Assembly: GCA_947478755.1 (NCBI GenBank)
Contig: CANJXH010000003.1
Span: 1-57,908, forward strand
Length of the DNA: 57,908 nt
Source of the DNA: Betaproteobacteria bacterium
GTDB lineage: Bacteria > Pseudomonadota > Gammaproteobacteria > Burkholderiales > Rhodocyclaceae
Reading direction: 5' to 3'
The notes under the pieces: generated by a model
What the model saw: the letters and a program-made list of their open reading frames with translations, nothing else
Told to the model about the DNA's origin: nothing
Databases searched by the model: none
Translations under genes and position numbers: made by a program
In this document: in pieces, positions 1 to 57,908 of the stretch
Numbering within the stretch: position 1 is the first letter of the stretch
Layout: the number at the start of each line of letters is the position of its first letter

Positions 1-708
1 GAACAGCTATATCCCGATCCGCCTTGCATTCCCGCCCACTTGAGCGGTTTGGTCACGGCCGTGGAAGACTGGGCCGACAAGCGCTTCAGTCCGCAAATGC
101 TGCTGCCCGCCTTCGTGGCGCTGATACCCATGCTGCCCGCGGACGTGATGGACGATCGCTCGAAGATGGCGCCGGGCCTGACCAAGGAAAACTTCATCGC
201 CGGTGCGCCGCACGCGATGCGTCAGGCGCAAGTGTCGATGCAGCAACTGGAGTCCATGCTGGGCCGCCACGACTACCTGCTCGGCGATCAATTCACGCTG
301 GCGGATGCGGCGTGCTACTTCACGCTCTGGCTGATGCGCAATTCGCCCGAGCTGTACGACGCGGCAACAGCGCCTTACCCGGCACTGCGGGCATGGTTCG
401 CTCGCGTCGAGGCATTCGGTCCGGGTGATTCGTTGCCGATGAGCACGCAGGAAGCCCTGTCGATCGCGCGCGATGCACAGCCGGCAGACATTGCGGCCGG
501 CGCGGGCTTTACTGCAGTCGGTACAGCGCCCGCCATCGCGGCCGGCAGCCACGTTTCCGTAATCGCCGATGACTACGGGCAAGAAGTCGTCAGTGGCAAA
601 CTGCTGCGTGTTGCCGATGAAACTTTCACATTGCTGCGAGAAGGCACCAATCTCGGCGACATCGCGGTGCACTTCCCGCGTATCGGCTATCGGGTTGAGG
701 CAGGCTGA
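1..708 (+). CDS. Glutathione S-transferase family protein, 5'-truncated by window edge
   Basis: Frame 1 is open from base 1 to a stop at 708; GST C-terminal-like segment 'LLGDQFTLADAACYFTLWLMRNSPELYDAATAPYPALRAWFARVEAFG'. Confidence 0.75.
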   Translation, partial: EQLYPDPPCIPAHLSGLVTAVEDWADKRFSPQMLLPAFVALIPMLPADVMDDRSKMAPGLTKENFIAGAPHAMRQAQVSMQQLESMLGRHDYLLGDQFTLADAACYFTLWLMRNSPELYDAATAPYPALRAWFARVEAFGPGDSLPMSTQEALSIARDAQPADIAAGAGFTAVGTAPAIAAGSHVSVIADDYGQEVVSGKLLRVADETFTLLREGTNLGDIAVHFPRIGYRVEAG

Positions 709-811
709 GCCTGCGGTATTGGGCGCGGCGGGTGCTGCGTTGAATTAGCGTCACAAATTTCGGGCGGTGCCGCAGTGCGCGTGCCGAACCAGAAAACAAA
801 GGGAGGAGCAG

Positions 812-1813
812 ATGGCCAGGAACAAGATCAGGTTCGGTTTCTTTTACGACTTCCGCAATCCGCAGCAGTGGCGGCGACCGTGGGCCGACCTGTACGCCGA
901 GACGCTGGAGTTCATCAGCTGGAGCGAGAGCGTTGGTTTCGAGATGGCGGCGGTGGCAGAGCACCATGCGTCGGACGATGGCTACATTCCTTCGCCACTG
1001 GTGGCCGCTGCCGCGATCGCAGCGCGGACCAAGACGCTGCGCATCGGCACGGCGCTCGCCGTGGCGCCCCTTTACCACCCGGTGCGTTTTGCCGAGGACT
1101 GCGCCCTGATCGACATCCTGTCGAACGGGCGCCTCGATGTGGCGGTGGGCGTTGGCTGGCGGCAGCGCGAGATGGCCGCCTATGGCCGCAACTTGGAGAC
1201 GCGCGGCAGCTATACCGAGGAGCTGATCCAGATCGTGCGCAGCCTGTGGCAGGGCGAGACGGTCAGCGCCAACAGCAAGCACTTCAACATCGACACGGCG
1301 CTGGTGATGCCGCGGCCGGTGCAGGAGCATCTGCCGCTGTATGTGGGCGGCTTCTACCCCAAGGCATTGCAACGCGCGGCGCGCCACGCCGACGGCTACC
1401 AGGGCTATCTCGATGTCTATCCGGCCTACATCGAGCAGGTCCGTGCTTGCGGCAAGGACCCGGCAGCCGCGAAATTCACCATGATGAACCTTGCCTTCTA
1501 TGTCGCCCGCGATCCGGAAAAGGCCTTCGCCGAGATCGGCCCGCATGTGCTGTACACCAACAATGCCTACGCCAAATGGCAGACCGAGGCCGAGCATGAC
1601 TCGCAGTTTCAGCCGATGGACATGGCCACCCTGCGCGCCAGTGGCACGCTGACGATACTCACCCCGCAGCAGGCCATCGACTACATCGAGGCTGCGCTGG
1701 GGCGTGCGTCGATCGACAACTTCCTCACCTGCCCACCGGCCGGCATGCCGATGTCGAAGTTTGCCGAATATGCCGAGTTGTTCGCGAAGGAAGTGATCCC
1801 GGCGTTTCGTTAG
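812..1813 (+). CDS. LLM class flavin/F420-dependent oxidoreductase
   Basis: Starts MARNKIRFGFFYDFRNP after a GGGAGG RBS; luciferase-like features 'EHHASDDGYIPSPLVAAAAIAARTKTLRIGTALAVAPLYHPVRFAEDCALIDILSNGRLDVAVGVGW'. Confidence 0.9.
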   Translation: MARNKIRFGFFYDFRNPQQWRRPWADLYAETLEFISWSESVGFEMAAVAEHHASDDGYIPSPLVAAAAIAARTKTLRIGTALAVAPLYHPVRFAEDCALIDILSNGRLDVAVGVGWRQREMAAYGRNLETRGSYTEELIQIVRSLWQGETVSANSKHFNIDTALVMPRPVQEHLPLYVGGFYPKALQRAARHADGYQGYLDVYPAYIEQVRACGKDPAAAKFTMMNLAFYVARDPEKAFAEIGPHVLYTNNAYAKWQTEAEHDSQFQPMDMATLRASGTLTILTPQQAIDYIEAALGRASIDNFLTCPPAGMPMSKFAEYAELFAKEVIPAFR

Positions 1814-1844
1814 GGGCGATGGCGCCGGCGCCCCCGCGAAAAGC

Positions 1845-2570
1845 CTACGACCAGTTTTGCAGCGGTACCAGGGCCGGGTACGCCGGCGCTGCGGGCAGCT
1901 TGCGGATGAGATAGATGTTCACCAGGCACCAGATGTTGAAGGTGAGATAGAACGCCAGGTATTGCAGCGTCTTGAACACGGCCGGCGCGACGGTGACGAA
2001 GAATATAGAAACGGCAGCGAAGATCACGATCACGCACAACTGCATTGCTACCGACTGGCCGGCACTGCTGCGCCGACGCAGCATGATGCCGGTGTGGAAC
2101 GGCACCGACCAGATGGCGGTGAGCGCAAAGCCGATCAGGAACAGCTCGTCATGCAGCGAGCCCTTGATCAGAAACCAGATGGCGCCGACGCCGAGCGTAG
2201 CCCCGACTGTCATCGCCGTGAACTGGGCCTTGCTCATCTCGGGGAACAGCTCCTTGTGCCCGTACTTGATGAACTGCTGGATCAGGAAGACCTCGAAGCC
2301 CACTGTGCCGATCAAGGCAAACCAGGTGAACTTGAACCACCAGTGCGGGTACAGCTCAAACCAGATCTTGTAGTCGAGCACATAGGTGAGGTCGTGCCAG
2401 AAGAAGAGCGCGGCGCCGATGAAGGGCAGGGCATATACCTGCTTCTTCACGGTGAGGGCAACGCCGATGCCGAAATAGACGAATGCAAAAACAATGTTGC
2501 CGAGAAAGCAGGCGATGATGAGATTGTTGTTCTCGTTCATCGCGGCGAGGACTTGAGCGGGATCGTACAT
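1845..2570 (-). CDS. Multi-pass integral membrane protein of unknown function
   Basis: Start MYDPAQVLAAMNENNNLIIACFLGNIVFAF; several hydrophobic segments; divergent from the AveC-like gene. Confidence 0.7.
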   Translation of the reverse strand: MYDPAQVLAAMNENNNLIIACFLGNIVFAFVYFGIGVALTVKKQVYALPFIGAALFFWHDLTYVLDYKIWFELYPHWWFKFTWFALIGTVGFEVFLIQQFIKYGHKELFPEMSKAQFTAMTVGATLGVGAIWFLIKGSLHDELFLIGFALTAIWSVPFHTGIMLRRRSSAGQSVAMQLCVIVIFAAVSIFFVTVAPAVFKTLQYLAFYLTFNIWCLVNIYLIRKLPAAPAYPALVPLQNWS

Positions 2571-2815
2571 GGGTGGTCTCCGTTGACGGGCAGATTTGCT
2601 GCGGCGCGGATTGTCACCGAAGCATGCCGAGTGGATTGACCGAGTGTTCAGCCAAATACTTTCCCGCTCGTCGCATTCCTTGCAAAAGTGGCCCCCTGAT
2701 TGCAAGCCGCGGCCCTTGGGAGTAGTCTCATCGCGTTCCTGGCACAGGACGCGCCCCAGTACTTGTTGCCTGGGCGACGATCTCAGCAATCACAAAAAAC
2801 ATCGAGGAGTAGTTC

Positions 2816-3850
2816 ATGAGTCAATCCATGCAAGGCATTCGTCCCGCCCCGGCCCGGACGGCCCGGTTCTTTGGCATCCCGGCCGGCTTTCCCGTGTTGT
2901 ATGTCGCCGCTGCGATCGGTGCCGTGATGCTGGCCTTCGAGATCTATCTGCTGGTGCATTGGGTCACGGGGCCGAACTTCGTGCGCGTGCCCTATGGCCC
3001 GTCGGAACCACCGCAATGGATGAAGACGGTGATGGATGTCAGCCAGTGGGTGTGGCCGGTGATCACGGCTTACGGCACATGGCTCATGTTGCTGCGCCCG
3101 TGGCTGAAGGAAGGCCGCGTCAGCATCTGGGGCCTGATGATCCCGGTGATCATGCTCACTGCCGTGTACGACCCGGCGAGTTGCTATTTCCACAACTGGT
3201 TCGGCTACAACGCCTACTTCCTCAACTACGGTTCACCGCTGCCGGGTGGTGTGCCGGGATGGCAGGGCTTTGCCGAGCCGGGCGCGATGATCGCGTGGCC
3301 GATCATTTTTCTGCCCTGCGTCTATCCCTTCCTTTTCATTTTCGCGGCCTGGGGTTGCGGCAAGTTGATGGGTGCGCTGCGCAGCCGCTTCCCGACCCTT
3401 CCGGGGTGGATGCTGTTCGTGCTGTGCCTGCTGTTCGCGCTGTTCCTCGATGTGGTGCTGGAAGGCAATTTCATGATGCGCCTGGGCTGGTATGCCGAGA
3501 CCGGCCTCTCGCTCAATGCGGGCGCGTACTACCAGTTGCCATGGCGCAACGCGATTGGCGCGGCCTTTGTCTTTTCGGCGATGGGTGCGCTGTTCTTCTT
3601 CCGCGACGACAAGGGCCACATCTTCGTCGAGCGCGGGGCAGAACGCTTTCCACGGCATTCGACCAAGGAAGTCGGGCTGCGTTTCCTGGCACTGCTGGCG
3701 GCGATCCAACTGATCATGATCTGCGGCTATCACGCGCCGATCGCCTTCCACGAAAAGTATTTCCAGGGGCATTGGCCAGAGTCGATTGCCTCGAAGACCT
3801 ACTTCAACGGCCACATGTGCGGCTACGACACGCCGCGTCCCTGCCCATAA
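2816..3850 (+). CDS. Spirocyclase AveC-like multi-pass membrane protein
   Basis: RBS GAGGAG; 344 aa multi-TM 'VYDPASCYFHNWFGYNAYFLNYGSPLPG...EGNFMMRLGWYAE'; resembles AveC-like family by recall, not searched. Confidence 0.6.
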   Translation: MSQSMQGIRPAPARTARFFGIPAGFPVLYVAAAIGAVMLAFEIYLLVHWVTGPNFVRVPYGPSEPPQWMKTVMDVSQWVWPVITAYGTWLMLLRPWLKEGRVSIWGLMIPVIMLTAVYDPASCYFHNWFGYNAYFLNYGSPLPGGVPGWQGFAEPGAMIAWPIIFLPCVYPFLFIFAAWGCGKLMGALRSRFPTLPGWMLFVLCLLFALFLDVVLEGNFMMRLGWYAETGLSLNAGAYYQLPWRNAIGAAFVFSAMGALFFFRDDKGHIFVERGAERFPRHSTKEVGLRFLALLAAIQLIMICGYHAPIAFHEKYFQGHWPESIASKTYFNGHMCGYDTPRPCP

Positions 3851-3908
3851 GCTGTTGGTCCGCGTTGACCGTGCCTGACAACAAAACCTACACACTGAGG
3901 AGAAAAAA

Positions 3909-4904
3909 ATGACTGCCTATACCGGCCCCGACGAATATCCGATCAAGGAAATCCCTGCCACAGCGTGGTGGAGCGAAAACTTCGCCGCCATGTTTGCCAG
4001 CCCGGCCGAGAAGGTTGCCGTGTTCTACAGCCTGGGCCGCTGGCATGGCGATCCCACCTTGTGGCGCGAGCTGATCATTATTTCGCTGCCCGACAAGCGC
4101 GTCATTTTCAGCAAGGGCTATGGGCGCAACGGCAGCCTCACCGGGGCGGGCGGTGCGCTGTCGCACTATGAGATCGTCGAACCTGGCAAGAAGGTGCGTC
4201 TCAACTTTGATGGCCCGATGTCGGAAAGCACGCTTGACGAGATGGTGGCAGATGGCCAGCGCAGCGGCCCGGCGAAGCGCTGCAAGCTAGACCTGCGTTT
4301 TGATGCGGCGGCGCCGATGTGGAACATGAAGGGCGACTCCGCCGAGGCGGCCAGTGTTGCCGGTTCGATCCATATCGACCATATCGGCAAGGCCAACGGC
4401 AGCATCGAATACGACGGCAAGACCTATCACTTCAAGGACGGCTACTCATCGCGCGACCACAGCCGCGGTGCGCGCGAGGTGTCGGCCTACGGTGCGCACA
4501 ACTGGATCAATTGCCTTTTCCCCAGCGGCCGCGCCATCTACCTTTACGCCATGAAGTCGCACGGCAGCACCGCTATCGGCATGTCCAACGCCGCCGTCGC
4601 GCAGGGTGACCGGCTCTACCCGGCCAAATTGCTGCATACCGAATTCATCACGTCCTCGGCCGATGTCGGCAAGTGCCACAAAATCATTCTGGACTGCGAG
4701 CTGGGCCAGATGGCACTTGAGATTGCCGAGGTCGCCAATAGCCTGCCGTCGCACATGGTCGTCCCCTTCGAGACCAATGCCGGTGCCGCGCCGTACCGCC
4801 CCTCGGCCTTCATCGTCGATGAGTCGGTGCTGATGAAGTGGAATGGTGAACAGGCCTGGGGTTGGAGCGAGCGAGGCATAGCCTCACAATCGCTGGTGCC
4901 TTAG
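3909..4904 (+). CDS. Conserved soluble protein resembling hydroxyneurosporene synthase (CrtC)-like / DUF7064-7065 proteins
   Basis: 331 aa 'GSIEYDGKTYHFKDGYSSRDHSRGAREVSAYGAHNWINCLFPSGRAIYLY'; RBS GAGGAG. Confidence 0.5.
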   Translation: MTAYTGPDEYPIKEIPATAWWSENFAAMFASPAEKVAVFYSLGRWHGDPTLWRELIIISLPDKRVIFSKGYGRNGSLTGAGGALSHYEIVEPGKKVRLNFDGPMSESTLDEMVADGQRSGPAKRCKLDLRFDAAAPMWNMKGDSAEAASVAGSIHIDHIGKANGSIEYDGKTYHFKDGYSSRDHSRGAREVSAYGAHNWINCLFPSGRAIYLYAMKSHGSTAIGMSNAAVAQGDRLYPAKLLHTEFITSSADVGKCHKIILDCELGQMALEIAEVANSLPSHMVVPFETNAGAAPYRPSAFIVDESVLMKWNGEQAWGWSERGIASQSLVP

Positions 4905-5032
4905 TTACCCACCTTCAATGCAGTAGTGCCGGCAAGCAGCTGATTGATCCGCAGCGGCTGCGCCATTACCCGTCAATCAAGGGCGACCCGAGATGCGACG
5001 GGTAATGGCAGCGTGTAATGCTCAGTAGCGAA

Positions 5033-5248
5033 TCAGATGCTCTTGAAGCAGACCTGTTGCAGCTTGAGCGTGCCATCCGCTTGCGGCACCAGGCGCTGGG
5101 TGCACTTGATGCCCTTGCCGATGCTCTTCTTGCCTTCGCTGCGCGGGGCTTCGCCGGCTTCACGTGCATGCACGGCGGTGCCAAACAAGGAGACGGCGGT
5201 AACAGCGGTGGCAGCCATCAGGCCGAAGGATTTGAAAGATTTGTTCAT
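5033..5248 (-). CDS. Small secreted/periplasmic protein
   Basis: MNKSFKSFGLMAATAVTAVSLFGTAVHA signal peptide followed by a short tail with two Cys (KCTQRLVPQADGTLKLQQVCFKSI). Confidence 0.65.
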   Translation of the reverse strand: MNKSFKSFGLMAATAVTAVSLFGTAVHAREAGEAPRSEGKKSIGKGIKCTQRLVPQADGTLKLQQVCFKSI

Positions 5249-5470
5249 GATGAAGTCCTTTGAAAGAGAGAGTGGGTGTTGCAGCAATTCAAGTGCAACG
5301 CAGCTCTATTTGCAAAGGCTGTGCCTGCTTTTTGATGGTGTTCATAAACAAGCACTTGCAAAAGATGGGTGATTTTTTGGGGCGGTTTGCATGGGCAATT
5401 CCCCCAATATTGGGGAAAAATACCCACAAAACGGATTGGCAGTCGGTGCGGCGGCCAGCCTCACGTGCTG

Positions 5471-6679
5471 CTACGGGCGATACAGCAACACGCTCTCGCG
5501 CTCTTCGCTCCAGCTGGACTCGTCGGGTAGCAGCAGCGCATCGAGATCGGCCGGCGTGGCGGCGGGGTTGTCTACCCATTCGCGCAGCAATGGCCCGCCA
5601 TTAATTACGTCGATGGCGAGCTTATCGAGTTCGTATTCGTAGGGGAAGTCGCGCCACAGCGCGTAGTCCGGATAGAGGCGGCGGATGGCCTTGAAGGCCA
5701 GCGCGTAGAGGCGCCACGGTTTGAAGGCGGCGTGGTCGTAGCCTTCGTTTTCAACATGCACCTGGAAGGCCGAGCACAGCTTGCCGGCATGCTTGTGGAA
5801 GGTGGGTTCGAACCAGCACGGGCGGAGGATGCAGCCCTGCAGCCAGTGCGGCGCCAGCGCCTGCATTTCGCGCAGCACCTGCACGGCATCGATGTCCGGC
5901 GCGCCCAGCACTTCGAGCGGGCGTGTGGTGCCACGGCCTTCGGACAGCGTGGTGCCTTCGAGCATCACCGAGCCGGGATAAACGCGCGCCATCCACAGGT
6001 TGGGAGCGTTGGGGCTGGGGTTCACCCAGGTGCGAGATTCGAGCGGCCAGCCGAAGCCGGGCGCTTGTTCGGGCTGCCAGCCCTGCATCGCGACAACTTG
6101 ATAGTCGACATCGAGGCGCAGTGTGTTCACGAACCAGTGGCCGAGTTCACCGAGCGTGAGGCCATGCCGCATCGGTAGCGGGCCGGCACCGACGAAGCTC
6201 TCCCAACCCGCGCGCAGGCGCAGCCCTTCGATGGGGCGGCCGATGGGGTTGGGGCGGTCGAGCACCCACACGGCCTTGCCGAGACGCGCCGCTTCTTCGA
6301 GCACATAGCGCAGCGTGGTTTCGAAGGTGTAGATGCGGCAGCCGAGATCAAGCAGATCGACCAGCAGCACGTCGAAGCTGTCCATCATCGCCGCCGTGGG
6401 GCGCCGCACTTCGCCGTAGAGGCTGAACACAGGAATACCCAGGACCGGATCAACGAAGTCCCGCGTTTCAACCATATTGTCCTGCTTGTCGCCGCGCAGG
6501 CCATGCTGCGGGCCGAAGGCTGCGCTCAACTTGATGCCGTCTAGCGCAGCCAGCACATCCAGCGAGTGGCGCAGCTCGCCCGTGACGGAGGCCGGGTGCG
6601 CGAGCAGGGCGACGCGCTTGCCCGCCAGCGGGCGACGCAGTGCGGGTTCTTCAATCAGGCGGTCGATGCCGAACTTCAA
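5471..6679 (-). CDS. DUF1343 family protein (exo-beta-N-acetylmuramidase NamZ-like)
   Basis: 'LAGKRVALLAHPASVTGELRHSLDVLAALDGIKLSAAFGPQHGLRGDKQDNMVE' and 'VWVLDRPNPIGRPIEGLRLRAGWESFVGAGPLPMRHGLTLGELG'. Confidence 0.9.
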   Translation of the reverse strand: MKFGIDRLIEEPALRRPLAGKRVALLAHPASVTGELRHSLDVLAALDGIKLSAAFGPQHGLRGDKQDNMVETRDFVDPVLGIPVFSLYGEVRRPTAAMMDSFDVLLVDLLDLGCRIYTFETTLRYVLEEAARLGKAVWVLDRPNPIGRPIEGLRLRAGWESFVGAGPLPMRHGLTLGELGHWFVNTLRLDVDYQVVAMQGWQPEQAPGFGWPLESRTWVNPSPNAPNLWMARVYPGSVMLEGTTLSEGRGTTRPLEVLGAPDIDAVQVLREMQALAPHWLQGCILRPCWFEPTFHKHAGKLCSAFQVHVENEGYDHAAFKPWRLYALAFKAIRRLYPDYALWRDFPYEYELDKLAIDVINGGPLLREWVDNPAATPADLDALLLPDESSWSEERESVLLYRP

Positions 6680-6695
6680 GATGTGTTCTCCTTAT

Positions 6696-6790
6696 AGCCC
6701 CTCCCCACTCGTGGGGGAGGGGTTGGGGAGAGGGGGCTTGCTGCGCATCCACCCTCTCCCCTACCCTCTCCCATCAGGGGAGAGGGAGTT
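6696..6790 (+). repeat. Interspersed palindromic CCCTCTCCC-type repeat, copy 1
   Basis: 'agcccctccccactcgtgggggaggggttggggagagggggcttgctgcgcatccaccctctcccctaccctctcccatcaggggagaggg'; the reverse complement of 20165-20258 aligns closely. Confidence 0.85.
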
Positions 6791-6848
6791 GCGTACCGCC
6801 ACGATGACATTGTTCCCATGATTTTCATCAACATCGCCATGACCAGCA

Positions 6849-7400
6849 CTAGGCGAGTACCTGCGTCGCGGCGAGCCGCAGTATAAAGCCGCCGCGGTGG
6901 TGGAAATCCGGCCTGGATTTTGGATGGCGCAACGCCCAGTACGACAGGCCTGCCTTGTCTTCGATGACGGCGGTGAGGCCGATGCGCAAGGGCTGGCCGA
7001 CGAATTGGCTCAGCTTCAGTCGCGCTTCGAGCACCAGGCCGTCGGGCGCCGTTTGCAGCGTGATGCGTGGCGTAGCATCGGGGGCGATCGCCGCCATGCC
7101 CTTTCGATAGCGGTCGAAGCCATACGTTGCCCATGCACCGGAGGGCGCGAAGTTGCACTCGACATAGGCGGGATCATCTTCCGTCGTGATGAAGGTCTCG
7201 AAGCAGCTGTGACGCCAAAGCTCATCCGTGTGCCGCGGTGTGGCGGGCGCCGGCAGCACAAGCCGCGCGATGTCACCGTGCAGCACATAGCGAAAGCGCA
7301 AGCCGCCGTTGGCCTCACGCGAGACGCTGGCGGTGAAGCTGGTGATCGTGGAGGTCGGCGTGCTGCGATGGCAGCCGAGTTGCTGGTGGCGTTCGGGCAT
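6849..7400 (-). CDS. DOMON-like domain-containing protein
   Basis: MPERHQQLGCH...; 'LWRHSCFETFI...YVECNFAPSGAWATYGFDRYRKGM...YWALRHPKSRPDFHHRGGFILRL'. Confidence 0.75.
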   Translation of the reverse strand: MPERHQQLGCHRSTPTSTITSFTASVSREANGGLRFRYVLHGDIARLVLPAPATPRHTDELWRHSCFETFITTEDDPAYVECNFAPSGAWATYGFDRYRKGMAAIAPDATPRITLQTAPDGLVLEARLKLSQFVGQPLRIGLTAVIEDKAGLSYWALRHPKSRPDFHHRGGFILRLAATQVLA

Positions 7401-7634
7401 TGTGTGGATGGTGCGGTAAATGAGCGGATGATAGTGGAGTCGTGGTCGTTGTCGTGATTCAGCACTACGCGAAACTGAAAATAATGGCAGGAATGTAAAC
7501 GTGTAAATGTCAGTTGTAGTGAACTTTGTCGTCATGCGGGCTTGGCGGAGCATAGAATCACCCAATCGCCCATTCAAAGGAACCCGCGAGTTTCTGATCG
7601 ATCGAGATTGAGGGGCATCGGAGGAACTTAAATT

Positions 7635-9416
7635 GTGAATCCGGAACAGATTTTTGATTCGCCAGCGATCTTCAAACTCCTGTTTGAGTCCAGTCCTGTT
7701 GCCATCGCGATCTCGTCATTGAGTGACGGCACGTTTTCCCAGGTCAATGATGCCTTCCTGGTCATGCATGGTTACACCCGTAATGAAGTCATTGGCCATA
7801 CGAGCAACGAACTCCAGCTCTGGAACCGCGCCGAGGGGCGTGAGTCTGTAGTGGCGCAACTACGAGCATTGCGGGCAACGGAAGTAGCAGGAGCATCGGG
7901 CAAGACGCTCGATTTTGCGCACGAGTATCGCCACAAGTCGGGCAGGGTCGGACATGCACTGGTCTCGGCGCGAATCGTTGACCTGAATGGCAGTGAATGC
8001 ATGCTCGGCTTCATTACCGGGGTCGATCAGCACGTCGAGCAGGCACTGAAAGAGGAAATCGAAAAGAACACAGCGCTTCTGCGCCATGCCAGTGACGGCG
8101 TCCACATCCTTGACCGGGAGGGCCACGTCGTCGATGCCAGCGATTCCTTCTGCGCGATGCTGGGATATTCACGCGACGAAGTGATCGGCATGAATGCCCG
8201 GCAATGGGACGACAAGTTTGCGGAGCAGGAGTTGCTGCAGGTAATCCGGCAACAGATGGACAATCCGGCACGCTCAGAATTCGAGACGCTGCATCGGCGC
8301 AAGGATGGCTCGGTATTCCCTGTCGAGGTGAGCGGCATTCCCCTGAAGATTGATGGCGAGACGCTGCTCTACAACTCGTCGCGCGACATTTCAAAGCGCA
8401 AGGCCGCACAGCAGGCGCTGCAGGAGAACCTGCTGAAGCTGGCGGAAAGCGAGAGCCACTTCCGCAGTGTGATCGAGCATAGCCCGAGTGGGATCTACGT
8501 CACCTTGCATGACCTGATCGTCTATGCCAATCCGCGGCTGTGCGAAATCCTCAGGTTGCCGCAGGAATCCCTGTTGGGCTGCAATTCGCTGGAGGTCTTC
8601 CTCAAGGGAGAAGAGGTCCGGCGTCAGGTCGAACAGAACAGGGAGACACTGCGCAAGACCGGGGAGGTCCATTATCTAGAAGCATCCTACAAACGTCCGG
8701 ACGGCACGGATATCCTGATCCGCGTCCATGGTGCCGTCGGTCTGTGGGATGGCGAGAAAGCCATTGTGGCGATGGTGGAAGATGTGACCGAGCAGGCGCG
8801 GGCCGAGGCCAAAATCGCCGACTACGTCAAGCTGCTCGAAGGGTCGATGCGGGAAACACTGCAGGCGGTCGCCAACATGGTGGAAATGCGCGACCCCTAT
8901 ACCGCTGGCCACGAGCGGCGGGTTGGCATCATCGCGGCAGACATTGCACGAGAGATGGGCTGGCCCGAAGACAAGTGCGACATGCTGGCCCTTGTCGGGT
9001 TGGTGCACGATATCGGCAAGATCGCGATCCCGGCCGAGATGCTCACCAAGCCGAGTCGCCTGTCCGCCGTCGAATATCAGATCGTCCAGACCCATGCCGA
9101 GCAGGGTTACCAGATTCTCAAGGACGTGCATTTTTCACTGCCGATTGCCGACATCATCCGCCAGCATCATGAGCGGCCGGATGGCAGTGGCTATCCGCAG
9201 GGTCTCAAGGGCGACCAGATATTGCTTGAGGCGCGCATCCTCGCCGTGGCCGACGCGCTGGAATCGATTCTGTCGCACCGACCTTTCCGCCCGGCGCAGG
9301 GCATGGCGGTGGCCATGCAGGAATTCGAGCAGCATCGCGGCACCTGGTTCGATGCGGATGTCGTCGATACGATCACGCGTATGGTGCGCGACAAGGGCTA
9401 CCAATTACCAAGCTGA
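7635..9416 (+). CDS. Multi-PAS sensor with C-terminal HD-GYP-type phosphodiesterase domain
   Basis: Repeated PAS segments (FLVMHGYTRNEVIGHT; FCAMLGYSRDEVIGMNARQW; LCEILRLPQESLLG) and 'LVGLVHDIGKIAIPAEML...IIRQHHERPDGSGYPQGL'. Confidence 0.92.
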   Translation: MNPEQIFDSPAIFKLLFESSPVAIAISSLSDGTFSQVNDAFLVMHGYTRNEVIGHTSNELQLWNRAEGRESVVAQLRALRATEVAGASGKTLDFAHEYRHKSGRVGHALVSARIVDLNGSECMLGFITGVDQHVEQALKEEIEKNTALLRHASDGVHILDREGHVVDASDSFCAMLGYSRDEVIGMNARQWDDKFAEQELLQVIRQQMDNPARSEFETLHRRKDGSVFPVEVSGIPLKIDGETLLYNSSRDISKRKAAQQALQENLLKLAESESHFRSVIEHSPSGIYVTLHDLIVYANPRLCEILRLPQESLLGCNSLEVFLKGEEVRRQVEQNRETLRKTGEVHYLEASYKRPDGTDILIRVHGAVGLWDGEKAIVAMVEDVTEQARAEAKIADYVKLLEGSMRETLQAVANMVEMRDPYTAGHERRVGIIAADIAREMGWPEDKCDMLALVGLVHDIGKIAIPAEMLTKPSRLSAVEYQIVQTHAEQGYQILKDVHFSLPIADIIRQHHERPDGSGYPQGLKGDQILLEARILAVADALESILSHRPFRPAQGMAVAMQEFEQHRGTWFDADVVDTITRMVRDKGYQLPS

Positions 9417-9457
9417 GTGCTGTTTTGAGTGCCCGTTTCATTGGGGTGGCAAAAGCA

Positions 9458-9486
9458 CCGAGGCCGCACCATTGGTGCGGCCTCGG
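9458..9486. terminator. Probable bidirectional intrinsic terminator between convergent genes
   Basis: CCGAGGCCGCACC-ATT-GGTGCGGCCTCGG: 13-bp perfect stem; followed on the minus strand by TGCTTTT; lies between the 9416 (+) and 9533 (-) stops. Confidence 0.75.
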
Positions 9487-9532
9487 TTCAACGGCATCAG
9501 TGCCAGATGTCGTGCAATCGTTACAGCTGGCG

Positions 9533-10222
9533 TCAGGCCCCTGCGTCGGATTCTCCGATGGCCTTGAGCAGGACGTAGGTCATCACCAGCAGCCAGCCGA
9601 AAAATGCGCAGGCTGCGAGCCAGAAGGAGATCAGGCCATCCCATGCAAAGGGGCCGCTTTTCAGGAAGAAGGCGAGCACCGCAGGTATGAACAGCAGGCC
9701 GACCCAGAGATTGAAGTAGCCGACCCAGCGCGGGAAAACCGGCCGCGCCGATTTGTCCATCAGGGTACCCATGGCGAGACCGACGTTCTGCGCCACTGCC
9801 AGCGGAAACACCGTGATGAAGCCGAGCCATGCGGTATCGTTCAGCATCATGGTCAGCTGCGGGTCGCGATCTGGCCGGAATGAGGCGACGCCGATGACAA
9901 GAAAGGGAAGCAGTACCACGATGGCGCCCGCTGCCCCTGCACCCAACTGAAGGTAGATCGCCATCTGGCTGATGCCATGCATGCGACGCATCTGGGTTGA
10001 AATGACTGCTGCAAATGGCACCACGAAGGTGATGCCAATGAATGCCAGCACGACGCCGACGCGTATCAGCCCGGTTCTGCCCTGATAGATGGCAACTACT
10101 TCGTCGACAGTGAGTTGCGGTGACGGCAGCGGGAAGAACCCGGGAACCATCAGTGCCGCGCCGAGGAATGCTGCGAATATCGGGCCACTCCATGCACCAA
10201 TTTTTTGATCCAGCTTGTTCAT
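9533..10222 (-). CDS. GPFAWxG-family multi-pass membrane protein, paralog 1
   Basis: MNKLDQKIGAWSGPIFAAFLG; 'ASFRPDRDPQL...FPRWVGYFNLWVGLLFIPAVLAFFLKSGPFAWDGLISFWL'. Confidence 0.8.
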   Translation of the reverse strand: MNKLDQKIGAWSGPIFAAFLGAALMVPGFFPLPSPQLTVDEVVAIYQGRTGLIRVGVVLAFIGITFVVPFAAVISTQMRRMHGISQMAIYLQLGAGAAGAIVVLLPFLVIGVASFRPDRDPQLTMMLNDTAWLGFITVFPLAVAQNVGLAMGTLMDKSARPVFPRWVGYFNLWVGLLFIPAVLAFFLKSGPFAWDGLISFWLAACAFFGWLLVMTYVLLKAIGESDAGA

Positions 10223-10312
10223 AGCGTTGCCTCTCTGTTGGGTATAAATGTTGTGCCAATCCTGCATCATGGCTTTCCGGTGCAGGACTGGTTTACGTTG
10301 CGCTGCCCGGCA

Positions 10313-11005
10313 TCAGTCCTCCGGCTTTTGCCGGTTGATCGCCTTGATCATGTGATAGGCCATGAAGTAGAACCAGCCGCCAAAGGCGAAGGCTGGTATC
10401 CAGTAGGCGATCAGGCCATCCCAGGCGAAGGGCCCGGTCTTGAAGAAAGGCATGATCAGGCCCGGGGTCAGCAGCAGGGCAATCCAGAAGTTGGCGAACC
10501 CGACCCAGCGGGCGAACACCGGTTCGGCACGCTTGTCAGAGATGATGAGGAAGCCGATGACCAGGTTTTCCAGTACATTGAGCATGACGATGCCGACGAA
10601 CATGAGCCAGGCCAGGTCGTGCAGCGCCTGGGTGATCTCGGGCGAGCGCTCGGGGCGGAACGAGGCGGCGATGTACAGGAAGCCGGGCACCAGGAAGGCC
10701 AGCACCACTGCAGCACCGAGCGCAAGTTGCGTGTAGGAGAGGGCGGGTGTGTGGCGGTATTCGATACGCAGCAATTGCGCCGATATGCCGGCGGCGAAAC
10801 AGGCATACAGTGCGCCGGCGATCTGGATCATGATCATGCCAACGCGAACATTGGCGCCGTTCTGCTGGTAAAAATCAGCGACCTGTTGTGCCGTCATCAT
10901 GGGTGACTGCGGCGGGAAATAGCCGGCGATCCAGAGCCCGGCGAACATGATGGTGGGGCAGATGATGCCAGCCCAGGCGAGACACAGTTGGCTTCGAGTG
11001 TTCAT
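10313..11005 (-). CDS. GPFAWxG-family multi-pass membrane protein, paralog 2
   Basis: 'ASFRPERSPEI...FARWVGFANFWIALLLTPGLIMPFFKTGPFAWDGLIAYWIP'. Confidence 0.8.
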   Translation of the reverse strand: MNTRSQLCLAWAGIICPTIMFAGLWIAGYFPPQSPMMTAQQVADFYQQNGANVRVGMIMIQIAGALYACFAAGISAQLLRIEYRHTPALSYTQLALGAAVVLAFLVPGFLYIAASFRPERSPEITQALHDLAWLMFVGIVMLNVLENLVIGFLIISDKRAEPVFARWVGFANFWIALLLTPGLIMPFFKTGPFAWDGLIAYWIPAFAFGGWFYFMAYHMIKAINRQKPED

Positions 11006-11109
11006 TTCTTTTCCTCCGTTGATGTTCTATTAGTTACTGGCTTCGGCATGGTATCGCCAAGGCGAGTGAGAGTGTACAACGCAAGCGAGGCAAGGTGATG
11101 CGATGGCCG

Positions 11110-11622
11110 TCAGTCACCGCTTAACTCGCGGAGGTCCCTCTGGATTCTGCGTCGCTGAACAATCGCCTCGGATGAGGGCATGTCGATCATGGCGGTAAGG
11201 CTTGCGCTGATTTCGGCCATTCCGTTCTGGATTTGCTTGATCCTGGTGCGACCAAGCCTCCCCAGTGACTGCTTGATCAGCAGGTCCGACAGCGTCGTAA
11301 TGTCTTCCATCAGGCGGTGAACGTTGCCGGTGAGGAATACTTCCATGGCACGACCGTCGCGTGAGTGGGCACGTCGTTCCACCCAGCCCTTTTTCTCGAG
11401 GCGAGCGACCAGTCTCGCCACGGCACTCTTGTCGATATCGAGAACCTCGGCAAGTCGGGCCTGGCTAGAGCCATCGAAATAGTAGAGATGGGTCAGCAGC
11501 CACCACTGCGAACGAGTCAGACCGAGGGGTTGCATTTCGCGATCGAACATCAGGCGATATTGCAGGGAAATCGAATAGATTGAGAACGCGAGATTGTTCG
11601 TCAATGACTTGGGCAGTTCCAT
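11110..11622 (-). CDS. MarR family transcriptional regulator
   Basis: MELPKSLTNNLAFSIYSISLQYRLMFDREMQPLGLTRSQWWLLTHLYYFDGSSQARLAEVLDIDKSAVARLVARLEKKGWVERRAHSRDGRA. Confidence 0.92.
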   Translation of the reverse strand: MELPKSLTNNLAFSIYSISLQYRLMFDREMQPLGLTRSQWWLLTHLYYFDGSSQARLAEVLDIDKSAVARLVARLEKKGWVERRAHSRDGRAMEVFLTGNVHRLMEDITTLSDLLIKQSLGRLGRTRIKQIQNGMAEISASLTAMIDMPSSEAIVQRRRIQRDLRELSGD

Positions 11623-11702
11623 GAGTGCTTTGCATTCGGCTATTGATTGCCGCGAGTGTAATGCAGGGTCGGTATTCGATCCGACAGAAAAGAGCCAAGT
11701 CA

Positions 11703-11722
11703 AGTCAATAACATGGTTGACT
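11703..11722. promoter_or_regulatory. Candidate MarR-type operator (dyad) in divergent intergenic region
   Basis: AGTCAA-TAACATGG-TTGACT, perfect 6-bp arms, between divergent MarR and membrane-protein genes. Confidence 0.45.
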
Positions 11723-11818
11723 AGGCTCCTATATCGTCTTACATTCCCGCCGCGATGGACGGCACCGCGACACGCCGTTACTCCCTTTACCTGATGACTT
11801 CGACAAGGAACCCCCCCC

Positions 11819-12511
11819 ATGAATAAGCGCCTGCACATGCTTGCTGCCTGGTCCGGCCCGGTCTTCTGCATAACCTTCACTATTGGCATCTGGTTCGTAG
11901 CGCAGTTCGTGCCGCCCCATGATCCGCTGGCAAGCGCCGCCGACATCGCAGCCTTCTACCTGCGCAATCCGATGCGCATTCAGAGCGGCCTGCTGATCAC
12001 CATGTTCAGCGCAGTCATATGGATCGTCTGGGCCGCAGAGTGGGCATCGCAGATGCGGCGCATGGAAGGCAAGTACCCGGTGCTGGCCGATATCCAGCTC
12101 GGCGCCGCAGTGGCGACCTCGGTGTTCGTGCTGCTGCCGGTGATGGTGTGGATGGCCGCCGCCTACCGCCCGGAACGCAATCCGGAACTGTTGCTGTTCT
12201 TCAACGACTTTGCATTCATCCAATTCGTCGGCATGGTCGGTCCGGCCTTCTTCCAGATCATTTGCGTCGGCATCGCCATCCTTGCTGATCGTCAGAGCTC
12301 TCCCAGCTTTCCTCGCTGGGTGGGATTTTTCACAATTTGGTTCTCCTTCCTTACATTGCCGGGTGGACTCTGTATCTTCTTCAAGGTCGGTCCTTTTGCC
12401 TGGGACGGTGTGCTTGCGTTCTGGATGCCGCTGTCCTTGTACGGCGTCTGGTTCATGGTGATGTTCCTGCAACTGCGCAAGGCAATTGCACGCCAAGCTG
12501 CAGCTGAATAG
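11819..12511 (+). CDS. GPFAWxG-family multi-pass membrane protein, paralog 3
   Basis: 'AAYRPERNPELLLFFNDFAFIQFVG...FPRWVGFFTIWFSFLTLPGGLCIFFKVGPFAWDGVLAFWMP'. Confidence 0.8.
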   Translation: MNKRLHMLAAWSGPVFCITFTIGIWFVAQFVPPHDPLASAADIAAFYLRNPMRIQSGLLITMFSAVIWIVWAAEWASQMRRMEGKYPVLADIQLGAAVATSVFVLLPVMVWMAAAYRPERNPELLLFFNDFAFIQFVGMVGPAFFQIICVGIAILADRQSSPSFPRWVGFFTIWFSFLTLPGGLCIFFKVGPFAWDGVLAFWMPLSLYGVWFMVMFLQLRKAIARQAAAE

Positions 12512-12627
12512 TTACCAACCTCCGTCCTCAGTTTGTGCCGTGCATGCGTTGAGGCACAATTCCTTCAGACATGACCCCGACCCGCCGGTTTCGGGCTGAT
12601 GCCATTAACTACGTCAGGGGGTGTGAG

Positions 12628-13815
12628 ATGTTAGCGCCACAGGATTTTCAGCAGCTTCGTCGCGAGCTTGATGCCGATCGCTTCATCGACATGGCCCGTC
12701 AAAGAACCGGTCTGTCCGATTTCGGTGGCAGCGACTTCTGCGAGGCGCTGAACAAGCTGCTCGACTGCGCTGCCCGCGATGCCGCGTTTCATGCACAGGG
12801 GTTGGAAGCATTCAAGGGTGACATCGTGCGCAGCTTGTGCAACCGGTTGCGCATGCAGCAGGACATTGCACGGTATCCGGAAATTCTTGACGAGGACGTG
12901 TCCGACCCGATCATTGTCGTCGGCCTTGGCCGCTCCGGCACCACCAAGCTGCACAAGATGCTGTCAGCGCAGGACCAGGTGCAGAAAACCCTGTTCTGGC
13001 GGCTGTGGAACCCGGCGCCGTTCCCCGACGCCATGGCAGGGCAGCTCGATCCGCGCATCGGCGCAGTAGGTACCTCGCAGTTGCTGTCTGCCGATAACCC
13101 GGTCATGGATGCCGCCCACCGCATCGCCGAACAGGAGGTGGAAGAGGAGTGGTTTCTCTACACCTTTACCTTCGCAGACTGGATGTGGTGCCAAATGATT
13201 TACCTGCCCTCATATTTTGACTGGACGATGTTGCGACCATCACTCGGCGCCTACCGTTACGTGAAGACGATGCTGCAATACCTGCAGTGGCAGGACGGGG
13301 GCAAGCGGGGTCGCCCGTGGATTCTGAAGTCGGTCGGCCATATCGCCAACATGGAAGCGCTGCTGGATTGCTACCCAAGGGCTACGTTGGTACATCCGCA
13401 CCGTGACCCGCACGACACCATTCCCTCGTTTGCGAAACTGCTGAGTAGTTCGTGGCCGCTCTATGGCAAACCGGTTGAGCCGCACCTGATCGGGGCGGAG
13501 GTGATGCGGCAGTGGGGCACGGCGACGCGGCGCTACCTTGAATCGCGCGACAGGCTCGGACTTGATGGCCGCATCCTCGATGTTGACTACGAGCAGGTAC
13601 GCTCGGACCCGATGCCGCTCGTGCGCGAGATCTACCGGCGTGCCAATCGTGTTCTGTCCCCCGCAGAAGCAGAGAGGATGGCGGCCTGGCATGCCGGCAA
13701 CGAACAGGGGCGTCATGGCCGGCACGAATACTCGCTGCAGGAATTCGGCCTCGACGAGGCCGCCATCGACAAGACCTTCGGTGACTACATTCGCCGCTTC
13801 ATCAAGCGGTCATGA
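12628..13815 (+). CDS. Sulfotransferase family protein (Sulfotransfer_3-like), 1 of 6
   Basis: 'TGLSDFGGSDFCEAL'; PAPS-type loop 'IIVVGLGRSGTTKLHKML'; 'HPHRDPHDTIPSFAKL'; C-terminal 'GRHEYSLQEFGL'. Confidence 0.9.
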   Translation: MLAPQDFQQLRRELDADRFIDMARQRTGLSDFGGSDFCEALNKLLDCAARDAAFHAQGLEAFKGDIVRSLCNRLRMQQDIARYPEILDEDVSDPIIVVGLGRSGTTKLHKMLSAQDQVQKTLFWRLWNPAPFPDAMAGQLDPRIGAVGTSQLLSADNPVMDAAHRIAEQEVEEEWFLYTFTFADWMWCQMIYLPSYFDWTMLRPSLGAYRYVKTMLQYLQWQDGGKRGRPWILKSVGHIANMEALLDCYPRATLVHPHRDPHDTIPSFAKLLSSSWPLYGKPVEPHLIGAEVMRQWGTATRRYLESRDRLGLDGRILDVDYEQVRSDPMPLVREIYRRANRVLSPAEAERMAAWHAGNEQGRHGRHEYSLQEFGLDEAAIDKTFGDYIRRFIKRS

Positions 13816-14436
13816 AGCCTTCAGTCGCGCGATCTCAGCCTCCAGCGCAGCGATGCGCTGGTCGCGGTCCTTGATGGCCCTGGCGACATCATCGGCATCG
13901 AGTCGCTGCGGAATGTGCTGCGAGCAGTTGGCGTCCCAGGCCGTGAGGTGGAACACGATGGCCTGTTCGCTTTTTGCCTGATAGGCGGGTGGCATCAGGC
14001 GCGCCACCAGCGCCGCGTCGCCTTCGATCACTTCCGCCGTGCCCCACAGCTTGATGCGTTCCCGCGTTTCATAGTTCATCAGGAAGAGATGCGCACGCGG
14101 GTTCTCGGCCAGGTTGCCAGTGCTGATGAACTGGCGATTGCCGCGAAAATCGGCGAAGGCAATGGTGCTGTCGTCGAGAATGTGCAGGAATCCGGGCGGC
14201 CCGCCGCGATGCTGGATGTACGGCTGGCCGGCAGCGCTCGCGGTGGCGAGGAAGACGCTGGTTTGCGCCGCGATGAAGGCGGCCAGCGGCGGCGTGATTC
14301 TGGTTTCCCAGCCACCATCGTTTTCCATCCGGAGGTAGGAGTTTCGCGAACCCTTGCGCGACTGCACTGCCTTGACGCTGGGCGTGAAGGCCACGTCGCT
14401 GGGTGTCGTTAACTGCTCTTCAGGCTTGTCGATCAT
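13810..14436 (-). CDS. Pyridoxamine 5'-phosphate oxidase (PPOX) family protein
   Basis: 'FIAAQTSVFLATASAAGQPYIQHRGGPPGFLHILDDSTIAFADFRGNRQFISTGNLAENPRAHLFLMNYETRERIKLWGTAEV'. Confidence 0.85.
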   Translation of the reverse strand: MIDKPEEQLTTPSDVAFTPSVKAVQSRKGSRNSYLRMENDGGWETRITPPLAAFIAAQTSVFLATASAAGQPYIQHRGGPPGFLHILDDSTIAFADFRGNRQFISTGNLAENPRAHLFLMNYETRERIKLWGTAEVIEGDAALVARLMPPAYQAKSEQAIVFHLTAWDANCSQHIPQRLDADDVARAIKDRDQRIAALEAEIARLKAS

Positions 14437-14506
14437 GGAACCCCCTTTCATGCGGACAAGGCCTTGTACCAATCCCTGCCACGTTTGCCGCAGCAGGGAT
14501 CGGGCG

Positions 14507-15847
14507 CTATTTGGTGGCGATGCGTTTGGCGAATTCCGCCGTGCGGGCCTTGAGCTGCTGCTTGCGCTGTGCCGGTGTCACCCTGGCCATGCCGGCCGGC
14601 AGCGCCGTGCCCAGCTCGGACAGCTTGACCACACGCGCTTCGCGCACCAGTTGCGGTGCATTGCCGGGTGGCAGTGGCTGCGGGAACAGTTCCCAACGCA
14701 CCAGATAAACTCCGTCGCGCACGCCATTGTTGTCGAGCCAGTTGTGGACACCGGGGTCCTGCGCCGACAGTACAAAGGTGATGCTGCCATCGGCATTGGC
14801 CTTGACCTGGTGGTCGCTGAGGCTGCTGGTGTGGTGCCAGTAGTCGATTGAACGGCTCCAGGCATCGGTGAGCTGGAAGGCGACGTAATTGGCGCCCGAC
14901 GGCAGCAGCGTGACCACCAGCGCCTCATCTTTTTGCAGGCTGAAACGGTTGATGGCGACCACATTGCCCGGTACGCCCCAGTCATAGGGACGGACGAACG
15001 GCACGACGACATTGGGCGGATTTTTCAATACGGTGTCGGTGATCTTGAGCGGACCTTCGGCGGACTCACCGATGATCCTTGCAGCTTCGCTGGCGAGTTC
15101 TTCATGGCTGCGCGCGGGTCTGTCGCTGCCGTCAAGTCGCACCACGGTGATCTGGTTGTAGTCTGCCGACCAGTCGGGCAGCGTGTCGCGGATCATGACT
15201 GCACGGGTACCCTCTGGCAACTGCAGGTGGTTGCGGCGCCCATTGGCGGGCGTGCTGTCGGCGGTGACGACGAAGCGGCCGTCAGCAGCCACGTCAATGT
15301 CCTTTGAATACAAGGCGACCTTGGCCGGCTGGACCATCGAAATCGAGCCGGTGGCTTCGAAGCTGAACTCATGTTGCGCCGGCTTCGCACCGCGCTGACC
15401 ACGGATCTCGTAGCGAAGGGCCGAATCCATCGCCGCAAAGCGGTAGATGCGGTCCGGGTTGTCCCCGGCCAGGCGGCTGCCAGGAATTTTCTGCTTGCCG
15501 AGCGAGTAAGCCGGCGCGAGTGTCCAGGTGACCACGGGCTTGGTCGGTTCATCGGCGACGGCGGCGCGCAGGGCGTGGTACACAACTTCATCAACCGCGC
15601 CGACGAGGCTGGCCTCGCCATCGGCGGTCGTCGCAGCCGGCTGCTCTCGCCAGCGCTTGATGACGGCTTCGCGTGCGGCCTTCACCGCCGGATCGCCCTG
15701 CAGTGTCATGGCTAGCTTGTCCAGCGCCTGTTGCTGTGCCGTAACCAGCGATTTTCCGGGAACGGCATTGGCGCTGCCGGGCAGCATGGCGCCATTCGTT
15801 GCGATGACGATGGCGGATAGCAGCAGGCCATTCTTGAAAGTACGCAT
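14507..15847 (-). CDS. DUF1214 domain-containing secreted protein, 1 of 5
   Basis: Signal peptide MRTFKNGLLLSAIVIATNGAMLPGSANA; 'AGDNPDRIYRFAAMD', 'DPGVHNWLDNNGVRDGVYLVRWELFPQPLPPG'. Confidence 0.8.
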   Translation of the reverse strand: MRTFKNGLLLSAIVIATNGAMLPGSANAVPGKSLVTAQQQALDKLAMTLQGDPAVKAAREAVIKRWREQPAATTADGEASLVGAVDEVVYHALRAAVADEPTKPVVTWTLAPAYSLGKQKIPGSRLAGDNPDRIYRFAAMDSALRYEIRGQRGAKPAQHEFSFEATGSISMVQPAKVALYSKDIDVAADGRFVVTADSTPANGRRNHLQLPEGTRAVMIRDTLPDWSADYNQITVVRLDGSDRPARSHEELASEAARIIGESAEGPLKITDTVLKNPPNVVVPFVRPYDWGVPGNVVAINRFSLQKDEALVVTLLPSGANYVAFQLTDAWSRSIDYWHHTSSLSDHQVKANADGSITFVLSAQDPGVHNWLDNNGVRDGVYLVRWELFPQPLPPGNAPQLVREARVVKLSELGTALPAGMARVTPAQRKQQLKARTAEFAKRIATK

Positions 15848-15872
15848 TTCTGTCTCCTCCCTGTTTTGGCCG

Positions 15873-17228
15873 CTACTTCAAGGCGACGCGCTTGGCGTAT
15901 TCGACGGCGCGAACCTTGAGTTGCTGCTTGCGCTGTGCGCTTGATACCTTGGCCATGCCGTCGGGCAGCGCAGCGGCGAGTTCGCCCAGCTTGACCACAC
16001 GCGCTTCGCGCACCAGTTGCGGCGCATCACCGGGCGGCAGCGGGTTGGCGAACAGCTCCCAGCGCGTGATGATCATGCCGTCGTGCAGGCCACCGGTGTC
16101 GAGCCAGTTGTAGACGCCGGGGTCCTTTGCCGACAGGACATAAGTAATGCTGCCATCGGCATTCGCCCTGGTCTGGCGATTGCTGAGGCTGCTGGTTTGG
16201 TTCCAGTAATCGACCGAGCGCGCCCACGGATCGGTGAGCTGGATGCCGACGTAGTTCGCGCCCGACGGCAGTAGTGTGATCAGCAACACTTCGTCGCTGG
16301 CGATGCTGAAGCGGCTCATGCCGATCACATTGCCGGGAACACCCCAGGTAACGGGACGAACGAAGGGCACGATCTCGTTGGCCTTGTGTTTGTCAGCAGC
16401 GTCGAAAAGAAAGATCGTGCCCTTGGCGGCGGCGCCGATGACTGCCGTCGCCGACTTCAGCAGATCATCGTGGCTGCGCGCGGTGGGTTTGCCAGCGTCG
16501 GCTGCGCCATCCAGCCGCTTGATGGTGATGCTGTTGTAGTCGGTCGACCAGTCGGGCACGGTGTCGCGGAACAGCACGGCCTTGGTCCCTGCTGCCAGTT
16601 GCAGGTGGTTGCGGCGACCATCGGCGGGCGTGCTGTCTGCGGTGACGACGAAGCTGCCATCGCTGGCGACATCAACGTCCTTCGAGAACAAGGCGACCAG
16701 CGGTGGCGAGACCAGCGAGATGGCACTGGTGGCCTCGAAGCTGAATTCATGCTGCGCCGGCTTGGGGCCGCGCTTGCCACGGATCTCGTACTTGTAGCCC
16801 GGGTCAACTGCGGCATAGCGATAGATGCGGTCCGGATTGTCACCGGCGAAGCGGCTGCCGGCGATCTTGTGCTTGCCCAGCCGGTAGGGCGGTGCGAGTG
16901 TCCAGGCCACCTTGGGTTGCATCGGGTCATCCGCCACACCAGCGCGTATCGAGTGGTAGACCACTTCGTCAATGGCGCCGTTGAGCGTGGCCTTGGCGTC
17001 GGCAGTCGAGGCGGTCCGTTGCTCACTCCAGAGTTTGGTGGCGGCTTCGCGCGCGGCCTTTACGCTGGGCTCGTTTTGCAGTGACAGCGCCTGCTTGTCC
17101 AGTTCCTGCTGCTGTGTTGTCAGCAGCGACGTGGCCGGGGCGGCGTTGGCGCCGCCCGCCATCGTGGCAAAAACGGCGGCCACGGCAACGGCGGACAGCA
17201 GCGATCTTGTGTTGAAGGCTTTCATCAT
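15873..17228 (-). CDS. DUF1214 domain-containing secreted protein, 2 of 5 (tandem paralog of preceding)
   Basis: MMKAFNTRSLLSAVAVAAVFATMAGGANA; 'AGDNPDRIYRYAAVD', 'DPGVYNWLDTGGLHDGMIITRWELFANPLPPG'. Confidence 0.8.
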   Translation of the reverse strand: MMKAFNTRSLLSAVAVAAVFATMAGGANAAPATSLLTTQQQELDKQALSLQNEPSVKAAREAATKLWSEQRTASTADAKATLNGAIDEVVYHSIRAGVADDPMQPKVAWTLAPPYRLGKHKIAGSRFAGDNPDRIYRYAAVDPGYKYEIRGKRGPKPAQHEFSFEATSAISLVSPPLVALFSKDVDVASDGSFVVTADSTPADGRRNHLQLAAGTKAVLFRDTVPDWSTDYNSITIKRLDGAADAGKPTARSHDDLLKSATAVIGAAAKGTIFLFDAADKHKANEIVPFVRPVTWGVPGNVIGMSRFSIASDEVLLITLLPSGANYVGIQLTDPWARSVDYWNQTSSLSNRQTRANADGSITYVLSAKDPGVYNWLDTGGLHDGMIITRWELFANPLPPGDAPQLVREARVVKLGELAAALPDGMAKVSSAQRKQQLKVRAVEYAKRVALK

Positions 17229-17394
17229 GCGATCTCCTCTTTGTTTTTTCTTGAGTGGCGAATTCGGCCTGCCTGCATTGCCAAAAGCGTCCGTTACCTT
17301 AGCAGCAAAATAATGCGGTCGGAGACATTTTGTTGTCGTCGGGTTACGATCGTCATCAATCAAACATCTGCACAAGAATCGAGGAGAAACTGGC

Positions 17395-18387
17395 ATGACA
17401 GCAAAAAACCTGGAAATTTCCGTCGCCTTCGCACCCCAGCTCGAGACCCCGGCCCACATCGAGCTGGCCGAACAGCTTGGCTTTGCGCGGGCCTGGTGCT
17501 ACGACGGCCCGGCGGTCTGGGCTGACATCTGGATGACACTTGCCCGCGCCGCCGACCGGACCAAACGCATCGGCCTCGGCACCGCCGTCATCGTGCCCAA
17601 CTACCGGCACGTGAGCGCCACCGCGTCGGCGGTCGCCACATTGGTCGGCCAGGCACCGGGGCGCGTTGCCGTCGGAATCGGCGTTGGCCACGGCAACAAG
17701 ATGATCGGCGGCAAGGCCATCACCTGGAAAGAGACCGAACGCTTTGCCTCCACCTTGCGTGCCTTGCTGAAGGGCGAGGTGGTGGAGTGCGATGGTGCGA
17801 TGGCAACATTGATGCAAGGCGAGGGCTTCGTCGCGCCACGGCCGATGGAGGTTCCGATCCTGCTTGCGGCGCAGGGACCGAAGGGACTGGAGATCGCCAG
17901 CCGCATCGCCGACGGCGTGATCACCGCCGTGGTGCCCAACAAGGACTTTGCCTGGTCGTCCGTACTGATCATGGGCACCGTGCTGCCGGATGACGGCAGG
18001 ATTGACGACGCCATCTTGATGGAAAGAGCCGGCGCCGGCGCGGCCGTGGCCTACCACACGTCCTACGACCTCAACTGGAAGAGCGGCCCGGCCTTCAGCC
18101 AGATACCGAACGCCGACAGGTGGACCGAAGAACTGGAACGAACCACGCCGCCCGATCGCCGCCATCTGGAGGCATGGTCGAAACATCTTGTCGGCCTGAT
18201 CGACGCTGACCGCAAGGCTTTGTCGCCGGAACTGGTGAAGGCCATGACGTTCACGGGCACATCGGCAGAACTGAATGCGCGCCTCGGCGGCCTCAAGGCT
18301 GGGGGTGCGACCGAAGTGATCTACCAGCCAATGGGTTCGGACATTCCGGGCGAATTGAAACGCTTTGCGAAGATGGCGGGGCTGTAG
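17395..18387 (+). CDS. LLM class flavin/F420-dependent oxidoreductase
   Basis: 'TPAHIELAEQLGFARAWCYDGPAVWADIWMTLARAADRTKRIGLGTAVIVPNYRHVSATASAVATLVGQAPGRVAVGIGVGHG'. Confidence 0.9.
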   Translation: MTAKNLEISVAFAPQLETPAHIELAEQLGFARAWCYDGPAVWADIWMTLARAADRTKRIGLGTAVIVPNYRHVSATASAVATLVGQAPGRVAVGIGVGHGNKMIGGKAITWKETERFASTLRALLKGEVVECDGAMATLMQGEGFVAPRPMEVPILLAAQGPKGLEIASRIADGVITAVVPNKDFAWSSVLIMGTVLPDDGRIDDAILMERAGAGAAVAYHTSYDLNWKSGPAFSQIPNADRWTEELERTTPPDRRHLEAWSKHLVGLIDADRKALSPELVKAMTFTGTSAELNARLGGLKAGGATEVIYQPMGSDIPGELKRFAKMAGL

Positions 18388-18454
18388 GGTTTCGCGAGTT
18401 CAAGACGAAGGCAGGAGACTGAAGCAGAAAACCCCGTGCTGCCTTGCCCCCGCT

Positions 18455-18679
18455 TCAGTGCCGCCCGATCAGCCACTGGATCACGAATTTGGCGACGAAG
18501 CCGACCATTCCGAAACCGAGGCCGAGGAAGAGCACGAAGGTGCCGAAGCGGCCAGCCTTCGACTCCCACGCGAGCTGGCCGATGATGAACAGCATGTACA
18601 CCATGAAGGCGCCGACGCCAAAGCTCAGGCCGAAGCCGGCGATTTGGGCTTCGGTCAAGCCGAGAATCGTGTGTTCCAT
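18455..18679 (-). CDS. DUF2788-like small membrane protein
   Basis: 74 aa 'MEHTILGLTEAQIAGFGLSFGVGAFMVYMLFIIGQLAWESKAGRFGTFVLFLGLGFGMVGFVAKFVIQWLIGRH'. Confidence 0.75.
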   Translation of the reverse strand: MEHTILGLTEAQIAGFGLSFGVGAFMVYMLFIIGQLAWESKAGRFGTFVLFLGLGFGMVGFVAKFVIQWLIGRH

Positions 18680-19482
18680 CAGTCATCGCCCTCGCGCGGC
18701 TGCAGGGTCGAGGCGTCGACCAGGTCGCGGTAGGCATGCCAGCTGGCGTGGCCGGTGAGCGGCACGACCAGCACCAGTCCCAGCAACAGTGGCAGCAAGC
18801 CGAGCAGGGTCAGCAGCATGATGAGCGCGGCCCATAGCGCGAGCGGCAGCGGGTTTGCGATCACGGCCTGCCAACTTGTCAGTACGGCGGCGAGCACGCC
18901 GATGCGGCGGTCGAGCAACAGTGGCAGCGTCACCACGCTGGAGGCGAACATCGGCGCTGCCAGCAGACCGCCCAGTGCGAGCCAGCACTCGAAGAGATAG
19001 TTGTCGGGGGCGAGTACGACGTACTGCAGGAAGTCGTGCGGACTCGCCACGGGCGCCGGCGCGAACAGCGTGATCAGCGACGCCGAGGTCAGCACCCAGC
19101 CGGTGCCCGCGAGCGCCAGCAAAAGTCCGAAACGTACCAGTCGCCAGTCGTGGCGAGGCCGCCCGCGCCAACTGATCCAGGTGTGCCACACCAGGGCGAA
19201 TCCGACTGGTTCGCCGCGCTCGTGCGCGCGACTTACCGCGTAGAGGCCGACGGCAAGTACGGGCGCGACCAGCAGGAAACCCGACAGTGCGCCCGCGAGC
19301 AGCCAGAAGCGTTCATGGGCAACGCCGAGGAGGACGCCGCCAAAGCCGGCCAGCGCGAGGCCGTGCGCGACGCCGATGGCGAGGTTTTGGCGCAAGTCGC
19401 GCCAGCCGGCCGCCAGCCATGCCAACGGCTGCAATGGCGCTACTGTGCGAACCACAGGGAGTGGCGGTGGGTTCGATTTCAT
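18679..19482 (-). CDS. DUF2189 / BPSS1780-like membrane protein
   Basis: 'QPLAWLAAGWRDLRQNLAIGVAHGLALAGFGGVLL...FLLVAPVLAVGLYAVSRAHERGEPVGF'. Confidence 0.8.
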   Translation of the reverse strand: MKSNPPPLPVVRTVAPLQPLAWLAAGWRDLRQNLAIGVAHGLALAGFGGVLLGVAHERFWLLAGALSGFLLVAPVLAVGLYAVSRAHERGEPVGFALVWHTWISWRGRPRHDWRLVRFGLLLALAGTGWVLTSASLITLFAPAPVASPHDFLQYVVLAPDNYLFECWLALGGLLAAPMFASSVVTLPLLLDRRIGVLAAVLTSWQAVIANPLPLALWAALIMLLTLLGLLPLLLGLVLVVPLTGHASWHAYRDLVDASTLQPREGDD

Positions 19483-19703
19483 GAGCTTGTGACGCAATCA
19501 GGGGCAGTCAGTCTATCAGTGCCGGTTGCCGGCGCTCGGGTGCGGCGCCCAACATCGGGCATAAAGTCAAACAGGCGCAGAGACATTTGATTTTCAGCGA
19601 TCGACGCAGACGACATAGAATCCGGCGTTGCAAATGTTGCGGCAGGCTTGACTGCTGCCCGGCAAAGTTTCCGGCACGAATAAAAAACTCAGAGGAGAAA
19701 GGC

Positions 19704-20105
19704 ATGTCCATCGTCATCATCGCTCGCTGGTATCCACGCCCGGATAGTCGCGAGGACTTCCTTCGTGCCGTCGGCGGCCTCAAGGATTCGCTTACGCCCG
19801 AGATGCTCGCTTCCTTCAGTGTGCTGCTGCCGACCATGTCGCGCGACGGCACGATCATCTTCATCGAGAAATGGAACGACGAGGCGGTGATGAACAAGCT
19901 GCGCGCCTCGCCCGGTTTTCACGAGGCCATCCGCCAGATGAGCTCCTGCTGCGACCGTCCGCTCGAAATCGAACACCTCAACACCGTCGGCGACGACGGC
20001 AACTTCGCCAGCCTGCAGCCAGTGGCAGGCAACCGCTACCCCAAGGGCCGCGGCAACGGCCCCTACTACCCCGACCTCGGCGCGATGACGCCGCTGTTCG
20101 TGTAG
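19704..20105 (+). CDS. Antibiotic biosynthesis monooxygenase-like (dimeric alpha/beta barrel) protein
   Basis: MSIVIIARWYPRPDSREDFLRAVG...'RASPGFHEAIRQMSSCCDRPLEIEHLNTVGDDG...YPDLGAMTPLFV'; RBS AGGAG. Confidence 0.65.
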   Translation: MSIVIIARWYPRPDSREDFLRAVGGLKDSLTPEMLASFSVLLPTMSRDGTIIFIEKWNDEAVMNKLRASPGFHEAIRQMSSCCDRPLEIEHLNTVGDDGNFASLQPVAGNRYPKGRGNGPYYPDLGAMTPLFV

Positions 20106-20164
20106 CTGCGGACTTTCGTGCGATTGATGAGAACCGGAGAAGCAGATTGCAGGTGCGGAAATCA

Positions 20165-20258
20165 AGCCCCCTCTCCCTTGATGGGAGAGGGATGGGGAGA
20201 GGGTGGACTTTTCGGCCAGCCCCCTCTCCCCAACCCTCCCCACGAGGGGGGAGGGGCT
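20165..20258 (-). repeat. Interspersed palindromic CCCTCTCCC-type repeat, copy 2 (inverted relative to copy 1)
   Basis: Reverse complement 'agcccctcccccctcgtggggagggttggggagagggggctggccgaaaagtccaccctctccccatccctctcccatcaagggagagggggct' matches copy 1. Confidence 0.85.
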
Positions 20259-20321
20259 TAAGTTTGTGCAATTCGCCTGGGTCTCCATATCCAATCTCCC
20301 GAGCGCTACAAGGATCAGCCA

Positions 20322-21080
20322 ATGAAATGGAATGACATCACTTTCGACTACACCGGCACCGCCGTGCTGGTGACGGGTGGCACGGGCGGGCTCGGTGCCG
20401 CCATCGCCGTAGCCTTTACCGCCGCAGGCGCACAGGTCACGATCACCGGCACACGGGCGTCTGCTGCCGACTACGCCGAAGACCTGAGCACCTACCATTA
20501 CCTCCAGCTCGACATCGAGGACTGCGCCAGCATCGAGGCCGTGGCAGCGGCCATCCCCACGCTGGACATTCTGGTCAACTGCGCCGGCGTCGCGCCGGCC
20601 GCGATGGGGCTCGACGAATCCGACCCCGACGTGTTCGATCGCGCCGTGGCAATGCACCTCACTGGCGTGCATCGCCTCTGCGCACGGCTCGCGCCGAAGC
20701 TCGCGCAGAGCTGCTTGCCCGGCGGCGGCTCGGTCATCAACGTCGCCTCGATGAGTTCCTTTTTTGGCATCGGCCTGCTGCCCGCCTACGGTACGGCCAA
20801 GACCGGGCTGCTTGGTCTCACACGGGCACTGTCCGTGCGCTGGGCGCAACAGGGCGTGCGCGTCAACGCCGTGGCGGCCGGCCTTACCGCCAGCAAGATG
20901 ACGGCGCCGCTGCTGGCGAACGAACAGATCAACGCCGCCAACCTGGCACGCGTGCCGCTCGGCCGCAACGGCGTGCCTCAGGACATCGCCGGTGCCGTGC
21001 TCTTCCTGTGCAGCGGTGCGGCCTCGTGGATCACCGGACAAACGCTTCCCATTGATGGTGGTTTCTCAATTTCCGGGTAG
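20322..21080 (+). CDS. SDR family oxidoreductase
   Basis: 'VLVTGGTGGLGAAIAVAF', 'LDILVNCAGVAPAAM', 'INVASMSSFFGIGLLPAYGTAKTGLLGLTRALSVRWAQQGVRVNAVAAG', 'ITGQTLPIDGGF'. Confidence 0.93.
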   Translation: MKWNDITFDYTGTAVLVTGGTGGLGAAIAVAFTAAGAQVTITGTRASAADYAEDLSTYHYLQLDIEDCASIEAVAAAIPTLDILVNCAGVAPAAMGLDESDPDVFDRAVAMHLTGVHRLCARLAPKLAQSCLPGGGSVINVASMSSFFGIGLLPAYGTAKTGLLGLTRALSVRWAQQGVRVNAVAAGLTASKMTAPLLANEQINAANLARVPLGRNGVPQDIAGAVLFLCSGAASWITGQTLPIDGGFSISG

Positions 21081-21138
21081 CAGCCAACGCCAGGCCCTGT
21101 CATCTCGTATCCCATCGATACCTGCAAGGACTCACCTC

Positions 21139-22410
21139 ATGTACAACACCCAACCCAACGACATCTACCTCACTGACTTCGCCAAACCCGTGCTGAGCGA
21201 TGTTGAAAAGCAGACGCTCGCCGGCACACCGGAGGTGCCGCTCACCGAGGCAGCGATCCTCGGCGCGGCGCAGGGTGCTACCGGCCTGAGCGATTTCGGC
21301 ACCGACGATTTTCGTGAACGTCTGGCACTGTGGGTACGGGGCTTCGATGGAGACAAGGGCCTCGGGCCGCTCGGTCGTGCCATGGCCTTCGAATCGATGG
21401 TGCGCTTTGCCACCAACCGCCTGCGCATCGAGGACATCATCAAGCGCCACCCCGAGATACTCGATGTCGAGTTGCCCAAGCCGATCATCGTTTCGGGCCT
21501 GCCGCGCTCGGGCACCACGCACCTCGTTAACCTGCTCGCCACGCATCCGCAATTGCGCTCCATGCAGTTGTGGGAATCGAACGAGCCGGTGCCGAAGCCC
21601 GACGAGATGAATTGGGAATCATCCGACGCCAACCCGCGCTATCGCCGCAGCAACGAGATCTGGCACGTGTGGAACAACGTCATGGAGCACTGGTCGGCGA
21701 TGCACGAGTGGGCGCCCGGCCACGTGCATGAAGAGGTGGAGCTGCAGTGCTTCGACTTCTCGTCCTACTACATCGACTGGATGGCGCCGCAGCCGGAATG
21801 GGACAAATACTATTTCGCCCACGACCAGGCCCCGCACTACGCCTACGCGCGCAAGGTGACGCAGGTAATGACCTGGCTGCACGGCCCCAACCGCTGGGTG
21901 ATGAAGTCGCCGCAAAACATGGAGAACCTGCCCGCACTGCTCAAGGTGTACCCGGACGCCACCGTCGTCATCACGCACCGCGACCCCATCGCCGTGCTGC
22001 AATCCTCGATCACCCTCATGGCCTATGCCGACCGTCTGCGCCGATCCGAGATCGATCTGCCCGCGCTGGCGAACTACTGGTTCGACCGCATCGAGCGCCT
22101 GATGCGTGCCTGCGTGCGCGACCGCGATGCCCTGCCGCAGGGGCAGGTGATGGATGTCATGTTCCAGGAATACATGGCCGACGAACGCGGCACCTATGCC
22201 CGCGTCTGCCAGACGGCCGGGCTCGATGTGCCGGCGGATGCGCAGGCGCGGCTCGACCAGTATCTGCACGACAACCCGCGCGGCCGGCTCGGGCGCGTGG
22301 TGTATGACCTCAAGGGCCAGTTCGGCGTCGACATCGCGGCGCTGCGCGAGCGTTTCCAGTTCTATTACGAGCGGTTTCCGGTTGCCCGCGAAACGGCATT
22401 GGGAGAATGA
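21139..22410 (+). CDS. Sulfotransferase family protein, 2 of 6
   Basis: 'TGLSDFGTDDFRERL', 'PIIVSGLPRSGTTHLVNLL', 'VITHRDPIAVLQSSITLM'. Confidence 0.9.
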   Translation: MYNTQPNDIYLTDFAKPVLSDVEKQTLAGTPEVPLTEAAILGAAQGATGLSDFGTDDFRERLALWVRGFDGDKGLGPLGRAMAFESMVRFATNRLRIEDIIKRHPEILDVELPKPIIVSGLPRSGTTHLVNLLATHPQLRSMQLWESNEPVPKPDEMNWESSDANPRYRRSNEIWHVWNNVMEHWSAMHEWAPGHVHEEVELQCFDFSSYYIDWMAPQPEWDKYYFAHDQAPHYAYARKVTQVMTWLHGPNRWVMKSPQNMENLPALLKVYPDATVVITHRDPIAVLQSSITLMAYADRLRRSEIDLPALANYWFDRIERLMRACVRDRDALPQGQVMDVMFQEYMADERGTYARVCQTAGLDVPADAQARLDQYLHDNPRGRLGRVVYDLKGQFGVDIAALRERFQFYYERFPVARETALGE

Positions 22411-23765
22411 TGATGGGCAAGCACATTTTGGCATTGGTGGCGGCCTGCAACCTGGCAGCACTGGTGCCAGGCGCGGCGGCGGAAGTTGCAGGTGATCTCG
22501 TGCAGAAGCCGGCGCAAAAACGAACACTGTGGCCAAGCCAAAAGCAGACCGCGCCCCAGGGCGTGCCCGGCTGGGCGGCCTTCGCCGAAGAGTTGCGCAT
22601 GCTCGATACCGAGGTGCTGGCCAAGTTGCCGGAGAATGTGCGCAACGATCCGCAGGCTCGGCAGGAAGCCGGCCGCCTGCTGCTGGAGGCACTGGCGGCG
22701 CGCACGCTGGATGTGCTCGGCAGCGACGGCGACCATCCCGCCTTCGTGCCGTGGATCGGCGCCACGCTCAACGTGCTGCAGCCCAATGCCGACACGATCT
22801 ACCGCAAGGCGGTGATCACGCCGGGCGGCAGCTATCGCATTCGCGGCGAGCGGGGTTCGCTGCGCATCGCCAAGATTGGGCAGAGCTACACCATGCCGGA
22901 AGAGACGGGCAAGGCGAACCCCGGTATCGGCATCCTCACCTACCATGACATCAACGCCCTGCGGGTGGATGAGCAGGGCCGCTTCGACGTCATCCTCAGC
23001 CCGCAGCGGCCGGAAGGCTATGGCGGCGACTGGTGGGAGCTCAAGCCGCGCACGCATGCGCTGCTGCTGCGCCTGGTGGCCTTCGACTGGGCGCACGAGC
23101 GCGACCCGAAGATTTCGATCGAGCGTCTTGACCTGCCGGTGCGGCGCACCCGTCCCGCCGCTGCAGAACTGGAGAAGCGCCTGCGCGGGCTCGCGGCCGG
23201 TACACGCAACACGGCGCTGGTGCTGGTCGACCATGTCGGGCAACTGCGCAAGGACGGTGCGGTTAACAAGCTGCAGGAATGGAATGTCGGTGGCGTCCCG
23301 CTGTCGAAGGTGGGCGGGCTGGTCGGGCAGTTCTATTACGAGGGCGCGTACGAGATTGCCGCCGACGAGGCTTTGCTGCTGGAAGTGAAGCTGCCGGAGA
23401 AATGCCATTACTGGTCGGTGATCCTGACCAACGATGTCTACGAGACCACCGACTGGTACAACAGCCACAGCAGCCTGAACGGCGCGCAGGCGCGGCTCGA
23501 CGGTGACGGCATGTTCCGCGCCGTGATCTCGGATCGTGACCCCGGCGTGCCCAACTGGCTCGACACCGCTAGCTATCTCACCGGCGCCGTCCAGGGCCGC
23601 TGGACCGATTGCAGTGGCGAGCCGGTACTGCCGACGCTGCGCAAGGTGATGCTGACCGACGTGCGGCGCGAATTGCCGGCGGGCACGCCCTATGTGTCGC
23701 CACAGGAACGCGAGCAGGCGGTACGCGAACGGCGCGCGCAACTGCAATGGCGGCCGCAGTGGTAA
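22407..23765 (+). CDS. DUF1214 domain-containing protein, 3 of 5
   Basis: Start overlaps the sulfotransferase stop; signal-like N-terminus; 'LQPNADTIYRKAVITPGGSYRIRGERG', 'DRDPGVPNWLDTASYLTGAVQGRW'. Confidence 0.8.
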   Translation: MMMGKHILALVAACNLAALVPGAAAEVAGDLVQKPAQKRTLWPSQKQTAPQGVPGWAAFAEELRMLDTEVLAKLPENVRNDPQARQEAGRLLLEALAARTLDVLGSDGDHPAFVPWIGATLNVLQPNADTIYRKAVITPGGSYRIRGERGSLRIAKIGQSYTMPEETGKANPGIGILTYHDINALRVDEQGRFDVILSPQRPEGYGGDWWELKPRTHALLLRLVAFDWAHERDPKISIERLDLPVRRTRPAAAELEKRLRGLAAGTRNTALVLVDHVGQLRKDGAVNKLQEWNVGGVPLSKVGGLVGQFYYEGAYEIAADEALLLEVKLPEKCHYWSVILTNDVYETTDWYNSHSSLNGAQARLDGDGMFRAVISDRDPGVPNWLDTASYLTGAVQGRWTDCSGEPVLPTLRKVMLTDVRRELPAGTPYVSPQEREQAVRERRAQLQWRPQW

Positions 23766-23813
23766 AGGATGCCGTGCGCCGGCCGTCGCGTCATCGGAAC
23801 AGGTAACGCAGCC

Positions 23814-24986
23814 TCAGGCGTGATGGGCCAGCAGGCGGCTCGCCACCTGCTGGCGGAAGAAGGGCAGACGTTTGCCGACACGCAGCGCCAGCTTGCGCGC
23901 CAGCCTGGCCGGATCTCGGTCGTCTGTGAACAGCGTGGCGATGAGGTTGGTAGAAAGGAACAGCGGCATGGTCGCCATGCGGTGGCGGCGTTCGTAGCGG
24001 GTGAGGGCGGCGCGTTCACCAAGGTCTGCACGCCCTGCCAGTGCGGCTTGCAGTTCCTGCGCCAGTATCTCCTGGCTGATAAGGCCGAAGTTGAAGCCAT
24101 GCGCGGTGACCGGGTGCATGCCGACGGCAGCATCGCCGGCGAGGGCAAAGCGTGTGTCGGCAAAGCGGTGCGCGTACACGGCCACCAGCGGGTAGCCGAA
24201 GCGTTCGCTGGCGAGGCGCATGTCGCCGCAGCGATGCTTGAGCCGACGTTCGATTTCGCGCGCGAAGGCAACCTCGTCCAGCGCCATCAGGCGCGCGTTC
24301 TCGTGCGCCGGCAGCGTGATGACCACGGAAGAGATATTGCCGTTGCAGGGCAGCAGGGCCACCGTCTGGCCATAGTCGAACCATTCCAGCGCAAGGTGCT
24401 GGTGCGGCACCGTGTGCTCCATGCGGCAGACCATCATGGTGCGGCCGAAGTCATGCATCGAGGCGCCGATGCCCATCAGACGCCGGCTGTCAGAAAAGCG
24501 GTTGTCGGCGGCGACCACGAGGCGGGCAGACAGCGCATCACCTTGCGTCGTGCGCACGCGCGCCGCAGCGTTGTCGATGTCGAGATGGCTGAGGTTCTTT
24601 TCGTCCAGCAAGGTGATGTCCGCGCTATTGCTGACGGCCTGCCAGAGTGCCCTGCGGATAGCGTGATTGGGGACCAGAAAGCCCAATGGCCCTTGGCGAT
24701 CCGGCGGCGGGTCGAAGTCGAGGCAATAGGGCGAGCTGCCGTCTTCGACATGGGCGCGCGCCAGCAACGAGATGTCAGGTGCCAGTGCGTCGCCGAGGCC
24801 GAAGCCCTTGAGGATTTCCATCGAGTGATGGGTCAGCGCGATTTCGCGGCCGTCGAATGCCGGGTTGGCAATGTCGGCGCTCGACTGACGCTCGACGATG
24901 CCGATGTTGAGGCCACGGTTGCGCAGGGCAAGGGCAAGGCTGAGGCCGGCTGGGCCGGCGCCGATGATCAGCAGGTCGTGGGTCAT
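23814..24986 (-). CDS. ubiM: FAD-dependent ubiquinone biosynthesis hydroxylase family (UbiH/UbiM-like)
   Basis: 'MTHDLLIIGAGPAGLSLALALRNRGLNIGIVERQ', 'FDGREIALTHHSMEILKGFGL', 'GFLVPNHAIRRALW', 'FALAGDAAVGMHPVTAHGFNFGL'. Subfamily assignment uncertain. Confidence 0.7.
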   Translation of the reverse strand: MTHDLLIIGAGPAGLSLALALRNRGLNIGIVERQSSADIANPAFDGREIALTHHSMEILKGFGLGDALAPDISLLARAHVEDGSSPYCLDFDPPPDRQGPLGFLVPNHAIRRALWQAVSNSADITLLDEKNLSHLDIDNAAARVRTTQGDALSARLVVAADNRFSDSRRLMGIGASMHDFGRTMMVCRMEHTVPHQHLALEWFDYGQTVALLPCNGNISSVVITLPAHENARLMALDEVAFAREIERRLKHRCGDMRLASERFGYPLVAVYAHRFADTRFALAGDAAVGMHPVTAHGFNFGLISQEILAQELQAALAGRADLGERAALTRYERRHRMATMPLFLSTNLIATLFTDDRDPARLARKLALRVGKRLPFFRQQVASRLLAHHA

Positions 24987-25223
24987 GGGGATCGGAGGGA
25001 AAACAGGTGTGATGGATGGCCCCGACCATACCTGCACGAAAGTTTTGTCGTTTGATGTCGGTCAAGGACTTGGCACAACGCACAACCTCGGGGCGTATGG
25101 CCGGACTTCCTGCGCCGCAGGATCCGAATCACCGGCCGCCGCCAGCCAAAAAATGCGACACTGAGTGCATGAGTTGCGTGGCGTTGCCTCGCCACCGTTT
25201 CAAATACTTCCGGGGAGAAAAAA

Positions 25224-26156
25224 GTGAGCAAACTGGTAAAGGCAATGGCAGCGGTGTTGGCGGTGGTTCTGTGCGGTGCCGCGGCGGCCGCCGAGCCCGA
25301 CTTCAGCAAGGTTGTCATTACCGTCACGAAAGTGGCGGGCAATGTTTACATGTTGCAGGGCGAGGGCGGGAATATCGGCGTCTCGGTGGGTGAAGACGGC
25401 ATCGTGCTGGTCGATGACCAATACGCGCCGCTTGCCGACAAGATCAAGGCGGCGCTCAAGGGCATCAGCGACAAGCCGGTCCGCTTTGTGATCAACACCC
25501 ATCATCACATGGATCACACTGGCAGCAATGCCAACTTTCAACCCGGCGCACTCATCATCGCCCACGACAATGTGCGCAAGCGCCTTGAGACAGGCGGCCC
25601 GGTCGGTGATGGCGTCATGAAGATGGACATGACGGCAGCGGCAAAAGACGCCTTGCCCGTCGTCACCTTCGGCCGTGACATGACAGTACATCTGAATGGC
25701 GAGGACATCCGTGCCTTGCATTACCCGCACGGCCATACCGATGGCGATGCCATCGTCTTTTTCACCAAATCCGGCGTGGTGCATATGGGGGACGACTTTG
25801 TCACCTATGGCTTTCCGTTCATCGATCTGGCGGGCGGTGGCTCCATTGACGGCATGATTGCGGCGGTGGAGGACGTCATTGCCAAGCTGCCGCCGGAGGT
25901 CAAGGTAATCCCCGGTCATGGCGATATATCGACGGTCGGCGATCTGCAGAAATATCTGATCATGTTGAGGGGAACGCGAGCACAGGTCGAAAAGGGAATC
26001 AAGCGCGGGCAGACGCTCGACCAGATGAAGAAACAGAGCATCCTCGAACACTGGAAGAGCTATTCCGGCACCTTTGTCACGACCGATGGCTTTATCGAAG
26101 CGCTGTACAACGACCTGACCGGCAAGAAGATCACGGGAGAAGCAAAGCAGAATTGA
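25224..26156 (+). CDS. Secreted MBL-fold metallo-hydrolase
   Basis: GTG start after GGGGAGAAA; signal peptide; 'VINTHHHMDHTGSNANF', 'HYPHGHTDGDAIVFF', 'VIPGHGDIS'. Confidence 0.9.
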   Translation: MSKLVKAMAAVLAVVLCGAAAAAEPDFSKVVITVTKVAGNVYMLQGEGGNIGVSVGEDGIVLVDDQYAPLADKIKAALKGISDKPVRFVINTHHHMDHTGSNANFQPGALIIAHDNVRKRLETGGPVGDGVMKMDMTAAAKDALPVVTFGRDMTVHLNGEDIRALHYPHGHTDGDAIVFFTKSGVVHMGDDFVTYGFPFIDLAGGGSIDGMIAAVEDVIAKLPPEVKVIPGHGDISTVGDLQKYLIMLRGTRAQVEKGIKRGQTLDQMKKQSILEHWKSYSGTFVTTDGFIEALYNDLTGKKITGEAKQN

Positions 26157-26204
26157 GTTTGAATGGCCTGAAAGGCATCGTCATTCATTGGAGGGGAGGC
26201 TTGA

Positions 26205-27266
26205 ATGCAACGTTTCGTGATCGGCACCGGCAGATGTGGCTCCACCCTGATCAGCAACATGCTGGCGATGCATCCGGATTGCCTGATGCTGTCCGAGTTC
26301 CTCGGCGCGATTGATCGTCCCAACCTGTTCATGCCCGGCGCCGTCACGGGGCAGCGTGTCGCCGAGATGCTGCACGAGAACCTGCCGGTGGGCGAATATG
26401 CCATCCATCGTGGTCGCATGGGCGATGAACTGCTGTATGAGTCTGACGACTACTCGACGATGGTGATCCCGGCGGTGATGATCGCGGCGCTGCCCATGCT
26501 GTCAAAGGATCCTGAACGGCTGTTCGGTGAGCTTGTTGCCTTTGTCCGCACGCAACCGACGCAGCCGCTGGCCCAGCACTACCTGCAGATCATCGAATGG
26601 CTGCGGGTGAAGCTGGGGCGGAAATTCTGGATCGAGCGCTCGGGCAATGCGATCGACTACATGCCCGAGTTGCTGGACTTCTACCCGAAGGCCAAATACC
26701 TGCACGTGCATCGCGACGGCATCGACACCGCGATGTCGATGCGCAACTTTTTCTACTTTCAGGTGCACGTATCATTCTTCTTCAATCCGCCGACACGCGC
26801 GGAACTGGAGTTGACCGAGATCGCCGGCAAACCGATCACCGCTGACGACCCGATCAGCCGGCGTATTGGCCCCGACTTGCCATCGCTGGAAAAGTTCGCC
26901 GAGTTCTGGAGCCATCAGGTCGAGATCGGATTCAGCGCCTTTGCCCACATGGACAAGTCGCAGCTTTGCCACATCCGCTTTGAAGACCTGATCGCCAGCC
27001 CGCGCGAGACGATGGCGCAGGTGGCCGATTTCTTCGAGATGCCCGATAGCCCGGGCTGGATCGACAAGGCCGCAGCGCTGATTCATCCGCCGGCGTCCAG
27101 CAATGCCGCTGAGAAGCTGTCCGCGGAGGAACTGGTTGCCGTGCAGCGCGCCTGCCGCAGCGGGCAGATCCTGCTGGGACGTGAGCACTCGTCGGGCATC
27201 ATCAAGTCAATCGAACTGATAAAGGAAGTGGCAGCCGAGCATAAGCGTTCCAGGCTTGCCGGTTAA
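26205..27266 (+). CDS. Sulfotransferase family protein, 3 of 6 (divergent)
   Basis: 'FVIGTGRCGSTLISNMLAMHPDCLMLSEF', 'KYLHVHRDGIDTAMSMRN'; lacks the N-terminal GLSDFG segment. Confidence 0.85.
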   Translation: MQRFVIGTGRCGSTLISNMLAMHPDCLMLSEFLGAIDRPNLFMPGAVTGQRVAEMLHENLPVGEYAIHRGRMGDELLYESDDYSTMVIPAVMIAALPMLSKDPERLFGELVAFVRTQPTQPLAQHYLQIIEWLRVKLGRKFWIERSGNAIDYMPELLDFYPKAKYLHVHRDGIDTAMSMRNFFYFQVHVSFFFNPPTRAELELTEIAGKPITADDPISRRIGPDLPSLEKFAEFWSHQVEIGFSAFAHMDKSQLCHIRFEDLIASPRETMAQVADFFEMPDSPGWIDKAAALIHPPASSNAAEKLSAEELVAVQRACRSGQILLGREHSSGIIKSIELIKEVAAEHKRSRLAG

Positions 27267-27298
27267 GGACGCGGGCCGGCCTGAGATCGGCAACAGGC

Positions 27299-28633
27299 TT
27301 ATCGAAACAGCTCCACGATGCGTTCTGCGGCACCGGCACCCGAAGCCGTTGCCTGATTGATGCCGGCATTGGGCATGAAGTCGCCGGCGAATTGCAGGCG
27401 TGACGGCGGGTTTGCCTTGAGCGAGCGCTGATAGTCCTCCATCAGCCGGTAGATGCCGACAGGCGCCGCCGGGGCAAACAGGGGCCAGCGCTGGACGAAG
27501 ACGTCTTCCATGTTGTCGTCAAGCGCGGGGTAGAAGGGCCGCATCCGCTCCAGCGCCAGCGCGATCAGGGCGTCGTCACTCATGTCGAAATGCTTTTTCG
27601 ACCAGTCCTGCTGGAAATAGGCAGACAGCGAGCCCTTGTTCGCCGGCGCGCGGCCGGGTGCCTTGTTGGTGTTGACGAAGACGGCGGCCATGTCCGGATA
27701 TTCGCATTCGGGATACATCAGCACCGTCTCCCTGTTCGCGGGGCGATTGCGCAATCCGAAGTGCACGGCAAGCATCGAGGTGTACTGGATTGCTTCGAAT
27801 AACTTTCGTTGCACGTCGGAGATGTCGGGTGCCATTTTCAGGGCAATGGGCGGTGGCAGTGCGCACACGCAGGCATCGAAAGCCTGTGATCCGCTGGGAA
27901 AGTTTGCGTCATTCGATTGCCAGTGCACTTTCACGCCGCTTTCGTCGTTCTCCATGCGGGTCACGGCATGCAAATAGCGCATGTCATGTGTCTTGGCGAG
28001 GGCAACCGGCAGGCTGCCGTTGCCCTCGCTCAGTGTGTACATCGGATACGCCATCTGTTTCAGCGTCCAGAAAAACTGCACGACGGAGTTGGCGCGGGCA
28101 TCCGCCATCCAGACCGTGCGCTGTACCGGGCTGCACAGATAATCGGCGGCCTCCTGTCCGAGCCGCCGCGCTGCATACTCGGTGACTGTTTCGATGTCGA
28201 GCGCTGCCAGACCAATGGCGTTTTCACTATCGAAGAGTTTGTGATTGCGCAGCAGATCAATCACCATTCTGCCCAGTTTCAGTTTCGTGCCCAGCGAAAG
28301 CAGATCGGTGCCGACCAGATCGCGCACCGGATGGGCGCTGTCGATGGTTCTGGCGACGCCGTGCTTGATGATGGAGGCGACCATCGGGCTGGTCTTGGCG
28401 AATTGTTCATTGAGGCCGCCTGCGGCCACCAGTTCATCAAGCAGCGGGCTGCCGCCCAGGAGGCCGATGGTGCCGAGGTCGACAACGTAGTCGCCGCGCC
28501 GGGTGGAATACATGCGCCCGCCGGGACGGTCGAGTGATTCGAAGACGACGACGTTGAACCCGGCACGCTTAAGGCGATGCGCGGCAGTCAGTCCGGCGAT
28601 GCCGGCGCCGACAACGGCAATGGATTTATTCAT
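27299..28633 (-). CDS. FAD-dependent amine oxidase / protoporphyrinogen oxidase-like
   Basis: 'IAVVGAGIAGLTAAHRLKRAGFNVVVFESLDRPGGRMYSTRRGDYVVDLGTIGLLG', 'LQFAGDFMPNAGINQATASGAGAAERI'. Confidence 0.85.
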   Translation of the reverse strand: MNKSIAVVGAGIAGLTAAHRLKRAGFNVVVFESLDRPGGRMYSTRRGDYVVDLGTIGLLGGSPLLDELVAAGGLNEQFAKTSPMVASIIKHGVARTIDSAHPVRDLVGTDLLSLGTKLKLGRMVIDLLRNHKLFDSENAIGLAALDIETVTEYAARRLGQEAADYLCSPVQRTVWMADARANSVVQFFWTLKQMAYPMYTLSEGNGSLPVALAKTHDMRYLHAVTRMENDESGVKVHWQSNDANFPSGSQAFDACVCALPPPIALKMAPDISDVQRKLFEAIQYTSMLAVHFGLRNRPANRETVLMYPECEYPDMAAVFVNTNKAPGRAPANKGSLSAYFQQDWSKKHFDMSDDALIALALERMRPFYPALDDNMEDVFVQRWPLFAPAAPVGIYRLMEDYQRSLKANPPSRLQFAGDFMPNAGINQATASGAGAAERIVELFR

Positions 28634-28728
28634 CGGCTTACTCCTTTGTTTCCAGGACACAGGATACCGCGCTCAAGGACAGGTCTCCGCATTTACAATG
28701 AGCCAAATTCCCGGGCCTTTCGACTGCC

Positions 28729-29460
28729 ATGCCACAAGCCATATTTTTCGATCTTGACGAAACGCTGATCCGGCACAGTACGCCGATCATGGAGCAGTTG
28801 CAGAATGTCTGCCATCAACATCTGGCCGACCTTTCCGAGGTGCGCTGGAACGCCTTCCATCAGCATCTGATGACCAATGTCGGGCAGCTTTGGCGGGAGA
28901 TGGAAAGCTTTCAGGGGCGCTGCGAGGCGGAATTCATTTCGATCTTTCGTGGCGCGCTCAAGGAGGCCGGGGGGGATGCAGCGTTGGCCGAGACCATCAT
29001 CGAGGCCTTCCTCGCGTCGGTGGTCGATTCCACCGGGCCGACCAAGGGGGCGCACGACGTGCTCGATCATCTCGCCGAGGCCGGCATCGCTACCGGCATC
29101 ATCACCAATGGCTTCGCCTTCCTGCAAAAACGCAAGGTGGCAGCGCACGGGTTTGCTGATCGCGTGCGCTTTGTGCTGGCCAGTGAAGAGGCCGGTGCGC
29201 ACAAGCCGGACCCGCGGATATTCCAGCTGGCGCTGCAGAAAGTCGGGCTCGCCGCAGCCGACAGCTGGCATGTCGGCGATCATCGCGAAAATGATGTGGC
29301 GGGCGCCCTGGGTGCCGGGCTTGGTGCGGTGCTGTTTGCCCCCGAGCCGCCTTCGGTGGATGCGGTGCCCAACCAGGAATCACTGAACCCGGCGCACTTC
29401 AGGGTGATCACGTGCCTGACGGAAATACCGGATCTGATAGCGGGGCACTACAATCGCTGA
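28729..29460 (+). CDS. HAD family hydrolase
   Basis: 'AIFFDLDETLIRHST', 'ATGIITNGFAFLQKRK', 'GAHKPDPRIFQLALQKVG', 'WHVGDHRENDVAGALGAGL'. Confidence 0.92.
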   Translation: MPQAIFFDLDETLIRHSTPIMEQLQNVCHQHLADLSEVRWNAFHQHLMTNVGQLWREMESFQGRCEAEFISIFRGALKEAGGDAALAETIIEAFLASVVDSTGPTKGAHDVLDHLAEAGIATGIITNGFAFLQKRKVAAHGFADRVRFVLASEEAGAHKPDPRIFQLALQKVGLAAADSWHVGDHRENDVAGALGAGLGAVLFAPEPPSVDAVPNQESLNPAHFRVITCLTEIPDLIAGHYNR

Positions 29461-29541
29461 CCGGATGGTGCTTGAACTGAAAGCGCTGGACTTGTTGCCA
29501 CCGGGAGCCTCATCACGAAAATGAAAACACAAGGAGGAAAC

Positions 29542-30240
29542 ATGAACGAAGCAATGACACGCAAGATCAATCTTTTGGGTGCCTGGTGCGGCATCTTTTA
29601 TCTGGTCATACTGTTTCTGGGCTGGTTTGCCATTGCGGGCTTTTTCCCGCTGCACCAGCCTTCGGCCGGTGCCGAGGAGATTGCGGCCGTCATCCGCGAC
29701 AACCAGACCCGCATCCGGATCGGCATGGTGCTGGTGATGTGGGGCGCGGCGATCTTCCTGCCCTTCACCGCGACGGTGGCTGATTATGTGTCACGCGTCG
29801 AGGGTCGCAACGGGCCGCTGACGCGCATCACCACCATGGCGGGCTACGGCAATGCGATGCTGACCTTCTATCCGCCGTTGTTCTGGCTGGTTGCCGCCTT
29901 TCGCCCCGACGAACGCTCGGCGGACATCACCTATCTGCTCAACGACATCGGCTGGCTGCAGTTCATCGGCGGCCTGTCGCTGGTGATGCCGATGATCCTG
30001 GTGGTCGGTTTCTGCATCCTCAACGACAAGAGCGCGCGGCCGGCCTTTCCCCGCTGGGCGGCGTTTGCCTGCTTCCTCGGCTTTGTGCTGATGCTACCGG
30101 ACCAGCTGCTGTTCTTCTTCAAGAGCGGCCCCTTCGCCTGGAACGGCATCATTGCATTCTGGGTGCCGGTACCGGTGTTCTGCCTGCTGTTCATCCTCTT
30201 CTTCTGGTTCCTGCGTCTCGACGCCTTGCGCAAGGACTGA
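29542..30240 (+). CDS. GPFAWxG-family multi-pass membrane protein, paralog 4
   Basis: RBS AGGAGG; 'AAFRPDERSADI...FPRWAAFACFLGFVLMLPDQLLFFFKSGPFAWNGIIAFWVP'. Confidence 0.8.
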   Translation: MNEAMTRKINLLGAWCGIFYLVILFLGWFAIAGFFPLHQPSAGAEEIAAVIRDNQTRIRIGMVLVMWGAAIFLPFTATVADYVSRVEGRNGPLTRITTMAGYGNAMLTFYPPLFWLVAAFRPDERSADITYLLNDIGWLQFIGGLSLVMPMILVVGFCILNDKSARPAFPRWAAFACFLGFVLMLPDQLLFFFKSGPFAWNGIIAFWVPVPVFCLLFILFFWFLRLDALRKD

Positions 30241-30269
30241 GTGCCGTGCCTGCCTGGATTGCTGGGGAA

Positions 30270-31166
30270 TCAGCGATTCAGGCGCGCCAGGCTGGCGAGG
30301 AGTTTTTCGTCAATGCAGGCAAAGCCGCGTTCGCCGACCGGGCGATCTGCCCTGATGGTCTGCAGGCAGACATGGTCGGCACCGGCCTCCCAGTGTTGCT
30401 CGATGCGCTGGATGATGGCAGCTTCGTCACCCCAGGCGATGGTGTCGTCGATCAACCGGTCTGATCCACCGTTCTCGAAATCGGCTGCAGTGAAACCCAT
30501 GCGCAGCCAGTTGTTCTGATAGGTCGATATTCCGATGTAGAAACGCAGCGCCTGGCGGGCCGCATCGCGTGCTCGATCCGGATCTGTTTCCAGCACGACC
30601 TTCTGTTCGACGCACAGCAGCTTGCCGGGGCCGAGTATCCCGCGCGCCATGGCGGTGTGAGCCGGAGACACGTTGTAGGGGTGGGCACCGTCGGCATCAT
30701 CGCGTGACAGGGCCAGCATCTTCGGTCCCAGCGCGGCGATGACAGTTCTGGGGGCAATGGCGGGAGCGGGGGCGAGGTAAGGGGAGGTCTTCATCGCGCC
30801 GAGGTAGCGGCGCATGGTCTCGACCGGTTTGCCGAAATCGTGGCCGCGCACGTCCGAGACGATGCGTGGATGGGATACGCCAAGGCCCAGAAGAAAGCGA
30901 CCACCGGATTGTTCGGCGAGCCCCAGCTGGCCTGCGTGCATCATCATCGGATCGCGCCCGTAGATGTTGGCAATGCCGGGGGCGACGATGAGCGCGCTGG
31001 TATTGGCAAGTAGCCAGGCGGATTGCGCAATCACGTCGCGACCAAGGGCCTCGGGCAGCCATATAGCCGAATAGCCCCATTGCTCGATGCGTCGCGCCAT
31101 GTTGGCGCCAGCGGCCGCAGTGAATTCGTCAAAGGCGTTCCAGACGCCCAGCTTGCCCAGTTTCAT
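30270..31166 (-). CDS. LLM class oxidoreductase, TIGR03620-like
   Basis: 'MARRIEQWGYSAIWLPEALGRDVIAQSAWLLANTSALIVAPGIANIYGRDPMMMHAGQLGLAEQSGGRFLLGLGVSHP'. Confidence 0.88.
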   Translation of the reverse strand: MKLGKLGVWNAFDEFTAAAGANMARRIEQWGYSAIWLPEALGRDVIAQSAWLLANTSALIVAPGIANIYGRDPMMMHAGQLGLAEQSGGRFLLGLGVSHPRIVSDVRGHDFGKPVETMRRYLGAMKTSPYLAPAPAIAPRTVIAALGPKMLALSRDDADGAHPYNVSPAHTAMARGILGPGKLLCVEQKVVLETDPDRARDAARQALRFYIGISTYQNNWLRMGFTAADFENGGSDRLIDDTIAWGDEAAIIQRIEQHWEAGADHVCLQTIRADRPVGERGFACIDEKLLASLARLNR

Positions 31167-31233
31167 GATTTTGCTCCACAGGAATTGCCAGCGTTGCTGG
31201 CGTAGGTGACGCTGCTCAAGCGATCGACAGTGC

Positions 31234-31884
31234 TCACCGTTGCTCGTGTGCGTCGGCTTCCTTGAAGGCCATCATCAGAAAACCGAGGAATGCCGCATTG
31301 CTGGGTGCCAGCAGCGGGTCGACCTTCGGCTTCATGTCGAGAACGGCATCGCGAAAGCGCCGATAGAAATCCCAGCTCGGCTTTGGTGAATATTCCAGAC
31401 CTTTCAACTCGAAATGCCGGATCACACCCTTGACGGTAGTCGGCTTGACGAAGACCTCGTCGTTGGGCCGATAGTAGTTGGGGATGACGGTCAGCAGCGA
31501 CCACTTGGCAAGCTTCCATTGCGCCAGCGTTGCCGTCATGGCATCAAAGCCCTGCTGTTGATTGCCGTGGAGGAACTCTTCCAGTCCGCTGGCGAGGATG
31601 TCCTTCTCCGAGTGGGCCATGGTGCGTACGACGTCGCGAAAGCGTGGCTTCTCGAAGAGTGAAATCAGCGACGATCGGGAGACCATTTTCACCATCGCCT
31701 CGCTGACTGTCTCCGGATCGCGGAAGCGGTTTTTGGCGAACTCGGCCTGTGCCATGTCGATCATCTTGCCCACACGGTGCTTCTTGCCGATTTCCTGCAT
31801 CTCGGGGTGGCTGAAGCCGCCGGGATAGCGTTGCATGAAGCGCGCTTCGGCAAGCTTGAGTTTGTTTTTGTTCGTGGTGGCCAT
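31234..31884 (-). CDS. Conserved protein of unknown function
   Basis: MATTNKNKLKLAEARFMQRYPGGFSHPEMQEIGKKHRVGKMIDMAQAEFAKNRFRDPETVSEAMVKMVSRSSL...; 216 aa, predicted helical, no family recognised. Confidence 0.65.
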   Translation of the reverse strand: MATTNKNKLKLAEARFMQRYPGGFSHPEMQEIGKKHRVGKMIDMAQAEFAKNRFRDPETVSEAMVKMVSRSSLISLFEKPRFRDVVRTMAHSEKDILASGLEEFLHGNQQQGFDAMTATLAQWKLAKWSLLTVIPNYYRPNDEVFVKPTTVKGVIRHFELKGLEYSPKPSWDFYRRFRDAVLDMKPKVDPLLAPSNAAFLGFLMMAFKEADAHEQR

Positions 31885-31897
31885 TGTGTTTGTGCGG

Positions 31898-32596
31898 CTA
31901 TTTTCCGGCACGCTGTGCGGCGTCACGGTCGATGGCCTGGTTGATGACGACCAGCATGACGATGTACCAGGCAAAGAACAGCGTGCCGGGAATCCAGAAA
32001 GCGAAAAGGCCGTTCCAGGCAAACGGACCATTCTTGAAGAATGGCATCAGGCAGGAAGGAAGGAACAGCAGTGCCGCCCACAGGTTGAAATAGGCCATCC
32101 AGCGCGGCAGCAGGTCTTGTGTCGGATTGCGCAGGATCGGAATTGCGGTGGCAAGGCACTGCACGAAGGCACCCGGCCATGCCAATACCGTGATGAACCA
32201 GCTGAAGTCGTTCATCAGCAAGGTGATGTCGGCCGGACGATCGGGACGGTAGGAGGTAATGATGAACAGCAGGCCCGGAAAAATGAACACCAGCACATTG
32301 ATCAGGCCGCCGAGCAGGACCAGTTGCGACATCACCGGCATCTCGGGGTCTTCCAGTCGGCGCACGAAGCCGGCAATCACCGGTACGGGCGCCAGCGCGA
32401 ACACGCCGCTGATCATGACGATCAGAGTGCCGATGCGGATGTTGGTGGTATTGGCCTGATAGATCGCCGCAATCTCGGCGGCCCCCAGCGAAGGCGACGG
32501 TGGCGGAAAGAAACCGGCGATGACAAGACCGACAAAGAACAGCAGGGCACCGGCAAGACCGGCCCACATCATGAGTTTGTTCGTCGCTGGATACAT
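31898..32596 (-). CDS. GPFAWxG-family multi-pass membrane protein, paralog 5
   Basis: 'TSYRPDRPADITLLMNDFSW...LPRWMAYFNLWAALLFLPSCLMPFFKNGPFAWNGLFAFWIP'. Confidence 0.8.
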   Translation of the reverse strand: MYPATNKLMMWAGLAGALLFFVGLVIAGFFPPPSPSLGAAEIAAIYQANTTNIRIGTLIVMISGVFALAPVPVIAGFVRRLEDPEMPVMSQLVLLGGLINVLVFIFPGLLFIITSYRPDRPADITLLMNDFSWFITVLAWPGAFVQCLATAIPILRNPTQDLLPRWMAYFNLWAALLFLPSCLMPFFKNGPFAWNGLFAFWIPGTLFFAWYIVMLVVINQAIDRDAAQRAGK

Positions 32597-32746
32597 CCTG
32601 ATCTCCCCTTTGTTTTTCGACACTGCGCGACGCAGAATTTTGCTGCGGCAAGTCTACGTGAAAGTCGGCGTCTGCGCCGCGCTGAGTGGCGCGTTTCGCG
32701 ATGGTCGGGACTTGTTAGACTGCCATCTTCTTCTGTCTCTTGCTCA

Positions 32747-33148
32747 ATGCTCATGGTTGACCAGGCTGCAAAATCCTGCCTCTGCGGAAATCCTGTCCCC
32801 TACGCCCACTGTTGCGGGCTCTGCCTTGATCAGGGCCACGCGGCACAAACGGCCGAGGCCTTGATGCGATCGCGTTACAGCGCCTATGCACTGGGCAGGG
32901 AGCCCTATCTGCTGGCCACGTGGCATGCTTCAATGCGCCCGGCAGAACTTCGCCTGAGTGACGACGTGGCGACCCGGTGGATTGGACTGGAGGTCAAGCG
33001 GCATGAGGTGCAGGATGACGGCCATGCCATTGTGGAGTTTTTGGCGCGATACAAGATCAATGGCCGGGCCCATCGACTGCATGAAACAAGCCGCTTCGTC
33101 CGCGAGGATGGGCGCTGGTTTTATGTCGATGGTGACATTGACGACTAG
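32747..33148 (+). CDS. YchJ/UPF0225-like protein with SEC-C-type motif
   Basis: 'CLCGNPVPYAHCCGLCLDQGHAAQTAEALMRSRYSAYALGREPYLLATWHASMRP...FVREDGRWFYVDGDI'. Confidence 0.88.
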   Translation: MLMVDQAAKSCLCGNPVPYAHCCGLCLDQGHAAQTAEALMRSRYSAYALGREPYLLATWHASMRPAELRLSDDVATRWIGLEVKRHEVQDDGHAIVEFLARYKINGRAHRLHETSRFVREDGRWFYVDGDIDD

Positions 33149-33188
33149 CGGTTTCTGCCTGGGTTAACGCTGCAGCTGGCGAGCACCC

Positions 33189-34352
33189 TCAAACCGCATT
33201 TTCGTACTGGCGCTTGTAGCGGTCGCCATAGCGCCCGATGGCCTTGTAGACGTCGCTACTCTTGAAGCCGCAGTCTTCGGTTTTGTATTGATGCAGGGCG
33301 TGGCCGCTGCGGGCGTCGGTTCGGGCGTGATGGGCCCAGGCTTCGCGTGCGGCATCGGTGACCGGAAAGCGGAAATGGCGGTAGATGTTTTCAGCAGTGC
33401 CGACCGGGTCGGCTTCCAGTTCGTTGATGTGCACGTCGCATACCTGGCCTGGCGGCAAGGTGCTCAGCACATCTTCCATTTTTGCCGTTGCCGGGCCCCA
33501 CAGCGACAGCTGGTCGCGGCCGTTCTGCGCTGAACTCAGGCCGGGTTCGCGCTCCTTGCGGATGGTATAGACCATGTTCGATACCGAAGACATGGCGGTG
33601 ACCGGGTCGCGGTGCGTATACACGAGGCACGCGTCGGGATAGGTCTCCAGCAATGTTCGCATCACGAAGGGATGCGTGGTCGGATCCTTCAACAGCCAGC
33701 GCCGCTTGTCGCCACCGGCGATGAGGCTGAGCATCCTGCGATGATAGGCGTAGGCGTAGCGGGCATCGGTGGCGGCCAGCCATTCCGAATACGCGCCGAA
33801 GGCCCCCATGCCGGCCAGCGGGGGTGACCAGAAAGTATGGTCAAAAATGAAGCGGCACTCATCCGGCTCACCGGCCCTGATCGGGTGCATGCCGATCAAT
33901 CCGGGGAACAGGCTGTAGAACTGTTCAAGACCCTGCACCGTCATCTGGTACAGAGAATTGGTTTCCCATGATTCGCGCGGTGGTCGTGGCATCGGCGTGT
34001 TGCACAACCAGGGCGTCAGCCATTGGCAATCGGGATCCTTGGCCAGCAGGCGATGCAGGGCGGTTGATCCGGTACGGGGCATGCCGAGGATGATGATCGG
34101 CTTCTCGACCACCGAGTCGGCGAATTGCGGATGTGCCTTGAAGGCCTGCTGTGCCATCAGTCGTGCCGAGAGCGTACCCACGGTTGCCGCGCTGGTCATC
34201 TGCTGTCCGAGCTGATTGAAGCGCTGGTCCTTGTCGCAGGTCGACAGGAAAAGCTTCAGTGCCTCGACGTAGTCGTCGCTGCCAAAATCATCAAGCCCTG
34301 TTGCCTTCGCTGCCTGATCGTGCAGGGCGTCGAACTGCGATAGAAGCGTCAT
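33189..34352 (-). CDS. Sulfotransferase family protein, 4 of 6
   Basis: 'TGLDDFGSDDYVEAL', 'PIIILGMPRTGSTALHRLLAKDPDCQWLTPW', 'VYTHRDPVTAMSSVSNMV'. Confidence 0.9.
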   Translation of the reverse strand: MTLLSQFDALHDQAAKATGLDDFGSDDYVEALKLFLSTCDKDQRFNQLGQQMTSAATVGTLSARLMAQQAFKAHPQFADSVVEKPIIILGMPRTGSTALHRLLAKDPDCQWLTPWLCNTPMPRPPRESWETNSLYQMTVQGLEQFYSLFPGLIGMHPIRAGEPDECRFIFDHTFWSPPLAGMGAFGAYSEWLAATDARYAYAYHRRMLSLIAGGDKRRWLLKDPTTHPFVMRTLLETYPDACLVYTHRDPVTAMSSVSNMVYTIRKEREPGLSSAQNGRDQLSLWGPATAKMEDVLSTLPPGQVCDVHINELEADPVGTAENIYRHFRFPVTDAAREAWAHHARTDARSGHALHQYKTEDCGFKSSDVYKAIGRYGDRYKRQYENAV

Positions 34353-34371
34353 GGTGCGTATCTCTCAGTAT

Positions 34372-35403
34372 TCAAGCCAACGCCGTGTGGCGCATCGGTC
34401 CGAGTTGCGAACACAGCACGACCCCCGGCTTCGCCGCGATGATCTGCGGCACGCGATTGAACAGGTTGGATGCAGTGGCGTGCGGTGAATCATCGCGTTC
34501 CACCCGTACACGTGTGTGCGGCATGCCATCCACCGACCAGAACATGTGTTCAACCTCGCCCGGCTTGAACAGGCGCAATTCGATCTTCGCCTTTGCCGTC
34601 ACGCCTTCCTTGGTCTCGATCTCCGCAAGGATGCGGGTGCCGACGCAAATGCCCGGCGCGTAGGAGCGTCCGGTGAAGCTGCTGTGGATCTCTTCGTCAA
34701 AGACGACGGGCTCAACGCGCTCGCGCGTCTGTGAGATGGTGTAGCCGAGTGCCTTCAGCACATGCTCGGGAATCGTGCGGTACGAAATCGGTATCCGGCT
34801 CTTGGGCAGGCCAGAGGCCATGTATTCGTCCTGTGTCATGCCGACCCCGATCTGGATCAGCTGCGCCGGTGTCGTCTGGCCTGCATTGGCATCGGTGATG
34901 GAGCTGTGGCTGAGCGACTTGATTTCGGTGCAGGGTCCGCACAGTAGGATGCCGGACCAGATGCGTGACATGTCCCAGATGCCGCCGCCCATGAAGGAAA
35001 CACCATGCTGCTTGCACAGCGCATCGATCTCTGACGCAGTGGCCGGATCGCTGCCCCAGGGGTAATACGATTCGGAACCATGGCAGGCGACGTTGAGCCC
35101 GGCCTTGATCAGGCGCTTGTAGGCCGGCAGGTTGAGGCTGAGCAGATTGGTCTGCCCCACCATGCCAATGTCGGCCTTGCCCTTGAGCGCGTCGTAGTTG
35201 GCTGTTTCGCAATCCTGGATGATGACGCCGAGATCGCGGTCAAGCCCGGCGACACGGCCAAGGTCCAGCCCCACCTTGGGCCCGGCGCGGTTGAAGGCGG
35301 CGACGATGGTCCAGCCTTTCTGTACCGCGAAGCGCGTGAAGAATCCGCCGTACTGGCCGACGCCATAGATGACGATGCGGGGTTTGCTGCTGCTGGTGCT
35401 CAT
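34372..35403 (-). CDS. Dihydrodipicolinate reductase-like NAD(P)-binding protein
   Basis: 'RIVIYGVGQYGGFFTRFAVQKGWTIVAAFNRAGPKVGLDLGRVAGLDRDLGVII', 'LIKAGLNVACHGSESYYPW'. Confidence 0.7.
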   Translation of the reverse strand: MSTSSSKPRIVIYGVGQYGGFFTRFAVQKGWTIVAAFNRAGPKVGLDLGRVAGLDRDLGVIIQDCETANYDALKGKADIGMVGQTNLLSLNLPAYKRLIKAGLNVACHGSESYYPWGSDPATASEIDALCKQHGVSFMGGGIWDMSRIWSGILLCGPCTEIKSLSHSSITDANAGQTTPAQLIQIGVGMTQDEYMASGLPKSRIPISYRTIPEHVLKALGYTISQTRERVEPVVFDEEIHSSFTGRSYAPGICVGTRILAEIETKEGVTAKAKIELRLFKPGEVEHMFWSVDGMPHTRVRVERDDSPHATASNLFNRVPQIIAAKPGVVLCSQLGPMRHTALA

Positions 35404-35430
35404 GTTAGTGCTCCTGTGGTGTTCGTGTGC

Positions 35431-36600
35431 TTACTCGAAGGCAACGCCCAGCGCATCCAGATCGTCCATGGCGTGCGTGATGCGGTTGATGAACTTTATC
35501 GACGTCTCTGGCGGCTGCATGGCGGGTGCTCCCGGGGCCGGGGTGAGGGTGCCGGTCCAGAAGGCGAGGGTCGGGAACAACTGCGTGCGGTAAAGCTGCA
35601 TGGCGCGATCGAGGCTGATCTGTGGCACGCCGTTGGCGGCGAGCTGGTCGAGGTAGTACTCGATCAACTCGCGTTCCCAGGCGCGGCGGTTCTCGACCGT
35701 CAGCGAAGTGGTGATGACGTAGACGAGGTCGCGGCTCCAGTGGCCGCGCACACAGCATTGCCAGTCCATCAGGCCCATCTGGTTGTCGGGCCGTACATAC
35801 CAGTTCTTCAGATGGACGTCGCCATGGACAAGGGTGCGCGGCAGCTTGGCATGGAGATTCCACGCCTTTTCGGTCGCCGGCCAGATCTCGGCGGCACGCT
35901 TGAACAGGCGTGGCGGAATGAACTCTTCGCCGGCAATGAAGCCGCGCCGGCAGGACTCGGACCAGATGATGGCGGCCTCCAGTGTGTCGCAGAAGTTCTC
36001 GTAGGTGAGGAAGACGTCGAGCAGATCGTGACGCGTCTTGCCCTGGTAGTGGACGCCGTGGTAGCGGGCCAGCACGCGCATCTGGCTTTTGGCGCGTTCC
36101 AGTGATATGTCGGTGTTCTGGTCGCAGAACTCGACTTCGCCCTGCAGGTCCTTCATCACGATGATCGAGTTCAGTGACTCCGGATTCGAATGTGCGAACA
36201 GGGCCTGCGGCGCCTCTATGTCGAGGGTGGGGCGGATGCGTTTGTAGAAGTTGGGCTCGGCATCCGAGCAGCCGCACATGCCAAGCACGAGCCGGCTTTC
36301 GATCGCCTGGGTGGCCTTGCAGAATACCGAGGGCGGCAAGCCCGCCTTGTTGCCGGCGTCGTTGTACTTGACGAAGATGCGGCGCCGGTTCGAGGTGCCT
36401 TCGCTCGGCACGTCGAGCGAATGCTCGATCACCTGTGCGCCGGGGGTGTCCTTGCACAGTATCGCGCTCAGCCATTCGTTGCCGATCAGGTCGTAGGCGA
36501 CGGGGACGAAATCGAGGCTCCTTGCCACGGGCCGCTCGGCCAGCTCCCGGTCGCGCAATTCCTTGACGTGGGCAAACTTTTCCTTCGGTGACTGGCTCAC
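35431..36600 (-). CDS. APH/ecdysteroid kinase-like phosphotransferase
   Basis: 'LPRTLVHGDVHLKNWYVRPDNQMGLMDWQCCVRGHWSRDLVYVITTSLTVENRRAWERELIEYYLDQL'. Confidence 0.8.
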   Translation of the reverse strand: MSQSPKEKFAHVKELRDRELAERPVARSLDFVPVAYDLIGNEWLSAILCKDTPGAQVIEHSLDVPSEGTSNRRRIFVKYNDAGNKAGLPPSVFCKATQAIESRLVLGMCGCSDAEPNFYKRIRPTLDIEAPQALFAHSNPESLNSIIVMKDLQGEVEFCDQNTDISLERAKSQMRVLARYHGVHYQGKTRHDLLDVFLTYENFCDTLEAAIIWSESCRRGFIAGEEFIPPRLFKRAAEIWPATEKAWNLHAKLPRTLVHGDVHLKNWYVRPDNQMGLMDWQCCVRGHWSRDLVYVITTSLTVENRRAWERELIEYYLDQLAANGVPQISLDRAMQLYRTQLFPTLAFWTGTLTPAPGAPAMQPPETSIKFINRITHAMDDLDALGVAFE

Positions 36601-36646
36601 GGCATTTCTCCTCTTTCTTGTTGTGGTGAAGCTGGGACTACATTTC

Positions 36647-38092
36647 CTACATCACGCGATTCAGAAGCATGGCGATGCGCTCGTCGGACATATTGCGGCA
36701 GCCGGAGGCGGCATTGAACGCACCCGCTGCGCCGAGCGGGGCACCGGCAAAGTAGGCGGCTTCCACCTGCCGCGTCATCACAGTCAGGCGCGTTTCGGCC
36801 AGCAGGTTGGCGTAGTCGAGTTGCCGCTCGTCAGGAACGGTACCACCTGCCGCCTCGTAGGCACGCAAGAACTCCTCCCAGGGACCGAGGGCTTCGGCCT
36901 GGAACCGGAAGTATCCGAGGTCATAGACGGGGTTGCCGATATGCGCGAATTCCCAGTCGAGAACGGCCGCCACTCTGTCGTTGTCGATCAGCATGTTGTT
37001 CAAGCCGTAGTCGCCGTGCACCAGGGTTCGTCTGCCGTCAATGAGATGGACGTTTTCCTTGAGCCAGCGGAAGGAGGATTCCATCAACGCGCTGGGTGCG
37101 TCGGCAGTCTTCCAGTTTGCGTAGGATTGGTCGAGCCAAGCGGTGACGTACTGGATGGTTGTCTTGTCTGCGCCGGAGGTCTGGCTGCCGAATGCGTCGA
37201 TTGGGACGCTGTGGATTTTCGCCAGTTGCGTGGCAACGTCGCGGGACGTGGTGAGATTGGGTGCAGGCATGATGAACATGTGGCCGATCATGCGTCCCGG
37301 ACGTCTTTCAACCAGCATGAACGGTGACCCGAAGATACCGCCGCTGGCTTCGATGGCCAAGGGTTTTGCCACCTGCGCGCCGTGCGCATGCAACACCTTG
37401 AGCAGTCGATATTCCTCAGTGACCGAGCTGCCGCCAAAGCCGCTGCCCGCATCGGCGCGCATCACCAGGGAGGAAGGCAAGGCGTGGTTGCCTTCCAGTT
37501 CGATGCCTATCGTGAATTTGGATGCGCCGCCCGACATGAAGCTGCTCTTCGCAATTCTGACGCCCTGCTCGGTAGGGTATTGCTCGGCGATGAAGCGGCC
37601 CAGGGCCTGTTCGTCATAGGGCTTGCTGTTGAAGGCAGTGGCCGCGCCAGTCTCTTCCGGCTTTTTTGCTGCCACAAGTGCAGTGTTGAACTTGCGACTG
37701 TAGTTGCCCTCGATCTCGATCATCTGCTTCTGGAGGTCGAGTGTCGTGGGCGATCCGGCCGCCTGCAGCACATTCAGCAGATCGAAGGCGGCGGCAAACA
37801 CCGGCTCCGGTGTCAACTCGGGTGCGGCCAGTGCGTCTTTCAAGCGTGAGAAGGCGGGGGCGCCGTCGGGTCCGCCGCACACCTTTTCCAACGCAGGCAG
37901 CAGCTGCGTATAGGCATTACGTATTTCGCCAGCCAGGACAGGGGTGTCGCTGTGCCGTGCCACCAGCCACGCCAGCACCGTATCTGCAAATGACATCTGC
38001 TCGCCAAGGGCCTTGTCCTCGGGGCGTCGAAACGCCGGATTGGCCAGGATCGCGCGCAGCGAGTTGAGCAGCAGGGTTGTTCGGTTGTCCAT
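36647..38092 (-). CDS. Phosphotransferase family protein (APH, ACAD10-like type)
   Basis: 'SFMSGGASKFTIGIEL', 'RTLVHGDYGLNNMLIDNDRVAAVLDWEFAHIGNPVYDLGYFRFQ'. Confidence 0.88.
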   Translation of the reverse strand: MDNRTTLLLNSLRAILANPAFRRPEDKALGEQMSFADTVLAWLVARHSDTPVLAGEIRNAYTQLLPALEKVCGGPDGAPAFSRLKDALAAPELTPEPVFAAAFDLLNVLQAAGSPTTLDLQKQMIEIEGNYSRKFNTALVAAKKPEETGAATAFNSKPYDEQALGRFIAEQYPTEQGVRIAKSSFMSGGASKFTIGIELEGNHALPSSLVMRADAGSGFGGSSVTEEYRLLKVLHAHGAQVAKPLAIEASGGIFGSPFMLVERRPGRMIGHMFIMPAPNLTTSRDVATQLAKIHSVPIDAFGSQTSGADKTTIQYVTAWLDQSYANWKTADAPSALMESSFRWLKENVHLIDGRRTLVHGDYGLNNMLIDNDRVAAVLDWEFAHIGNPVYDLGYFRFQAEALGPWEEFLRAYEAAGGTVPDERQLDYANLLAETRLTVMTRQVEAAYFAGAPLGAAGAFNAASGCRNMSDERIAMLLNRVM

Positions 38093-38205
38093 CGATTTGG
38101 TCTCCCCGTGATTTTTGGTGATTCTGTTTTCAGCACAGGCAATTGATGCCATGCCGTTTTGGCGATTCTAGCCTGACTAATCCGCGCGGGTGGGCGCGAC
38201 GGAGA

Positions 38206-38520
38206 TCACCTCACCTGCGATGACGGGTCGTTCCCGGATCGTTCGCCATCAACAATAGTCTTGCTGTAATCCAGCAAGGCTGCCAGTGCCTCTTCGGCAT
38301 CGGTAAAACGTCCTGATTCCCAGGGCGGGGTAAGGATTGTTTCCTGCACCGTTCCGGCATTCGGCGGCTTGATGCTGGTCCGCATGGAAAATCCGCCATC
38401 AACGCGGGTCACCGAGGCCTTGAGGACAAAACCCTTGTAGTCCTCATGGCGTGTCTGCGTGCCGACGGTGGATTGGCCGAGCTGCTCGCAAAACGCGGTC
38501 CATTGTTCAACGGTGCTCAT
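38206..38520 (-). CDS. Small conserved hypothetical protein
   Basis: 104 aa MSTVEQWTAFCEQLGQSTVGTQTRHEDYKGFVLKASVTRVDGGFSMRTSIKPP; same orientation as the kinase operon. Confidence 0.55.
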   Translation of the reverse strand: MSTVEQWTAFCEQLGQSTVGTQTRHEDYKGFVLKASVTRVDGGFSMRTSIKPPNAGTVQETILTPPWESGRFTDAEEALAALLDYSKTIVDGERSGNDPSSQVR

Positions 38521-38529
38521 GTCAGCGAC

Positions 38530-40365
38530 TCAGGCATTGACGGCATCGTCGCCGGTTTGGCCAATCGTTTCCAGTTCGCGGCGCAAGGCGCTGGTATCGA
38601 TGGGCTTGGTGAGGTAGCTGTCCATGCCATGCCTCAAACTTTCTTCCTCGGCGCCCTGCATGGCGTTTGCCGTCATGGCCACGATCGGTATGTGTCGTCC
38701 GTTGCCTGCTTCCTGCTGCCGGATATGTTGCGTGGCCTCATAGCCGTTCATCTCCGGCATGTCGACATCCATCAGGATGGCATCAAATCGGCCGGCCTGC
38801 CAGAGTGCGACGGCCTCGCGCCCGTTGTTGGCTATCGTGACCTCATGTCCCATTTTTTCGAGGATCTTGATCGCGAGTATCTGATTGACCTTGTTGTCTT
38901 CGGCGACCAGCAGATTGAGCTTCTGGCGCATTTCACGCAGTGAGTGGCGGGTAATCAGCGCCTTTTTCGTTGGCAGGTTTTCGCCCAATGCATTGATGAC
39001 TGCTTCTTCCAGCTCCCACTGCGACACCGGTTTGGTCAGGTAGCCAGCGATGCCAAGTTCACGGCAACGCGTGGCATGGCCGCGCTGCCCCTCTGACGTC
39101 AGCATCATGACAACCGTGCTGCTCAGCTCGTTGTGGGTTCGCACCTTTTCGATCAGCTGGAAGCCATCCATGTCGGGCATGCGCAGATCCGTCAGCAGCA
39201 TCCGGTAGGGCGTTCCCGCCGCTGCCGCCCGGGTCATCTCGGCAAGCGCCTGTGGCCCGTCACCGACAGTGACAGGCGTCATGCCCCATTGCAGCATCAT
39301 GTCGTGCAGAACATGGCGATTGGTCGAGTTGTCGTCGACAACCAGAATCGTTGCACCGGCCAGCTGCTCGGTTCCCAGTGTTTGCTTTGTTGCTTCGCCG
39401 GGAATGGTTTGCAATGGCAGGGTGAAGTGAAAGGTGCTTCCCTTTCCTTCGTCGCTGTCCAGGCCAATGGTTCCGCCCATCAGTTCCACCAGTCGCGCGG
39501 TGATGGTGAGCCCGAGGCCCGTGCCACCGTATTTTCGCGTGGTGGAGTTGTCTGCCTGGGAGAATGAGTCAAAGATGGTCTCGAATTTCTCGCGCGGAAT
39601 TCCTATCCCGGTATCGCGGATGCTGAAACGCAATTGCGCCACTGCTTCCGATGGCGAATTTGTTCTTTCGACATGGACTTCCACTTCGCCTTTTGCCGTG
39701 AACTTGATGGCGTTGCCAACGAGATTGATGATGATCTGACGCAACCGCCCCGGATCACCCACTACCTGTGCGGGCACCGTGCGATCGACATGCTGGATCA
39801 GTTCCAGCGACTTCTGATGTGCGCGAACCGCAAGTGACTTGACCGTATCGTGAAGCAGGCGGGCAAGTGAAAACTCGATGTTCTCGATGTTCAGCTTGCC
39901 GGACTCAATCTTCGAGAAATCGAGAATGTCGTTGATGATCGACAGCAATGAATCGGCGGACGACTTGACCATGGACAAATATTCAGTCTGTTCCTGCGTC
40001 AGTTCGGTTTGCAGGGCGAGTTCGGTCATGCCGATGACACCATTCATCGGCGTACGGATTTCGTGGCTCATGTTGGCGAGAAACTCGCTTTTGGCACGAT
40101 CGGCCGCTTCGGCGATGCGCTGCGCCTTGCGTGCCGCTTCGATCATCAGGCTCAGCTCGGCGTTGGCTCGTTCCAGCTCGATTGTCCGGGCATCGACGCT
40201 GCGTTGCAGTGTGATGTTGCGCTCGAACAGCGAGTAGGAACTGCCGGTATCGTTGACGCTGCGTTCAACCCTTTCCATCAAGACCTTGTTGATCTTGATC
40301 TGGGCGGCAAGTTTTTTCTCCAGCAGCGCAATCTGCGCGTCCAGGTCAGGGGAATCGCTCATCAA
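38530..40365 (-). CDS. Hybrid sensor histidine kinase with two receiver domains (NahK-like context)
   Basis: N-terminal coiled coil; '[19 protein letters not shown]'; '[13 protein letters not shown]'; REC1 '[14 protein letters not shown]...[13 protein letters not shown]'; REC2 '[14 protein letters not shown]...[13 protein letters not shown]'. Confidence 0.93.
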
Positions 40366-40368
40366 GCA

Positions 40369-41499
40369 TCATTCTCCAAGTGCGATGCCTGTCAATGTCT
40401 GATTGACATGGATGCCGTTGAACTGTTCGCCATAGGTCGAGAAACCGACAAAGTCGACATTGCCAAGTACCTTCGCCGCATCCTCGAACTGATCTTTTTG
40501 CTTGAGCTCCAGGCGGCGCAGGATGCAGTCGCAACCGAGAATGAATTTCAGGCTCGGCATTTCTTCTTTCAGATGGGCAAAGCTCTCGTCGAGGTTTCTG
40601 GCCAGCTCGTCGCCCTTGCCAACGGTCAGCACCAGCCCGTTGTCGATGGCGCAGAAAAAGGTGAGGCTGCCGTCCGGATTGACCTTCTGAATCGAGCGCA
40701 CGTAATACTCGCCACCAATTTTCAGCATTACCGGATGCGCCGCGAAGATCTGCGGGTTGAGCTCGGTTATTTCGAGGCCTACTGCCCGGGCGTATTCCTC
40801 GGCAGCCGGGCCGCCGTTGATTTCTGTAACGGTGCGAGTCGCGCAATCGCTCTCGGTAATAACCAATCGGATATCGGTAGGCGAAAAATGCTGGATATGA
40901 AAGGACCTGAAGGGGAGATTTGTTTCAAACACGGTCAGCACGGCAGCGTCCCGATGAAACTTCCCGTCGAAATAGACGTGGGTCTGCTTGAAGCCCAGAT
41001 CGTCTCCGGCGGAACCACCAACCAGGGTAACGCCTTTCATGCAGGTCTCCAGTGTGGCGACGACCTGCTCTTCAAGCATCGACAGTCCGTCCACCATGAG
41101 GAAGCTGAACATCTTTGCGGTATTGAAGTCTTTGGTTAATTTCAGTTCGGAGCGCACTTCCTTGGCCAAAGCCTCGCCTTCGGCATGGCTGAAATTGGCC
41201 AGATTCTTGATCAACTTGGGGTGGGCGACGAGGTCGGGAGAGGCAAGACTTACGCCGACGATTCCGCCTTCGCGATAACCGGCAGCCGAGGTGATTTCAC
41301 CGGAAGTTGTGCAACCAATGACAGGGCAGGAAAATACGCCATCCAACGCCAGCTCGATCGCCGTCAGGTCAAAGGTGGACGAAACGAACAGGATCGCGAC
41401 GCAGGCGTCCGGCTGGTCAATCGCCGCAGAAATTTCTTTTACGGCTTGTGCCGGGTCACGTGAGAATGTGGCCCCCTTTTTGACAGTCAGATTGGACAT
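40369..41499 (-). CDS. FIST N/C domain sensory protein (NosP-like candidate)
   Basis: 'CVAILFVSSTFDLTAIELALDGVFSCPVIGCTTSGEITSAAGYREGGIVGVSL', 'VTLVGGSAGDDLGFKQTHVYFDGKFHRDAAVLTVFETNLPFR'; stop lies 3 nt before the kinase start. Confidence 0.88.
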   Translation of the reverse strand: MSNLTVKKGATFSRDPAQAVKEISAAIDQPDACVAILFVSSTFDLTAIELALDGVFSCPVIGCTTSGEITSAAGYREGGIVGVSLASPDLVAHPKLIKNLANFSHAEGEALAKEVRSELKLTKDFNTAKMFSFLMVDGLSMLEEQVVATLETCMKGVTLVGGSAGDDLGFKQTHVYFDGKFHRDAAVLTVFETNLPFRSFHIQHFSPTDIRLVITESDCATRTVTEINGGPAAEEYARAVGLEITELNPQIFAAHPVMLKIGGEYYVRSIQKVNPDGSLTFFCAIDNGLVLTVGKGDELARNLDESFAHLKEEMPSLKFILGCDCILRRLELKQKDQFEDAAKVLGNVDFVGFSTYGEQFNGIHVNQTLTGIALGE

Positions 41500-41778
41500 G
41501 CGCGGGATTCCTGTTTTTGGTCGTGGGACGTGACGATCAGATACTTACGGCAGCAACCTTGGGCAGCTTGATAGATGTGGTCAATGCAATACGTTGGCCT
41601 TGACCGCCTGATCACGAATTTAAGCACGTTTGGCTGTTCGCATGCGGCAGCGGGGAAGTTTGCTGCGCCTTGATCTAGCTGCCAGGTGACTTTGGCGCAA
41701 GATTATTTCCTGTAGAGTCCGGATCAACGCGAGATCGGCGACAAGCCTGGCGGAAGAAAACACAATGTGGGGGGCAAA

Positions 41779-42483
41779 ATGAAAGTCAGGACACGAAACA
41801 GGATAGACATGGTGTGTGCATGGAGCGGCCTTGCCTTTGCGCTGCTCGTGCTGGCGGGCGGCGTACTGTTTTCCGGTTTCCTGCCACCACCGACGCCTTC
41901 GCTTACTTTGGCAGAAGTTGCAAATATCTATCGTGGCAGTCCGGACATGATCCGTATTGGCATGGTGTTGATGATGCTGGGGGCGGCGTTGTTCATTCCG
42001 TTCACTGCGCTGATGACAAAATTCATCATCAGGATTGAAGGCGGCGTCGGCGTCATCTCCGTGATGCAGATCATGGGCGGCTACTCCAACATGATCCTGT
42101 TTTTCTATCCCAGCATGTGGTGGCTTACCGCAGGCTTCAGGCCGGAACGAGATCCGGAGCTGATCAGCCTGATCCACGATGCCGGTTGGTTGCAGTTTCA
42201 GGGCGCCATGTTCCCTTTCCTGTTCATGATGGGCTCGGTGGCGATTGCCGCACTGGTGGATGATGCTGAGCGGCCAGTGTTTCCGCGTTGGGTAGGTTTT
42301 TTCAACCTGCTGGCCATGTTGATGTTTCTACCCGATCAGATGATCTTTTTTTTCAAGTCCGGGCCGTTTGCGTGGAACGGATTGTTTCCCTGGTGGATAC
42401 CGGCCTTTACCTTCTTCGGCTGGATATTCGTGATGTTTGCCGTGCTGCGCAGGGCGGTGGCGGAGCAATCCCGCGCCACCTGA
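41779..42483 (+). CDS. GPFAWxG-family multi-pass membrane protein, paralog 6
   Basis: 'AGFRPERDPELISLIHDAGWLQF...FPRWVGFFNLLAMLMFLPDQMIFFFKSGPFAWNGLFPWWIP'. Confidence 0.8.
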   Translation: MKVRTRNRIDMVCAWSGLAFALLVLAGGVLFSGFLPPPTPSLTLAEVANIYRGSPDMIRIGMVLMMLGAALFIPFTALMTKFIIRIEGGVGVISVMQIMGGYSNMILFFYPSMWWLTAGFRPERDPELISLIHDAGWLQFQGAMFPFLFMMGSVAIAALVDDAERPVFPRWVGFFNLLAMLMFLPDQMIFFFKSGPFAWNGLFPWWIPAFTFFGWIFVMFAVLRRAVAEQSRAT

Positions 42484-42493
42484 CTGCTGTGCT

Positions 42494-43222
42494 TCAGCCT
42501 TTCAAGCCAGCGTACAACGGCAGGATGTAGGGGTTATATCGGGCCACCGCTGCCTTGGCTTCCTCCGGAAGTTCGCCGAGGAACTCGGTGACCATGGTCG
42601 AGTGATCAAACAGCAGTTCATGCACATCATGGGCATTTTTCATGTGCGCGAACATCGATGGCGTGTCCTTGTAGCAATCCATGGCGACGCATTGCAGTTT
42701 CTCGTCATCGTAGAACCAGTCATAGCGGGTGGTGCCGGGATCCTTGCTGCTGACGATCGGTATCAGGTCAGCGCCCACGGCCTTGCAGCCATCCAGGTGT
42801 TCGGCAAAGATGTCGATCAGGGTATAGATCTCGATGCCACCGCCGGCCAGATAAGACTGGGTGATGGTCGTCGGTGTGGCTTGCAGGCCATAGGCGAACG
42901 GCAAGGTACGCGGATTGAGTTGCGTGAGCGCCGCAGGGATGGGCGATGGCGCCGCACCGAAAAACTGCAATGTTCCCTTGCAGCAGGCGGCAATTGCCTC
43001 GTAGTGAGCGTGGGCAGCCGCATGGTGTAACTGCATTGCAGCGTTGTCGGTATGGACCACCATGGCAACGGCCTCGCCTTTTTCCTCGTTGATGAACCAG
43101 TCGCAGCGCAGAACACTCTTCGAGTCTTTGGCGATGTGGACGATGGCATCAGCCTGTGCCTTGAAATGACTCAACTGGCCATTGCTGATTTTCAGTTTGG
43201 CGTAATACTCGATGTTGGACAT
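42494..43222 (-). CDS. Protein of unknown function with internal duplication (possible tandem ABM-like domains)
   Basis: Repeat 1 'LRCDWFINEEKGEAVAMVVHTDNAAMQLHHAAAHAHYEAI...LNPRTLPFAYGL'; repeat 2 'TRYDWFYDDEKLQCVAMDCYKDTPSMFAHMKNAHDVHELL...YNPYILPLYAGL'. Confidence 0.65.
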   Translation of the reverse strand: MSNIEYYAKLKISNGQLSHFKAQADAIVHIAKDSKSVLRCDWFINEEKGEAVAMVVHTDNAAMQLHHAAAHAHYEAIAACCKGTLQFFGAAPSPIPAALTQLNPRTLPFAYGLQATPTTITQSYLAGGGIEIYTLIDIFAEHLDGCKAVGADLIPIVSSKDPGTTRYDWFYDDEKLQCVAMDCYKDTPSMFAHMKNAHDVHELLFDHSTMVTEFLGELPEEAKAAVARYNPYILPLYAGLKG

Positions 43223-43264
43223 TCCTGATTTCTCCGTTATTCAAATTCGTTTGTTATTGCCGGT

Positions 43265-44206
43265 TTACTGCTTTTGATTTCTGGTGCGCATTTCCTCGTG
43301 CATCATTTTATCGGCAAGGACCCAGGCGCCGGCAAGCCCCGATCCCGCTTCGCGCATGGCAACGCCAATGGCGGCCTTGATGCCGGCTTCCTCCAGTTTG
43401 GTTCGAATGCGCAGACACAGTGAATCGGCACCGGCACGGTCGCATTCAATGCTGAGAACGCCGAACTCGTCGCCCCCAAGGCGTGCCACAACATCCACGA
43501 CCCGTGCTGCGCTGCGCAGCACGTCGCCGGTGCGTTCGATCAGTTGATCGGCAGCTTCCTGCCCCGCGGTCAATTGTGTCTGTTTCAGCCCCTTGATGTC
43601 GATGGTGATCACGGCGGCAGAATGACCGAAGCGATGACAGCGCTCTTCCTCGGCGGCCATCAGTTGGTCCCAGCCGCGACGGTTGTAAAGCGAGGTGAGC
43701 ATGTCGGTGAGCGCCTCTGCATGCATTCGCTCCGAATCGCGCGCTTCCTCGGCGTTTTTGAGTTCGGCCTGCAGGATCGTGCTCAACAGGCTGGCCAGCA
43801 GTTGCAGCTGTTCTTCATTTCCGACGATTGATGCCGGCTGGGGTGTGGGGTTTATTGCGCACAGGGTGCCGAAAAGCGAGCCATCGGCGAGCCGCAGCGG
43901 CATGCCGACATAGGCCTTGATGTCCATTACTTTTGCGATCGGGGCCGCCTTGTAGGCAGGGACGTCGTCAATGCAAGGCGCGATATGTGGTCCATTGCCT
44001 TTGATCATTTCCGAACACAGCGAATCATCCCAGCGAAATACGGTGTCCGGTTTGATGCCGTAACCATGATCGTCGGTTTGCAGCACGATCAGGTCATCTC
44101 CTTCGGTACGGGTAATCATCCAGAGGTTGAAGCCCATGTGTTTATGCAGGTATTGCATTACCTGTCGGCCGGCACTTTCGAAGTTGCTGATCTTGGCAGT
44201 TTTCAT
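43265..44206 (-). CDS. GAF-GGDEF diguanylate cyclase-like protein
   Basis: GAF-like 'DDSLCSEMIKGNGPHIAPCIDDVPAYKAAPIAKVMDIKAYVGMPLRLADGSLFGTLCAINP'; 'ALTDMLTSLYNRRGWDQ', 'VVARLGGDEFGVL'. Confidence 0.9.
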   Translation of the reverse strand: MKTAKISNFESAGRQVMQYLHKHMGFNLWMITRTEGDDLIVLQTDDHGYGIKPDTVFRWDDSLCSEMIKGNGPHIAPCIDDVPAYKAAPIAKVMDIKAYVGMPLRLADGSLFGTLCAINPTPQPASIVGNEEQLQLLASLLSTILQAELKNAEEARDSERMHAEALTDMLTSLYNRRGWDQLMAAEEERCHRFGHSAAVITIDIKGLKQTQLTAGQEAADQLIERTGDVLRSAARVVDVVARLGGDEFGVLSIECDRAGADSLCLRIRTKLEEAGIKAAIGVAMREAGSGLAGAWVLADKMMHEEMRTRNQKQ

Positions 44207-44260
44207 TTGGTTGTCCGAATGAGAAGGTTCTGGTCGTGACGAGTGGTTTTTTTGGCTGTG

Positions 44261-44479
44261 CTAAAACCGATAGCTGAAATGTTCGTTGGCTTCAACATGC
44301 ACGGCAGGTCGCAGCAGGGTGAATTTCGGTTTCTTGCAGGCAATGCATTCCGGAAATGCCCGACCAAAGACACAGGTAACCTCGTGCGCTGCGGCATGTG
44401 CCGGTTCATGGTCCACCCGGTAGATTCCCGAAGTGGGTACCCGGTCGCCAGGTCCGTATTGATCGCCAATCTTTGCCAT
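44261..44479 (-). CDS. Small cysteine-containing protein
   Basis: MAKIGDQYGPGDRVPTSGIYRVDHEPAHAAAHEVTCVFGRAFPECIACKKPKFTLLRPAVHVEANEHFSYRF; CxxC. Confidence 0.6.
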   Translation of the reverse strand: MAKIGDQYGPGDRVPTSGIYRVDHEPAHAAAHEVTCVFGRAFPECIACKKPKFTLLRPAVHVEANEHFSYRF

Positions 44480-44780
44480 TCGCCTGTCCTTGTCTCGTGT
44501 CGAGAGACGTCTTTTGTCTGTCGTTGCCTGATCCGTATTATGACGCCAACTCTGTGCACCAACGAGCATCCGGGAATTGAAAGTTCGTCGATGTGTCGCG
44601 CGCTGTGTCGCGCATTGTGTCAGGTTGAATGTCTTGTCATCTGGGCGGCGGCGCAGCATCAATACTTTCGTTTTTTATATGTAACAGACGATTGAAAAAG
44701 GATCAGAAACCCGGTTAAGCTACGACTTCGCAGCACAAGGGGCTGCCGTGGTTTCTTCCAAAACTGTCTGAAAGAGTCTC

Positions 44781-45950
44781 ATGACAATCCTGCTTCTTGA
44801 AATGAACGAATTGGCGTTTATGCGTGCTGCAAGTGCAGCTACCGATGGCCTGACCGATTACGGAGATGAATCCTTCCGCGAACCGCTGCGGGTGCTGATC
44901 GCCTCGATCCGCGACGAAGCGCAACTCACGCCGGAAGGCCTGTTTGGCTGGCAACAGGGCGTCATCCGCCTGCTCGGTCATCGGCTGCGCATGCAGGAAC
45001 TGATCAGCAAGCATCCGGAAATCCTCGACGAGCCGATCGACAAGCCGCTGATCATGGTCAGCATGCAGCGCACTGGTTCGACCAAACTGCAGAAAGTGCT
45101 TGGCTGCGATGACTACTGGAATGCGCCGCTGTTCTGGGAAACCCTGTTTCCCTTTCCCTTCCCGGGCGAAGCACGCGGCAACCCCAAGCCGCGCATCGAC
45201 GCAGCGCACGAGTGGACCAAGATGTTTTACACCATCATGCCGGACGTGATGGCGGCGCATGCCATGGTGCCGGAGGAGACCGACGAAGAGACATTCGCTG
45301 TCGAAATGTCCTTCCGCTGGACCGTGGCATCGATCTACGGCACGATCCCCAGCTACATCCACTGGGTAGAGACGCATACAGCGGAACCGACCTATCAGGA
45401 CCTCAAGCGCATCCTGCAATGTCTGCAGTGGCAGCGCGGCAGGCGCAAGCCCTGGTTGCTCAAGGCGCCGTGGCACATCGGTTTCCTCGACTCGATCATG
45501 AAGGTGTTCCCTGATGCGACCGTGGTGCAGTGCCATCGCGATCCCTTCGAGTCGGTGCCATCGAACTGTGGTCTGATGTACATGGGACGCAGCGCCGGCC
45601 GGCCGACGCTTTCGAAGCTCGAACACGGCGCCGACGTACTGGCCATGATGGGCCGCGAAATGGAGATGCACCTCAAGCAGCGCGATGCCCTGGGCAGCAA
45701 GGATCCAACTGTGGACGTCACCTTCCGCGACATCGTCGGAGATGCGATTGGCGTGGTGCGTAAGATATACGCGGCACGCGGCCAGACCCTGGATGCCGTG
45801 GCCGAGCAGCGCATGCGTGAGTGGGAAAGCGCAAACGCTCGCCACAAGCACGGCAAGTTTGAATACAGCGCCGAGGAATACGGCATCACCCGGGAAAACG
45901 TCGCAAAGGCTTTTGCCGAATACAACAAGCGCTTCGCTAAGCTCAACTGA
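44781..45950 (+). CDS. Sulfotransferase family protein, 5 of 6
   Basis: 'DGLTDYGDESFREPL', 'PLIMVSMQRTGSTKLQKVL', 'VQCHRDPFESVPSNCGLM', 'HGKFEYSAEEYGI'. Confidence 0.9.
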   Translation: MTILLLEMNELAFMRAASAATDGLTDYGDESFREPLRVLIASIRDEAQLTPEGLFGWQQGVIRLLGHRLRMQELISKHPEILDEPIDKPLIMVSMQRTGSTKLQKVLGCDDYWNAPLFWETLFPFPFPGEARGNPKPRIDAAHEWTKMFYTIMPDVMAAHAMVPEETDEETFAVEMSFRWTVASIYGTIPSYIHWVETHTAEPTYQDLKRILQCLQWQRGRRKPWLLKAPWHIGFLDSIMKVFPDATVVQCHRDPFESVPSNCGLMYMGRSAGRPTLSKLEHGADVLAMMGREMEMHLKQRDALGSKDPTVDVTFRDIVGDAIGVVRKIYAARGQTLDAVAEQRMREWESANARHKHGKFEYSAEEYGITRENVAKAFAEYNKRFAKLN

Positions 45951-45986
45951 GCAGAATCAACAACCAACAACAACGAGGAGAACGAC

Positions 45987-46799
45987 ATGGCAACGAATCT
46001 GATGCAGGGCAAGGTAGCAGTCATTCTGGGGGCTAGTGCCGAGGGTGGCATCGGCTGGACCACGGCCGAGACCATGGCGCGTGAAGGGGCCAAGGTCGTG
46101 GTGGCCGCACGCAGCCTCGACAAGCTCGACAAACTGGCCAAGAAGACGGGTGGTCTGGCCGTGCAGTGCGATGCGACCAAGCACGCCGACATCATCGCGC
46201 TCGGCGAAACCGTCAAAAAGCAATTCGGCAAGGCCGATGCTGCCGTCTACACACCGAGCGGGGTCTGGTTCTCCATGCTCGCCGGTACCGATGAAGCCTC
46301 GCTGCGCGAAGCCATGGAACTGCATTTCTTCGGTGGCTTCTTCTTCGTCCAGGAAATGCAGAAGGCCATCGACCACGACGGCACGATCACCCTGATCTCG
46401 TCGATTACGTCCACCAACACTCAGGACGGGGTGGTTGGCTATTCCTGCGCCAAGGGCGCGATCCAGAACCTGACGCGCTATGCGGCCAAGGAGTTTGCCC
46501 CGAACAACATCCGTGTGAACTGCGTGTTCCCCGGTCTCACCGATACACCAATGGTGTCCGGTGCCACCGGCAACCCGGCCTTGCGCAAGGTATTCGAGCG
46601 CGAGATTCCGCTCGGTCGTCTTGGTGTCGCCAACGATATCGCCGAATACATCACCTTCCTCTCGTCGGATCGCGCCAGCTACATTACCGGCGCCTTCACC
46701 CCGATCGATGGCGGAAATTTCATGACCCGCCTGCCGCGCTTCGACGAAATGCCGTCGATGGAAGAGCAGCAGGCTGCCATGCCCGTCACCAAGGACTGA
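45987..46799 (+). CDS. SDR family oxidoreductase
   Basis: 'GKVAVILGASAEGGIGWTTAETMAREGAKVVVAAR', 'YSCAKGAIQNLTRYAAKEFAPNNIRVNCVFPGLTDTPM', 'ITGAFTPIDGGNFM'. Confidence 0.93.
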   Translation: MATNLMQGKVAVILGASAEGGIGWTTAETMAREGAKVVVAARSLDKLDKLAKKTGGLAVQCDATKHADIIALGETVKKQFGKADAAVYTPSGVWFSMLAGTDEASLREAMELHFFGGFFFVQEMQKAIDHDGTITLISSITSTNTQDGVVGYSCAKGAIQNLTRYAAKEFAPNNIRVNCVFPGLTDTPMVSGATGNPALRKVFEREIPLGRLGVANDIAEYITFLSSDRASYITGAFTPIDGGNFMTRLPRFDEMPSMEEQQAAMPVTKD

Positions 46800-46810
46800 G
46801 GAGACCGAAC

Positions 46811-47191
46811 ATGACCATTTCCTTCATCGCCCGCTGGTTCCCCAGGCCCGAAAAGCTCGAGGAATTCCTTGGCGTCATTGGCCGCCTTGGCGCCGGCTTT
46901 CCGCCGGAAATCGCTGCCGGCATCACGCTGCTGCAGCCATCCATGAATCGCGACGGGCAGTTCATCGCGCTGGAAGTCTGGAAGGATGAAGCCATCCTCA
47001 ACCAATTGAGAGCGTCGAAGCTGTTCCATGACGCGATCCGCGACATGAGTGCCTGCTGCAGCAAGCCGTGCGAGATCGAGCATCTCAACCCGCTGGGCGA
47101 CGATGGCAGTGTCTTCCAGTGCTATCCGAAGGGCAAGGCCGATCCGAAGTTCTATCCGGATCTGGGCGACATGACGGCGCTGTACTGCTGA
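46811..47191 (+). CDS. Antibiotic biosynthesis monooxygenase-like (dimeric alpha/beta barrel) protein
   Basis: MTISFIARWFPRPEKLEEFLGVIG...'RASKLFHDAIRDMSACCSKPCEIEHLNPLGDDG...YPDLGDMTALYC'; clear paralog of 19704-20105. Confidence 0.65.
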   Translation: MTISFIARWFPRPEKLEEFLGVIGRLGAGFPPEIAAGITLLQPSMNRDGQFIALEVWKDEAILNQLRASKLFHDAIRDMSACCSKPCEIEHLNPLGDDGSVFQCYPKGKADPKFYPDLGDMTALYC

Positions 47192-47222
47192 TGAATCGCC
47201 CCATGCATCCTGGAGACGACAG

Positions 47223-48512
47223 ATGAATGCACTGATCCTCGCCGGCATACTCGCCACGGCAGACCAGGACGTGATTGAAACCCGCGCGCTCAAAATACTG
47301 AAGTCGCCGGAAGTGCAGCAGCAGATCGTTGCCACGCGCAAGACCTATGAAGCCGACCCGATGGCGCAAAAGCCTGGCGGCCGGGCGATGCTGGAAAATG
47401 CGGTGCAGGAACTCGCCTGGGCTGCCGTGCTGGTTGGGGTCAATACCGAGCCGACGCACCCGAAGGTGGCCTGGGTTTACACCGAGCCGCGCAAATGGCG
47501 GGGGCGTTCGGTACCCGGTTCGCGCTGGGGCGTGGACAATCCCGACAACGTGTATCGCATCGCTCCGATCGACGGCACCTCGAAATACGAGGTCCATGTC
47601 CGTCGCCATGGCGAAGCACCGATCCAGTTCAGCTTCCTGACCTACAACCATTTCCTCGGCGAGGACGGACACCAGAAGGATGTCGATGCGCCGCTCGGCG
47701 GCCTGCGCAGTGACGAAGTGAAATGGGAGCGGGATGGCACCTTCATATTGACCATCGATCCGGAACCGGCCAACGACCGCCCGAATCACATTCGCAGTAC
47801 GCCCGACATCAAGCAGCTGCTGATGCGCAATACGATGAGCGACTGGGTGCATCAGCGTCCGCTCGAAATCTCGATCAAGCGCGTCGACGGACCGCCGGCT
47901 GATGCGCCGGCCAGTGATGACGTGCTGGCCAGGCGCTCCGCAGTATTCCTCGACGCCGTGACCAGCCTCAGCCTCAACTGGAAAGCGAAATCCCTGTTCG
48001 GCCACTGGGAAGACAATTCACTGTGCCAGCCCTATGGTCGTGGCAAGCAGTGGGGCTATGCAGCGTCGGGCAACTTCGATCTGGCCGACGACGAGGCGCT
48101 GGTCGTCACGGTCGACCCGCTCGACGCGCAATACATCGGGTATTCACTCACGGACTTGTGGCTGGCCTCGCTCGAACACATCAACAAGTTTGGCAGCCTC
48201 AATACGCAGCAGTCCTGGCGCAATGCCGATGGCACCTATACCTACGTAATCGCGGCGCGAGACCCCGGCTTCTACAACTGGCTGGATACGGGTGGCCTGC
48301 GCCAGGGCAGCATGCTCTATCGCTGGCAGGTGTTGCCGGCTTCGCGCACCTCGGCCGAGGGTGCCGTGGAAAGCATCACGCGGGTGAAGTTCAACGATGT
48401 CCGCCAGGCACTGCCGGCCGACGCGAAGTTCATCGACGCGTCCGAACGCGCCATCATTCTTCGGGAACGTGCTGCCGATTACGCGCGCCGCTATGGTTCG
48501 GTAGAGCAGTAG
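47223..48512 (+). CDS. DUF1214 domain-containing protein, 4 of 5
   Basis: 'DNPDNVYRIAPIDGTSKYEVHVRRHG', 'ARDPGFYNWLDTGGLRQGSMLYRWQVLP'. Confidence 0.8.
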   Translation: MNALILAGILATADQDVIETRALKILKSPEVQQQIVATRKTYEADPMAQKPGGRAMLENAVQELAWAAVLVGVNTEPTHPKVAWVYTEPRKWRGRSVPGSRWGVDNPDNVYRIAPIDGTSKYEVHVRRHGEAPIQFSFLTYNHFLGEDGHQKDVDAPLGGLRSDEVKWERDGTFILTIDPEPANDRPNHIRSTPDIKQLLMRNTMSDWVHQRPLEISIKRVDGPPADAPASDDVLARRSAVFLDAVTSLSLNWKAKSLFGHWEDNSLCQPYGRGKQWGYAASGNFDLADDEALVVTVDPLDAQYIGYSLTDLWLASLEHINKFGSLNTQQSWRNADGTYTYVIAARDPGFYNWLDTGGLRQGSMLYRWQVLPASRTSAEGAVESITRVKFNDVRQALPADAKFIDASERAIILRERAADYARRYGSVEQ

Positions 48513-48530
48513 CGTATCTCGGGCGCGCAT

Positions 48531-49328
48531 TCACGTGCGCTTGTTGCGCCAATGCCAGGGAGAATCGGTGCCCAAGATGTGGGCAATGCCATGAACGGCG
48601 AGCCCCGATAGCACGAATGCGGACCACCCGGCAATACTGCTCATCAGCGGCGACACGTTGGGCGTGTGGATCGAAATCATCGACGGCAGGCCCACCAACG
48701 CGAAGGCCACGACATAGGTGATGGGCATGATGACCGGTACGAGCAGCAGCTTCCAGCCGCGCAGGCTGGCGCCCATGAAGGCCAGAACGCTGGCAATCAG
48801 GTAGGCCCCCATGGCATTGCATGGCCCCCACCAGAACGGGAACTTGTTGATCAGGATCAGCGGCTGTTGTCCGTAGTAGTAATAAAGGTTGGTCGCCATC
48901 ATCGCTTCTTCCTGCAGCAGGTCGATGGTCAGCGGTATCAGGAACCACAGCCACACGCCGCGCATGGTGACGCCCCTGGCAAAGGCAAGATAGTTGGCGG
49001 TGACCAGCACGCCGAAATAGGCCGGGTAGTTGATGACGACCCACAGCGGTATGCGCCGCCCCATCAATTCGAACGCCGTATTCTGGCCATGGATCGGATG
49101 CCAGGCCGCGCCGATGATGTCGAGGAAGGGCTCGGCAAGCAGGTTGGTGAAACCGCCGAGCAGGATCAGCAATACGATGGGACTGCCGTGTTTTTGCCAG
49201 TGCCGCAGACCATAGACAAAAACCAGGGTGATCAGCACGAAGCAGACCATCATCACTTGATTCGCGGCCGCCAGATTGAAAGTGGTGTCCATCGGCGGCA
49301 ACAGGATCTTCAGATTGTCATCCCACAT
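48531..49328 (-). CDS. Multi-pass membrane protein of unknown function
   Basis: 'LLILLGGFTNLLAEPFLDIIGAAWHPIHGQNTAFELMGRRIPLWVVINYPAYFGVLVTANYLAFARG'. Confidence 0.75.
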   Translation of the reverse strand: MWDDNLKILLPPMDTTFNLAAANQVMMVCFVLITLVFVYGLRHWQKHGSPIVLLILLGGFTNLLAEPFLDIIGAAWHPIHGQNTAFELMGRRIPLWVVINYPAYFGVLVTANYLAFARGVTMRGVWLWFLIPLTIDLLQEEAMMATNLYYYYGQQPLILINKFPFWWGPCNAMGAYLIASVLAFMGASLRGWKLLLVPVIMPITYVVAFALVGLPSMISIHTPNVSPLMSSIAGWSAFVLSGLAVHGIAHILGTDSPWHWRNKRT

Positions 49329-49442
49329 GGTGTTCCTCCCGTAATTTTTCGTAACGCAATTGCCTGACCGGAGAAGTATATCGGCAGCGGCGGCAATGAA
49401 CCTGCTTCAGTCTTGATCAAGCCTGACGGTAGACGAAATCGC

Positions 49443-49511
49443 TCAGTCGGTGGAAGCGGCTGAACCGATGTTGACGACACTACTGCTGCCAGTAGCCAGC
49501 TTCATTGACAT
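49443..49511 (-). CDS. Possible micro-ORF (20-22 aa) in the intergenic region; speculative
   Basis: Minus strand AGGAGGG-ATATGTCA-ATG...TGA encodes (MS)MKLATGSSSVVNIGSAASTD; the inner Met has ideal RBS spacing (8 nt). Confidence 0.3.
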   Translation of the reverse strand: MSMKLATGSSSVVNIGSAASTD

Positions 49512-49587
49512 ATCCCTCCTGACGGGAATGCTGTCAATAGTGCCATCTACATTCCGATCACACGTAGGGATGCGGATTGCCGGGCGA

Positions 49588-50619
49588 TCAACCCGGCAGC
49601 ATGTAGGAAGGCGGCTGGATCACCGAGGTGCCGACCACGCCCAGCCAGTTGAAGGGCAGGTGGTAGACGAGGATGAACAGTGCCCCACAGGCGCCGATCA
49701 CGGCAAGCATGCGCATCGGTGTCCTGAGTCCCGGACTCAGACGATTGGCACCGCGCTCGACCAGGGAAAGCCCTTCGGGATCATCCAGCGCGCTTTGGCG
49801 TATCACGGTAAAGCCGAGGCTTACGCCGCCGGCACAAAGCGCCTCATAGAATGGGAATTGGTAGATCGATCCGGCAAAGAAGGTGAGCGGCCCATAGGTC
49901 TTGGGGAACATGTAGGCGTCGGTGGTGCGGATGATGCTGTTCTCGAGCACGATGTCACCGATGATGAAGGCTGCATAGGTGATGGCATAGGCCGTGGCAT
50001 TGGTCATGTTCGGGAAGCGGGTTCGCAATGACTTGATGATGGCGCAGCCGGCAAGGCTTGCCGTGATCCCGAAATAGACGTACATCGGGAAGCCCCACAA
50101 CAGTGATTCCGCATAGCGTGCCGGGCCGCCGGTATAAAAGGGCATGAAGGAGGTCCACACGCCGAGATTGATGCTGTGCGCGTTGAAGGCGAACAGGAAG
50201 TGGTGCAGGTTGAGCAGGCTGTCGGCTGAAAAACCGATCACGCCGCCGAGCAGCAGCATGCCTTCGAGAGTAACCTTGCGTTCCTTCATCCACGGCTTGG
50301 CGACACATTGCCAAACGCATTGCAGCACGACCAGGGTGCTGATCACCTCCAGCACGCGCAGTGCCATCAGCCGCCCCGGAGCGATGACGTCACCCGGCGC
50401 AATCGGCGCGGGGCCGAACAGGGTGTCGGACATGATCCAGCGTACCCAGGCATTGATCGCGATGGCAGTCCAGATTGCGCCCCAGATTGCCCACGCCTTT
50501 ATCGTATCGTTGCGCGCCGCAGTGACGGCTACAGTGCCTGCGGCGCTTGCAGGCGCGCTACCGCCACGGCGAAGCTCGCGCACAGAAGCGTCATAGGAAG
50601 TATTGGTCGATTTTTTCAT
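49588..50619 (-). CDS. Spirocyclase AveC-like multi-pass membrane protein
   Basis: 'LEGMLLLGGVIGFSADSLLNLHHFLFAFNAHSINLGVWTSFMPFYTGGPARYAESLLWGFPMYVYFGI', 'DIVLENSIIRTTDAYMFPKTYGPLTFFAGSIYQFPFYEALCAG'. Confidence 0.6.
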   Translation of the reverse strand: MKKSTNTSYDASVRELRRGGSAPASAAGTVAVTAARNDTIKAWAIWGAIWTAIAINAWVRWIMSDTLFGPAPIAPGDVIAPGRLMALRVLEVISTLVVLQCVWQCVAKPWMKERKVTLEGMLLLGGVIGFSADSLLNLHHFLFAFNAHSINLGVWTSFMPFYTGGPARYAESLLWGFPMYVYFGITASLAGCAIIKSLRTRFPNMTNATAYAITYAAFIIGDIVLENSIIRTTDAYMFPKTYGPLTFFAGSIYQFPFYEALCAGGVSLGFTVIRQSALDDPEGLSLVERGANRLSPGLRTPMRMLAVIGACGALFILVYHLPFNWLGVVGTSVIQPPSYMLPG

Positions 50620-50727
50620 TTTTTCTCCGATCCCGTATTCGTGGTCTGGCTTGGCAGGGGTGATGCGAACGGATTGTCCAGCAAGGGCAGGGGGGGATGC
50701 AAGATTCCTCTCTGTCGTCCGGTGTCG

Positions 50728-51879
50728 CTACTTTTTTGCACCTTCCTTGACCAGTCGGCACACTTCGGCCATCTGTTCGATGTTGCTGAAAGGGTCGGTC
50801 TCGACCATCAGCGGCGCGAGGTCCGCGATCAGGTTGAGATTCGAACCAGCTTTGGCATAGGGGATGATCTCCCGGGCGATATCTTCCGGTGAACCGTAAA
50901 AATAAGTCTTGCGCACCATCTCCGGCGTGACGCGTGAGATCACTGCATCTACCTGCGCGCGTGTCATGCCTGCGGGACACATGTCGAAGGCGTAGTGCCA
51001 GTCGAGCGGCATAACCGAGTCGATGCCTTCCTCGGCCCAGTCGGCCATGTTGATGCGGCCGCCTGTCGCGGCATACCACTTGAGCAGCGGGTTGTCGACG
51101 TACTGTTCGAAATCGTCCTTGCTCTTGCAGATGAAGGCAATGTGATGCAAGCCGTAGACATAGGGGTCGTTGGCACGTCCGGCCTTTGCCATCTCGCCCT
51201 TGTGGTGCCGGATTGCCTCGGCGTATTTTTCAGGTCGCGCAAAAACGAAAGGTGCGCCGGAAGAAAAGCCGTCGGCGTGCTTCACGGAAAGTTCGGTGAG
51301 GCGAGGGCCGCCGCCCATGGCGACGATCTCGGGCATGCGGTCCTTGCCGCCATTGCCGATCCAGGCATCCTTGAGCTTCCACACCTTGCCTTCAAAATTG
51401 ACCAAGCCTTTTTCCTTGAGCAGCAATTGCAGAATCTGGATCGTGTCTTCAAGACGCTTCAGGCCCAGCTTGCGATCACGGCCGAAAGGCACGATGTGGC
51501 GGGCTTCGCCTGCTCCCAGGCACAGCGTGGCCTTGCCTTCGGTGGCCATTGCCAGCGTCAGCATCATCTGCGCATATTCCGGCGGGTCGCGGCGTAGCGA
51601 GTCGGTACAGATCACGAAGCCAAGCTTCTCGCAAGCCGACAGCGCGAAGGCCGTCAGGACAAAGGGGTCGGCCGACGAGTCGGTATCCGACACGTATTTC
51701 GCCAGCGGCGTGCAGGAAGGCTCCCATAGCGCCTGTGGCCACCAGCTGTTCATCTGGTCCCAGATTACCAGCTGATCGACATGGCCCGTGTCCTCCATCG
51801 CCTTCGCCATCTGGCCGGCAAGCTTGGGTGTTCCAAAACGGCCGGCCCAGATGCCGATACCGGTACGAATTGTTTCCAT
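50728..51879 (-). CDS. LLM class flavin/F420-dependent oxidoreductase
   Basis: 'METIRTGIGIWAGRFGTPKLAGQMAKAMEDTGHVDQLVIWDQMN', 'MMLTLAMATEGKATLCLGAGEARHIVPFGRDRKLGLKRLEDTIQILQLLLKEKG'. Confidence 0.88.
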   Translation of the reverse strand: METIRTGIGIWAGRFGTPKLAGQMAKAMEDTGHVDQLVIWDQMNSWWPQALWEPSCTPLAKYVSDTDSSADPFVLTAFALSACEKLGFVICTDSLRRDPPEYAQMMLTLAMATEGKATLCLGAGEARHIVPFGRDRKLGLKRLEDTIQILQLLLKEKGLVNFEGKVWKLKDAWIGNGGKDRMPEIVAMGGGPRLTELSVKHADGFSSGAPFVFARPEKYAEAIRHHKGEMAKAGRANDPYVYGLHHIAFICKSKDDFEQYVDNPLLKWYAATGGRINMADWAEEGIDSVMPLDWHYAFDMCPAGMTRAQVDAVISRVTPEMVRKTYFYGSPEDIAREIIPYAKAGSNLNLIADLAPLMVETDPFSNIEQMAEVCRLVKEGAKK

Positions 51880-51918
51880 TCAATTTTCCTTCCGGGTTGG
51901 TTGGGTTTCTGGCTCGGG

Positions 51919-52743
51919 TCAGGCCAAGGCGTCACGCCACTGCAGCATTTCGCGTAGCGGGCCCAGATCCCAATTCGGGCCTTCCTCACGAACGAAAATA
52001 TGCTTCATGCCGAACTCGTTGACGAACATGTCGAGATCGTTGTCGGGAAACAGTTTCGGCTCGAAGCTGCCCACGATTTCGATCTCGTCGAAGTTGCGCC
52101 CCACTTCATCACAAATGCGCCGCAGACTCGCGATTTTCTGGCGGATTTGGTCGTTGGAGGCAAACACCGGCCATATGTCGGCATACTGCGCAACAATGCG
52201 GAGACCGAACTTTTCTCCGTGCGCGCCGATCAGCAGCGGGATTTTGCGCACAGGTTTGGGATTGAGCTTTTCGTAACGGGCATTGATGACGGGAATGGCA
52301 TTGGCCAGGTCACGCAAGCGGCTGGCCTGGGTGCCGTAATTGTCATAACCATAGTCGTCATATTCGGCCTTGAGGTAACCGGCACCGAGACCGAGGATGA
52401 AGCGGCCATTGGAGATGTGGTCGATGGTGCGCGCCATGTCGGCAAGCAGGTTCGGGTTTCGAAAGCCTATGGCGTGAACCGTGCAGCCGATTTCCGGTCG
52501 CGTGGTTGTTGCCGCCATTGCTGCCTGTATGGTGGTTGCTTCGAAGCATTTGCCTCCGCGCACCACGTTGTGCGACTGCGCGTTCGCCACGGCATCGGCA
52601 TCAACGAACTGCGCATGGAAGTGATCGGCAGTCCACAACCGGTCTACGCCGAGCGCTTCCGCTTCCATCCATGCATCCCGCATGCGTTTCATGTCACCGT
52701 GTTGCGGGGCAAGATGAAGTCCTATGGTGGGTTTGATGGTCAT
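51919..52743 (-). CDS. LLM class flavin/F420-dependent oxidoreductase
   Basis: 'MTIKPTIGLHLAPQHGDMKRMRDAWMEAEALGVDRLWTADHF', 'MARTIDHISNGRFILGLGAGYLKAEYDDYGYDNYGTQASRLRDL'. Confidence 0.9.
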   Translation of the reverse strand: MTIKPTIGLHLAPQHGDMKRMRDAWMEAEALGVDRLWTADHFHAQFVDADAVANAQSHNVVRGGKCFEATTIQAAMAATTTRPEIGCTVHAIGFRNPNLLADMARTIDHISNGRFILGLGAGYLKAEYDDYGYDNYGTQASRLRDLANAIPVINARYEKLNPKPVRKIPLLIGAHGEKFGLRIVAQYADIWPVFASNDQIRQKIASLRRICDEVGRNFDEIEIVGSFEPKLFPDNDLDMFVNEFGMKHIFVREEGPNWDLGPLREMLQWRDALA

Positions 52744-52753
52744 TTTTTCTCCT

Positions 52754-54025
52754 CTATTCCTCGTTGGGTACCTGAAAATATTCCTGATAGCGTTTGTAGG
52801 CTTGGCGCGCCCTGGCGACGGCCTCGGGTTTGCCGGTGCTGAACTTGTGACGCGGACGCGCATCGCGCGGTGTATCGGCGAGGTATTGCGCCATTCCATT
52901 GCGGCCTTGCTCGCTGAGCGCAATGCCGAAGTGCCGGTACATCGCTTCCACTGCGCCCATCGTATCTTTGACCAGATCCTGATAAAGAAGATGATAAATC
53001 TGCTTTTGCGGCACGACGCCGGCTTCAAGGGCATCGATCACGCCATTCAGTCGCGCAGCGGAAAAACTGGCATCGGTAACGAACTCGTAGGCACCGCCGC
53101 TGAACGGGTGGTCGCAGCGGCTCCATTGCGCTGTGCCGATCAGGCTGACCACCGAGGCAAGGGCGCGAACCGGATCGCGATGTGGCCAGGCAAAGCAGGC
53201 ATCGGGGTAGGTCTTCAACACCAGGCCGAGGCGATCCATGTGCTGAGTGTCTTTCAGCACCCAGTGCTTGCGCGGATTCTTCCATTGCAGCAGCTTGAGC
53301 ACGCGGCGGTGGTATTCCAGCGCCGGCGTCACGTCCTGTTTCATCATGAACATGTCGTAGCTCGGTACCTGGCCCAGCAGGCCCAGCCACGATGGCGCCA
53401 TGAAGTTCATCGCCATCACCTGGGTATCTTCCTGCGGCACGGTGCCTGCCCACTCGTGCATCGACACCATCGTCGGCACGACGCGATTCCAGCGGTCGGC
53501 GATCCGGTGTGCCAGCATGATGCGCGGGTCGCTGCGATAGCTCGCGGCTTCGGGCGGCGGGCAGGGAAAGGTCGCCTCCCAGCTCAGCAGCGACTTGTTG
53601 TCCGGATTCTCGGCAAGCGTATTCTGCAAAAAAGATGTACCGGAGCGCCCTTGGCCGAGCACGATGATGGGCTGCACGATGCGCTGCTCTTCAATTTCCG
53701 GATGTTGCCCGTATGTGTCCTCGACTCGCAGCCGCGCTTCAAGCAACAGCAGGATCTCGTGCCGCGCCCACAGGCGACCGAAGAGGTTGAGTCCCGCTTC
53801 GTCGTTGAGGGCCTTGATGAAGACGTGGAAGGGCTCGCGCCAGGAATCGTCGCCATAATCGGACAGGCCGGTAGCGCGATGCGCGGCATCGAGCAGCGAT
53901 GTCTCATCAAGCGGCACGACACCGGCAATATCCATGCACTCGCCTTCTTCGTTGACGCGTGTCAACCAGTCGGGGCGTGGCGGCGGTTGCCACAGGCTAC
54001 GCATGTCGGTATTGGTCGTATTCAT
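52754..54025 (-). CDS. Sulfotransferase family protein, 6 of 6
   Basis: 'TGLSDYGDDSWREPF', 'PIIVLGQGRSGTSFLQNTL', 'AWPHRDPVRALASVVSLI'. Confidence 0.9.
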   Translation of the reverse strand: MNTTNTDMRSLWQPPPRPDWLTRVNEEGECMDIAGVVPLDETSLLDAAHRATGLSDYGDDSWREPFHVFIKALNDEAGLNLFGRLWARHEILLLLEARLRVEDTYGQHPEIEEQRIVQPIIVLGQGRSGTSFLQNTLAENPDNKSLLSWEATFPCPPPEAASYRSDPRIMLAHRIADRWNRVVPTMVSMHEWAGTVPQEDTQVMAMNFMAPSWLGLLGQVPSYDMFMMKQDVTPALEYHRRVLKLLQWKNPRKHWVLKDTQHMDRLGLVLKTYPDACFAWPHRDPVRALASVVSLIGTAQWSRCDHPFSGGAYEFVTDASFSAARLNGVIDALEAGVVPQKQIYHLLYQDLVKDTMGAVEAMYRHFGIALSEQGRNGMAQYLADTPRDARPRHKFSTGKPEAVARARQAYKRYQEYFQVPNEE

Positions 54026-54033
54026 GGCGATAG

Positions 54034-55413
54034 TCAGTGCTCGGCAAAACGAAGGTTGAAGAATTTGGCGCGCTCGGCAAGCTGCAGCTTGCGCTCGGCT
54101 GGCGTCACACGCAGGGTACCGGGGGGCAGCACGGCGTCGAGGTCCTTGCGCTTTATGACCCTTCCTTCTATCCAGGGCGCCACCGCCGGCCCCGGATCAC
54201 GTGGCAGCAGGTGCCAGCGATGCATGACCTTCGGTTCGCGCAGTCCCACGCAATCGAGCCAGTTGTGTACTCCGGGATCGTCTGCGCAAACGACATAGGT
54301 AAAGCTGCCATCCGGGTTGGCGACGCTCTGCCCGCTGGACAGCGAACTGTTGCGCCGTCCGGCATCGAGCGAATGCATCCAGTAGTCCATGACGATGAGG
54401 CCGCGATAGTCCGCCCCGCCGCTGCCGACCTTGACGACGAAGGCTTCGTCGTCCTCGATGCGCAGGCGGCCAAAGGCCATCTGGCGCTGTTGCAGGCCGC
54501 CGACGATGACGCTGCCGCCGCTGGGGGAGACCAGCGTATTCACGGGCATGGCATTGATCATGGCGACCCAGTAATGGGTGGCGGGAATGTCGTCGACGAT
54601 GTAGAGCGCGGCGCGCGCGGCGATTTCCTCGTCGCTCATCGGCGGCGCTGTGGGCGGGTCGAGGCGCTCGATGTGGTAGGTAGGCGGCATCTCGGCCCAA
54701 TCGGCGCGCGCATTGCGCATGAAGCCGAAGCGCGCATCGCGTTTGAGCTGGATGTAATTCCGCCTGCCGTTGGCCGGTTCGGGACCGAAGCGGATGCTGA
54801 AGCGTCCGTCGGCGTCGAACTCGACGTCGCGCCAGTCGACATGTCCGAGGCTCATTGCCAGCGAGAGATTGCCGCAGACCTCGATCAGGCCATCGGTGAT
54901 GGCGGGCTCCATGCGCCGGCCCCGCAACTCGAAATGTGAATGCGGATCGAGTGCGAAGATCGAGTAGATGACATCCACGTTGTCGCCACCGAAGCCGATG
55001 GAGGCCGGTACCTTGCGCCCGAACCACTCATGCGCAGGGCCATACATGTGATGCAGCAACCGGGGATAGTTGGAATCGGCGCAGATGGCCTTGAGAATCA
55101 TCTCGTAGCCCCACTCCTGCAGGTGCTCGTCAAACTCGCGCCAGGCCTCCTCGCTCGCCGCGGCGGCGCCGAGCGTCCTGAGCCGGGTCGCCGCCGTCCT
55201 GATGGCGGCCTGCGCTACGGGCGCCTGCAGGATGCGCATCGCCTGGTCTTCCATGGCGAGCTGTTCCACCGTGGCCGTCGAGTTTCGCGGCGACATTGCC
55301 GGAGAATTGCCGGGCCAAACGGATTCCGCACTATTCATTGCCAAGCCCTCTGCCGCACCCAAGGGGTAGATGCTCATAGCGCCGAGCGCCTGCAGCATGG
55401 CGCGTCGTTTCAT
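54034..55413 (-). CDS. DUF1214 domain-containing protein, 5 of 5
   Basis: 'GGDNVDVIYSIFALDPHSHFELRGRR', 'ADDPGVHNWLDCVGLREPKVMHRWHLLPRDPGP'; start overlaps the upstream kinase stop by 4 bp. Confidence 0.8.
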   Translation of the reverse strand: MKRRAMLQALGAMSIYPLGAAEGLAMNSAESVWPGNSPAMSPRNSTATVEQLAMEDQAMRILQAPVAQAAIRTAATRLRTLGAAAASEEAWREFDEHLQEWGYEMILKAICADSNYPRLLHHMYGPAHEWFGRKVPASIGFGGDNVDVIYSIFALDPHSHFELRGRRMEPAITDGLIEVCGNLSLAMSLGHVDWRDVEFDADGRFSIRFGPEPANGRRNYIQLKRDARFGFMRNARADWAEMPPTYHIERLDPPTAPPMSDEEIAARAALYIVDDIPATHYWVAMINAMPVNTLVSPSGGSVIVGGLQQRQMAFGRLRIEDDEAFVVKVGSGGADYRGLIVMDYWMHSLDAGRRNSSLSSGQSVANPDGSFTYVVCADDPGVHNWLDCVGLREPKVMHRWHLLPRDPGPAVAPWIEGRVIKRKDLDAVLPPGTLRVTPAERKLQLAERAKFFNLRFAEH

Positions 55414-56555
55414 GTGCCATCGAAGCTCTGCAGCGCATCGAGGTCATCCGTCGCCGCCGCCATGCGGCCGATCAATTCGAGCAACGCGTCCCTCGGTTGC
55501 GCATAGGCCATCGCCAGCGTCGACGTCCACCAGATCAATGACGAACAAAGGTGTTGCCGATAGAAGGTCCACGCGTCGTCAACGCCGATTCTCGGCCCAC
55601 CCGCCTCGTGAAATCGGTCGAGGTAGAGCGCCAGCAGTTCCTGCTCCCACATGCGTCGATTCGCCGTTGTCAGGGACGTGGTCATGGCATAGGCGACATC
55701 GCGTGCCCAGTGCCCGGCGGCGATGCACTGCCAGTCGCCCAGCACCATGTGATCGGCGGCATCGAGATACCAGTTGCGCAGATGCACGTCGTTGTGGGTC
55801 AGCGTGCGCGGGTGACGGGCATGCAGTTGGTTCGATGCCAGTACCGCTTTCCATATCCCGTCATGGCGGCCATGCAGGCGATCCGGAATGACCTCGATCG
55901 CTTCCTCGAATCCCTTGCCGGAATATCCTTCCAGCTTGAGGTAGCCGTCGAGCCTTGCGAACATCTCTTCGTAAGTCCACACGCCGCTTTCCGCCATGGC
56001 CGGGCTGTCGTACAGCCGTCCGTGCAGCCGCGCCAGGTAGGCCATCTGGCTCTCGGCACGTCGGCGCGTGATCTCCGTGGTGTGCTCGCAAAACATGGCG
56101 CCCTGTCGCGCGAGGTCATCGAATATGAATATCGAGTTATAGGACTGCGGGTCGTAGGCGGCGAACAGGCAGTGCGGGGTGTCGACATCCAGCAGCGGGC
56201 GCAACTTGCGGTAGAACAATTCTTCGCCGACGATAAGGCCGCTCGTCGCGAGAAAAAGTCGCACATGCAGTTGCTGGGTCGCCTTGCAGAACGCCGTGGG
56301 CGGCAGCCCGGCGGCCAGCCCCGCATCGTTGTAGGTCAGCAAGAGGCGCGCGCGATTGGTGTTGCCATCGTCCACATCGATGCAACGATGGGCGACGACC
56401 CGTGCGTCGGCGTGGTCGCGGCACAGTGCATGGGTGAGCCATTCGTCGGTGATCGAGGCGTAACTGACCGGTACTTCCCCAACCGCGACCGGGCGCAGCG
56501 CCCGCGCCTGATCGCGTTCGAATTCACGGGTTACCCGTTCGATCAGATCGGACAT
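55410..56555 (-). CDS. APH/ecdysteroid kinase-like phosphotransferase
   Basis: 'HPRTLTHNDVHLRNWYLDAADHMVLGDWQCIAAGHWARDVAYAMTTSLTTANRRMWEQELLALYLDRF'; paralog of 35431-36600. Confidence 0.8.
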   Translation of the reverse strand: MSDLIERVTREFERDQARALRPVAVGEVPVSYASITDEWLTHALCRDHADARVVAHRCIDVDDGNTNRARLLLTYNDAGLAAGLPPTAFCKATQQLHVRLFLATSGLIVGEELFYRKLRPLLDVDTPHCLFAAYDPQSYNSIFIFDDLARQGAMFCEHTTEITRRRAESQMAYLARLHGRLYDSPAMAESGVWTYEEMFARLDGYLKLEGYSGKGFEEAIEVIPDRLHGRHDGIWKAVLASNQLHARHPRTLTHNDVHLRNWYLDAADHMVLGDWQCIAAGHWARDVAYAMTTSLTTANRRMWEQELLALYLDRFHEAGGPRIGVDDAWTFYRQHLCSSLIWWTSTLAMAYAQPRDALLELIGRMAAATDDLDALQSFDGT

Positions 56556-56608
56556 GCACACCGCCTTGTCGTCATCGCCATCTTCTCCAATTGGTCACCG
56601 TGAGGATG

Positions 56609-56974
56609 TCATTCGCCGTTGATGCTTTCGTTCTCGATGATGAAAAAGCGCAGGGCGGTACGGTCGATGAAGCGCTCCTCGTCTGGCACGATCACCGCTG
56701 CCACCTCGGGTGTGGCTAGGTGCGCCAGCGTCGCCTCCATGGTCGGGCGGTCGTCGAACCACAGCTCGGTGAGGCAGTCGTACTCTTCCGCTCCCGGGAG
56801 AGCCGCATCACCCTGATGGTCCAGCTTGCCGGTTTCGAGATAGCGTCGTGCGTAGCGCCGTGCCGCGGCCAGGTACGGGCGGGCCAGCGGTGCGTGATGG
56901 TTTTCGTAGTAATCCGCGAACTGCGCGTGGGTCAGTCCGGGGCGGCGCTTAATGAGGCCAATGCACTTGATCAT
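56609..56974 (-). CDS. EthD domain-containing protein
   Basis: 'MIKCIGLIKRRPGLTHAQFADYYENHHAPLARPYL...AEEYDCLTELWFDDRPTMEATLAHLATPEVAAVIVPDEERFID'. Confidence 0.88.
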   Translation of the reverse strand: MIKCIGLIKRRPGLTHAQFADYYENHHAPLARPYLAAARRYARRYLETGKLDHQGDAALPGAEEYDCLTELWFDDRPTMEATLAHLATPEVAAVIVPDEERFIDRTALRFFIIENESINGE

Positions 56975-57035
56975 GATGAGATCGCTGTTAATCAGCTGAA
57001 ACCGTGCGTGAGGCGCGAACGCGGGTCGGTATCGG

Positions 57036-57407
57036 CTAGACGGCCTTGGCTGCAGGCATCGTTTCGGTGATCGGCAACAGGAAGCTGGCCGAGATATTCA
57101 CCATGTCAAGGGTCGGACTGATGTCTACCCGCCCGGCATTGATGGCTTCGACCAGGTTTTTGGCAAACTGTGCGAGGTCTTCCTGCGTATTGCCCTCGAT
57201 TTCATACATTGCCATGTATTGGCGCGCATCGCCGCCGATGCCGGGCATTGCTTCAATGGTCTTGTCCAGCTTGTAGCGCGTGGCGGAAATGATGCCTGGC
57301 ACGTGAGTGAGGTCGGGCAGGTGTTTTCCCGAGTACCAGTTGTTGTATTCCTCCTCGACTTCAGCAGAAGCAGGGCTGGTGAAGGCAAGCATCAGGGCTT
57401 TTGGCAT
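57036..57407 (-). CDS. DUF4286/ABM-like small dimeric alpha/beta barrel protein
   Basis: 'MPKALMLAFTSPASAEVEEEYNNWYSGKHLPDLTHVPGIISATRYKLDKT'. Confidence 0.75.
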   Translation of the reverse strand: MPKALMLAFTSPASAEVEEEYNNWYSGKHLPDLTHVPGIISATRYKLDKTIEAMPGIGGDARQYMAMYEIEGNTQEDLAQFAKNLVEAINAGRVDISPTLDMVNISASFLLPITETMPAAKAV

Positions 57408-57599
57408 GTCGATCTCCTTGTTGTACAGGGTGGGTCATTGCTTCAATGAGCGCAAAACTTCCATCAATTGCCGCACCAAGGTGACGCACCAACACTCCCG
57501 AGCCCGGAATTCAGGCAGGCAGCGACGCTGATGTGCAGATGCATGTTTCCTCCAATATTTTTGTTCTCGCCGGCGGATATGGTCAGCCCGGCCGAAACA

Positions 57600-57628
57600 A
57601 GTTAAGCTATTTTAGGAGTTACTGTCAA
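57600..57628 (-). promoter_or_regulatory. Candidate sigma70-type promoter for the minus-strand operon
   Basis: Minus strand TTGACA-N17-TTAACT; perfect -35, weak -10. Confidence 0.4.
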
Positions 57629-57713
57629 TATGAAAGAATATTTCAATGCGGCACGGGAGCCAAGGCTTGATCGACATTTGCCGCGATGGTGGGCCGGCGG
57701 AGGATGAACGGGC

Positions 57714-57908
57714 ATGACGAAAAAAACTGGGACGACATTGACCGTGCGCAGCAGTGCCACCGGGAAATCGGCGGCGAAGCCTGCGCGCAAACCGTCGTTG
57801 CATTCCCTTGCCAAGAATAGCGGCGAGATTGATGGCAATCAGGCGCGAGGTTTGCGCAAAGACAGAAAGATGCAGCGCACGCGGCGACATCTGGCCGAGG
57901 CGGCAACC
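57714..57908 (+). CDS. Probable TetR-type regulator N-terminus, truncated by window edge
   Basis: ATG at 57714 open to the window end: MTKKTGTTLTVRSSATGKSAAKPARKPSLHSLAKNSGEIDGNQARGLRKDRKMQRTRRHLAEAAT; the last ~20 aa resemble the start of a TetR HTH. Confidence 0.45.
   Translation, partial: MTKKTGTTLTVRSSATGKSAAKPARKPSLHSLAKNSGEIDGNQARGLRKDRKMQRTRRHLAEAAT

Follow-up and report, generated by a model that had tools for sequence, protein, structure and literature searches.

The block studied here consists of nine genes, all on the minus strand, which run from position 57407 down to 48531 of the window, that is, of the whole 57,908-nt stretch of DNA that was analysed. The first gene (57036..57407) encodes a small ABM/EthD-like protein with weak matches (TIGR02118, 20.3 bits; DUF4286, 20.7 bits; both below cut-off) and the second (56609..56974) an EthD domain protein (PF07110, 77.4 bits), which has a paralogue of 33% identity in an island on contig C14; of the two proteins that an earlier note had called EthD-type, the second is thus a true EthD protein and the first weakly EthD-like. 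These genes are followed by an EcKL (ecdysteroid-kinase-like) phosphotransferase (55410..56561, starting at 56561 or 56555), a DUF1214-like protein whose N-terminus is Tat-like (KRRAMLQALG; 54034..55413) and a Sulfotransfer_3 sulfotransferase (52754..54025). Next come two LLM oxidoreductases, LLM1 (51919..52743) and the Mer-like LLM2 (50728..51879), an AveC-like (PF17198) membrane protein (49588..50619; 97.7 bits against a cut-off of 26.6) and a short membrane protein (48531..49328), which is a remote relative of AveC (hhalign probability of 87.6% for its profile against the AveC-like family). The LLM1 open reading frame as opened (to 53034) overruns into the sulfotransferase gene, and its likely start is 52743.

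Spacing and neighbourhood of the block

The gene arrangement proposed previously was confirmed with respect to the strand, to the stated coordinates and to the overlap of the kinase stop with the DUF1214 start, which is exactly 4 bp long (ATGA at 55410-55413). The other gaps down to LLM2 are at most 61 bp (ABM-EthD 61, EthD-kinase 47, DUF1214-sulfotransferase 8, sulfotransferase-LLM1 10 and LLM1-LLM2 39 bp); those before the AveC-type genes are wider (LLM2-AveC 108 and AveC-last gene 259 bp). Promoter prediction gave no promoter-like match in any minus-strand gap, and the sole minus-strand terminator-like match falls within the AveC-like gene. No RNA families or tRNAs were found in the window. 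Judged from the sequence, the block is a putative operon that is tight from 57407 to 50728 and probably continues to 48531; one transcript from the first gene to LLM2 is plausible, and its extension to the two AveC-type genes is less sure.

Related genes lie elsewhere in the window. A companion cluster on the plus strand (44781..48512) converges on the block and contains a sulfotransferase (44781-45950), an SDR (45987-46799), an ABM-like gene (46811-47191) and a DUF1214-like gene (47223-48512). A second kinase cluster on the minus strand (33189..38092) comprises an APH kinase (36647-38092), an EcKL paralogue (35431-36600) that is 44% identical to the block kinase, a DAPDH_C-like dehydrogenase (34372-35403) and a sulfotransferase (33189-34352); its EcKL-DAPDH-sulfotransferase order recurs on contig C15. 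A directly adjacent sulfotransferase-DUF1214-like pair is found on the plus strand at 21139..23765. The earlier count of the block as the third DUF1214-sulfotransferase pairing is therefore approximate: adjacent same-strand pairs exist at 21139/22410 and 52754/54034, whereas the genes at 44781-48512 are arranged as sulfotransferase-SDR-ABM-DUF1214.

Enzymes of the block and their partners

The sulfotransferase passed the PF13469 cut-off (97.8 bits), matched the solved structure 2zq5 (1.3e-43) and has intact 5'-phosphosulfate and 3'-phosphate binding motifs (GQGRSGT and RDPVRALAS), and is by these Pfam and motif criteria predicted to be PAPS-dependent. Its DUF1214-like neighbour is borderline against PF06742 (24.8 bits, cut-off 25), and its family profile matches the solved structure 6ans at 3e-90, which is also the fold match of the predicted structure (pLDDT 88.6). 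By its profile and fold matches, it has its fold and sequence family in common with the DUF1214 structures 6ans (Burkholderia cenocepacia, uncharacterised) and VPA0735, the match to the latter spanning part of the fold only (TM-score 0.36-0.38). Residues R233, D368, D379, N384, W385 and R399 are invariant in the DUF1214-like proteins.

The two genes were adjacent on the same strand 18 times against ~2.1 expected, and in 2000 label shuffles the observed number was attained for neither of the two directions; they were also neighbours in 18 of the 20 loci of relatives, where 9 of the 13 full-length same-strand pairs overlap by 4 bp; the pairing is also present in other phyla. Distances between DUF1214 and sulfotransferase proteins correlated strongly when every taxon was included (r = 0.62, a value that none of the permutations attained). 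However, this may merely reflect taxonomy, because no correlation was detected for pairs within the genome (r = -0.09), and co-divergence of the two families was therefore rejected. Export-signal-like N-termini occur in some DUF1214 copies and not in others, which makes it uncertain that all of them act at the same site. Our literature searches found no paper that names DUF1214 together with a sulfotransferase, and nothing useful on sulfotransferases with F420 and AveC or on 2ZQ5.

The kinase-like gene of the earlier note indeed encodes an EcKL protein above the Pfam cut-off (PF02958, 40.6 bits against 22; APH, 32 bits, also above cut-off), and its catalytic HxDxHxxN and DWQ motifs are intact (HNDVHLRN and GDWQ). 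It shares its Pfam family and catalytic motifs with the insect EcKL kinases and differs from them in being bacterial and in lying in a predicted operon. The kinase-DUF1214-sulfotransferase order was seen twice in the genome (in the block and on contig C29), which was reached in 5 of 20000 shuffles; direct kinase-sulfotransferase adjacency was not above chance. Neither the kinase nor the AveC-like protein has solved structural relatives detectable by sequence.

LLM1 belongs to the F420-dependent MSMEG_2906 subfamily (TIGR03856, 255.2 bits against a cut-off of 243.7), and the host has F420 synthesis genes: on contig C141, CofGH, CofE and CofC adjoin a paralogue of LLM1 (60% identity). LLM2 passed no F420 subfamily cut-off (best 48 bits against 276 required), and its matches in the PDB, albeit weak, are F420 enzymes. 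The phylum sample, with 398 other genomes, contained no LLM2 homologue at E 1e-70.

A guild common to this genome and mycobacteria

Profile searches of the genome (2.63 Mb) identified ~53 Sulfotransfer_3 and 12 AveC-like genes, and the sampled contigs, on which the other gene counts are based, contained 31 DUF1214-like and 29 kinase genes. The block is hence one of many in a genome-wide guild of mycobacterial type that is strongly expanded in this genome. On contig C23, the PAPS synthesis genes cysD and cysNC lie directly before a DUF1214-sulfotransferase pair, and the sister blocks of contigs C5 and C29 have Rieske oxygenases upstream.

One of the closest known counterparts is a locus of Mycobacterium triplex that holds homologues of the sulfotransferase (62%), LLM2 (61%) and the DUF1214-like protein (42%), together with DUF7065, AveC-type and unnamed membrane families. 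It consists of a short membrane protein, DUF7065, LLM2, a PEP-utiliser, DUF1214, the sulfotransferase and an AveC-like protein (locus L067) and shares five families with the block; it differs in gene order and in having a PEP-utilising domain protein in place of the EcKL kinase. A homologue with 47% identity to the AveC-like protein of the block lies in a DUF1214-sulfotransferase locus of Mycobacterium, and the family of the short membrane protein is also represented in guild loci of Mycobacterium, Hydrocarboniphaga and Croceicoccus. On a plasmid of M. avium, a kinase annotated as EcKL adjoins LLM2, and acyl-CoA enzymes are linked there. The check suggested in the earlier note, a search for a conserved gene order in other genomes, had a mixed outcome: the DUF1214-sulfotransferase pair recurs across phyla, kinase-DUF1214-sulfotransferase once more in the genome, and LLM2, AveC-like and short AveC-related genes in Mycobacterium close to pairs of this kind. 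The complete order of the block was found nowhere else, whether within the genome or outside it. In the sulfotransferase tree, paralogues of the genome are intermingled with those of Mycobacterium with full support, which shows exchange between phyla; the guild is common to Actinomycetota and this genome via horizontal transfer.

A Tsukamurella plasmid carries PAPS synthesis genes (cysD and cysNC) beside a DUF1214-SDR-sulfotransferase trio, and KstR-like palindromes precede both cysD and the DUF1214 gene there. The sulfotransferase of this trio scores 573 bits against 2zq5 (384 aa), which we take to be M. tuberculosis Stf1/Rv3529c. The mycobacterial trio genes (Rv3531c-Rv3530c-Rv3529c) are in the cholesterol gene set and the KstR regulon (PMC6429209, PMC1995591), and the F420 LLM gene Rv3520c belongs to the same cholesterol gene set (PMC6429209). 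Compared via the literature and the Tsukamurella trio, the block resembles this trio in the kinds of adjacent genes; its order is kinase-DUF1214-sulfotransferase, with no SDR in the pair, and not DUF1214-SDR-sulfotransferase. KstR-type regulation in the window was rejected, as the single operator match, which lies at 34457 and not in the block, is not above chance (0.42 matches expected). With no KshA_C match, the genome lacks the steroid ring degradation gene KshA; the classical 9,10-seco steroid route is therefore without support, and classical steroid degradation was rejected.

Candidate functions of the block

Several genes have their closest homologues in mycobacteria, and neither Sulfotransfer_3 nor AveC-like matches occur in the same-genus relative G001, so we considered whether actinobacterial contigs had been mixed into the assembly. 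This appears highly improbable. The NamZ gene of the window and its neighbour (5471..7400, minus strand) are collinear with G001 at 88% and 75% DNA identity, respectively, and the window contig therefore belongs to the genome. Blocks collinear with G001 border the C14 island to the left and right, the contigs of the C30 and C18 islands also carry mraW and cysS, and the contamination estimate of the genome is 0.45%. Mis-binning is unlikely because the islands adjoin core genes collinear with G001, and the C14 flanks, the NamZ anchor and the contigs shared with core genes led us to reject contamination. A plasmid origin was also rejected, since megablast against the plasmid collection gave no match.

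Two further explanations concern the function of the block, and we regard both as unlikely. According to one, the block decorates a secondary metabolite: AveC-like (AveC being related to spirocyclases), ABM and EthD proteins and sulfotransferases would be tailoring enzymes, natural-product clusters typically contain the first three of these, and sulfotransferase relatives on a Planktothrix plasmid sit in type I PKS genes. However, the likeness to AveC of avermectin biosynthesis is one of sequence family (PF17198), in a membrane protein, and, unlike avermectin AveC, the block gene has no polyketide synthase nearby, no polyketide or peptide synthase having been found among the scanned window genes. 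Moreover, the same families occur at dozens of sites in the genome, and metabolism of many related compounds therefore fits better than one product. According to the other, kinases and sulfotransferases solubilise foreign or toxic hydrophobic compounds for export, as do phase II metabolism and insect EcKL kinases. The EcKL homology speaks for such conjugation, and so does the contrast of ~53 sulfotransferases with just 3 sulfatase-family matches in the genome, on account of which conjugates may not be recycled. Yet the operon ties point to conversion and not to conjugation alone, since they involve LLM reductases, Rieske oxygenases and, in the case of the M. avium plasmid, acyl-CoA enzymes.

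We favour, at about even chances, an operon of the mycobacteria-type guild whose enzymes would act on hydroxylated, hydrophobic compounds akin to steroids or terpenoids, by PAPS-dependent sulfonation, phosphorylation and F420-dependent redox reactions. A hydroxyl group would be made by Rieske oxygenases like those upstream of the sister blocks and then receive a sulfonate group from PAPS, a phosphate group or both. Its DUF1214-like partner might bind or convert the product, the LLM enzymes would use F420 to reduce or oxidise the skeleton, and the AveC-type proteins could carry out a dehydration or cyclisation at the membrane. The pathway of several tailoring or activation steps that the earlier note envisaged fits and is partly supported by the intact cofactor and catalytic motifs of sulfotransferase and kinase, the PAPS genes beside sister pairs and the encoded F420 synthesis. 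A more specific variant, which we offer as a rather long shot, is a sulfo/phospho-activated dehydroxylation common to mycobacteria and this gammaproteobacterial-type genome, in which sulfonation or phosphorylation would make the hydroxyl a leaving group, the DUF1214-like partner would catalyse an elimination or rearrangement, and F420H2 would reduce the double bond so formed.

Overall, a sulfotransferase and a protein family without an assigned function (DUF1214) form a conserved, often overlapping pair in several phyla, and we know of no role assigned to the mycobacterial counterparts in the M. tuberculosis cholesterol gene set. A genome with ~53 sulfotransferases, 12 AveC-like proteins and F420 synthesis is a natural test bed for DUF1214 function.

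The minus-strand block and its DUF1214-sulfotransferase pair

The earlier note had placed a kinase, DUF1214, sulfotransferase, LLM and AveC-like module on the minus strand between 57407 and 48531, with a 4-bp overlap of the kinase and DUF1214 genes, and both points held: gene calls and domain matches fill this interval with nine minus-strand genes, and the overlap reads ATGA. In order, they encode an ABM/EthD-like protein, an EthD protein, an EcKL kinase, a DUF1214-like protein, a Sulfotransfer_3 protein, the LLM oxidoreductases LLM1 (51919-52743) and LLM2 (50728-51879), an AveC-like membrane protein and a short membrane protein. The last aligns by profile to the AveC-like family (87.6% probability), and no confident Pfam model was found for its own family. 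Intergenic distances are -4 to 61 bp from the start of the block to LLM2, then 108 and 259 bp. No promoter-like match was found on the minus strand within any gap of the block, and the single minus-strand terminator-like match sits within the AveC-like gene.

We assessed adjacency over the 918 genes predicted on a sample of contigs (46 sulfotransferases, 31 DUF1214-like, 29 kinases, 13 LLM and 6 AveC-like), which was partly picked for contigs with these families and retained as such in the shuffle. DUF1214 and sulfotransferase genes were same-strand neighbours 18 times compared to ~2.1 expected, and the observed adjacency was attained for neither direction in 2000 shuffles. The order kinase-DUF1214-sulfotransferase occurred twice, in the block and on contig C29 of the same genome, which was attained in 5 of 20000 shuffles. 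Since the C29 sulfotransferase is the nearest to that of the block (67%), whereas its DUF1214 protein is distant (28%) and its kinase of the other type, the blocks have their architecture in common, with members exchanged. Among loci from named genomes, the DUF1214 and sulfotransferase genes adjoin in 18 of 20, and 9 of 13 full-length DUF1214-to-sulfotransferase pairs show the 4-bp overlap.

Family expansion within the genome

The window spans contig C3 in full. It comes from a draft genome of 2.63 Mb in 193 contigs, with 95.9% completeness and 0.45% contamination, and carries five more sulfotransferase and four more DUF1214-like genes outside the block's own copies. Genome-wide, 57 Sulfotransfer_3 profile matches correspond to ~53 genes once pieces are joined, compared to only three sulfatase-family matches; counts in 80 relatives reach 10 at most, and G001, a genome of the same genus, gave no match. 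A first look at a 399-genome phylum sample returned 61 sulfotransferase candidates here, unconfirmed as genes, and 37 in the runner-up (5.9 Mb). The genome also encodes 12 AveC-like proteins, a family for which 60 relatives gave no match above the cut-off, and 16 DUF1214-like proteins at E 1e-20, with 2 in one relative and none in the other 79.

The surroundings of these genes make a mis-binned assembly very unlikely. Both flanks of a sulfotransferase-DUF1214-kinase island on contig C14 (7.05-21.0 kb) are collinear with G001 at 73-81% DNA identity, the matching stretches in G001 being only ~1.9 kb apart; NamZ and its neighbour in the window are collinear with G001 (88% and 75% identity); and the islands of contigs C30 and C18 share their contigs with mraW and cysS. 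Gene content, together with the sizes of the order and family, points to a gammaproteobacterium as the probable host. Beside NamZ, a short stretch (6690-6788) has several matches in the relatives G028 and G160, and Rfam and tRNA searches of it gave no match.

Elsewhere in the window, a hybrid histidine kinase with two receiver domains (38530-41499, minus) adjoins a FIST sensor protein, the two lying between two sulfotransferase clusters. The gene at 23814-24986 (minus) likely encodes a putative FAD monooxygenase, judging by an N-terminal GAGPAGL motif; the Pfam scan here covered the opposite-strand ORF.

Mycobacterial relatives

A Mycobacterium triplex locus (L067) encodes relatives of LLM2 (61% identity), DUF1214 (42%), the sulfotransferase (62%), the short membrane protein, an unnamed 230-residue membrane family, DUF7065 and the AveC-like protein. 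One Mycolicibacterium rhodesiae locus combines AveC-like, DUF1214, sulfotransferase and EcKL-type kinase (38%) genes, and the Mycobacterium MAG nzgw95 encodes an AveC-like protein with 47% identity to that of the block. In the sulfotransferase tree, the block's gene falls within a 14-row clade (support 100/100) in which paralogues from this genome are joined by Hydrocarboniphaga and by mycobacterial sequences of five loci. A search of the remaining 398 genomes in the phylum sample gave no LLM2 homologue at E 1e-70. The simplest reading, leaving direction aside, is that the gene guild moved between phyla.

The ~230-residue membrane family has five window copies (9533-10222, 10313-11005, 11819-12511, 31898-32596 and 41809-42483), 19 in the sampled contigs and homologues in mycobacterial loci L067-L070; a Pfam search gave no convincing match.

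On the M. avium plasmid pP7a, a kinase annotated as ecdysteroid 22-kinase family adjoins an LLM2 homologue. PEP-utilising phosphotransferase-like proteins also lie near LLM2 on pP7a (L090:3360-5081 and 12272-13876) and in M. triplex (L067:6284-7951), where one adjoins it, whereas the window has the EcKL kinase instead; they are possibly an alternative phosphoryl donor.

Cofactor supply and proposed working

On contig C141, genes for CofGH (1109 bits), CofE and CofC adjoin an LLM1 paralogue (60% identity), which gives good support to the prediction that LLM1 uses F420. Few relatives have an F420 ligase. The PAPS synthesis genes cysD and cysNC (a fusion) directly precede a DUF1214-sulfotransferase pair on contig C23. 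This locus (L125:53-8635) continues with a second DUF1214 gene, and also encodes two ~555-residue proteins with signal-like N-termini, one of which gave no match in a Pfam scan.

The sequence motifs, protein families, cofactor genes and linkage of the genes are established here; beyond these, we infer a scheme in which Rieske oxygenases, which stand before the sister blocks on C5 and C29, would supply hydroxyls, the sulfotransferase and EcKL kinase would add sulfate or phosphate, LLM enzymes with F420 would alter redox state, and the DUF1214-like protein would share in some conversion with the membrane proteins of the AveC type. The structure predicted for the DUF1214-like protein is a confident one (pLDDT 88.6). 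It matches 6ans, of unknown function, and VPA0735 in part, so it points to no function; residues invariant across 43 members include R233, D368, D379, N384, W385 and R399. With no KshA_C match in this genome, there is no support here for classical steroid ring cleavage. The tailoring or activation role suggested earlier for the block is plausible.

On a Tsukamurella plasmid (L089), a DUF1214-SDR-sulfotransferase trio lies next to cysC and cysD; the trio's sulfotransferase matches 2zq5, which we take to be M. tuberculosis Stf1 (Rv3529c), with 573 bits. Rv3529c, Rv3530c, Rv3531c and the F420 enzyme Rv3520c are listed as cholesterol catabolic genes (PMC6429209), and a KstR site is reported between Rv3531c and Rv3532 (PMC1995591). 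The plasmid palindromes AGAACGTGTTCT before cysD (5067-5078) and GGAACAGGTTCT before the DUF1214 gene (6060-6071) resemble the KstR sites of PMC1995591, and a pair of such sites turned up in 1 of 200 shuffles. The novelty lies in the context: the block belongs to a guild that is strongly expanded and shared by horizontal transfer, holds a conserved DUF1214-sulfotransferase pair and is linked to PAPS and F420. The Tsukamurella palindromes would link PAPS supply with the cholesterol regulon.
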